Shown piece by piece: positions 1 to 35,775 of a stretch of DNA of 35,775 bases. Within the stretch, counting starts at the first letter, position 1; each line of letters opens with the position of its first letter. Made by a program: the position numbers and the translations under genes. The notes under the pieces are model-generated. The model made no database searches, was not told the origin of the DNA, and saw only the letters and a list, made by a program, of their open reading frames with translations. Origin of the DNA: Candidatus Desulfobacula maris (lineage in GTDB: Bacteria; Desulfobacterota; Desulfobacteria; Desulfobacterales; Desulfobacteraceae); contig JACNHV010000242.1 of assembly GCA_014383445.1 (NCBI GenBank), positions 1 to 35,775 of the forward strand, given 5' to 3'.

Positions 1-17
1 TCAAAATTCCTACTTAA

Positions 18-461
18 ATAGACATTGTTAAAGTTTCATGCAACATCCGGGCTAATGATTTATTTTTATATGGTTTTGAAGCTGACTACGCCATGAAAGT
101 TATTAGTTCAGGTTTCGAAGTAAGATATTTTCCTAATATAATCGCTTTTCATATGGAGAATCCACCAAGTAAAGCTAAAACAAAGGGGATCATTTATTTT
201 GGAGTTAGAAATAGTATCTGGCTCCAATGGAAATATTCACCGCTAACTACTGCAATTCCCAAAATGTGCATTTTGCTTTGTCAATTCTTTATTCGAGCTT
301 TGAAGGAACGACAGTTAAAGGCATACGTTAAGGGATTAAATGATGGATTTTTTAAAATTCCAATCTACTATAAATCAAGATCTGTAATCTACACCCAAAC
401 ATTGAATTATTATATACGGCATACCCTATTAAAATACTTAATTGGCAGTAACAGAAGATAA
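18..461 (+). pseudogene. C-terminal fragment of a family 2 glycosyltransferase
   Basis: An open frame ends in a TAA at 459-461. It reads like the end of a GT2 (GT-A fold) glycosyltransferase: LFLYGFEADYAMKVISSGF fits the acidic acceptor region, followed by YFP and, further on, YFGVRNS and WKYSP, which match the RN-rich tail of that family. The first ATG of the frame is at 93, but family-like sequence begins near 57, upstream of it. The frame is closed by a TAA at 15-17, and neither other frame continues it. So either the gene is frameshifted just inside the window or only a remnant survives. It would have added a sugar at the inner membrane during polysaccharide assembly. Expression of the 93-461 piece as a 122-residue protein would not give a working enzyme. 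I am confident of the family and unsure how much is lost. Confidence 0.55.
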
Positions 462-512
462 GGCATTCGGAAATAAATATATCCTCAAGTTCAGAAAGCC
501 TCAATTCTTATA

Positions 513-556
513 GGACACAGATTAACGCAGATTAGCAATCCTGAAAATCGGCGTCC
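513..556. repeat. Diverged copy of the GGACGCAGAT/ATCTGCGTCC inverted-repeat element
   Basis: GGACACAGAT at 513-522 and ATCGGCGTCC at 547-556 are imperfect ends of the same element seen intact at 31953-32386. The inner part retains TAACGCAGATTA. It is a 44-bp internally deleted copy in the 172-bp gap before the first intact glycosyltransferase gene. Confidence 0.6.
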
Positions 557-633
557 TATTTTGGAGGTTTATATTTTTCCGAATCCCTAAAATGGCAATC
601 CTAATAGAGGTTATTTAAAAAGGATAAAATAAC

Positions 634-1782
634 ATGCAAAAGATAAAAATATTACATATTACGTGGAGCGCTGATAAAGCAGGTATGTTGACAGACATTA
701 TTTCAGTACAAAAGGAAGATCCAGCACTCACTATTGATGTATGTTTCGGAACAATGGAAGGGGGTATGTTTTATAAAAAAATAAGAGCTATGGGCATTAA
801 ACCTTTCGTTCTTGGTATGAGATCTAAATATAATCCTATCGCTAATCTCCTCGGCGCTTATCGACTAAGGAAAATTATTACAAAGAAGAACTACGATATT
901 ATTCACCTTCAAGAAGCCATATTACCTTTTCCTTTTCTTGTCGCGACAAGTACATCTCTAAATACAAAAATTATACTCCATAATCGTGGTGAATTCCATT
1001 TAGCTGATAGCTTTTTACAATACTTGGGACAGCAATTAAAGAAACTTGTTTATAAAATATTGGTTGGGTCTCGGGTCCATCGGATTATTTGTAATTCTCA
1101 ATTTGCAGTTAATAGAACCCCTATTACAAAAAAACACAAAAACAAAATGATTGTAATTTATAATGCTATTGATTTAACTGTCATCGAAAGAGTTTTAACG
1201 GATAAGGCGAAGTATAGGTTACAGTTGAGAAAAGAGTTGGGAGTTAGTGAGGATACTTTTATTATTTCAGTTGTGGCCCGATTGGTAATGGTTAAAAGGA
1301 TTGATCGATTTATCAGAGCATTTGCAAATGTTTGTTTAAAAAATAAGCATGTTTTGGGGCTTATTGTCGGTGATGGCCCTATGAGAAGAAATCTTGAAAA
1401 GTCGGTAAAATCAATCGAATGTAATGATCGGATATCATTTCTTGGTCATAGGATGGATGCAAAGGAAATTTTAGCAGGTTCAGATATCTCTGTACTACCG
1501 TCAACAGGTGAAGCATTTGGTATTTCGGCTCTTGAAGCACTTGCCTTAAATGTGCCGGTATTAGTTTTTAAAGATGTCGGGGGGCCAACAGAGTTTATTG
1601 TGGATGGCGAAAACGGTTTTATTGTAAAGGATGAAAAAGATTTGATCACTAAAATTAACCTCCTTTTAAATGACAATACTCTTCTAACAAATCTTAGCAG
1701 AGGGATAAATATCCAAAAGGAAGATTTTGATATTACTTTTTATACGGAAAAGATTAAGCAAGTATATGCGAGTGTTATTTGA
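634..1782 (+). CDS. Glycosyltransferase family 4 (GT-B fold)
   Basis: This 382-residue protein has the two-domain GT-B layout of retaining GT4 enzymes, which transfer a nucleotide-activated sugar to a lipid-linked glycan on the cytoplasmic side of the inner membrane. The N-terminal acceptor domain starts with KILHITWSADKAG. The C-terminal donor domain starts near residue 205 with VVARLVMVKRIDRFIRAF, then VGDGPMRR near 246 and the EX7E motif EAFGISALE near 290. It opens an operon: the next gene begins at its stop codon. Upstream is only a weak AAGGA-like ribosome site. The local sequence is AT-rich compared with the export genes further on, a hint of separate acquisition. Sugar and acceptor cannot be read from the sequence. 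Confidence 0.9.
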   Translation: MQKIKILHITWSADKAGMLTDIISVQKEDPALTIDVCFGTMEGGMFYKKIRAMGIKPFVLGMRSKYNPIANLLGAYRLRKIITKKNYDIIHLQEAILPFPFLVATSTSLNTKIILHNRGEFHLADSFLQYLGQQLKKLVYKILVGSRVHRIICNSQFAVNRTPITKKHKNKMIVIYNAIDLTVIERVLTDKAKYRLQLRKELGVSEDTFIISVVARLVMVKRIDRFIRAFANVCLKNKHVLGLIVGDGPMRRNLEKSVKSIECNDRISFLGHRMDAKEILAGSDISVLPSTGEAFGISALEALALNVPVLVFKDVGGPTEFIVDGENGFIVKDEKDLITKINLLLNDNTLLTNLSRGINIQKEDFDITFYTEKIKQVYASVI

Positions 1783-1784
1783 CA

Positions 1785-3023
1785 ATGAATTTATTATTTT
1801 TAAATAACTATCACTACCTACGAGGCGGATCAGAACAGGTTTATTTTGGAGAGATGGCATTGTTGCAATCAAACAAACATATTGTGAATGCCTTTGCCAG
1901 AAAAACTTCTGAGGATATTCCGTCAAACTATTCTGATTTTTTCCCTGTGGATATGAAAACTGACAGCTTGAGTCCTGGCTTTGGGGCATTAAGGACCATG
2001 ATGGAAATTTTGTATTCTTCGGAATCAAAGAAACAACTTGATGAGCTGTTAAAGGAAATCAGTCCTGATGTGGTTCATGCTCATAATATTTATGGAAGAC
2101 TGACAACATCTGTTCTTGATCTATTGAATAAAAAAAATATTCCAGTTGTTATGACGCTTCATGACTATAAGCTGATTTGTCCAAACTATAAACTGATGTA
2201 TGGGAACAGGGTTTGTGAGGACTGCAAGGGGGGAAAATATTATAATGCAATACTGAATAAATGTCATAAGGATAGCCTTGCAGCATCTGCTATATACTCT
2301 TTTGAATCCTGGTTTAATAGTTTTTTCAATAAGTATAGGAATAATGTTTGTTTGTTTATTGCACCAAGTCAATTTCTTAGAGCAAAATTCATTGAATTCG
2401 GCTGGTCATCTAAACAGATCATTTATATCCCCAATTATATTGTGTCACAGGATTTTTTGCCAAACTATGTGTCTGAAAATTATTTGATTTATATTGGAAG
2501 GCTTTCAGGTGAAAAAGGAATTACTACACTTATTCAGGCGTTTGGGAAAGTGGACGAACACAACATAAAACTAAAGATTGTTGGAGATGGCCCTGAGAGA
2601 GAATGTCTTGAAGATATGTCAAAAAAAGATAATCGTATTCAATTCACTGGATATTTATCAGGGAAAGAGCTTAGTGATGTAACGCGAAATGCCAGGGCTA
2701 TTGTGGTACCTTCAGAATGGTATGAGAATGCGCCTATTTCTATACTAGAGGCATTTGCTTATGGGAAACCTGTGGTAGGGGCCAGGATTGGCGGTATTCC
2801 TGAGATGATTAATGAAGGGAAGGATGGTATATTATTTGAGTCTGGTAATGTGGATGATTTAGCAGAAAAGATTACCGTGTTTTTAAGCTATTCTAATTCA
2901 CGTATCGTGGAAATGGGTAAGGCGGCAAGGGAAAAAGCTGAAGAAAACTATAATCCTGTAATGCACTATGAAAAGCTTATTGATGTATATCAGAAGGCCA
3001 TAAGTATGAAGGCCCACATATAA
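1785..3023 (+). CDS. Glycosyltransferase family 4 (GT-B fold) with Cys cluster
   Basis: A 412-residue GT4 enzyme if the ATG at 1785 is used; a TTG two codons earlier (1779) overlaps the preceding stop and is less likely. The N-terminus MNLLFLNNYHYLRGGSEQVY carries the RGGSE motif typical of GT4 acceptor domains. LHDYKLICPNYKLMY followed by CEDC marks a subgroup with a cysteine-containing loop. The donor domain has YIGRLSGEKGI near residue 235, VGDGPERE and the EX7E motif ENAPISILE. It is translationally linked to the gene before it and is followed one base after its stop by the third glycosyltransferase. It is likely to act as a sequential sugar-adding enzyme in repeat-unit assembly. The specific sugar is unknown. 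Confidence 0.9.
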   Translation: MNLLFLNNYHYLRGGSEQVYFGEMALLQSNKHIVNAFARKTSEDIPSNYSDFFPVDMKTDSLSPGFGALRTMMEILYSSESKKQLDELLKEISPDVVHAHNIYGRLTTSVLDLLNKKNIPVVMTLHDYKLICPNYKLMYGNRVCEDCKGGKYYNAILNKCHKDSLAASAIYSFESWFNSFFNKYRNNVCLFIAPSQFLRAKFIEFGWSSKQIIYIPNYIVSQDFLPNYVSENYLIYIGRLSGEKGITTLIQAFGKVDEHNIKLKIVGDGPERECLEDMSKKDNRIQFTGYLSGKELSDVTRNARAIVVPSEWYENAPISILEAFAYGKPVVGARIGGIPEMINEGKDGILFESGNVDDLAEKITVFLSYSNSRIVEMGKAAREKAEENYNPVMHYEKLIDVYQKAISMKAHI

Positions 3024-3024
3024 A

Positions 3025-4125
3025 ATGAAAATTGCATTTGTCGCAGTAAAAGGTATTCCCATTGGTGGCGGCATTGAAAAGCTGACTGAAGAGATCGGCG
3101 CAAGGCTGGTCAAAAAAGGTCATGAAGTTATAGTTTATACCAGCAGAGATTATGGGACAAAGGACTGTGAATATAATGGAATGACGATTAAGACAGTTTC
3201 TTCTATAAACACTAAAAGCCTTCATAAACTTTCCATATGTTTTAATGCTACGCTGGATGTTTTGAAAAATAGGGATGTAGATATCGTTCATGTTCATGCC
3301 ATCGGGCCGTCTTTGTTTTCAATTTTTCCGAGAATGGTGGGGATACCCACTGTGGTTCAGACCCATGGCATTGAATGGCAGAGAGATAAATGGGGGTTTG
3401 CCGGCAGGACATTTTTAAGATTGAGTGATTATACAGCGGTCTATTTCCCAAATGCAACAACAGCAGTTTCAAAGGTTCAGAAAACATATTTTGAAGAACA
3501 ATATGGGTGCGGGGTTGAGTACATTCCAACCGGAGTGAATAAAGTTGAATATCGAAAACCGGATCGTATTCTTGAAATGGGGATTGAGAAAGATAAATAT
3601 ATTTTGTTTGCGGCTAGGCTTGTTGAAGAAAAAGGGCCGCATTTTTTAATAGAGGCGTTTAAAAACATTGATACAGATATGAAACTTGTGGTTGCAGGTG
3701 ATGCAGCCCATGCCGAAGGTTACAAGGCCAGTCTCAAACAAATGGCGGGAAATGATGATCGGGTATTATTTCCCGGGTTTGTAACCGGGCGGCTTTTGGA
3801 AGAACTTTTCAGCAATGCCTATGTTTTCTGCCTTCCGTCAACTTTGGAGGGACTTCCCATTGCCCTGCTTGAGGCCATGAGTTATGGTAACTGCTGCCTG
3901 GCCAGTGACATCCCGGAAAATTTGGAAGCAATTGAAGATTTTGGATATACGTTTAAGAACAGGGAAATTGGTGATTTGAGAAAAAAACTTGAATATCTGA
4001 TAGAGAATCCGGATAAGGTCAGGGACAAAAAGAAAGCTGCAAGAGAGCATGTGCTGAATAATTATTCATGGGATACAATTGCGGACCAGATGGAAGAACT
4101 GTATTTTTCAATAGTCGGGAGATAA
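3025..4125 (+). CDS. Glycosyltransferase family 4 (GT-B fold)
   Basis: This is the third GT-B glycosyltransferase in a row, 366 residues. The N-terminus MKIAFVAVKGIPIGGGIEKL has the glycine-rich loop of GT4 acceptor domains. The donor domain shows FAARLVEEKGPHFLIEAF near residue 194, VAGDAAH, and the EX7E motif EGLPIALLE. One base separates its ATG from the preceding stop, and its own stop is one base before the radical SAM gene, so it is mid-operon. Base composition is less AT-rich than in the first enzyme and closer to the genes downstream. Role: addition of one sugar to the lipid-linked intermediate, inferred from family and context. Confidence 0.9.
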   Translation: MKIAFVAVKGIPIGGGIEKLTEEIGARLVKKGHEVIVYTSRDYGTKDCEYNGMTIKTVSSINTKSLHKLSICFNATLDVLKNRDVDIVHVHAIGPSLFSIFPRMVGIPTVVQTHGIEWQRDKWGFAGRTFLRLSDYTAVYFPNATTAVSKVQKTYFEEQYGCGVEYIPTGVNKVEYRKPDRILEMGIEKDKYILFAARLVEEKGPHFLIEAFKNIDTDMKLVVAGDAAHAEGYKASLKQMAGNDDRVLFPGFVTGRLLEELFSNAYVFCLPSTLEGLPIALLEAMSYGNCCLASDIPENLEAIEDFGYTFKNREIGDLRKKLEYLIENPDKVRDKKKAAREHVLNNYSWDTIADQMEELYFSIVGR

Positions 4126-4126
4126 A

Positions 4127-5173
4127 ATGGAAGCGTCTATCATAACAACTTATCGTTGTCCAATGCGCTGCAAGATGTGTGATATATGGAATAATCCTAC
4201 AGATCCTGAAAAAGAAATTACGGCAAGAGACCTGGAAAAAATGCCCATGGTGAATGTTACTAATATTACCGGTGGAGAACCCCTGATAAGAGAAGATCTT
4301 GCAGAACTTGTGGAAGTGATTTTTAAAAAATCTAAAAGGGTGTGTATTTCCACATCAGGGTATTATTCAGACAGGGTTTTAAAGCTGGCAGAAAAATTTC
4401 CTGATCTTGGTTTCAGGGTCAGCATTGAAGGGCTTTCCCAAAAAAATGATGATCTTCGTGGACGAGAGGGCGGGTTTGACAGAGGTTTAAGAACTCTTCT
4501 GGGTTTAAGGGAAATGGGGCGAAAAGATGTTGGGTTTGGCATTACGGTTTCAAATAGTAATTCAAAAGATATGCTCTGGCTGTATGAGCTTTCGAAACAA
4601 CTGGGCATGGAGTTTGCCACGGCAGCTTTCCATAACTCCTTTTATTTTCATAAGGATGATAATATTATAACCAATAAAGAGGAAGTAATTGGAAATTTCA
4701 AAGAGCTGACTGAGAGGCTTTTAAAGGAAAATAAACCAAAAAGCTGGTTCAGAGCGTTCTTTAATCTTGGGCTTATCAATTATATTCGTGAAGGAAAACG
4801 GATGCTGCCGTGTGAGGCAGGTTCAGAAAATTTCTTTTTTGATCCCTATGGTGAGGTCCTGCCCTGCAATGGAATGGAAAAAAAATACTGGTTTGAAAGT
4901 TTTGGAAATATCCGGGAAGCAGGCAGTTTTGACGAATTATGGAATGGTACCCAGGCAAAAAACATCAGGGAGCTTGTCGCAAAATGTCCAAAGAACTGCT
5001 GGATGATCGGATCAGCGTCCCCGGTCATGAAAAAATATATAAAACATCCTGTAAAATGGGTGGTTGCAAATAAATTAAAAAGCTTTTTAGGACAGAGCGT
5101 TGATCTTGATGCCATTCCCTATTATGATGTCGGGCAGGATCCAAGGCAAGGTGATTTAAAGGGGGTTGTATAA
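4127..5173 (+). CDS. Radical SAM protein of the exosortase/EPS locus
   Basis: A 348-residue radical SAM enzyme. The [4Fe-4S] motif CPMRCKMC lies at residues 11-18, TGGEPL (SAM-binding GGE) near 50, and extra cysteines near 229, 246, 287 and 291 (CEAGSENFFF, LPCNGM, CPKNCW) form a SPASM/twitch-like auxiliary cluster region. Such C-terminal clusters occur in enzymes that modify peptides, proteins or other substrates. The ribosome site GGGAGA precedes the ATG at 4127. It sits between a glycosyltransferase and the exosortase gene, both within a few bases, so it is co-transcribed with them. The substrate is not evident. Candidates are a sugar intermediate or one of the tagged surface proteins. Confidence 0.85.
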   Translation: MEASIITTYRCPMRCKMCDIWNNPTDPEKEITARDLEKMPMVNVTNITGGEPLIREDLAELVEVIFKKSKRVCISTSGYYSDRVLKLAEKFPDLGFRVSIEGLSQKNDDLRGREGGFDRGLRTLLGLREMGRKDVGFGITVSNSNSKDMLWLYELSKQLGMEFATAAFHNSFYFHKDDNIITNKEEVIGNFKELTERLLKENKPKSWFRAFFNLGLINYIREGKRMLPCEAGSENFFFDPYGEVLPCNGMEKKYWFESFGNIREAGSFDELWNGTQAKNIRELVAKCPKNCWMIGSASPVMKKYIKHPVKWVVANKLKSFLGQSVDLDAIPYYDVGQDPRQGDLKGVV

Positions 5174-5174
5174 A

Positions 5175-6740
5175 ATGGCATCATCATCCAGGAACATAAT
5201 TTTGAATCCGGTTTTCCAGGGAAGTATTCTTATTTTGCTTTTCATTGGTGCATATTTTGTTCCATTCAGCTCCCTGTACAATATCTGGATGACCAGTGAT
5301 GACTATTCCTATGGTATTCTTATTCCTTTTATTTCTGCATATTTTTTATGGGAAAAGAGGCAAACCTTGAAAGACGTTACAATCCAGAGCTGCTGGTCAG
5401 TCTTTCCTGTTTTGATGTTGTTTGTACTGCTTTCTATTTATGGTGTACTCGGTTCCAGCGGAAATATTTCAAAACCAGCATTACCGGTTTTGATTGTTTT
5501 GTTTGCCATATTCTGTTTTGGAATGGATCTTTTTAAAAGAATCAGTCTTCCGCTTTGTTTTCTGGTTTTTATGATACCTTTGCCGGCAGTTCTTGACAGG
5601 ACCATTGGGGTGTATCTGAAAACAATTTCTTCCCATTTGGGCGGGATGTTTCTCAGGGGGTTAGGGTATTCAGTGCATGTCAGTGGTAATGTCATTGACC
5701 TTGGGGTGATTCAACTTCAAGTAGTTGATGCCTGCAGTGGACTTAGATTTCTTTTTCCCCTTATGGCTCTTGGGATTGTATATGGGTACTTCTTTGAACG
5801 GGTTGTCTGGAAGCGAGTGGCATGTTTTCTTGTTACCATTCCCATTGCTATTTTGACAAATGTATTGAGGATTGGAATCACGGGTATTCTTACCTATAAT
5901 TTTGGTTCAAAGATGGCAGAGGGATTTTTTCATGATTTCCAGGGCTGGGCCATTTTCATGGTTTCTTTTGTTTTCCTTTTTATATTCGGCAGATTTTTAA
6001 GATTTTTCCCACCCAAAATTGAGAAAACTGGTCAGAAAGAATTGAAGAATTCCGGAAAAATTTTTGAAAATAAAGGGAATATAAGTGCCTTTGTTGTTTC
6101 TGTTGTTCTGCTGTTTATTGTAGGCGGTCTGACTTTTAATGTGAGCGCCTTGCCACCGGTTAAGATTAAAGGTGGGATAGAAAGTTTTCCCTCGTCTTTT
6201 AATCAGTGGAAAGGTCAAACCCAGGTGGTTGAGCGCAAAATCATAGATGCTTCAGGTGCTGAAGAATCATTTAGCTGCGATTACATTAATCAGAAGAATC
6301 ATGCGGTTTCTTTGTATATGGGATACAGGAGTACGGCTTTTCTTGAAAATGTTAATTTTTTTCACACCCCAACTGTCTGTTTGCCGTCCTCGGGAATGAA
6401 AACCATCAGCCAGTCAAAGCGTGTTATTAATGATGTGCCCTTGTTTGAAACCCTTCCTGTAACGGAAATGGTGATGGAGTCAATGGGGTCAAAACTTCTT
6501 GTTTATTTTTGGTTCCAGACCAAAGATCAGGCAACGCATGACAAAAATATCAACCGGTTTCATCTTGCTCTTCATGCCATAAAAAAAGACAATACCCATG
6601 ATTTATTTATCAGGCCCATAACATCTATTGGGGAAGGGGAATCCATAGAGGATGCCAGGCAGCGAATGGATGGGTTTACCCGGGAAATGATGGGGACTTT
6701 GATCGCTTTTCTTAAGGAAAATCAAAATATACAGAAATAG
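5175..6740 (+). CDS. xrtD: Exosortase-EpsI fusion, XrtD-like
   Basis: From the ATG at 5175 (AAGGGGG ribosome site at about 5159; a TTG at 5166 is also in frame) this is a 521-residue protein. The first 290 residues are multi-pass membrane and hold the exosortase signature: VDACSGLRF with Cys187, NVLRIG with Arg232, and FHDFQGWA with His253, the presumed catalytic triad. Residues from about 335 match EpsI (DUF3485): SFNQWKGQ, then SLYMGYR and FFHTPTVCLPSSG. Exosortases are inner-membrane enzymes that recognise a C-terminal PEP-CTERM-type tag and cleave or transfer the protein during secretion. The fused EpsI and the VPxPxA tags of five proteins in this window fit XrtD, the exosortase paired with VPLPA-CTERM. 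The exact class is from recall. It is the last gene of the operon. Confidence 0.88.
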   Translation: MASSSRNIILNPVFQGSILILLFIGAYFVPFSSLYNIWMTSDDYSYGILIPFISAYFLWEKRQTLKDVTIQSCWSVFPVLMLFVLLSIYGVLGSSGNISKPALPVLIVLFAIFCFGMDLFKRISLPLCFLVFMIPLPAVLDRTIGVYLKTISSHLGGMFLRGLGYSVHVSGNVIDLGVIQLQVVDACSGLRFLFPLMALGIVYGYFFERVVWKRVACFLVTIPIAILTNVLRIGITGILTYNFGSKMAEGFFHDFQGWAIFMVSFVFLFIFGRFLRFFPPKIEKTGQKELKNSGKIFENKGNISAFVVSVVLLFIVGGLTFNVSALPPVKIKGGIESFPSSFNQWKGQTQVVERKIIDASGAEESFSCDYINQKNHAVSLYMGYRSTAFLENVNFFHTPTVCLPSSGMKTISQSKRVINDVPLFETLPVTEMVMESMGSKLLVYFWFQTKDQATHDKNINRFHLALHAIKKDNTHDLFIRPITSIGEGESIEDARQRMDGFTREMMGTLIAFLKENQNIQK

Positions 6741-6773
6741 GTGCTGGCTGGATTTTTGCCTGATTGAGTTTTC

Positions 6774-6819
6774 ACCATGAAGGACATGAAGGGGATTTTT
6801 TATGAAGGGCATGAAGAAA
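6774..6819 (+). repeat. 9-bp-periodic CATGAAGGR repeat
   Basis: Tandem units ACCATGAAGGACATGAAG and ATGAAGGGCATGAAG lie in the 179-bp gap after the exosortase gene. This is one of at least eleven copies of this repeat family in the window. Confidence 0.8.
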
Positions 6820-6919
6820 AAAGAATTGTAAAAGTGTAAAATTTGGATTATTATTCGGCATAACTCGTATTATTGAAGGGGATTTTTCGTAAAATAAAAG
6901 GATCGGATGGAAAGTCGGC

Positions 6920-8173
6920 ATGTATACACGTAAGAGTGAATTGGTTCTCAGGGAAATGTTGAATGAATTTCGGATACTGTATCTGACAGGACCAAGGCAG
7001 GCTGGTAAAACAACTTTGGCACGAAAGATTGCAAATGATACAAAGATGCAATATGTCTCATTGGATGATCAGACAGCCTTTACTTCAGCTCAGTACGATC
7101 CCCATGGTTTTATAGATAGTTTGAAAAATCGACCTGTGGTACTTGATGAATTCCAATATGCTCCTGAATTAATTAAAGCAATTAAACTGGCTTCTGATTT
7201 ACTTCCAGTGAATAAACGCGGACAGTTTTTCCTTACAGGATCTGCTGATATTTTCAAATCTGCCAGGACACAGGAAGCATTGCCGGGGCATATGGCAAGA
7301 ATGGAATTATATCCATTGTCTGTTACTGAAAAAACAGGTAGCGATTTTAATCTGATTGATTTTTTATCAGCCGAAAAATTGTCATTGCCTGACAACCTTC
7401 CAGTGTTAAGCCGCGGGCATTTGGCACAGGAACTGCTCGATGGTGGTTACCCGGAATTACAAGGGAAAGGGCCCCGTGCAAGGCAGATCTGGTTTCAATC
7501 ATATCTGCAGGGACGTTTGTTTAAAGATTTTGACAGTATTTATTCTGCAAAAGGTGAATACCATACAAAGCTTGAAGCGCTTATTCCATATCTTGCCGGA
7601 TTATGTGGTAATTTATTGAAGTATGCCAGTATTGCCAATGACCTGGGTCAAAATGACAAGATAATTAAATCTTATGTTGAGGCTTTGGAATGGATGTTTA
7701 TTGTGAAACGGATTCATCCGTATGTGAAGAACAGGGCAAGGCGGCAGAGTATCGGCATGGCAAAATTGCACATGGTTGATACCGGGCTTGCCTGCTATCT
7801 TCTTGGGTTAAAGAAAAAACAACAGTTATTAGATTCTCCTTTTTATGGGGGGGTGCTGGAAAGTTTTTTTGTTATGGAATGTTACAAACATATGATGTGG
7901 GCAAAAGAAACCATGAGCCTGTATCATTTCCGTGATAAAAGGAAAAATGAAGTTGATATTGTGCTGGAGCAGGCAGACGGCCGTTTGATAGGGATTGAAG
8001 TAAAGGCTTCTGATACAATACGACAAAACGATTTTAAAGGATTGAAAAAACTTGCTGAATTAACCATGAATCAATTTAAATACGGGCTGGTTTTTTACAC
8101 TGGATCAAGGTTAATGCCCTTTGGCGATGGCTGTAATCTGTATTTTGCAGTCCCTTTGTCAATATTATTCTAG
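6920..8173 (+). CDS. AAA ATPase of the DUF4143 family
   Basis: A 417-residue protein with a full DUF4143-family layout. Walker A GPRQAGKTT is at residues 24-32, Walker B VVLDEFQYAPE near 73-83, and the sensor region FLTGSAD near 105. The C-terminal DUF4143 part ends in a PD-(D/E)XK-like core: EVDIVLEQADG then IGIEVKAS near residue 365. Members are common mobile accessory genes in bacteria and archaea; their function is not well established. A GGAAAG-like ribosome site precedes the ATG. It is not part of the exosortase operon, being separated by 179 bp containing repeats, and it has no obvious partner. It is full length with no lost motif. Confidence 0.85.
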   Translation: MYTRKSELVLREMLNEFRILYLTGPRQAGKTTLARKIANDTKMQYVSLDDQTAFTSAQYDPHGFIDSLKNRPVVLDEFQYAPELIKAIKLASDLLPVNKRGQFFLTGSADIFKSARTQEALPGHMARMELYPLSVTEKTGSDFNLIDFLSAEKLSLPDNLPVLSRGHLAQELLDGGYPELQGKGPRARQIWFQSYLQGRLFKDFDSIYSAKGEYHTKLEALIPYLAGLCGNLLKYASIANDLGQNDKIIKSYVEALEWMFIVKRIHPYVKNRARRQSIGMAKLHMVDTGLACYLLGLKKKQQLLDSPFYGGVLESFFVMECYKHMMWAKETMSLYHFRDKRKNEVDIVLEQADGRLIGIEVKASDTIRQNDFKGLKKLAELTMNQFKYGLVFYTGSRLMPFGDGCNLYFAVPLSILF

Positions 8174-8199
8174 GTCATTAAGCAGGTATTAAGCAGGTT

Positions 8200-8268
8200 C
8201 TGACCCCGGTAACTATTTGTTTTTTTAAATAATATTGTCAGAATCCTAATCGCAAAAGCTCTTAGACT
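8200..8268. repeat. GGGGTCAG-type repeat with conserved AT-rich tail (copy 1)
   Basis: CTGACCCCGGTAACTATTTG followed by a T-run, AATATTG, and then AAAAGCTCTTAGACTG. The same order of blocks recurs at 10475-10575 and 27811-27906. This copy ends where the BrnT remnant begins. Confidence 0.6.
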
Positions 8269-8364
8269 GTAAGAAATAATCTAATTCGTGTTATTTCTGC
8301 AAGAGAAATGAGTCGCAAGGAAAGGAAGGCATATAATGGCGAACAAACAAATACCGAAATTTAA
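8266..8364 (+). pseudogene. BrnT toxin remnant (C-terminal end only)
   Basis: The frame opened by 8266 reads LIRVISAREMSRKERKAYN and stops at 8362-8364. This matches the conserved C-terminus of BrnT RNase toxins (typically IRxISAR...SRKER...Y). Only about 30 codons remain and an in-frame TAG lies just upstream at 8263-8265, so the catalytic N-terminal part is gone. Its end overlaps the start of the antitoxin gene at 8336, the normal brnT-brnA arrangement. The boundary coincides with the end of the repeat at 8200-8268, which suggests the repeat replaced the 5' part of the gene. Confidence 0.7.
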
Positions 8365-8602
8365 AAACGAAGATGATGAAAGGAAATTTTGGGAGACCCA
8401 CGATTCAACTGAGTTCATTAATTGGAGTAATGCAAAAAAGATTACATTTTCAAAACTCAAACCTTCTGTGAAAAAGATATCACTTCGTCTTCCTGAAGCA
8501 ATGCTGGAAGAACTTAAACTTTTAGCAAACAAAAGAGATGTCCCATACCAGTCACTTTTAAAAATTTTCTTAGCAGAACGTATCGAAAAAGAATTAAGCT
8601 AA
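8336..8602 (+). CDS. BrnA/CopG-type antitoxin, toxin lost
   Basis: An 88-residue protein of the CopG-antitoxin/BrnA type. The N-terminal half carries FKNEDDERKFWETHDSTEF, the usual acidic toxin-neutralising part. The C-terminal half SLRLPEAMLEELKLLANKRD then PYQSLLKIFLAERI is a ribbon-helix-helix DNA-binding segment. The ATG is preceded by AAGGAAAGG. The reading frame is intact, but the toxin gene that should precede it survives only as a short remnant. The protein can therefore only act as an orphan DNA-binding antitoxin, possibly cross-neutralising other BrnT toxins or repressing its own promoter. Confidence 0.8.
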   Translation: MANKQIPKFKNEDDERKFWETHDSTEFINWSNAKKITFSKLKPSVKKISLRLPEAMLEELKLLANKRDVPYQSLLKIFLAERIEKELS

Positions 8603-8642
8603 GCAGGGTTTAAAAAGCTTTATTCTATAAACCTTCCTGTTC

Positions 8643-8662
8643 TTCATGCTCTTCATGGTGAA
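8643..8662 (-). repeat. CATGAAGGR repeat, reverse orientation
   Basis: TTCATGCTCTTCATGGTGAA lies just upstream of the WecA-like gene. A degenerate version occupies the same place before the deleted copy of that gene at about 12998-13025. Confidence 0.7.
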
Positions 8663-8677
8663 GACAAATCTTAAAAA

Positions 8678-10315
8678 ATGAATCTGTTTACTATCTTTAT
8701 TTTATCGCTGTTCCTGACGATTGCGCTGGTTCCCGTTTTAAAAAGCGTGGCCTTCAGGATACATCTGGTGGACGTGCCTGACCAGAGAAAGGTTCATGTG
8801 CTGCCCATGCCGAGAAGCGGGGGGATTGCCATGGCCCTGGGGGCCATTGTGCCTGTGCTTCTGTGGGTGCCCATGGATGGTGTTGTACGGGCCGTCCATA
8901 TCGGGTGCACCCTGATCGTGGTTTTCGGGGTGGTGGATGATGTTAGGAATTTAAGATATGTTCAGAAATTTTTAGTACAGATTGCAGGCGCGCTTGTGGT
9001 GATATTTTACGGGGGGATCCGGATTGAATATCTGGGCAATCTTGTTCCGGCCGGGTTTGTGCTGCCCTTTTTTGTTTCCGTGGTATTGACCCTGGTGTTT
9101 ATTGTGGGGGTGACCAATGCCATTAACCTTTCTGACGGTCTTGACGGTCTTGCCGGCGGGATTTCCATGCTCAGTTTTGTGACCATCGGGTTTTTTGCAT
9201 ACCAGTGTGAGAACATGACCATTGCCATGATGTCCATAGCCGTGGTGGGGGCGATTTTAGGGTTTTTGCGATACAATACCCATCCTGCCATGGTGTTTAT
9301 GGGGGATGCAGGCAGCCAGATGCTGGGATTCTTAAGTGTTGTTTTTACCCTGGTGTTGACCCAGTGCAACACGGCGTACAGCCAGGTGACGCCTCTTTTT
9401 TTAATCGGTTTTCCCATCCTGGACACGCTGGTGGTCATGGTGGAGAGAATATCAAAGGGCGGGTCCCCTTTTAAGCCGGACAAGAATCACTTCCACCACA
9501 AGCTGATGAAGCTTGGGCTGTTTCATTCTGAATCTGTTTTTGTGATTTATCTGCTCCAGGCCCTGTTTATCTGTTCTGCCTTTGTGTTCCGGTTTTATTC
9601 CAACGGGTCCAACCTGGTTGTTTTTGTTGTCCTGGCCGGCACCATTGTTGTGTTGTTTGAAGCTGCCCGGCAGGGGGATTTCAAGTTCAGGAATGGCCGT
9701 GAGAGTTTGCTGGGTTCCAGGAGTGTTCTGGCGACTTTCGCAGGGGATCGGCTGTCCATCCGGTTTTTGTTTGCCATGCTCAAATGGGGGCTTGCTTTTG
9801 GCTTTTTGTTCCAGTGTATGATTCCAGGGCAGATGCCCCAGTACATGTCCTATGGGGCTGTTTTGTTCTGTATCCTGATACTGGGTGCAAACGTGTTCAA
9901 GCCTCAGATCAGAAAGGATGTGCTGAGAGTTGCGCTCTACTGCACTATCCCCTTGGTGCTTTATTTTTCCACCATGGGCGCTTCTGCCTGGATGACGAAA
10001 CGGATGGTGCTGGCCAATAATGCCGCATTCCTGGGGTTGGTTCTTTTTGTGATTATGACACTGAACCTGACGCGGCGGCAGAAGGGGTTTAAAGTCAATC
10101 CCCTGGATTTTCTGGTGGTGATCGTGATCATTGTTTTCCCGAACCTGCCCAGCATGCACCTGGAAAATCCCCTGATCAAGCTTGTGGTGGCCAAGATCCT
10201 GATCCTGTTCTTCAGCTATGATGTGCTTTTGGGCGAACTTCGGGCCGAGGATACGTTCCTGGATAAGAGTCTTTTGGCAGCGTTGTTTGTGATCGTTTTG
10301 AAAGGGTTTGTTTGA
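8678..10315 (+). CDS. WecA/MraY-family polyprenyl-phosphate sugar-1-phosphate transferase
   Basis: A 545-residue multi-pass inner-membrane protein of the MraY/WecA family, which starts polysaccharide synthesis by moving a HexNAc-1-phosphate from a UDP-sugar to undecaprenyl phosphate. The family motifs occur in order: PRSGGIAM near residue 47, VVDDVRN near 90 (Mg-binding aspartates), NAINLSDGLDGLAGG near 150, FMGDAGSQMLG near 210, and the NHFHHKLMKLG histidine motif near 270. WecA itself is about 370 residues. Here about 190 extra hydrophobic residues follow, with further membrane segments and no recognised domain. There is no strong ribosome site. The gene is flanked by the CATGAAGG repeat on both sides, and an internally deleted relative lies at 13041-13149. 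Confidence 0.88.
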   Translation: MNLFTIFILSLFLTIALVPVLKSVAFRIHLVDVPDQRKVHVLPMPRSGGIAMALGAIVPVLLWVPMDGVVRAVHIGCTLIVVFGVVDDVRNLRYVQKFLVQIAGALVVIFYGGIRIEYLGNLVPAGFVLPFFVSVVLTLVFIVGVTNAINLSDGLDGLAGGISMLSFVTIGFFAYQCENMTIAMMSIAVVGAILGFLRYNTHPAMVFMGDAGSQMLGFLSVVFTLVLTQCNTAYSQVTPLFLIGFPILDTLVVMVERISKGGSPFKPDKNHFHHKLMKLGLFHSESVFVIYLLQALFICSAFVFRFYSNGSNLVVFVVLAGTIVVLFEAARQGDFKFRNGRESLLGSRSVLATFAGDRLSIRFLFAMLKWGLAFGFLFQCMIPGQMPQYMSYGAVLFCILILGANVFKPQIRKDVLRVALYCTIPLVLYFSTMGASAWMTKRMVLANNAAFLGLVLFVIMTLNLTRRQKGFKVNPLDFLVVIVIIVFPNLPSMHLENPLIKLVVAKILILFFSYDVLLGELRAEDTFLDKSLLAALFVIVLKGFV

Positions 10316-10329
10316 GGGCGGTTACGCTC

Positions 10330-10377
10330 ACCATGAAGGGCTTTTTTACCATGAAGGACATGAAGGGCATGAAGAAC
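10330..10377 (+). repeat. CATGAAGGR repeat array
   Basis: ACCATGAAGGGC, a T-run, then ACCATGAAGGACATGAAG and GGCATGAAGAAC follow the WecA-like stop codon. The same block preceded by GGGCGGTTACGCTC recurs at 13150-13222 after the deleted copy of that gene. Confidence 0.8.
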
Positions 10378-10397
10378 AGGTTTGCCGGGTTGTAAAG

Positions 10398-10575
10398 CCG
10401 GGGGTCAGACCCTGGTAACCTTTTGAGCTGTTCAGCCGGGGGTCAGACCCTGGTAATTTATTCCTGGTAAAGCCGGGGGTCAGACCCTGGTAACATTTTG
10501 TTTTTTTAGAGAATATTGCTAAAATAACCATCGAAAAAGCGCTTAGCCTGCACTTTTTGATACTAAAAACTGGGG
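10398..10575. repeat. Three tandem GCCGGGGGTCAGACCCTGG repeats plus conserved tail
   Basis: GCCGGGGGTCAGACCCTGGT starts at 10398, 10435 and 10473, a spacing of 37 and 38 bases with unlike sequence between. The core GGGTCAGACCC is nearly palindromic. The third unit continues into the AT-rich tail also seen at 8211-8268 and 27829-27906, ending CACTTTTTGATACTA. This block fills most of the 378-bp gap between 10316 and 10693; the remainder (10576-10693) shows no gene. Confidence 0.75.
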
Positions 10576-10693
10576 TTTAAGCTAAATATGCTGCCGGAAA
10601 AATCGCAATGGTTGCTTACAAAGAAATGAACAGATTATATAATCTGTCATTGGATATATAGTTAATCAACTTCAACATTAATGGGGTGATAAA

Positions 10694-10921
10694 ATGAGAT
10701 CAGAGCAAATAAAAGATGAAATTAATAGCTGGGGGTTATCTGAAAAACTTTTACTTGTGGAAGATATATGGGATTCTATTGCTGCTGATAATTCTGAAAT
10801 CCCCATGCCAATGTGGCAAAAACAAGAACTTGATAGAAGATATAATGAATATAAAGCCAAGAAGCTTGAACTTCATGACTGGCAAGGTGTACATGCTGGA
10901 TTACGGCAAAGATACAAATGA
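10694..10921 (+). CDS. TIGR02574-type addiction module antitoxin
   Basis: A 75-residue protein resembling the putative addiction-module (TIGR02574) antitoxins. It has LSEKLLLVEDIWDSIAAD, the usual hydrophobic N-terminal segment with a conserved tryptophan, followed by WQKQELDRRYNEYK and a short charged tail. Family members sit directly before a RelE/ParE-type toxin and neutralise it. Here the toxin start overlaps the antitoxin stop (ATGA at 10918) as usual, but the toxin is truncated after 19 codons. GGGGTGATAAA before the ATG is a plausible ribosome site. A second, divergent member of the same family with an intact toxin lies at 11115. Confidence 0.8.
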   Translation: MRSEQIKDEINSWGLSEKLLLVEDIWDSIAADNSEIPMPMWQKQELDRRYNEYKAKKLELHDWQGVHAGLRQRYK

Positions 10922-10977
10922 AATTAGGCTATACAGATAGGGCTAAAATTGATGTGGAACTGGCATTTGAATGGTGA
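10918..10977 (+). pseudogene. ParE/RelE toxin remnant (19 codons)
   Basis: The frame starting at the ATGA overlap reads MKLGYTDRAKIDVELAFEW and stops. This is the standard beginning of ParE toxins partnered with TIGR02574 antitoxins, in which the sequence would continue into a Y-rich helix and a GLG motif. The stop is followed within 15 bases by GGGGGTCAGGG, a member of the dispersed repeat family, so the toxin was probably cut at a repeat. No downstream continuation of the toxin is visible in 10978-11100. Confidence 0.7.
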
Positions 10978-11114
10978 ATGGGAAGCGTGGGGGTCAGGGT
11001 AAGTCTTCGGATAATTATGATTTAATTAAGTGTCATGCATTGCAATAATGAATTGCTATTGATAAAATGTTATTGATCAGGTTAAAAAATAATTATTCAA
11101 AAAGGGGTATTTTT

Positions 11115-11339
11115 ATGAGTATTGATAAGATTACCGATAAAGCATTACGACTAAGTCCGCACGACAGAGCAATCCTTGCCCAAACAATATGGGAAAGTCT
11201 TGAAGATCCATATATCGTCTCGTCTGACATCTCAGATGAGGATGCAATTACCTTGGCAAAACAACGAGATATGGAGATTGAAAGGGGAGATGTAGTGCCA
11301 TTATCTCACAGAGAATTAATGGCACGTCTACGAGAATGA
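11115..11339 (+). CDS. TIGR02574-type addiction module antitoxin
   Basis: A 74-residue antitoxin starting at the ATG at 11115, chosen because AAAAAGGGG lies 6-14 bases upstream; an in-frame ATG at 11067 would add an unlikely 16-residue leader. The sequence KALRLSPHDRAILAQTIWES is the family core, and the C-terminus LSHRELMARLRE is the charged toxin-binding tail. Its stop overlaps the next start in ATGA. It is expected to bind and block the ParE-like toxin encoded next and to repress the shared promoter. Confidence 0.82.
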   Translation: MSIDKITDKALRLSPHDRAILAQTIWESLEDPYIVSSDISDEDAITLAKQRDMEIERGDVVPLSHRELMARLRE

Positions 11340-11629
11340 AAGTTGAATACCACCCGGCAATCAAGCATGAATTGCAGGAAATTGTCAAATATTATAATAG
11401 ATGTTCACAGGGTTTGGGAACAGAATTTTTATCTGAATTTGAACTACAAATATTAAACATTTCATCGATGCCAACTCAGTGGATGATTGTTAAAGACGAT
11501 ATACGACGATCCTTAATGAAACGTTTTCCTTACGCCATATATTTCCGAGCGTTGAAAAATGACGTTCTTCGTGTAATGATAGTTAAGCACCAGCGCAGAC
11601 ATCCAAATTATGGTCAAAGCAGAAGATAG
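11336..11629 (+). CDS. parE: RelE/ParE-family toxin
   Basis: A 97-residue toxin of the RelE/ParE superfamily. It begins MKVEYHPAIKHELQEIVKYY and has GLGTEFLSEFE, the ParE-type GLG motif, then RRSLMKRFPYAIYFR and the terminal VMIVKHQRRHPNYG, the conserved basic core and C-terminal HxRRxPxY of this subgroup. ParE proteins poison gyrase and RelE proteins cleave mRNA; the sequence alone does not settle which. It is the intact counterpart of the truncated toxin at 10918. The four-base overlap with the antitoxin gene implies coupled translation. Confidence 0.85.
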   Translation: MKVEYHPAIKHELQEIVKYYNRCSQGLGTEFLSEFELQILNISSMPTQWMIVKDDIRRSLMKRFPYAIYFRALKNDVLRVMIVKHQRRHPNYGQSRR

Positions 11630-11664
11630 GATAAGCAGGGTCTGACACCGATAACCAATTTTTT

Positions 11665-11688
11665 ACCATGAAGGACATGAAGAGAAAA
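11665..11688 (+). repeat. CATGAAGGR repeat
   Basis: ACCATGAAGGACATGAAGAG precedes the XRE gene by a few bases and may supply its ribosome-binding purines. A degenerate GGTCTGACACCG repeat lies just before it at about 11639. Confidence 0.7.
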
Positions 11689-11690
11689 AT

Positions 11691-12116
11691 ATGCAACAAA
11701 TAGAAATAACGAGAGAAGCATTGCCGATAATTAAATCCGGTATAGTCTTAAAAGAAAAATTGTTGAGCATAAAAGAAGAGAACTATTTCATGCGGCTCAG
11801 AGGCTTTGAAAGGAAACATAAAATGAAAAGCACTGAATTTTTCAAAGCGTTCACTGAGGGAACAATAGGTGATGATTCTGAGAGTGTTGCCATTGAAGAA
11901 ACTGATTTTTGGAAAGAAATGCAATCCAACAGAATTGGCAATCTTCTTTCCGGTGCCAGACTCAGGGCAAACCTGTCACAAACACAACTCGCCGAGAAAC
12001 TGGGTATTCGCCAGAATATGATCAGTGACTATGAAAGAGGCAAGCGAAGGCTTTCACCATCAATGGCAAACCGCATTGCCAAAATTCTTTTCATCAAAGT
12101 TGAAAGAATCTCCTGA
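11691..12116 (+). CDS. XRE-family helix-turn-helix regulator
   Basis: A 141-residue protein. The C-terminal half, about residues 80-135, is a Cro/CI-type helix-turn-helix: ARLRANLSQTQLAEKLGIRQ then NMISDYERGKRRLSPSMANR. The N-terminal 60 residues are different: LKEKLLSIKEENYFMRLRGF followed by EFFKAFTEGTIGDDSES, which recalls small stand-alone toxin-antitoxin proteins with an EFxxxFxxGxxGDDxE motif. The gene may be a natural fusion or the product of a deletion joining two TA genes. No toxin partner is adjacent. It lies in the TA island, so antitoxin-like autoregulation is the best guess. Confidence 0.7.
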   Translation: MQQIEITREALPIIKSGIVLKEKLLSIKEENYFMRLRGFERKHKMKSTEFFKAFTEGTIGDDSESVAIEETDFWKEMQSNRIGNLLSGARLRANLSQTQLAEKLGIRQNMISDYERGKRRLSPSMANRIAKILFIKVERIS

Positions 12117-12145
12117 TGAAAACGGAATACTTTGAAATGTTTTTT

Positions 12146-12176
12146 ACCATGAAGGACACGAAGGGCATGAAGAACA
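12146..12176 (+). repeat. CATGAAGGR repeat
   Basis: ACCATGAAGGACACGAAGGG then CATGAAGAACAGG, between the XRE gene and the Phd gene. An AGAACCTGACCCCGATA repeat of the GGGGTCAG family follows at about 12185. Confidence 0.7.
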
Positions 12177-12270
12177 GGCTTTTAAGCAGAACCTGACCCC
12201 GATATAAAATAACATTGAAACAACTTGCTTGTTAATGTATAGTTAGACTATGCATTAATAGGAGGTGGGT

Positions 12271-12513
12271 ATGAAAGCTTCTGTGGTTGATTTAAGATAC
12301 AAAATGAATGATGTGCTCAAAGCGCTTGACAGGAATGAAACAGTAACAGTCCTTTATCGTGGCAAGGTAAAAGGTATTCTGATTCCATCGGGACAGCGGA
12401 AAAATCTTAAAATTTCTGAGCATCCATTTTTTGGTATGTTTTCTAAAGATACTGACAAATCCGTTCTAGACGAGGTAAGTGCCTTGAGGAATAATCGATA
12501 CGATGATATTTGA
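12271..12513 (+). CDS. Phd/YefM-type antitoxin
   Basis: An 80-residue protein starting at the ATG at 12271, directly after a strong GGAGGTGGG ribosome site; a GTG two codons earlier would lie inside that site. It begins MKASVVDLRYKMNDVLKALD, the Phd/YefM DNA-binding fold start, then VTVLYRGKVKGILIP, the usual beta strand. The remaining part, with HPFFGMF and a charged tail, is the toxin-binding segment. Its end overlaps the PIN toxin gene by 11 bases. It should neutralise that VapC-like toxin and repress the operon. Confidence 0.8.
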   Translation: MKASVVDLRYKMNDVLKALDRNETVTVLYRGKVKGILIPSGQRKNLKISEHPFFGMFSKDTDKSVLDEVSALRNNRYDDI

Positions 12514-12880
12514 CACGGATATTTTCATATGGGCACAGCGAGGCAATGAAAAAGCGGCAAAACTGATGGAAAAGACGGAGCAAAGATATCTGTCCATTCA
12601 GACTTACATGGAACTTTTGCAGGGTGCTGAAAACAAAACCCAGCATCAACATATAAAAGACTTTTTAACCTCGTTTGGGTTCAATATTCTTCCTTTGACG
12701 GAAAATATTGGCCATCGCGCTTCAATTTATGTTGAAGAATACACCTTGTCTTCCAGTGTTAGATCAGGTGATGCCATCATTGCTGCAACAGCTATTGAAA
12801 ATAATATGACACTTTCTTCGAGTAACACAAAGCATTTCAAGATGATAAAAGAACTGAAGTTGAAAGTATTTAAGCCTTGA
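12503..12880 (+). CDS. vapC: VapC-like PIN-domain toxin
   Basis: A 125-residue PIN-domain RNase. The first acidic residues are in MIFDTDIFIWAQRG, a conserved glutamate in YMELLQGAENK near residue 40, and the last acidic pair is in RSGDAIIAATAIENN near 90-100, followed by LSSSNTKHFKMI. These fit the metal-binding quartet of VapC toxins, which cleave RNA such as initiator tRNA or rRNA. It overlaps the Phd-type antitoxin gene and so forms a complete TA pair. No key residue is missing. Confidence 0.87.
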   Translation: MIFDTDIFIWAQRGNEKAAKLMEKTEQRYLSIQTYMELLQGAENKTQHQHIKDFLTSFGFNILPLTENIGHRASIYVEEYTLSSSVRSGDAIIAATAIENNMTLSSSNTKHFKMIKELKLKVFKP

Positions 12881-13040
12881 TATTTAAGGGTTTTCCCGGA
12901 GCACATACGCAGGGTGAATCCTTGGTTTTGACCGCATAATGTTAAGCAAGGTCTAAAAAATTTTATTCCACGATCGCGTCTGTGACGTGTAACTCTTCCC
13001 ATCCTTCATCCTTTCAGGGTGAAGGCAATTTTAAAAAAAA

Positions 13041-13149
13041 ATGAATGTGTAATGGTGTCCTTTTGGGTGAGTTTGGCCTGGAGGATACGTTTCTTGATAA
13101 GAGCCTTTTGGCGGCTTTTTTTGTGATTGCCATACAAGGGTTTGTTTGA
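13041..13149 (+). pseudogene. Internally deleted copy of the WecA-like gene
   Basis: The sequence keeps both ends of a relative of the gene at 8678-10315 and nothing between. Upstream, AAGCAAGGTCTAAAAA and GGTGAAGGCAATTTTAAAA match the flank before 8678 at 8601-8677. ATGAATGTGT at 13041 corresponds to the start codon region. From 13057 the frame reads EDTFLDKSLLAA and ends GFV-stop, matching the last 30 residues of the intact protein with several substitutions. The next bases GGGCGGTTACGCTCACCATG are identical to those after the intact gene. It is therefore an old duplicate with about 1.5 kb removed. It lies in the 366-bp gap 12881-13246, which otherwise holds only repeats. Confidence 0.8.
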
Positions 13150-13163
13150 GGGCGGTTACGCTC

Positions 13164-13222
13164 ACCATGAAGGGCTTTTTTTTTACCATGAAGGGCATGA
13201 AGAACATGAAGTACATGAAGAA
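13164..13222 (+). repeat. CATGAAGGR repeat array
   Basis: ACCATGAAGGGC, a T-run, then ACCATGAAGGGCATGAAG, AACATGAAG and TACATGAAG in strict 9-base steps, ending 25 bases before the TPR lipoprotein start. Confidence 0.85.
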
Positions 13223-13246
13223 TAGCTTTTTTTAAGGGAGTATTCA

Positions 13247-15448
13247 ATGAAAGATAAATTCAGAACACCTGGTTTGTTGCTGGCCGTGGCCGTTTTATTC
13301 CTGATTTGTGCCTGCGGGACCCCGGAAGAAAAGAAAATGGCGTTTTTTGAAAAGGGCAGTTCTTTTTTTGAGTCAGGTGAGTATGTCAAGGCCAATCTTG
13401 AGTTTAAAAACGCTGTCCAGATCGATCCCAAATTTGCCCAGGGGTATTATATGCTGGGCAGGACAGCCCTGGCCATGAGAAACGGGAAAGAAGCCTTTGG
13501 AAGGATCAGCCAGGCCGTCAAGCTGGACCCGGATTTGATCGAGGCAAGGCTTGACCTGGGGCAGATTTTTTTTTCGGGCCGGGCACTGGATCGTGCCGGG
13601 GAACAGGCTGACGAGGTTCTGAAAATCGATCCGGAAAATGTGGCGGCAAAGCTGTTAAAGGCCAGTGTGTACCTGTATGGGCAAAAGTTTGGGGCAGCAG
13701 GCGAATTGCTGGATCAAATGGCCGGGGCCGGGATCAGCAATGTGAGATTCTACCTGATCCGAGCGTCCTATTACAAGGCCGTGGATAACAACAGGATGGT
13801 CAAAGAGGTGCTGGAAGCGGGCATGAAAGAACACCCGGGTTCCCTTGAAATGACCCTGGCCCTGGCCCGGTATCATGGACTTGAAGGGGATTTGGCCGGG
13901 GTTGAGTCCTATTTAAAAAAAGCATTGGAGATTTCGCCGGAAACCATTGGGCTGAAGCTGAATCTTGCCGGGCTGTATCTTGAAACCCAGCGGCTTTCCG
14001 AGGCCCGGATTATACTGAACCGGCTGATCGAGGCAGATCCTGAAAATGAGAAAAACCGGATGGCCGTGGCGACCCTGCTGATGAAGAGTGGGGATCTGGA
14101 TCAGAGTCTTGAGATCGTGACAAAAGGGATTGAAAAGAACCAACAGAATTATGGGTATGCAGCCCTGTTGAGTGAAATATATTTAAAGCAGCGGCAGGTT
14201 AAAAAAGCCGAAGATGTGTGGTGGGATTTTTTATCCCTGAAAGACAAGCTGTCATTGCCGGATATGGTCAAGGCCAGGGTGAATCTGGCCAAACTGTTTT
14301 TGCTCCAGAAGCGGCCGGATGAGGCAGAAAAAATGGTAGATCTGGTGCTGGAAGATGATCCCAAAAATATTGATGCCCACTATCTTAAGGGCAGGATGTA
14401 CCTTGTCAGCGGAGACGGGGGCAAGGCTGTTTCCAAATTCAGGACGGTGACCCAGGAGCATCCCGAACATCTGGAAGGGTATATTGGCCTTGCCAATGCC
14501 CATGTGTTGAACAAGGACTATGACCTGGCCCTGGACATTCTTAAAAAAGCCCTGGAAAAAGCACCCAGTTCCGACAAGATTTTAAAGGGAATGGTTCAGG
14601 TGAATGTCCTGAAAAAGGATATGGCGGCTGCTGAAGATAATCTCAAGCAGATTATCAGCCTTGATCCATATAATATCGGGTCTATTGCAGGACTGGGGGA
14701 TTTTTATCTTTCCATGAACCGGTATGAAGATGCCATGAACCAGTATCAATTGATTAAGAAGACCAAAAAAGGTGCGCCGCTCGGGTATTTAAAGACGGCC
14801 CAGGCATTGAGCAGACAGAACAAGGTGGAGGATGCCATTGAAGAACTTAAAACAGGGAATGAAAATGCGGCTGAATCTGCCGTGTTTATCACCTCTTTAG
14901 GTCAGCTGTATTTAAGACAGGGAAAAACCGGTGAAGCCATTGAAAAGTTTAAGGAGGCCCTGGCCCTGGATTCGGGAAACATAATGGCCTGGCTGACCCT
15001 GGCCAACATATACGAGATGACCCGGGAAAATGAAAAAGCCATTGATGTGTATCAACGGTTTCTCAAGGTTCATCCGGATTCGTGGTCTGCTGCCAATAAC
15101 CTTGCGTTTCTACTGTCAGAGCAGGAGGCGGCCGGCACCTCCCTTGAGACTGCACTGGCGCTGGCCCTGAAGGCTGACCGCCTGAATCCCGGCTCGGCCC
15201 TGGTCAAGGATACCCTGGGCTGGGTGTATTATAAAAAAGGGGATCTTGAAAAGGCTGAGGATGAGATCTTAAAAGCGGTTGAAAAAATGCCGGATAATGA
15301 TGTGATCGCTTATCATCTGGGCGTGATTTTACATGAAAAGGGAAATGGGGTTGAGGCCGGGGTGAATTTGAAAAAAGCGCTTGCGAGTAATAATGATTTT
15401 CTGGGACGGCAGCATGCCGTTACGCTGTATGAGAAATATTATAAGTGA
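13247..15448 (+). CDS. prsT: TPR-repeat lipoprotein of the exosortase EPS system (PrsT-like)
   Basis: A 733-residue lipoprotein. The N-terminus LLLAVAVLFLICAC has a lipobox with the acylated cysteine most likely at residue 23. The rest is a solenoid of tetratricopeptide repeats, visible as recurring segments such as YMLGRTALAMRNGKEAF, ALDSGNIMAWLTLANIYE and DTLGWVYYKKGDLEKAE. It matches the PEP-CTERM-system TPR lipoprotein PrsT (TIGR02917), which is usually about 900 residues, so this copy is somewhat short. It should sit in the periplasm attached to a membrane and scaffold polysaccharide assembly. AAGGGAG precedes the ATG. It is separated from the glycosyltransferase operon by the TA island. 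Confidence 0.85.
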   Translation: MKDKFRTPGLLLAVAVLFLICACGTPEEKKMAFFEKGSSFFESGEYVKANLEFKNAVQIDPKFAQGYYMLGRTALAMRNGKEAFGRISQAVKLDPDLIEARLDLGQIFFSGRALDRAGEQADEVLKIDPENVAAKLLKASVYLYGQKFGAAGELLDQMAGAGISNVRFYLIRASYYKAVDNNRMVKEVLEAGMKEHPGSLEMTLALARYHGLEGDLAGVESYLKKALEISPETIGLKLNLAGLYLETQRLSEARIILNRLIEADPENEKNRMAVATLLMKSGDLDQSLEIVTKGIEKNQQNYGYAALLSEIYLKQRQVKKAEDVWWDFLSLKDKLSLPDMVKARVNLAKLFLLQKRPDEAEKMVDLVLEDDPKNIDAHYLKGRMYLVSGDGGKAVSKFRTVTQEHPEHLEGYIGLANAHVLNKDYDLALDILKKALEKAPSSDKILKGMVQVNVLKKDMAAAEDNLKQIISLDPYNIGSIAGLGDFYLSMNRYEDAMNQYQLIKKTKKGAPLGYLKTAQALSRQNKVEDAIEELKTGNENAAESAVFITSLGQLYLRQGKTGEAIEKFKEALALDSGNIMAWLTLANIYEMTRENEKAIDVYQRFLKVHPDSWSAANNLAFLLSEQEAAGTSLETALALALKADRLNPGSALVKDTLGWVYYKKGDLEKAEDEILKAVEKMPDNDVIAYHLGVILHEKGNGVEAGVNLKKALASNNDFLGRQHAVTLYEKYYK

Positions 15449-15456
15449 TTTTTTTT

Positions 15457-15510
15457 ACCATGAAGGGCATGTTTTTTTTACCATGAAGGACATGAAGGGC
15501 ATGAAGAAAA
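15457..15510 (+). repeat. CATGAAGGR repeat array
   Basis: ACCATGAAGGGCATG, a T-run, then ACCATGAAGGACATGAAGGG and CATGAAGAAA, directly after the PrsT-like gene. It opens the 452-bp gap 15449-15900, which also holds the palindrome and promoter listed next. Confidence 0.8.
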
Positions 15511-15631
15511 AGAAGGGATAAGCCTTCATGTTGATTTATAGCGGGGTTGTTTTAGAGATTTTTTACGATAAGCATTTTTTTCTATAATTATGGGTAATTT
15601 AGGTAATAAATATGGGTAAAAAAAGTAATAT

Positions 15632-15645
15632 AAGTAGTACTACTT
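15632..15645. promoter_or_regulatory. Palindrome AAGTAGTACTACTT, likely activator site
   Basis: A perfect 14-bp palindrome lies 68 bases upstream of a -24/-12 promoter. The same AAGTA-N4-TACTT arrangement occurs at 22499-22512 before the second such promoter. Enhancer-binding proteins that work with sigma-54 bind upstream palindromes, so this is a candidate site for the regulator of the tagged-protein genes. The regulator itself is not in the window. Confidence 0.6.
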
Positions 15646-15712
15646 ATTTTTATAACTAATTGAATTTATTATTAAATATACAACAAAATTCCATTGCAAA
15701 AATTTGTGTTTA

Positions 15713-15728
15713 TGGCGTGATTATTGCA
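15713..15728 (+). promoter_or_regulatory. Sigma-54 (-24/-12) promoter
   Basis: TGGCGTGATTATTGCA has GG at 15714-15715 and GC at 15726-15727, the exact 12-base GG-to-GC offset of sigma-54 promoters, with TGGC and TTGCA boxes. Transcription would start near 15739 and give a leader of about 160 bases before the tagged-protein gene at 15901. Sigma-54 control of PEP-CTERM genes is known from other proteobacteria. Confidence 0.75.
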
Positions 15729-15900
15729 TTGTAAATGTGTGATTTGCACATTGCAGATAGTGTGGGTGGGAAAATTATTGAGATCATCCTGATGCGACGT
15801 ACGATATCCCCGTAAAAAGGGTGTTCCGGTAATCGCAACAGGATGCATGACAAACGATTTTTTCAACATTTTTATTTACTTTTAGAAAAGGAGGTTTTTT

Positions 15901-16488
15901 ATGCGCAAAATTATTGTATTTGCTGCTGCATGGTTTATGTTTACATGCAGCTTTTTATTAATTGTTCCGTTGGCTGGTGCCGGTTCTGTTAATTTTGTGG
16001 GTCAAACTGATTATGGACAAGCATGGATACAGACAGACAGGGATAATGCATTGGTATTATCGTTTGATACATTGGATCCTAACTCAGATTATCGGTTTGG
16101 TCTGTATGATATAACTGGTCCTGTATCAGATGGTAATTCATTAGAGCTGCTTGGCGCTAATGAATATTTCAGGTCATTTAAAGTTGATGTTGCACCTGGG
16201 GGTGGTTTTTTAGCAACTGAATTTGTTTTTTATCCATGGGTACCAAGCGGTTCAACGTTGGCCTTAGCGACAGATAAATTCGGATTTTATTTTTTTGATG
16301 GAAGCATTTTCAATACTGATTATACGTATACGGGCGGTGGAACTGAATATCTATTAACATGGAGCAATGGTGTAGATGTAATGCTCTTTGCTTCTGATGT
16401 AGCCCCCGTTCCCATCCCAACGGCGGCGCTGCTGCTGGGCTCAGGCCTGGTGGGGCTTGTCGGATTCAGGCGCAGACGTCAAACTTAG
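15901..16488 (+). CDS. Secreted protein with VPxPxA-CTERM sorting tag
   Basis: A 195-residue secreted protein. Residues 1-27 form a signal peptide (IIVFAAAWFMFTCSFLLIV then PLAGAGS). The middle is a low-complexity, aromatic-rich beta-type domain with no family I recognise. The C-terminus has the complete sorting tag: VPIPTAALLLGSGLVGLVGF from residue 170, a short motif plus a membrane helix, followed by RRRRQT. The exosortase at 5175 is the expected processing enzyme. AAAGGAGG precedes the ATG. It has its own -24/-12 promoter and is followed by two hairpin terminators, so it is a separate transcript inside the export cluster. Confidence 0.88.
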   Translation: MRKIIVFAAAWFMFTCSFLLIVPLAGAGSVNFVGQTDYGQAWIQTDRDNALVLSFDTLDPNSDYRFGLYDITGPVSDGNSLELLGANEYFRSFKVDVAPGGGFLATEFVFYPWVPSGSTLALATDKFGFYFFDGSIFNTDYTYTGGGTEYLLTWSNGVDVMLFASDVAPVPIPTAALLLGSGLVGLVGFRRRRQT

Positions 16489-16503
16489 GTAAAAAAGAGC
16501 GGA

Positions 16504-16529
16504 GCCTTTTGGGAGAAAGGCTTTGTTCT
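16504..16529 (+). terminator. Rho-independent terminator
   Basis: GCCTTT at 16504-16509 pairs with AAAGGC at 16516-16521 around GGGAG, followed by TTTGTTCT. The stem is short and lies 16 bases after the tagged-protein stop codon. Confidence 0.55.
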
Positions 16530-16546
16530 AAATTTTGTATGGTTAA

Positions 16547-16582
16547 AAAGCTGGGTACCCATAAAATGGTACCCGGCTTTGT
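16547..16582 (+). terminator. Rho-independent terminator
   Basis: AAAGCTGGGTACC pairs with GGTACCCGGCTTT across an 8-base loop, a 13-bp stem with one G-U pair, followed by GTTATTT. This is the stronger of two successive terminators after the gene at 15901. Confidence 0.75.
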
Positions 16583-16587
16583 TATTT

Positions 16588-16650
16588 ACCATGAAGAACA
16601 TGAAGGACTTGAAGGGTAAATCTTCATGAACTTCATGTCCTTCATGGTGA
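16588..16650. repeat. Hairpin-forming pair of CATGAAGGR arrays
   Basis: ACCATGAAGAACATGAAGG in the first arm faces TTCATGTCCTTCATGGT in the second. The two arms are inverted copies of about 27 bases with few mismatches and could fold into a long stem. It ends just before the ribosome site of the export protein gene. Confidence 0.8.
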
Positions 16651-16677
16651 AATTAAAAAAATGAGGAGTGATTTTTA

Positions 16678-17235
16678 ATGAAATCAAAGGTCTGTGTTTT
16701 ATTCAGTTTTGTTCTGTTTTTTTTTCTTGTGGTGGTTTCCGGCGCAGTGGCTGATGATTATAAAATCGGGGCCGGTGATGTGCTGGACATCGGTGTGTGG
16801 AAGAATGCCGATCTGACCAGACAGCTGATTGTCCTGCCGGATGGCAGTGTGCGGTTTCCTCTGATCGGGCAGCTTGAGGTTGAAGACAAGTCTGTTGCCC
16901 AGCTTGAAAAAGAGTTAAAGGAAAAGTTGGAAAAATATGTTCCAGACCCTGTTGTGTTCACCAGTGTACTCCAGGTCAACAGCATGACGATTTATGTGAT
17001 CGGCAAGGTGAATCAGCCCGGTCGGTTTGAAATCAGAAAGAACCTTGATGTGCTCCAGGCGCTTGCCGTGGCTGGCGGGTTAAATCCCTTTGCCAGGGAA
17101 AAGGAGATCGGGATTTTCCGCAAAACAGGCGGGGAAACAACAATATTTAATTTTAATTATAAAGAGGTTTCAGAAGGTGTGAACCTGGATCAGAATATTA
17201 TGCTCCAAAGGGGCGATGTCATCGTGGTTCGATAG
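16678..17235 (+). CDS. Wza-like polysaccharide export protein
   Basis: A 185-residue periplasmic protein with a signal peptide (LFSFVLFFFLVVVSGAVA). The polysaccharide-export domain follows, with YKIGAGDVLDIGVWKN and VLPDGSVRFPLIGQL, and then an SLBB-type segment with VIGKVNQPGRFEIRKNLDVL and GDVIVVR at the end. Such proteins form or line the outer-membrane exit channel for exopolysaccharide. It is much shorter than E. coli Wza (about 380 residues) and has no lipobox, as is common for the export proteins of exosortase loci. AGGAG precedes the ATG. It starts a run of genes with close spacing. Confidence 0.9.
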   Translation: MKSKVCVLFSFVLFFFLVVVSGAVADDYKIGAGDVLDIGVWKNADLTRQLIVLPDGSVRFPLIGQLEVEDKSVAQLEKELKEKLEKYVPDPVVFTSVLQVNSMTIYVIGKVNQPGRFEIRKNLDVLQALAVAGGLNPFAREKEIGIFRKTGGETTIFNFNYKEVSEGVNLDQNIMLQRGDVIVVR

Positions 17236-17243
17236 GAGGATTC

Positions 17244-18497
17244 ATGAAATGGTTTGGATTTGCAGTTATTGTGGTGGTTGTTTTATTGGGGTCGACTTTT
17301 TCTGTATCAGCCGGTCCCACTAAGATTGTTCCCTTTGTATCCCTGACCCAGGAGTATTCTGACAATATCTTTTTTTCATCAAACAATGCGCAAGAGGACT
17401 TTATAACAACGGTTTCAGGCGGTCTGAGCATTAAACAGAAAAAAGAAGTGATTGATTTGGGTTTTAATGCCCGGTTTGACAAGTTATTGTATTGGGATTT
17501 TAGTGACTGGGATTCTCTGGATATGTTTTTTTCCGGTAATGTGAATTACAGGGCCACGGAAAGACTGGGGATCGGGGCATCTGCCCAATATTCCGAGGAT
17601 TCCAGGCGGGATCGGGAGACAGATACCACAGGTCTTCTGGTAACGGGTGACAGGGAGACGGCGCGATTTTCCCTTTCATCAAACTATCTTTTTTCTGAAA
17701 TTTTAAAGGGTGATATCACTTTGGGTTATGGGTCGGTTGCAGTAGAAGAGGCCGGCCGGATTGAAGACAATGATGATTTCCGCGTTGATATATCCTTTTC
17801 AAAAAATCTGTCCCAAACTTTCACTAACACGACGGGGCTTTTGAATATCAGCTATCTTCGTTATACGGCAGATATTGACACCATTAGTGCAGGGGCAGTT
17901 TTTACATCAAATGTGTTCCAGGAATATACATCTGATATTTTTCAGTTTTCCACGGGTTTTTCAAAGGATATCACAGAGCTGTATAATATTTACTTTCTTT
18001 TGGGTGGCAGTTATTCAAAGACAGCAGAGGGTTTGAGAATCCGGCAGACATTAACGGGAACAGGGTTTGTGCTGAGTGATGTGGCATCACCTGAAAGGGA
18101 TGACGATACCTGGGGCGGCCTGGTTTCCACGGGCCTGAAATATAACGGCCTTTATTATGATATGGGCCTGTCTCTTTCCCGGGATATGCGGGGCGCGACG
18201 GGAACAAATGGTGTGGTGCAACGGTCGTCTATTGCGGGAAATATTGATCGAAAAGTGACGGAGCAATTTGCTCTTACACTTAATGCATCCTGTTACCTGA
18301 ATGAAAATGAAAGAAACAACCAGGCGGATACAGAAGAGTTAACCCTTAATATTCAGCCCGGGTTCAGATATAAATTCACCCATGATTTTATTGTATCCTG
18401 TTTTTACAGGTTTACATCTGTTGACGACAGGCAGAACAACAGCACTAAAGAGCGGAACATGATTTATATGGTCATTAAAAAAGAATTTGAACTTTAA
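17244..18497 (+). CDS. Outer-membrane beta-barrel protein of the EPS locus
   Basis: A 417-residue protein with a signal peptide (FAVIVVVVLLGSTFSVSA) and a body of alternating polar and hydrophobic beta strands such as LGIGASAQYSEDSRR and YYDMGLSLSRDMR, ending in a terminal aromatic-containing strand. This fits the PEP-CTERM-associated outer-membrane barrel family (TIGR03016/EpsL-like) found next to export genes. It probably forms the outer-membrane pore for the polymer, partnered with the short export protein encoded 8 bases upstream. AGGAGG precedes the ATG. Length and composition are normal for the family. Confidence 0.78.
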   Translation: MKWFGFAVIVVVVLLGSTFSVSAGPTKIVPFVSLTQEYSDNIFFSSNNAQEDFITTVSGGLSIKQKKEVIDLGFNARFDKLLYWDFSDWDSLDMFFSGNVNYRATERLGIGASAQYSEDSRRDRETDTTGLLVTGDRETARFSLSSNYLFSEILKGDITLGYGSVAVEEAGRIEDNDDFRVDISFSKNLSQTFTNTTGLLNISYLRYTADIDTISAGAVFTSNVFQEYTSDIFQFSTGFSKDITELYNIYFLLGGSYSKTAEGLRIRQTLTGTGFVLSDVASPERDDDTWGGLVSTGLKYNGLYYDMGLSLSRDMRGATGTNGVVQRSSIAGNIDRKVTEQFALTLNASCYLNENERNNQADTEELTLNIQPGFRYKFTHDFIVSCFYRFTSVDDRQNNSTKERNMIYMVIKKEFEL

Positions 18498-18515
18498 TCC
18501 TGTAGAGGCAGATGA

Positions 18516-20120
18516 ATGGAAGAAAATATATTAACACCTGGTGATTATCTTGCAATTTTAAATAGAAGAAAATGGGCCCTGATTGTTCCTTTTGTTTTGA
18601 TTGTTGCCGCATCCGTTGTGACAGCACTGATGCTGCCCTCTATATATAAGTCCCAGGCAACTATCCTGATTGAACAGCGCGAAATTCCTGCTGAATATGT
18701 CACCTCCAGCATGACAACCTATGCAGAGCAGAGAATGCAGAGTATCAAGCAGCGGGTTTTGACTTCTCAGCAGCTCCAGAATTTGATCCGGCAGTTTAGT
18801 CTTTACCAAAAGCAGCTGGAAAAAATAACCATTGATGAAATTGTTGCAGAAATGCGAAAGCAGATCGTCCTGACACCTGTTAATGTTGAGGTGGCAGACC
18901 GCAGTTCAGGGCGGTCAGCAACGGCCACCATAGCATTTACCCTGTCCTATGAGGGGGAAAATCCGGAAAAGGTTCAGCAGGTTGTTAATACCATTATCAC
19001 TCTTTTCTTAAAAGAAGATTTAAAGGTAAGAACGGATCAAGCCTCCTCCACCCATGAGTTTTTAAGGGAAGAAGCGGAAAAGATCAAAGCCAAACTGGCT
19101 GAATATGAGAAAGAGATGGCCATTTTTAAGAAAAAACATGCAAATTCTCTGCCTGAACTATTCCAGGTGAACATGCAGACCCTGAACAATATTGAAAGGA
19201 ATATTGAGCTGGTCAAGGAAAATCTTCGCACCCTAAGGGAAAAAAAAGGAGGCATGGAAGAAGAGCTGGTCAATACGCCCGTTGACCTTGAGTCCGTCAT
19301 GGTGCAAAGGGGACAAAAAGATCAGGATGAAAGCCGGCTTGAAGCTTTGAAAATGGAGTTGATCAACCTGAAAACAAAATTTTCCGATCTATACCCGGAT
19401 GTTAAAAAAATTAAACAGGAGATCCAGGAACTGAGTGCAAAGGTTGAACAAAAAAACAAGGAAGCAGAAAAGACAAAACAGGTGGATAAAAACAGCGTAA
19501 AAAATCCCGCCTTTGTCACTCTGTCTTCCAGGCTGGCCGGACTGAACTCTGATATCAGTTCTCTGAATAATCAGATCGATGACCTTGAGCAGCAGGCAGT
19601 CGTATGCCGGGAGAAAATTGCCGCAACTCCGGGTGTAGAGGAAAAATATAATGCCATTCTTTCCGAAAGAAACACGCTCTACACCAAGTACAATGAGATG
19701 CAGGCTAAAATGATGGAGGCAAAGGTGGCACAGGGGCTTGAATCCGAACAAAAGGGCGAGCGGTTTACCCTTATTGAATCAGCCATTCTTCCTGAAAAGC
19801 CGTTTAAACCCAACAGGCTGGCCATTGTGCTGATCGGTATTGTTCTGGGGCTGGGCGCAGGCGTGGGCTTTGCATCCATTGTTGAGTTTTCAGACACCTC
19901 TTTCAGGGATGCAGAGTCATTGACAAGGGCAACGGGTTTTCCCGTGCTGACCGTGGTGCCGTGTATTGTAACCCGCCAGGACAGGATGAGACGGATTATG
20001 GTAAGGAGTGCGGGATTTGCCACGGCTGTTGTGGTGCTGGGTGTGTCTGTATTTTTGTTTGATCATTATGTTATGGATCTGGATGTTGTGTGGGCCAAGA
20101 TCATGCGTAGGATTTCTTAG
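18516..20120 (+). CDS. Wzz/GumC-type chain-length determinant
   Basis: A 534-residue inner-membrane co-polymerase. A Wzz domain starts near residue 5 (LTPGDYLAILNRRKWALIVP) with the first membrane helix at about 20-40. A long charged coiled-coil region spans about 170-420 (KAKLAEYEKEMAIFKKKH, NNIERNIELVKENL). A second membrane helix lies near 445-465, preceded by LPEKPFKPNR, the conserved proline-rich segment, and a third hydrophobic stretch near 500. It lacks a fused kinase domain; the kinase is separate, two genes on. It matches the chain-length protein of exosortase loci (TIGR03007). Its role is control of polymer length at the inner membrane. Confidence 0.9.
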   Translation: MEENILTPGDYLAILNRRKWALIVPFVLIVAASVVTALMLPSIYKSQATILIEQREIPAEYVTSSMTTYAEQRMQSIKQRVLTSQQLQNLIRQFSLYQKQLEKITIDEIVAEMRKQIVLTPVNVEVADRSSGRSATATIAFTLSYEGENPEKVQQVVNTIITLFLKEDLKVRTDQASSTHEFLREEAEKIKAKLAEYEKEMAIFKKKHANSLPELFQVNMQTLNNIERNIELVKENLRTLREKKGGMEEELVNTPVDLESVMVQRGQKDQDESRLEALKMELINLKTKFSDLYPDVKKIKQEIQELSAKVEQKNKEAEKTKQVDKNSVKNPAFVTLSSRLAGLNSDISSLNNQIDDLEQQAVVCREKIAATPGVEEKYNAILSERNTLYTKYNEMQAKMMEAKVAQGLESEQKGERFTLIESAILPEKPFKPNRLAIVLIGIVLGLGAGVGFASIVEFSDTSFRDAESLTRATGFPVLTVVPCIVTRQDRMRRIMVRSAGFATAVVVLGVSVFLFDHYVMDLDVVWAKIMRRIS

Positions 20121-20236
20121 ATAGTGGGTTGGTTTTTAGGATTTAAGATTTAGGATTTAGGTCGGTGGTGTGCTTGGATTATATCAAAATGAGTTTGATA
20201 TGGCAGAGTTTTTATATGAAAGTAACCACAGTTTTT

Positions 20237-20296
20237 ACCATGAAGCACATGAAGGAATTGAAGAAAAAACTTCATGGACTTCATGCTCTTCATGGT
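20237..20296. repeat. Hairpin-forming pair of CATGAAGGR arrays
   Basis: ACCATGAAGCACATGAAGG faces TTCATGCTCTTCATGGT in inverted orientation around a short A-rich loop. It occupies the 240-bp gap between the chain-length and kinase genes, along with a small AGGATTTA tandem at about 20137-20160 and a GCCCGCAAGGGC hairpin near 20318. Confidence 0.8.
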
Positions 20297-20360
20297 GATC
20301 TTTCATGTTTTGTTGTGCCCGCAAGGGCATGGCTGTTAGTTAATTCGGGAGAAAAGTAAG

Positions 20361-21182
20361 ATGAAATTGAGAAAAGCGCTTGATAAGGCAAAAGATGAAA
20401 GAGAACTCAATGGCAGAGAACTCAATGGGAAGGCTGCTCCAGAAGAGATTATTAGTGGGGCAGGGGGCAGTCAGGTTGATTCGGATACAAAAGCAGACAA
20501 GCGCCTTCTGATATATACAGAATCAAACAAGCGCCTCCTGAATCCGGCTGTTACGGAAAAAAATCGGGGTGTATGTCTGAGCCCCAATCCAGCCGAAATC
20601 GAACGGTATAAGATATTAAGAACCAGGATCAATCATCAATCAGCAGATAAACCCATGAACACGGTAATGATCACCAGCGCTAACCGCGGGGAGGGCAAGA
20701 CAGTCACCTGTATCAACATGGGGTTTACCTTTGCAAGGGAGTTGAACCATACTGTTTTTATAGTGGACTGCGACTTTAAGGGTCAGGATATCCATCGGTA
20801 CCTGGGCATAGAGAGCAAGAACAGCCTGATCGATTATTTTCTGGATGATGTTCCGTTGAATAACCTCATTATCTGGCCGGGCGTCGAAAAACTGACCCTG
20901 ATATCCGGCGACAGGACGGTTTTTGATTCATCTGAGCTGCTCTCCTCTGACATGATGGCAAAGCTTGTGAAGGAGATGGGAAACCGGTATAGCGACCGGT
21001 ATGTATTTTTTGATGCCCCGCCCATTTTAGAAAGGTCTGAAGCCATTGCCATGGCACCTTTGATGGATGGCATCCTCATGGTGGTGGAGGCTGGTGTTAC
21101 ATCGAAAAAAGATGTGCGAAAGGCAGTTGAGCTGCTGCCCAAAGATAAGTTTTTAGGATTTGTTCTCAATAAACAGGGTTAG
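20361..21182 (+). CDS. Exosortase-locus tyrosine-protein kinase (BY-kinase)
   Basis: A 273-residue cytoplasmic ATPase of the bacterial tyrosine kinase family. Walker A is in TSANRGEGKTVTCIN near residue 110, Walker A' in FIVDCDFKGQ, and Walker B in YVFFDAPP. It matches the PEP-CTERM-system kinase (TIGR03018), which works with a separate chain-length protein. There is no tyrosine-rich C-terminal tail, so autophosphorylation of a Tyr cluster is not expected here. The N-terminal 70 residues are variable and contain two small internal duplications (ELNGRELNG and KRLL...NKRLL). GGAGAAAA precedes the ATG. It should interact with the Wzz protein at 18516 to cycle polymer assembly. Confidence 0.87.
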   Translation: MKLRKALDKAKDERELNGRELNGKAAPEEIISGAGGSQVDSDTKADKRLLIYTESNKRLLNPAVTEKNRGVCLSPNPAEIERYKILRTRINHQSADKPMNTVMITSANRGEGKTVTCINMGFTFARELNHTVFIVDCDFKGQDIHRYLGIESKNSLIDYFLDDVPLNNLIIWPGVEKLTLISGDRTVFDSSELLSSDMMAKLVKEMGNRYSDRYVFFDAPPILERSEAIAMAPLMDGILMVVEAGVTSKKDVRKAVELLPKDKFLGFVLNKQG

Positions 21183-21206
21183 AATCTCAATCGACAGGGG
21201 TAAAAA

Positions 21207-22316
21207 ATGTATACTGATTTCTTTGGATTTACGGCAAAACCGTTCAGCCTGGTTCCCAATCCCAATTACCTGTACATGAGTTCAAAGCACGGTCATGCCC
21301 TGACGTTTCTGGAGTATGGCCTGGCGGAAAAAATTGGATTCGTCATGCTCACGGGCGAGATCGGAATCGGCAAAACTACGCTGATACGGTATCTGCTCAA
21401 CCAGATTGAAGCGGATACGGATGTGGCCGTTATCTTTAATACCAATGTTAAGTCCGGGGATCTGATCAACCTGATCCTGAATGAATTTGAAATTGAGTAT
21501 GAAGACGGCATCAGCAAGGCAAAAGCCCTGGACAGGCTGTATGAGTTTCTGATTCAAAAATATGCCGTCAAAAGAAAGGTTCTCCTGATCATTGATGAGG
21601 CCCAGAACCTGTCCAGTGATGTTTTAGAAGAAATCAGGATGCTTTCAAATCTCCAGACAGACGATGATATGCTCCTGCAGATCATGATCGTGGGCCAGCC
21701 GAATCTGAGGGACAAGATCCAGGATCCCCGGCTTGAGCAGTTTGCACAAAGGATATCCGTAAGTTACCACCTTTCCGCCATGACCCAGGAGGAGACAGGG
21801 GCCTATATTGCCCACCGTCTTGAAAAAGTCGGCGGCAGTCCTGAGATTTTTTCCAAAGAGTTTGTGGAAAAAATATTCGAGGTCTCCTGCGGCATACCCA
21901 GAACAATTAACCTGCTCTGCGATGCTGCCCTGCTTTATGGATATGCAGATGGTATAAAAAAGATCGGCCTGGAAATACTGGAGCAGGTGATTGAAGGCAA
22001 GGGCGGTATGGGCGTGTTTACCAAACAGAAACTGAATAATACGCAGGAGACCTGCGCTCTGTACACGGATGATCCTCTGGACAGGTTGAAAGATAAAATA
22101 TCAAAAATGGAACTGCGTATCGAACAGCTGACAAAGGCATTGAACGGCCGGCTCAAGGAATCGGAATCAAGGGCTGAATTCTGCCGCGATGAAATGGTTT
22201 CCAACCTTAAGAACCTTCTTATTGCGGAAAGAAAACGGTGTGCTTCTCTTGAATTCATGTATGGCAAGCTGCGGGGGAAATATGAGTTTTCAGAACGGTT
22301 TAACAGAGTTCAGTGA
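21207..22316 (+). CDS. ExeA-like ATPase of the exosortase EPS system
   Basis: A 369-residue AAA ATPase. It begins FFGFTAKPFSLVPNPNYLY, the typical ExeA/GspA start. Walker A is LTGEIGIGKTTLIRYLL near residue 50, and Walker B is VLLIIDEAQNLSSDVLEEIR near 125. The last 80 residues are charged and coiled (KISKMELRIEQLTKAL). It matches the PEP-CTERM-associated ATPase family (TIGR03015). Its precise role is unknown; relatives energise assembly of envelope structures. AGGGG precedes the ATG. It closes the gene run that starts at 16678. Confidence 0.88.
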   Translation: MYTDFFGFTAKPFSLVPNPNYLYMSSKHGHALTFLEYGLAEKIGFVMLTGEIGIGKTTLIRYLLNQIEADTDVAVIFNTNVKSGDLINLILNEFEIEYEDGISKAKALDRLYEFLIQKYAVKRKVLLIIDEAQNLSSDVLEEIRMLSNLQTDDDMLLQIMIVGQPNLRDKIQDPRLEQFAQRISVSYHLSAMTQEETGAYIAHRLEKVGGSPEIFSKEFVEKIFEVSCGIPRTINLLCDAALLYGYADGIKKIGLEILEQVIEGKGGMGVFTKQKLNNTQETCALYTDDPLDRLKDKISKMELRIEQLTKALNGRLKESESRAEFCRDEMVSNLKNLLIAERKRCASLEFMYGKLRGKYEFSERFNRVQ

Positions 22317-22353
22317 TTTTAATCGGGGTCAGACCACGGTTTTTTTTGTTTTT

Positions 22354-22413
22354 ACCATGAAGGGCATGAAGATCATGAAGTTTTTTCTTCAAGGCCATCA
22401 TGTCCTTCATGGT
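22354..22413. repeat. Hairpin-forming pair of CATGAAGGR arrays
   Basis: ACCATGAAGGGCATGAAG faces CATCATGTCCTTCATGGT in inverted orientation. It follows a GGGGTCAGACC repeat at 22324 and may also end the upstream transcript. It lies in the 373-bp gap 22317-22689, which also holds the palindrome and promoter below. Confidence 0.78.
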
Positions 22414-22498
22414 GATTAAAGAATTGGCCCTTTGTTTAATTCGCTTGGAATTCATAAACGTATTACATTATTTTCCACTTTTGATACATTGATTTCCT

Positions 22499-22512
22499 AA
22501 GTAAAACTACTT
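22499..22512. promoter_or_regulatory. Palindrome AAGTAAAACTACTT, likely activator site
   Basis: It has the same AAGTA-N4-TACTT inverted repeat as 15632-15645, 51 bases upstream of the next -24/-12 promoter. A partly overlapping ACTTATAAGT palindrome follows. Its recurrence before both sigma-54 promoters supports a shared enhancer-binding regulator. Confidence 0.6.
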
Positions 22513-22562
22513 ATAAGTATTTGAAAACACAATTATATAAGGATTTTATAAAGGCTAAAATA

Positions 22563-22578
22563 TGGTGCATTTATTGCA
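22563..22578 (+). promoter_or_regulatory. Sigma-54 (-24/-12) promoter
   Basis: TGGTGCATTTATTGCA has GG at 22564-22565 and GC at 22576-22577, again exactly 12 bases apart. It lies about 110 bases upstream of the tagged-protein gene at 22690, with nothing else between. Confidence 0.75.
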
Positions 22579-22689
22579 TGTAATTTTTAATAAAAAAACT
22601 AAATTTGTTGTGAGGTAATGGCGGTAAGTCAAAGGGCCTCGAAAAGGGGTTCTTCTTGGTTGGCTAAATAAGATAAATGGAGGTTGTAT

Positions 22690-23385
22690 ATGATGAAGAA
22701 ATTCTTAATGGGTTTGGTGATAGTGATATCGCTGATTGTTCTAGTTGGGGGGTCGAATGCTGCCACAATCAATATTGATTTTCAAAACCCAACTATTTTA
22801 ACTAAAATTTACAATGGTCAAGGGGTTCTTGGCTCAGGCACATACTGGAATGCTGTCGGTCATTCAGGGGCCACTAACTTACTTGATGATGCAGGAAATC
22901 CAACAGGCGTTGGAGTTGATCCGAGTTTGATCCAGAATTATGCGAATGCCATTCCTCCTGGAGATGCTCTGCTTGCTGATAGAATCATTTTTGGTCCTGA
23001 CCCAGGAACTGTTTTAATTTCAGGATTAACAGCGAATTCTTATTTTGACATAGCTGCTTATAACGGTTTCTATTCCCAGAAATATTCCATAGCCGGACAA
23101 GGTGTCATACCCGCTGAGTCAACTTCAATACAAAGCGCTAATCTTAACTATGATAATTTTGGCAGTTGGGTGGAAGGCACCCATTACGTGATATTGGAAA
23201 ATGCCCTTTCAGATGGCAATGGCCAGATCACATTGAACATTGAATCCTCACCATCATTCAATTATGGGGAGGCTATAACCATCGCTGGTTTACAAATAAG
23301 TCAAGTACCCGTCCCGGCAGCAGTATGGCTTTTCGGCTCAGGTCTGGTAGGGCTTGCAGGCTTCAGAAGATCACGCAATGCGTAA
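22690..23385 (+). CDS. Secreted protein with VPxPxA-CTERM sorting tag
   Basis: A 231-residue secreted protein from the ATG at 22690, chosen over an upstream TTG because ATGGAGG lies just before it. Residues 2-24 form a signal peptide (MGLVIVISLIVLVGGSNA). The mature part begins with TINIDFQNP and contains repeated glycine, asparagine and tyrosine turns; I recognise no named family. The tag is VPVPAAVWLFGSGLVGLAGF followed by RRSRNA, a complete sorting signal. It has its own -24/-12 promoter and upstream palindrome. It is likely a surface or matrix protein released or anchored by the exosortase. Confidence 0.87.
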   Translation: MMKKFLMGLVIVISLIVLVGGSNAATINIDFQNPTILTKIYNGQGVLGSGTYWNAVGHSGATNLLDDAGNPTGVGVDPSLIQNYANAIPPGDALLADRIIFGPDPGTVLISGLTANSYFDIAAYNGFYSQKYSIAGQGVIPAESTSIQSANLNYDNFGSWVEGTHYVILENALSDGNGQITLNIESSPSFNYGEAITIAGLQISQVPVPAAVWLFGSGLVGLAGFRRSRNA

Positions 23386-23590
23386 CAAATTCAGATGATA
23401 ATACCACGTCATGACAGGGGGCAGTTATCCTGCAATGATCAATCCGGATCGGATGGTTTGTTTAATGGGAGTGGGTCTGACCCTATTCATACTTTGGTTT
23501 TACACATGATATTACTTGAAATACAGGATAGAAAAATCTCAGGGTGGGATTTTGATATTAAAAAAAGGATTTAAGAAAATGGAAGGTCTC

Positions 23591-24229
23591 ATGAAAAAAA
23601 TAGCAATTAAAAGAGGCTGGTTTCTGGGTGTGCTGGTTGGTTTTGCGATGTTGGTTGGTACTGCATCGGCAATGGCTGGAACTTATACTTTTGTAGACTA
23701 TTTACATGATAACAACGAGGGGGATCATTTTTTTTACTCCAAAACTAATGATTTCTATATCGATGGTGAGAAAGTTGATTTTTATGATAAATATGATATC
23801 GATAGCGGATCTTTTGAAAAGGGAGTTATATCGGGATATACTAGTGGGCTTTTGAGTGGCAGTTGGAATTCGGATGGCAAAGAGATTCAGTTTTTTGTTG
23901 TTAAGGGTGGCAATCCTGATAATGGTGAGGGCTACTATGCGCTTTTTGAATGGACTTCCGGTGATAAATTTTCCGGTTCCTTTGATTTGACAGGTTTCAT
24001 CAACAATAATCCAATTTTCAGTTCCTTTATTTTGAGCATGGGGAATGGCAAGGGGAATGGGAATGGCAATGGGAATGGCAATGGGAATAATTATTTATCC
24101 GCGGTTTCCCATGTCGCCCTGTATTCAACATCCAATGTTCCCTTACCAGGAGCACTCTTGCTATTAGGTTCCGGCATAGCGGGCCTGGCTATGGTGAGAA
24201 GACGAAAGCAAAGCAGAGATGAGGGATGA
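23591..24229 (+). CDS. Secreted Gly/Asn-repeat protein with VPxPxA-CTERM tag
   Basis: About 212 residues from the ATG at 23591, which follows GGAAGG by 5 bases; longer starts at 23579 and 23516 (TTG) are in frame but lack a ribosome site. A signal peptide spans about residues 8-33 (FLGVLVGFAMLVGTASAMA). Near the C-terminus a GNGKGN repeat lies before the tag VPLPGALLLLGSGIAGLAMV and RRRKQ. The repeat is encoded by a GGGAATGGCAAT minisatellite at 24041-24090, so its length may vary between strains. No -24/-12 promoter is obvious upstream, so it may be read from the gene before it. No family recognised for the body. Confidence 0.82.
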   Translation: MKKIAIKRGWFLGVLVGFAMLVGTASAMAGTYTFVDYLHDNNEGDHFFYSKTNDFYIDGEKVDFYDKYDIDSGSFEKGVISGYTSGLLSGSWNSDGKEIQFFVVKGGNPDNGEGYYALFEWTSGDKFSGSFDLTGFINNNPIFSSFILSMGNGKGNGNGNGNGNGNNYLSAVSHVALYSTSNVPLPGALLLLGSGIAGLAMVRRRKQSRDEG

Positions 24230-24351
24230 TCCAAAGCGCTGATTAATTAATAATCATGGATATCCCCCGGAGTTATTCCGGTATTCCACAGGGCCTTAGT
24301 CCGGTTTATACAAGAATTAATTGATATTTTTTTTAACTGGAGACAAGTATC

Positions 24352-25545
24352 ATGATTCCAATCAGATATTTCCCGTCAAAAATTTTCATTTACTCGTGCA
24401 TCATTTGTTTGATCAGCATTAACCTTAACCTCCCAGCGGCCAGTTCGGCAATATTTAATCAGTCCTATAACATTATACAGGCGCATTTACAGAACCCGGC
24501 TGCCGTGTACGCACCCATATCCACGTCATCAACCCAGACATCGTCTTTTGGCAGCAGCAATTTTATTCTGGACTATGGTCCCGGTCTTACCAATGGTTCC
24601 GGCCTTACCACATTAGCAAAGAACGCTTTTGATATGGCCGCAAACCGCTGGTCAAGCTATCTGAATGATCCGGTCACCATTAAGCTGACTGTTGATTATA
24701 AAGCACTCGCTCCAAACATTCTTGGTCAGACCTCTACCTCGCTTCTGTCTGGCGGGTACAATACGGTCCGGAATATGGTTTCCAATAACGCCGGTGAAAC
24801 AAACAACGCAATGGAAAATGCCCTGCTTCCTTATCTTCCTGATTCGAGCCAATTTTCAGCGTGGCTGCCATCTGGTTTTTTTATGAATGGTTATAGTCTT
24901 CTCTCTCAGGCCAATTATCATGCACTGGGGGGGACTGACATTAACTTTAACGGTTCAGATGGATCTATAACCTTTTCCAGTGGGTTCAGCTGGGATTTTG
25001 ATCCCTCAGACGGCATTTCTGCCGGCACTTATGATTTTGTAGGTGTAGCCATGCATGAAATTGGGCATGCTCTTGGTTTTATTTCCGAAGTTGATTTTGT
25101 TGACGGGCTGTGGAATGCGGGTTTATCTTCAGACAGTATCTCGCCTACCACCCTGGATCTTTTTCGTTTCAAAACCGAGGACCTTGATCTATATGAATTT
25201 AATTTTACCGAAACATCCAGAATGCTGACTCCCGGAGATGAACAGGCTTTATATTTCGGCGACGAAATCGCATTGCTATCAACAGGGTTATACAATGGTG
25301 ACGGCAGACAGGCTTCTCACTTTAAAGACAATCTTGGACTGGGACTTCTTGATCCTACCGCGGCCGCCGGTGAATTGCTGGCCGTATCAGCGTATGATCT
25401 GGCTGCTCTGGATTTGATTGGATGGGAGATTAGTTCTGTTCCAATTCCCGGCGCTATCTGGCTGTTCGGTTCAGCACTCATTGGATTGGCGGGAATACGA
25501 AATAAGGGAAAAAATCTAATAAATTGGAAACAGACCACGGTTTAA
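24352..25545 (+). CDS. Zinc metalloprotease with VPxPxA-CTERM tag
   Basis: A 397-residue secreted protein with a signal peptide (FIYSCIICLISINLNLPAAS). The zinc motif HEIGHALGF is at residues 235-243 (His235, His239 and catalytic Glu236). The third metal ligand is not certain, though the motif resembles the metzincin-like HExxHxxG core. The body resembles the NF038122-type metalloproteases that I recall from exosortase genomes. The tag VPIPGAIWLFGSALIGLAGI precedes a basic tail. It could process surface proteins or mature the matrix. The coding strand here is C-rich, unlike the neighbouring tagged genes, which may mean separate origin. GGAGACAAG precedes the ATG. Confidence 0.85.
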   Translation: MIPIRYFPSKIFIYSCIICLISINLNLPAASSAIFNQSYNIIQAHLQNPAAVYAPISTSSTQTSSFGSSNFILDYGPGLTNGSGLTTLAKNAFDMAANRWSSYLNDPVTIKLTVDYKALAPNILGQTSTSLLSGGYNTVRNMVSNNAGETNNAMENALLPYLPDSSQFSAWLPSGFFMNGYSLLSQANYHALGGTDINFNGSDGSITFSSGFSWDFDPSDGISAGTYDFVGVAMHEIGHALGFISEVDFVDGLWNAGLSSDSISPTTLDLFRFKTEDLDLYEFNFTETSRMLTPGDEQALYFGDEIALLSTGLYNGDGRQASHFKDNLGLGLLDPTAAAGELLAVSAYDLAALDLIGWEISSVPIPGAIWLFGSALIGLAGIRNKGKNLINWKQTTV

Positions 25546-25555
25546 TGGGTTTTTT

Positions 25556-25574
25556 ACCATGAAGGGCATGAGAG
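25556..25574 (+). repeat. CATGAAGGR repeat
   Basis: ACCATGAAGGGCATGAGAG, a single partial copy. Its end supplies the GAGAGG purines just before the Com-like gene start. Confidence 0.65.
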
Positions 25575-25578
25575 GTAA

Positions 25579-25791
25579 ATGGGCAATTTAAATATTATAG
25601 AACCAACGAACCCACCAAAGAAAAGCATCCCCAATTTAAAAGATTATCGCTGTCCCCATTGTAATAAATTCCTTTTCAAAGGGGATGTTAAAAAATTAAA
25701 TATGGCGTGCCATCATTGTCAGAAATGGATAAGCGCCACCGACCCGGTCATTTGGACCACTGCCGTTCCGACATTCTGGGCGGCCGGATAA
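25579..25791 (+). CDS. Com-like small zinc-ribbon protein
   Basis: A 70-residue protein with CPHC at residues 25-28 and CHHC at 44-47, spaced as in the zinc finger of the Mu phage Com regulator (YRCPHCNKFLFKGDVKKLNM then ACHHCQKW). Com proteins bind RNA and control translation of a neighbouring gene, but no mom-like gene is present here. It is 59 of 70 residues identical to the protein at 27526, so the two are recent duplicates. The N-terminal 20 residues are proline- and lysine-rich. I infer nucleic-acid binding and nothing more. Confidence 0.75.
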   Translation: MGNLNIIEPTNPPKKSIPNLKDYRCPHCNKFLFKGDVKKLNMACHHCQKWISATDPVIWTTAVPTFWAAG

Positions 25792-26029
25792 TCAAGCAAG
25801 CTGTAATTCCACTGATCGTATACTGCATATGATTTAATGGGGGACAGACCCGGTTAAAAACCCGGCGGGCCCCGTTAAGTCGTTAAATTATAAAGGTGAA
25901 AAATCATAGGGAGGAGGGAAATTGAATATGAGATGAAATATTTGTGAAGGGAAAGCACCATCGGTCGCATTTTTTTGAATAATTGGATTTTTTCAAATAG
26001 AGTTTACAGTTCATTATAAGGGGTAATTT

Positions 26030-26653
26030 ATGATTAAGAAAATGGTATTAGCGGTGTTTGTATTGATAGTTTGTTGCGGGGCAGCACATGGTGCGATAAT
26101 TACAAATGGATCATTTGATAGCGGCATCGATGGCTGGGAATTCTATGCTTTCCGCGGGGGTTCTTTTTCAATAGTTACGGATTCCGGAAATAAATATGCG
26201 GAGTTGATTGGTACCCAGGATTCGGGTGGCCCTAATGATTGGGTGTCAATAAGTCAGGAAGTCAAATCCGATCTGACAATAGGCGAGGACTATGTGGCAA
26301 TTTTTGACGTCAAGGCAAATGTTCCTCTTGAGGGGTCAGGGCCGAAGTTTGGGCGCGGAAGCTATATGATGTCTGCCAGTAGAGCAGTTAATAGTACAAT
26401 CCAGACTGATAGCCTGATAGCTCTTGATGGGAAATGGCACACCTACATGATTCCATTTACAGCTGAAAGCAGTATGCTTGACAATTATCCCCTTTTTGGA
26501 TTTATCCTTTCAGGACCGGGTAAAGGCTCGGTCTGCCTCGACAATATTTCGATTGTCGAGGCTAGCACTGTCCCTGTACCATCAGCAATTATTCTCTTGT
26601 TCAGCGGGATCTTAGGCCTTGCAGGAGTTGGTAGAAAAAATAGAGGGAATTAA
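26030..26653 (+). CDS. Secreted CBM-like protein with VPxPxA-CTERM tag
   Basis: A 207-residue secreted protein. Signal peptide: MVLAVFVLIVCCGAAHG. Mature start IITNGSFDSGIDGWEFY resembles the opening of carbohydrate-binding jelly-roll modules, and later segments such as GEDYVAIFDVKAN and SVCLDNISIVE fit the same fold. The tag is VPVPSAIILLFSGILGLAGV followed by a basic tail. It may bind the exported polysaccharide and link protein to matrix. AAGGGG precedes the ATG. A strong terminator follows at 26731. The 238-bp gap before it holds a GGGGGACAGACCCGG repeat at about 25838 and no clear -24/-12 promoter. Confidence 0.83.
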   Translation: MIKKMVLAVFVLIVCCGAAHGAIITNGSFDSGIDGWEFYAFRGGSFSIVTDSGNKYAELIGTQDSGGPNDWVSISQEVKSDLTIGEDYVAIFDVKANVPLEGSGPKFGRGSYMMSASRAVNSTIQTDSLIALDGKWHTYMIPFTAESSMLDNYPLFGFILSGPGKGSVCLDNISIVEASTVPVPSAIILLFSGILGLAGVGRKNRGN

Positions 26654-26730
26654 TGGGGGGTCAGGCTTCGCTTACGTGGGACCTTTACCCTGAAGGGCAG
26701 AAGCCAGGTTATTGTAGTTGAGAAAAATGG

Positions 26731-26768
26731 GGGCTGCCAGGTATTTTATTTGCCGGGCAGCCCTTTTG
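26731..26768 (+). terminator. Rho-independent terminator
   Basis: GGGCTGCC at 26731-26738 pairs with GGCAGCCC at 26756-26763, followed by a T-run. It ends the transcript of the tagged gene at 26030. Confidence 0.8.
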
Positions 26769-26844
26769 ATTTCTTAACGGAATCCCTTCAAACTGATCTG
26801 ATACCAGAGCCACATCAATGTCACTGAATTCGTTATACCTCTGG

Positions 26845-26927
26845 AATTCTGGGGACACCTTATTTAATTATTTTTGGAATTCTAATTCTGGGGACATAAT
26901 TCTGGGGACACCTTATTTAATTATTTT
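26845..26927. repeat. Left REP-type repeats of the transposase unit
   Basis: A 30-base sequence containing AATTCTGGGGACACCTTATT occurs twice as exact direct copies, at 26845-26874 and 26898-26927, with a partial third ATTCTGGGGACA between. These flank the left side of a REP-associated transposase remnant. They fill most of the 305-bp gap 26654-26958. Confidence 0.8.
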
Positions 26928-26958
26928 CAGAATCCAGAGTATTTGTTTCATTATTAAC

Positions 26959-27153
26959 ATGGCACGAATAGCAAGAGCATCAGCGCCTGGAATCCAGCAT
27001 CATATTACACAGCGGGGAAACAGGCGGCAACAGACCTTTTTCAAGGAACCTGAAGGCTGTCGCTGGAGAGACCCTTTTATCAAAAAAATGGAATTTTTTT
27101 TAGACCGGAGACTCAAGCCTCAAAAACCTGGATACAAAAAAAAAGATAAGTAA
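26959..27153 (+). pseudogene. REP-associated tyrosine transposase, internally deleted
   Basis: The frame starting at 26959 begins MARIARASAPGIQHHITQRG then NRRQQTFF, the start of Y1/IS200-like REP-associated transposases. It then jumps to PFIKKMEFFLDRRLKPQKPG and ends with a lysine-rich tail, which matches the family C-terminus. Full-length proteins have roughly 200 or more residues; this is 64. The middle, including the catalytic tyrosine, is missing while the frame stays open. REP-type repeats lie on both sides. It cannot transpose by itself but could be mobilised by a full copy elsewhere. Confidence 0.8.
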
Positions 27154-27215
27154 GGTGTCCCCGGAATACAGAATAAGGTGTCCCCGGAATACACAGTCCC
27201 CGGAATACACCCGGA
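27153..27215. repeat. Right REP-type repeats of the transposase unit
   Basis: AAGGTGTCCCCGGAATACA and shorter versions TCCCCGGAATACAC and CCCGGAATACAC follow the transposase stop, in inverted orientation to the left copies. They open the 372-bp gap 27154-27525; the rest of the gap has an inverted repeat at 27266-27288 and no gene. Confidence 0.75.
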
Positions 27216-27265
27216 ATACACACGCCCTTTTTTTATAAGCCTCAAAAAACAGATAAATTTTCTTG

Positions 27266-27288
27266 AAAAATACGTAGTTTTGCGTATT
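27266..27288. other. Inverted repeat AAATACG-N8-CGTATTT
   Basis: Seven-base arms with an 8-base spacer in an AT-rich gap, about 240 bases before the second Com-like gene. It may be a regulator site or a weak hairpin; there is no T-run to suggest termination. Confidence 0.4.
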
Positions 27289-27525
27289 TACAAACCTATT
27301 TTAATATTCTAATGATCATAAAGATTTAACAAATCCAGACTGAGACAAACCCGGTTCCGAGGCTGGGACATAAAGCATAGATCAATGTCGTCTGCTGCGG
27401 GTAATATCATATAACTGGTAATATGAAAGAAGATTGTAGAAAATAATAAGGGATAGACCTAGGTTTAATAACGACCCTGGCCTGTTGGCCGACATATATT
27501 CTTTAAACCAATCATAGTGAGGTAA

Positions 27526-27738
27526 ATGGACAATTTAAATATTATAGAATCGACAACCCCACCAAAGAAAAGCATCCCCAATTTAAAAGAATATCGCTGT
27601 CCCCATTGTAATAAATTCCTTTTCAAAGGAAATGTCAAAAAATTAAATATGGCGTGTCATCATTGTCAGAAATGGATAAGTTCCACAGACCCTATCATTT
27701 GGACCGCTGCGGTTCCAACATTTTGGGAGACCAGATAA
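27526..27738 (+). CDS. Com-like small zinc-ribbon protein (second copy)
   Basis: A 70-residue paralogue of the protein at 25579, with identical CPHC and CHHC pairs at 25-28 and 44-47. Eleven substitutions, three of them in the last three residues, distinguish the two. Their DNA is also close, including the upstream GAGGTAAATGG, which contains the ribosome site. Both copies keep open frames and conserved cysteines, so both are probably functional. It is followed by GGGGTCAG-type repeats and the broken DUF6765 gene. Function is not established; nucleic-acid binding is inferred from the zinc ribbon. Confidence 0.75.
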   Translation: MDNLNIIESTTPPKKSIPNLKEYRCPHCNKFLFKGNVKKLNMACHHCQKWISSTDPIIWTAAVPTFWETR

Positions 27739-27755
27739 TAATTCTCGTAATTCTC

Positions 27756-27781
27756 GGGGTCAGGCTTGCTTTGTTGTCGTT
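27756..27781 (+). repeat. 26-bp repeat, inverted copy at 35680-35705
   Basis: GGGGTCAGGCTTGCTTTGTT and the next six bases are present in exact reverse complement at 35680-35705. The two bound about 7.9 kb containing the second polysaccharide set. Confidence 0.7.
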
Positions 27782-27810
27782 ATTAGCTGATAGCTGTTAT
27801 AGCTATAGCA

Positions 27811-27906
27811 GGGTCTGACCCTGATAAGTTTTTGTTTTTATAAAAGATATTGCCTGAATCAGGGGGCTAAAAAGGTCTTAGAGTGCACTTTTTGATACCA
27901 GAAAAG
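27811..27906. repeat. GGGTCTGACCC repeat with conserved tail (copy 3)
   Basis: GGGTCTGACCCTGATAAG, then T-run, GATATTG, GGTCTTAGAGTGCAC and TTTTTGATACCAGAAAA follow the same block order as 10475-10575. It lies just upstream of the broken DUF6765 gene. Confidence 0.65.
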
Positions 27907-27966
27907 GGCATTTAAGAATGGTGTTTTTAATGGTGAATGGTGAATGAAGGGCAATAGTATCCGAAG

Positions 27967-28910
27967 ATGCAGATAGACATACATTACTACGCAGCATACG
28001 CAATGGCACGGCTGGCAGGGATCAGGCCCAAGGCGGCCAGAACAATTGCCACGGCATCGCAATACGTGGATGATGCCGTTGACGCAGATATCCGGCATAA
28101 TGAAAAGGGTAACAAACTTGCCCCCATTGTAACAGCGCACAAGCTTCTGGAACTTATGGAAAACAGTGATGTGAATGATCAGCCCTTTGTCTGGGTTCCT
28201 TTTCCAGTTTCTTCCGCATGTTTGGTTTCCAGGGAGGGCTGTGGACCAACGTGAGAAGATCAATTATAAGCGATGGCGCTGAAATAGCATCAGGCGCGCT
28301 GGGACATGGCGCAGTTGCAGTGCTGCCCGATCTGCCATATCTTAAGTGGAGTTTCAGATATGAGCACTCGCCTGAAACAGTCGAGCGGAACAATGCAGAC
28401 ATCTTTCTTGAAGCCTGCAGAAAACTGCACGCCATGTTTCAAAGATTTTTATCGCGCAGCACGGGCCATGATGACGGCACAAGCGGCATTGATTTTACCA
28501 GGGTGGAAGATTGCATAAAAGATATCCTGTCTTTCCAGAACGGAAAAACACAGCGATCGAAAAAATGGCGGACAGCCTTTGCCAAAGGCGAGCTTGGGAT
28601 AAAACCCGGTCAGAAAATACCGGTTTATGATCCTGGACCCTGGGATAAACAAAGAAACCATTTCCCCGCCCTGGACAAACCGGAAAAAGCCGCTGCAAGC
28701 AATGTGTACCACTTTTATCAGGCCGCCAGCATCCACCGGCACACCCTGCTCCGGGAGCTTTTGCCCAAAAACAACCTGCTCGTGGTTTAAAAAAATTATC
28801 TGAGTAAATTTACGTCCTATAAAAAAGGAGACCATCAGCTCTATCTGCCAACAGAAATTCAAAAAATGCTGGAAGGGGCTGGACGAATAAGGATACAACT
28901 CCTGTAAATT
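27967..28910 (+). pseudogene. DUF6765-type gene, deleted and frameshifted
   Basis: The first frame reads MQIDIHYYAAYAMARLAGI, then TIATASQYVDDAVDADIR and VTAHKLLEL and WVPFP, matching the start of DUF6765 proteins (acid/His-rich, possibly hydrolase-like). It is lost near 28200. A second frame from about 28215 resumes with FGFQGGLW and later GHGAVAVLPDLPYLKWSF, the C-terminal part of the family. About 60 residues between WVPF and the GFQG motif are missing and the frame changes, so the gene is inactive. The second frame stops at 28788-28790, then stays open to a TAA at about 28910 with SKFTSYKKGDHQLYLP, possibly the original C-terminus or a joined piece. Confidence 0.6.
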
Positions 28911-28989
28911 CTGTCCCCCCAAAAAAACCTTGAAATTATGCCGGCATTTCAGCCTGGATTATCTGATTTTGGAACACCATTAGTATTTC

Positions 28990-29037
28990 ACCGAGTGGAT
29001 TTTGTTTGACAGCGAACAAAGACCACTCGGTTTTTTA
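28990..29037 (+). terminator. Rho-independent terminator
   Basis: ACCGAGTGG at 28990-28998 pairs with CCACTCGGT at 29023-29031, with an inner TTTGTT/AACAAA stem, then TTTTTT. It is the best hairpin terminator in the window and separates the DUF6765 remnant from the second polysaccharide set. The rest of the 28911-29150 gap shows no gene. Confidence 0.82.
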
Positions 29038-29150
29038 TTTTCAGGCCTTTGTGATCACATGATTTTTAAAATCAAAGTTTTTTGGTTTTTTTTCCACCAT
29101 GATCCCCGGGGATTTGAAAAATATCATCCCTGTTGTAAGAACTATCAGCG

Positions 29151-29810
29151 GTAATCCACGAGCTGAACAACAATATTCAAGGAACATCAGGTGTGGCCAA
29201 TGTCCGCTCCCTTATTGAAAACCCCATAATCGATACGATTTACGGCAAGATCGTGGATCTTGAGCTTGAATTGACCCGCCTTTCAAAAACATTTAAATCA
29301 AAACACCCAAAAATTTTACAGATCAACAGCGAACTCACCAGGAGCAGAAAAAGGCTTGATCAGGAAATTCAAAAAGAGTTTGAAAACCTGAAATCTGAAA
29401 GGAAAGTCCTTGTTGCAAGGGAAAAAACCCTTGAAAAAACCGTTTCAGAATTTGAAAGCGATGCCCTTGACTCCAGCACCAAGGAACTCAAATACACCAT
29501 CCTTCAAAGAAACGTCACTACCAGCCAGAACCTTTACGATTTAATGGTTTCCAGGGTAAAAGAATCCAATATCCTCCAGACCAGCGATACATCCAATATC
29601 CGACTGGTGGAAAAGGCCGTCATCCCAATTGCCCCTGTCTCCCCCAACAAGAAAAGGAACCTTTTGCTCAGCATGATCGTGGGGATTATCTGTGGAGCAG
29701 GGCTGGCTTTTTTCCTTGAATATCTGGACCAGACCGTTCGTACGGAAGAAGATATTGCACTGCATTTTAATATTCCCGTTCTTTCAGTGATCCCTGAAGT
29801 GGAAACCTGA
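29151..29810 (+). pseudogene. 5'-truncated GumC/Wzz chain-length protein
   Basis: The frame from about 29139 (after a TAA at 29136-29138) reads like the second half of a GumC protein. LELELTRLSKTFKSKHPKIL is the conserved KxKHP segment, then a coiled coil, AVIPIAPVSPNKKRNLLLS and a membrane helix, and finally FFLEYLDQTVRTEEDI. The possible start GTG at 29193 gives 205 residues. Normal proteins of this family have about 500 residues, so the N-terminal Wzz domain and first membrane helix are gone. Family-like sequence extends upstream of the GTG to about 29151. It is followed 20 bases later by a kinase gene, the usual partner. It may be a dead remnant or a shortened C-terminal activator of that kinase. 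Confidence 0.65.
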
Positions 29811-29830
29811 AAACCTTTAAGGAGCCCATT

Positions 29831-31057
29831 GTGATATTCAGAGTCAACAAAGAAAAAAAGAGAAAAAAAGACCTTAAAAACCTGCTTGTAAATTTTCCAT
29901 CCAGCTCAGCCTTTGCTGAATCCTATAGGACCCTGAGAACCAATCTGTTTTTTTCTCTTATGGAAAAAAACCTTAAATCCATTGTGGTCACAAGTTCTGT
30001 TGAAGCGGAAGGCAAGACCACCACAGCCGCCAACCTTGCATACACCATTGCCCAGACCGAAAAAAAAGTTCTTTTGATCGATGTTGATCTGAGACGGCCC
30101 CATTTAAGTGCGCTTTTGGGCATGAGAAAAAAAACAGGTATCACAGGTCTTATATCAAATGTTTTTGGTGTTTCCCTGGATAAAGGAACGCTCAAGGATT
30201 TTTCAGTCAAAGACCTGATCCAGCTTGTCCGGCTCCAGTCCAAAACCTGCTGCCTTGACCTTGAAAGCAGTGACACCCGGGTGGCCATCTATTTTGAAAG
30301 AGGCCTTATGAAGGATATATACTGGAAAAACAGGCCTGAATCAAAAAGACTTGCCAGCACCCTGATAAAGGACAAACTGTTAACAAAAAAAGAGGCTGAC
30401 CTTGCCCTGGGCCATCAGCAGAAATCTGCCCGCCGTATCGGAACCCTTCTTGAGACCATGGGTTTTGTCTCAAAAAAAGATATTTCCAAAGTCCTGTCCG
30501 TCCACAACATTGAAGCCATCAGGGCAGTTTCCGGCATAACCACAGGTACCTTTGCTTTTTCTTCCCAGCCTGTGGATGAACAAAGACCCGCAGACGGCCA
30601 GGAAATAGATTTTAACAAACTCTATATGGAGTTTGGCAGCACAAATGGATTCCTTTATTTAGATCATGCCATTGATTCAGTCGTAGAGGAGACCCTGACC
30701 CCGAATCTGTTTTTTCTGCCCGCAGGAGCCGTCCCCCCAAACCCGTCGGAAATTCTGGGGTCTTTCATATTTGGATTTTTACTGGACCAGTTAAAAACCC
30801 GGTTTGATTTCATCATCATTGATGCACCACCCGTCATGCCCGTCACAGATGCATTGGTTCTCACACCCAAAACAGATGGTGCTGTATTTGTCATAAAATC
30901 CGGTAACACGGACAGAAAAATAATCAAGGATGTCCTGGATCAGTTTGAAAAAGCCAGTCAGCCCATCATCGGCACCGTCCTGAACCGGGTCAACATGAAA
31001 AAAGAGGGCTACTACCGATATTATAAAAAATACTATTCTTCCTATTATGGACAATAA
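29831..31057 (+). CDS. BY-kinase with inserted DUF4388-like domain
   Basis: A 408-residue CpsD/CapB-type tyrosine kinase from a GTG start with AAGGAG 6 bases before it. Walker A is in SVEAEGKTTTAANLA (Lys62), Walker A' in LLIDVDLRRP (84-90), Walker B in FIIIDAPP (327-334), and the tail is tyrosine-rich (YYRYYKKYYSSYYGQ), typical for autophosphorylation. Between A' and B lie about 170 extra residues, roughly 115-285. They read FSVKDLIQLVRLQSKTCCLD, VAIYFERGLMKDIYW and later GTLLETMGFVSKKDISKVLS and TTGTFAFSSQP, which resemble DUF4388 (PATAN) domains known from two-component and gliding regulators. Usual CapB proteins have about 230 residues. The kinase presumably controls the polymerase and ligase system downstream. 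Confidence 0.85.
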   Translation: MIFRVNKEKKRKKDLKNLLVNFPSSSAFAESYRTLRTNLFFSLMEKNLKSIVVTSSVEAEGKTTTAANLAYTIAQTEKKVLLIDVDLRRPHLSALLGMRKKTGITGLISNVFGVSLDKGTLKDFSVKDLIQLVRLQSKTCCLDLESSDTRVAIYFERGLMKDIYWKNRPESKRLASTLIKDKLLTKKEADLALGHQQKSARRIGTLLETMGFVSKKDISKVLSVHNIEAIRAVSGITTGTFAFSSQPVDEQRPADGQEIDFNKLYMEFGSTNGFLYLDHAIDSVVEETLTPNLFFLPAGAVPPNPSEILGSFIFGFLLDQLKTRFDFIIIDAPPVMPVTDALVLTPKTDGAVFVIKSGNTDRKIIKDVLDQFEKASQPIIGTVLNRVNMKKEGYYRYYKKYYSSYYGQ

Positions 31058-31061
31058 AAAA

Positions 31062-31132
31062 GGACGCAGATGAACGCAGATTACCAGGATTTTATATTAA
31101 CCCATCTGAGCCATCTGAGAAAATCTGCGTCC
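31062..31132. mobile_element. 71-bp internally deleted GxxExxY element
   Basis: GGACGCAGAT at 31062-31071 and ATCTGCGTCC at 31123-31132 are exact inverted ends. Inside are ATGAACGCAGATTACCAGG, the first codons of the GxxExxY gene, joined straight to the right flank CCATCTGAGCCATCTGAG. It is a non-coding mini copy of the unit at 31953-32386. Confidence 0.75.
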
Positions 31133-31236
31133 CATAAAAAAACTTACTCTCTTTTAAAAACCCACTTGAATAATGTGTAAAAACACATTATCATTTAAGA
31201 ATGATAATTGCATTGTGAAATTAAAATTTTTGAAAT

Positions 31237-31473
31237 ATGACAAAAGCTGATAAGAAAAACAAAAAGATTAGAAGAAGTCAAAATAATATTAAATTTCAAG
31301 AATTTGTCACCTGGCTTGAAGACAATGGGTTCTCGCTTGATCGGATAAGTGGAAGTCATCATATTTTTGTGCATCCGATTATTGAAACCCCGATAAACGC
31401 TCAAAAAAAGAAAGATGGAACAGCAAAAGCGTATCAAATTAAGCAAGCCATTAATATTATTGATGGAGAGTAA
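31237..31473 (+). CDS. hicA: HicA-type mRNA interferase toxin
   Basis: A 78-residue HicA-like toxin. The core FVTWLEDNGFSLDRISGSHH then IFVHPIIETPINAQ has the catalytic histidine in the GSHHIF motif, and the C-terminus YQIKQAINIID fits the family helix. HicA cleaves mRNA and is neutralised by HicB. The antitoxin gene follows three bases after its stop. No strong ribosome site precedes the ATG. The gene is intact, unlike the other hicA at 35529. Confidence 0.87.
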   Translation: MTKADKKNKKIRRSQNNIKFQEFVTWLEDNGFSLDRISGSHHIFVHPIIETPINAQKKKDGTAKAYQIKQAINIIDGE

Positions 31474-31475
31474 TC

Positions 31476-31835
31476 ATGGAATATACTGTTAAAATTTTTC
31501 CTGATCCAGAAGGTGATGGCGATTATATGGCTGAAATTCAAGAACTTAAAGGGTGTTCTGCTTTTGGCGAAACACCTGAAGAAGCTCTGAGAGAAGTAGA
31601 AATAGCCATGCAATTGTGGATTGAAACTGCAAAAAAATATGGTAAACCAATTCCGAAACCGAAAAATAAAAAAATCAATGAACCTAAAAAACGGTTCAAT
31701 GTAATATTCCCTGAATCGCTCCTTTCAGATGTGGATGAGTACAGGGGGAAGCATGGAATGAAGCGGTCCGAACTCCTTGCTGCCGCTGCTGAACAATTTA
31801 TTTCATCAACCCGGAGGACTCATCTGGGGCATTAA
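31476..31835 (+). CDS. hicB: HicB-type antitoxin
   Basis: A 119-residue HicB antitoxin. The N-terminal partial RNase H-like fold shows YTVKIFPDPEGDGDYMAEIQ then ELKGCSAFGETPEEALREVE, the conserved GxxT/G-EAL region. The C-terminus RFNVIFPESLLSDVDEYRGK is a ribbon-helix-helix DNA-binding segment. GGAGAG lies before the ATG. With the hicA just upstream it forms a complete TA pair placed between two copies of the inverted-repeat element. Confidence 0.88.
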   Translation: MEYTVKIFPDPEGDGDYMAEIQELKGCSAFGETPEEALREVEIAMQLWIETAKKYGKPIPKPKNKKINEPKKRFNVIFPESLLSDVDEYRGKHGMKRSELLAAAAEQFISSTRRTHLGH

Positions 31836-31872
31836 TCCTCCCTGCAAAATTCTTACAATGCTGTTTAATAAA

Positions 31873-31943
31873 GGACGCAGATGAACGCAGACCGCCATGT
31901 TTTTACAACACCCCATCTGAGCCATCTGAGAAAATCTGCGTCC
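31873..31943. mobile_element. 71-bp internally deleted GxxExxY element (second)
   Basis: It has the same length and ends as 31062-31132: GGACGCAGAT at 31873-31882 and ATCTGCGTCC at 31934-31943. The interior differs a little (CCGCCATGTTTTTACAACAC), so it is an independent or older copy. The intact element begins 10 bases downstream. Confidence 0.75.
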
Positions 31944-31952
31944 CATAAAATA

Positions 31953-32386
31953 GGACGCAGATGAACGCAGATTACCAGGATTTTAAACACACAGACCTGA
32001 CAAAAAAGATCATTGCAATCTTTTACCAGGTTTACAACACCCTGGGCTATGGCTTTCTTGAAAAAGTGTATGAAAAAGCCATGATGTTTGAATTTAAAAA
32101 AGCCGGCATCTCCGCCAACTCCCAGTTCCCAATAAAAGTAGACTATCAAGGCCACATTGTCGGTGAATATTTTGCCGATATACTTATCGAAAACAAGGTC
32201 ATCATTGAAATTAAGGCAGCCAAAGACTTATCATTAGAAAACGAAGCCCAACTTCTCAACTACCTGAAGGCAACCCAAGCAGAAGTAGGCCTCCTTCTCA
32301 ACTTCGGCCCTGAACCCCAAATCAAAAGAAAAGCCTTTGACAATAAATAAACAACCCATCTGAGCCATCTGAGAAAATCTGCGTCC
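31953..32386 (+). mobile_element. 434-bp inverted-repeat element carrying the GxxExxY gene
   Basis: The perfect 10-bp terminal inverted repeats GGACGCAGAT (31953-31962) and ATCTGCGTCC (32377-32386) enclose exactly one gene. The start codon of that gene lies inside the left repeat. Both sides of the copies tend to show ATAAA-like sequence. This arrangement is what a small cassette or MITE-parent element would look like; transposition is inferred, not shown. Confidence 0.6.
31961..32350 (+). CDS. GxxExxY family protein
   Basis: A 129-residue protein of the GxxExxY family (TIGR04256). The name-giving motif is in NTLGYGFLEKVYEKAMMFEF near residue 30-45, and the second half VDYQGHIVGEYFADILIENK then VIIEIKAAKDL is a PD-(D/E)XK-nuclease-like core. 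Function is not established. The start codon is part of the left inverted repeat, so the first residues MNAD are repeat-encoded. AGGA upstream is only a weak ribosome site. The protein is full length with the family motif intact. Confidence 0.85.
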   Translation: MNADYQDFKHTDLTKKIIAIFYQVYNTLGYGFLEKVYEKAMMFEFKKAGISANSQFPIKVDYQGHIVGEYFADILIENKVIIEIKAAKDLSLENEAQLLNYLKATQAEVGLLLNFGPEPQIKRKAFDNK

Positions 32387-32389
32387 CAC

Positions 32390-33946
32390 ATGAGAACCTT
32401 GAAAATAATCGCCATTATTCTCTTATCCTTTATGGTAATCATAAACTGCGTCCTGTTCCTATCCAGGTTTCAATACCAGAATGGAATCAATTTCATGCAC
32501 GAGAAAGAATATGATATGGCCCTTGCCTCCTTTACCCGGGCTGAAAACCTGATCCCCCCGTTTTTAGGCAAGATCTTTTTTCTCCAGGACCATATGCGCA
32601 TCCATACTCAAAAAGGGATGGCCTTCCATGACCAGGGCCTTGCCCTCTGGAAAGAAAAAGGCATATCCACCAACGTATCTGCATTGTACAAAAAAGCCGG
32701 AATCAGCTTCACCAAAGCCGCTAAAATAGATCCAGGCGATTATATCACCACCTATTGGCTTGCAAAAACACAAAACGCCCTGGAGTCTATAACGGGATAC
32801 CTTAAGCCCCATGACCCAAACCCCTATAATGCCCAACCCCTCTATGAAAAAGCCATTGCCTTAAGACCCAGCGGCATCGAGGTCCATTATGCCTATATCC
32901 GTTATCTCTACAACAAAGGAGAAAAAAAACGCATCCCAGAACTTGTTCAATATATGACTCAAATCTACCCCCAATCCTACTTTCATCTGAAAAAAGAACC
33001 TTTTTTTAATGACTATCTTATTGCGAACATGGAAACAGGCCTTTTATCTGCCCTGGATCAGGACATAACCCCCATATCTGCTTTCCAGGCACTCTCTGAT
33101 ATCCAGGTCGCAAAAAAAAACTATCATAAAGCAATTACCTATTACAGTAAAAGCCTGGAAGTTAAACCCTTTACCAACACATCAGGCAACTATCTGAACA
33201 TGGGGCAATTGTATTTAAAAAGCCAACTCCCGGAAAAAACGGAAAAGACCACTATCTGGTTTACAAAGGCATTAAAAAAGGCAGACAATTTTGATGCCAC
33301 CCTTGAAAAGATATTTAACATCTACACACGAGCAAAGGCATTGGATGAATTTATCCGGTTTTCCATCCACATCGAAGAAAACCTGGCCCATCCCCCCGTC
33401 CTGGATATCAGCATTGCAGAGGCCTGGATTAAAATGGGAAACCCCCAGCTTGCAAGGGCAAGACTGCTCAAGCTCAATGCAAAAAAGCCCAATGCACACG
33501 CCCACTACCTTTTAGCGACCATCGCTGAACGAGAAAACGACTGGGACCAGATGGAAACCTCCATCCAGCGGGCAACACTGCTGGATCAAAACAACTACAC
33601 CTATTACAACCTGCTCACAAAGGCCCTGATAAACCAACAAAAATACACCCATGCCGAAGAAACAGCCACAAAAGCCATAACCCTTGCGCCAAAAAACAAT
33701 CCCTGGGTTTTCAACAGCCGGGCTGTCATCCGATGGCGCCTGAAAAAATATTCCCCGGCGGCTTCAGACTGGGAAAAAGCCTTTACCATAAAACCCGACC
33801 AAAGCGATTTTCCCTACCGAATAGCCCTGGCAATGGAACAGGAAGGCAACTTTAAAAAAGCCCAGACCTTTGCTGTCAAAGCCCTGACCCTTGCCCCAGA
33901 CAACAAAAAATACAAAACCCTTGAAACCCGGCTAAAAACCCACTGA
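32390..33946 (+). CDS. Membrane-anchored TPR protein of the second EPS set
   Basis: A 518-residue protein with an N-terminal membrane helix (IIAIILLSFMVIINCVLFLS) and a periplasmic solenoid of TPR-like units, such as ALASFTRAENLIPP, SFTKAAKIDPGDYITTYWLA, YYSKSLEVKPF and EETATKAITLAPKNNPWVFN. TPR proteins of this layout accompany O-antigen ligase/polymerase genes. It starts 4 bases after the right repeat of the GxxExxY element, and its stop falls in another right-end copy of the repeat at 33943-33970. The coding strand is C-rich. No enzyme motif is visible; a scaffold role is inferred. Confidence 0.78.
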   Translation: MRTLKIIAIILLSFMVIINCVLFLSRFQYQNGINFMHEKEYDMALASFTRAENLIPPFLGKIFFLQDHMRIHTQKGMAFHDQGLALWKEKGISTNVSALYKKAGISFTKAAKIDPGDYITTYWLAKTQNALESITGYLKPHDPNPYNAQPLYEKAIALRPSGIEVHYAYIRYLYNKGEKKRIPELVQYMTQIYPQSYFHLKKEPFFNDYLIANMETGLLSALDQDITPISAFQALSDIQVAKKNYHKAITYYSKSLEVKPFTNTSGNYLNMGQLYLKSQLPEKTEKTTIWFTKALKKADNFDATLEKIFNIYTRAKALDEFIRFSIHIEENLAHPPVLDISIAEAWIKMGNPQLARARLLKLNAKKPNAHAHYLLATIAERENDWDQMETSIQRATLLDQNNYTYYNLLTKALINQQKYTHAEETATKAITLAPKNNPWVFNSRAVIRWRLKKYSPAASDWEKAFTIKPDQSDFPYRIALAMEQEGNFKKAQTFAVKALTLAPDNKKYKTLETRLKTH

Positions 33947-33970
33947 GCCCATCAGAGAAAATCTGCGTCC
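33943..33970 (+). repeat. Right end of the GGACGCAGAT element
   Basis: TGAGCCCATCAGAGAAAATC then ATCTGCGTCC at 33961-33970, with no left end nearby. It carries the stop codon of the TPR gene and lies just before the start of the ligase gene. Confidence 0.7.
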
Positions 33971-33982
33971 CATAAGTCCCAT

Positions 33983-35254
33983 ATGAATATACCATTTTAC
34001 ATAATCTGCACCCTGATCGTATTCACCCCTCTTGCCCGTGGTTCCGTCCATCCATGGGCAACAACCATCATCCAGATCCTGATTCTGCTATCAGCCATCA
34101 TTATGGTCGCAAAAAAAACCGCCATCCCAAAAACACCAATGACCAAACCCATAACAGCCATCCTGATCCTGTGCGCAGTATCCTTTACCTTTTCTTCCCA
34201 CAAACCCGTTGCCTTTGAAGGGCTTCTCATGCTTTTAACATACATAGCAGCCTATTTTATAACCCAGTCCTGTGTCAAAACCAGAAAACAGCAGCGCATC
34301 CTGGTGTACACCATCATAGCAACGGCCATACTGCTCTCCGTCATCGGCATATTCAAACGCTTCGGCCTGAACCCCTTACCCTTCTGGATATACCCTGATA
34401 TCGGCAACCCCTCACCCGATTCAATCTCAGGCGCATACGTCAACCGAAACCACCTGGCAGGATTCCTTGAAATGGCAATCCCCCTGCTTATCATATTGTT
34501 CATCACCCGGCAAAGAACCCTTGAAACAAAACTCGGCCTTGTCTTCCTGACCCTGTTCCTCCTGACAACCCAGGCCTTTACCCTGTCACGCGGCGGATGG
34601 ATATCCACCATAACGGCCATACTCTTTTTGGCAGTTGTATTACTATCCCAGAAAAGTTTTGTTGACAAAAAAATCATTTTGACAATCGGAGCCTGCATTG
34701 TAATCATGTCTCTTTTTATCCTTGCAAGCCTGCCCGTTGTTGAAAGAATCACCACCCTGACCCAGCAGGATACCACAGACAATATTTCCGGCAGGATGCG
34801 ATGCTGGAAAGGCACCATTCTCCATATAAAAGACAACCTGCTCCTTGGAACCGGCCCCAATACCTTTACCGTGGCATACCCTGCTTATCAAATCCCGGGG
34901 CCTGCTGTCTTAAGACGCTATGCCCACAACGACTACCTGCACTTCACAGCAGAAACGGGAATCCTGTTCATCCCGATATTAATGTACACGCTATTTTGCT
35001 TTTTCAGAACAGGCTTTCAAAACCTGAAAAGCCAAAGCCGCCAGAAAAAAGGGATTGCCCTGGGCGCCATGGCAGCAATCTTTGCCATACTTATCCACTC
35101 CTTTTCTGATTTCAACCTGAACATACCAGCCAATGCCTTCACCTTCACCGTCATAGCAGCACTGGTATTTAACCCATCTGAGTCATCTGAGAAAATCTGC
35201 GTCCCCAAAAAAAAAGTTATCCTTATTAACTTTATGGCTTATTATAAAGCTTAA
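33983..35254 (+). CDS. O-antigen ligase/polymerase-like membrane protein (Wzy_C family)
   Basis: A 423-residue multi-pass inner-membrane protein. Its conserved parts are YVNRNHLAGFLEMAIPLL near residue 152, TLSRGGWISTITAIL near 200, the periplasmic loop SGRMRCWKGTILHIKDNLLL near 270 with GTGPNTF, and YAHNDYLHFTAETGI near 315. These mark the O-antigen ligase/Wzy_C family, which joins or polymerises lipid-linked glycans in the periplasm. The last 30 residues (NPSESSEKICVPKKK) are encoded by a right-end repeat copy, so the native C-terminus has been replaced or extended. It has no recognisable ribosome site; the repeat precedes it. Confidence 0.87.
   Translation: MNIPFYIICTLIVFTPLARGSVHPWATTIIQILILLSAIIMVAKKTAIPKTPMTKPITAILILCAVSFTFSSHKPVAFEGLLMLLTYIAAYFITQSCVKTRKQQRILVYTIIATAILLSVIGIFKRFGLNPLPFWIYPDIGNPSPDSISGAYVNRNHLAGFLEMAIPLLIILFITRQRTLETKLGLVFLTLFLLTTQAFTLSRGGWISTITAILFLAVVLLSQKSFVDKKIILTIGACIVIMSLFILASLPVVERITTLTQQDTTDNISGRMRCWKGTILHIKDNLLLGTGPNTFTVAYPAYQIPGPAVLRRYAHNDYLHFTAETGILFIPILMYTLFCFFRTGFQNLKSQSRQKKGIALGAMAAIFAILIHSFSDFNLNIPANAFTFTVIAALVFNPSESSEKICVPKKKVILINFMAYYKA
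35171..35204 (+). repeat. Right end of the GGACGCAGAT element inside a coding region
   Basis: AACCCATCTGAGTCATCTGA then ATCTGCGTCC at 35195-35204, read in frame by the ligase gene. No left end is near, so only the right end is present. Confidence 0.8.
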
Positions 35255-35280
35255 TCAAAGCTTGATGGAGGTTGTTTACC

Positions 35281-35532
35281 ATGGGAACACAGTTTGTGAC
35301 AGATGTACAAGGCAATAAAACAGCGAAAACATTCAATGTCATAATCGAGCAGGATAATGAGGGATTTTATATCGCCAGTGTACCTGAATTAAAGGGGTGC
35401 CATACACAGGCAAAATCTCTGGATGTTTTATTAGACCGTATTAAAGAAGCCATTGCATTGTGTATGGAGGTTGATGACATTGCCTTTCCTAATCAATTTG
35501 TCGGGTTTCAAAGAATATCGGTTTCTATATGA
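35281..35532 (+). CDS. hicB: HicB-type antitoxin
   Basis: An 83-residue HicB-like protein from the ATG at 35281 with GGAGG 9 bases before it; an earlier TTG is less likely. The core FNVIIEQDNEGFYIASVPEL then KGCHTQAKSLDVLLDRIKEA is the usual HicB fold. It has no ribbon-helix-helix tail, as in many short HicB proteins. Its stop overlaps the start of the toxin gene (ATGA at 35529), but that toxin is internally deleted, so this antitoxin is an orphan in practice. Confidence 0.82.
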   Translation: MGTQFVTDVQGNKTAKTFNVIIEQDNEGFYIASVPELKGCHTQAKSLDVLLDRIKEAIALCMEVDDIAFPNQFVGFQRISVSI

Positions 35533-35655
35533 CACAATATCCATCTTTGCAGGGCAAACAGCTTGTTAAAGTACTTAAAAAGATAAAATTCAGTGTTAAC
35601 AAAGATTCTTCGCGATTGTGAAATAACTCGGGATGATCTTTTGAAGCTTATCTAA
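35529..35655 (+). pseudogene. HicA toxin, internally deleted
   Basis: From the ATGA overlap the frame reads MTQYPSLQGKQLVKVLKKIK, the HicA start, and stops at 35619-35621. A second frame from 35605 reads ILRDCEITRDDLLKLI and stops at 35653-35655, matching the HicA C-terminus. The middle, including the catalytic histidine motif, is missing and the frame is shifted at the joint. The toxin is therefore inactive. Confidence 0.75.
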
Positions 35656-35679
35656 AGTCTTGATACTTTACCCCCAAAC

Positions 35680-35705
35680 AACGACAACAAAGCAAGCCTG
35701 ACCCC
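35680..35705 (-). repeat. 26-bp repeat, inverted copy of 27756-27781
   Basis: AACGACAACAAAGCAAGCCT followed by GACCCC is the exact reverse complement of the repeat at 27756-27781. It lies in the gap after the hicBA remnant. Confidence 0.7.
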
Positions 35706-35748
35706 ATCCCACCAATAACGGATTGAAAAAAAAGACAATAATAGGTTG

Positions 35749-35773
35749 ATTTATCTCTAAATTAGAGATAAAT
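35749..35773. other. 25-bp perfect palindrome at the window edge
   Basis: ATTTATCTCTAA, a central A, and the mirror arm ending GAGATAAAT. It is perfect with a single central base. It could be an operator for a gene beyond the window or a hairpin; nothing downstream is visible. Confidence 0.5.
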
Positions 35774-35775
35774 AT

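Follow-up and report, generated by a model that had tools for sequence, protein, structure and literature searches.

REP/REPIN-RAYT systems combine a dedicated nuclease-type gene with short inverted repeats next to it and with gene-less doublets of the repeat, which spread. Co-evolution of repeat and enzyme has been proposed, and the RAYT itself, a tyrosine transposase, is described as single-copy and apparently unable to move itself (PMC3116915, available sections). A different type of enzyme is represented by Rpn: RpnA cuts DNA with little sequence specificity in vitro, and its cleavage products can prime template switching (PMC5350276, available sections).

Here, a GxxExxY gene of Candidatus Desulfobacula maris was analysed together with the whole 35,775-nt stretch of contig JACNHV010000242.1 in which it lies (the window). 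Like REP-RAYT loci, GxxExxY genes are accompanied by inverted repeats (161 of 232 genes examined). However, the enzyme is of the PD-(D/E)XK type and lacks a tyrosine (Y1, HUH) transposase match, and the gene itself moves, occurring in multiple copies within elements at different sites. By analogy, REPIN-RAYT appears to be the nearest system in logic, with an unrelated enzyme. Rpn (transposase_31, PF04754) is likewise a PD-(D/E)XK nuclease but belongs to a separate Pfam family from GxxExxY (PF13366). The miniature derivatives resemble MITEs in being internally deleted copies with the parent's ends; unlike in MITE systems, the parent has no transposase family match and no clear target duplication. 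Insertion sequences and DDE transposons differ in that a GxxExxY gene fills the unit here and no transposase gene is present, and homing endonuclease elements differ in that similar GxxExxY elements sit at differing sites. We assign a probability of about 0.55 to the reading that the 434-bp unit in the window is a self-mobile element consisting of a nuclease and tandem-word ends, with a minimal PD-(D/E)XK nuclease as its sole gene and MITE-like derivatives. Comparison establishes insertion of the unit, with the nuclease as the agent that we infer for it.

Organization of the element in the window

A preliminary description of this DNA had proposed one GxxExxY gene, its start codon inside the left end, within a 434-bp unit whose 10-bp ends are exact inverted repeats, and both coordinates and profile matches agree with it (Table 1). 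The ends are GGACGCAGAT at 31953-31962 and ATCTGCGTCC at 32377-32386; the ATG start codon at 31961 begins inside the first 10-mer and runs past its last base. On its strand the unit contains a single ORF (31961-32350), and no second gene was found among the ORFs. This ORF matches PF13366 (E 4.7e-41, 140.2 bits, curated cut-off 22) and TIGR04256 GxxExxY (E 1.7e-39, 134.8 bits, curated cut-off 35); these were its sole profile matches, with none to a transposase family, and PF04754 (Transposase_31, Rpn) gave no match to the protein at 0.001.

The arms are built from tandem words (GGACGCAGAT GAACGCAGAT TACCAGGATT), and 15 copies of the end 10-mer, allowing up to one mismatch, are present in the window where 1.06 are expected; none of 100 shuffles reached 15. 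In the whole genome, assembled to 94% completeness as 400 contigs (4.85 Mb), the left-end 20-mer is found in 11 places if up to two mismatches are allowed, and there is one PF13366 match only. In the general arm test described below the element scores 10, under the cut of 12, because the inner words of its right arm have drifted; its case rests on the minis.

Table 1. Element, miniature copies and relics in the window
Feature	Position	Strand	Description
Full-length element, 434 bp	31953..32386	+	left arm, GxxExxY gene, right arm
Left arm	31953..31985	+	tandem words GGACGCAGAT / GAACGCAGAT / TACCAGGATTTT
GxxExxY gene, 129 aa, PD-(D/E)XK nuclease family	31961..32350	+	profile matches, conserved residues
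Right arm (inverted)	32353..32386	+	CCATCTGAG / CCATCTGAG / AAAATCTGCGTCC
Mini element 1, 71 bp	31062..31132	+	internal deletion of parent
Mini element 2, 71 bp	31873..31943	+	parent's end pair at both borders
Diverged mini copy, 44 bp	513..556	+	1 mismatch per end
Right-end-only relic, end of ORF 32390-33946	33937..33981	+	71% identity to reference copy
Right-end-only relic in 3' part of ORF 33983-35254	35171..35215	+	91% identity to reference copy
Diverged right-end-only relic	28784..28828	+	60% identity to reference copy

The same end pair bounds the two 71-bp units, as had been claimed, and their proposed MITE-like derivation holds: mini 1 is the parent minus its middle (first 33 and last 34 nt identical, 67 of 71 nt), and mini 2 has its first 19 and last 32 nt in common with the parent. 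Both are non-coding internal deletions that keep the parent's ends, and such units recur in several places, as is characteristic of MITEs; the minis fold as hairpins (about -24 kcal/mol as RNA). The diverged 44-bp copy is also present, and the three right-end-only relics are additional to those listed before. The relic at 35171-35215 lies within the last part of ORF 33983-35254 and so seems to supply coding sequence.

Conservation and predicted fold of the GxxExxY protein

The residues D73, E83, K85, Q97 and Y101 are invariant among 42 aligned sequences; in a second set of 69, used for structural modelling, K85 and Q97 are conserved at 90% or more rather than invariant. The AlphaFold2 model (mean pLDDT 92.6) matched 4ic1 (SSO0001, E 1.3e-4), LHK-Exo 3syy (8.3e-4) and Hjc 2wiw (1.8e-3). 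At E 0.001 or below the matches were four PDB chains, three from SSO0001 and one from LHK-Exo; Hjc and λ exonuclease came next. SSO0001 is, we presume, a Cas4. These are the nearest solved folds to the model, but TM-scores by query length are only 0.43-0.57, and a search of the PDB with the family profile gave no sequence relatives even at an E limit of 10. With its D...ExK residues and modelled nuclease core fold, the window protein fits the PD-(D/E)XK superfamily and is a likely DNA-cutting enzyme. Comparison of related copies, most of them at different sites, gave dN/dS values of 0.037-0.199 in 20 of 21 pairs, dS being saturated in one pair and in all five window comparisons. This pattern indicates purifying selection, under which the protein is kept functional.

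A nuclease of this type might instead serve in defence or as a toxin, as Rpn does, with the repeats forming its regulatory or spreading context. Rpn, a PD-(D/E)XK family first proposed as DNA-mobilising, was later reported as an anti-phage toxin-antitoxin system (PMC10327210, available sections), which calls for caution on any mobilising reading, and two relatives gave weak PADLOC matches (PDC-M36A at best 1.6e-4, Cas4 at best 0.0027). We nevertheless regard a defence role as improbable, given that the window protein has no PADLOC match at 0.1 and the 434-bp unit no second gene, and that minis and tracking words would be left unexplained.

Inverted repeats around GxxExxY genes across phyla

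Loci were drawn from the window's family (PF13366 match in 23 of 86 genomes, six only weak or short), from its phylum (55 of 148 genomes), from the best 80 of at least 563 confirmed named loci, and from the 41 genomes behind 42 of these 80. Since loci were picked by score and copy number, with related loci kept separate, the sample is not random. The profile search gave 273 matches, 238 after removal of duplicates, and 232 with at least 80 nt on each side. For each gene, the upstream flank was compared with the reverse-complemented downstream flank, each taken to a length of at most 150 nt. An inverted repeat scoring at least 12 brackets 161 of the 232 genes, in several phyla, compared with 13 of 232 when the downstream side came from another locus and 7 of 539 shifted windows at the same loci. 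An earlier test at a stricter score had given 26 of 52 loci (six weak matches, L029-L034, and L062 excluded); its controls were 0 of 198 for shifted windows and 1 of 52 for swapped sides. Among the named loci it had given 35 of 77 against 0 of 271, with 3 of the 80 excluded as too short.

The strict arm test is missed by 71 of the 232 genes, yet strict arms or tandem words on one side are present at 198 (one-sided control, 12 of 280), leaving 34 with neither. The existence of GxxExxY genes without a flanking repeat, raised beforehand as evidence against mobility, is thus real for this minority and not the rule. That the GxxExxY gene resides in an inverted-end element with MITE-like derivatives is supported, and by these counts the arrangement extends well beyond this window.

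PF13366 matches per genome number up to 15 in the 41 genomes behind named loci, fragments possibly included. The window protein had no match in 50,697 phage records at 1e-5 and matched 8 of 72,556 plasmid records. For hicA genes of the window's family, 11 of 30 loci were dropped as cut or of odd length; none of the 19 kept reached 12 within 150 nt (own shifted windows, 3 of 38), and one did within 450 nt, by an AT-rich match. HicAB as a regular cargo was accordingly rejected.

Arm words and their divergence with the protein

The arms consist mostly of tandem words of about 7 nt, repeated every 8-10 nt and usually pointing inward. With a degenerate pattern chosen from the first loci ([CA][AG][CG]N[GA]A[AGT]), 134 of the 161 bracketed loci held at least three words and the other 27 were dropped; polarity is inward in 124 of the 134. 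With a stricter pattern (C-R-C-N-R-A-D), the spacing was 8, 9 or 10 nt for 306 of the 313 pairs of neighbouring words lying up to 14 nt apart. Inward chains of at least two words flank 88 of 232 genes on both sides (2 of 280 control windows) and 158 on at least one side (12 of 280), compared with outward chains on both sides at 11. The commonest words are CGCAGAT, CACGGAT, CACAGAG, CACGGAA, CGCGGAT, CGCAAAG, CACGAAG and CACAGAT, and the 37 named loci with such words that could be placed belong to 12 phyla, with Bacteroidota (15) and Chloroflexota (6) foremost.

The word varies between elements and follows the protein tree. Its mean distance rises stepwise from 0.58 of 7 positions at 70-90% protein identity to 2.76 at 20-30%. 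The last base requires 13 changes on the tree against an average of 57 with shuffled labels, and the other three variable positions 20, 33 and 32 against 33, 52 and 43; at each position all 200 shuffles needed more changes than were observed. For cross-phylum pairs among the 37 named loci the trend is weak (rho -0.15; 19 of 500 permutations as strong). A unit passed on intact carries its gene and its arms together, so linkage by itself predicts some agreement, which could reflect shared inheritance; the concerted change of words in both arms is explained less well by linkage alone.

At residue level, the amino acid before the Y of the QxxxY motif, N or T in 110 of the 134 loci, distributes against the last word base as 71/3/1/35. 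The tree attributes the N/T difference to one independent change, a single clade split, and the last base changes without it in about 2.7 of 3 independent pairs. Residue-level specificity was accordingly set aside, and no contact is claimed, because that one change is all the tree offers.

Filled, decayed and empty sites

The preliminary description had proposed a search of related genomes for gene-bearing copies, minis and empty sites. Similar elements do occupy different sites in the relatives. Five (L013, L014, L016, L017 and L020) are 86-91% identical and lie at three sites, L013 sharing that of L014 and L016 that of L017, with similarity that stops at or near the arms. Three others (L182, L183 and L186) are 86-88% identical on different contigs of one genome, and L071-L073 differ in their flanks, though about 20 nt outside the left arm are common to L071 and L072.

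Empty orthologous sites also exist, as judged from the relatives' elements rather than the window's own site. Of the 21 genomes in which the L014 site was looked for, all but G002, G018 and G043 allowed its state to be called. The site is filled in G014, G028 and G022 (the last with unread bases), decayed by internal deletion in G013 and G030 and to the left end only in G027, and holds a different insert in G029. Eight genomes are empty without trace (G012, G024, G016, G017, G019, G020, G021 and G055), and three (G023, G025 and G026; L291, L293 and L292) are empty but retain AACCACG or AACCACGG. This AACCACG(G) is identical to the arm end and is likelier a remnant of excision or deletion than a pre-existing target, because the eight other empty sites lack it. 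The L017 site was unusable for empty alleles, its flanks being too diverged in the genomes searched.

At a second intergenic site, compared in 10 genomes, a CACGGAA mini is present in G028, G027, G022 and G013 and a shorter one in G023, G025 and G029; G012 carries a CATGAAG palindrome, G030 another insert and G014 nothing. In addition, G022 contains five minis of 124-125 bp on different contigs with one common internal deletion junction, so these minis multiplied after the junction arose. Another mini type, 134-135 bp long, is found in G022, G027, G028 and G030, some copies apparently at the same site. Several minis (L360-L375) have about 25-30 nt outside the arms in common (left ...CCTGAATTTTAACA..GCTGA, right ATAAACAGGAGATGTTGA). 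The outer border is therefore not always the arm, and some mini copies may have wider borders than the arms.

The target-duplication comparison gave a very slight excess of 3.70 against 3.49 nt (1 of 200 shuffles). No clear target duplication was found, none was readable at the L014 or the second intergenic site, and the ATAAA-like duplication suggested earlier did not appear. Taken together, these comparisons show a discrete unit that inserts at new sites, has empty or decayed orthologous sites and produces internally deleted miniatures, which spread.

Two other accounts bear on these sites. Under homing, the nuclease would cut the empty allele and the element would be copied in by recombination with flanking homology, in keeping with one intergenic site that is filled or was once filled in several species. 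We consider this unlikely, since similar elements lie at unrelated sites with little flank similarity, the eight traceless empty sites hold no arm word to cut, and the AACCACG(G) at the other three is more simply a remnant. The arms might otherwise not be mobile ends at all but act on the gene as operators or terminators, a role to which the hairpin folding of the minis would be suited. Gene-less copies elsewhere and common deletion junctions make this highly improbable, and the empty sites already contradict it as a complete explanation.

Repeat number and gene presence

The 86 family genomes were divided into 17 with a long GxxExxY match (E <1e-20), including a copy with two stops in G026 and one interrupted by unread bases in G022, and 69 others. 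CACGGAA pattern matches, counted with the arms of gene-bearing elements included, have a median of 15 in the former and 0 in the latter (p 3e-9); within genus g4 the difference between 11 genomes with and 8 without the gene persists (p 0.007). The association is not perfect: G023 and G029 have many repeats (24 and 34) without any PF13366 match, and the reverse holds for G000 and G071, where the gene is present but CACGGAA matches are absent. Gene and repeats thus go together, though not perfectly.

The persistence of repeats without the gene in G023 and G029 would suit a model in which an unrelated host enzyme mobilises tandem-word palindromes and the nuclease gene is cargo. The same applies to CATGAAG palindromes of the same build, with 153 pattern matches in G077, where no PF13366 gene was found (70% complete genome), and to a CACGGAA arm pair in G012 that brackets genes of another kind (see below). 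Such a passenger role for the gene is possible but rather doubtful in our estimate, because the word changes along with the GxxExxY clade, hicA genes as a class lack arms (0 of 19) and related copies of the GxxExxY gene show purifying selection.

Proposed mechanism and significance

In the self-mobile reading, whose nuclease step the preliminary description had likewise offered as a possibility, the nuclease would bind the mostly inward-pointing tandem words of both arms, probably when these are folded as a hairpin or cruciform or exposed as single strands during replication, and would cut at the arms. Host repair, for example by primer-template switching, might then rejoin the unit or copy it into intergenic DNA. 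RpnA offers an analogous precedent for cleavage products that prime template switching, within the available sections cited above. Repair-based rejoining or copying would be in keeping with the absence of clear target duplications. Minis, which keep the arms, would be served in trans, and word and protein would diverge together because one must recognise the other. We know of no lone PD-(D/E)XK enzyme that carries out a whole transposition.

The literature searched, in which subscription papers and preprints are partially covered, contained no account of GxxExxY genes in repeats, and no mention of PDDEXK_3 with inverted repeats or of six repeat words. We rate the unit as a categorically new kind of element, because its gene does not encode the enzyme of RAYT systems, DDE insertion sequences or Rpn; the enzyme's role within it is what we infer. 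At even odds, in our judgement, GxxExxY elements form a separate, phylum-spanning class of transposable elements. In that class a lone PD-(D/E)XK nuclease of about 120 residues, with no transposase, would move a unit bounded by inward tandem words of about 7 nt. Each lineage would recognise its own word and spawn REPIN-like miniatures, from which a large share of the short repeats of CACGGAA, CACGAAG, CACAGAG and CGCAGAT type found in environmental genomes would derive. If so, structured ends and a minimal repair-type nuclease would be enough for transposition-like spread, and no transposase would be needed. The widespread GxxExxY family of unknown role would gain a function and a class of interspersed palindromes an origin, and many natural pairs of nuclease and DNA word would become available for specificity work.

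Neighbouring genes and other palindromes

A HicAB-like pair occupies 31237-31835 of the window, exactly between the two 71-bp minis. The CACGGAA arm pair in G012 (L356 3206-3779) has between its arms a HicB gene and an ORF that resembles HicA weakly, below the Pfam cut-off. Beside arm pairs further along the same locus (4301-6780) lie genes for a MazE-type antitoxin, a protein with RRXRR and HNH domains, which we take to be IscB-like, and a PemK/MazF-type toxin.

A partner gene was sought for the CATGAAG palindromes and none was identified. This second family, of the same build (ACCATGAAGnnCATGAAGnn...), has 41 pattern matches in the window genome beside those of G077, many paired as units of about 60 bp with constant spacing. 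In the window, pairs occur at 16585-16651, 20237-20296 and 22354-22413, and single arms from 6774 to 25570. Repeats of the GGGGTCAGACCC type, which presumably resemble RAYT-linked palindromes, lie at 8196-8269, 10392-10550, 27756-27884 and 35677-35705.
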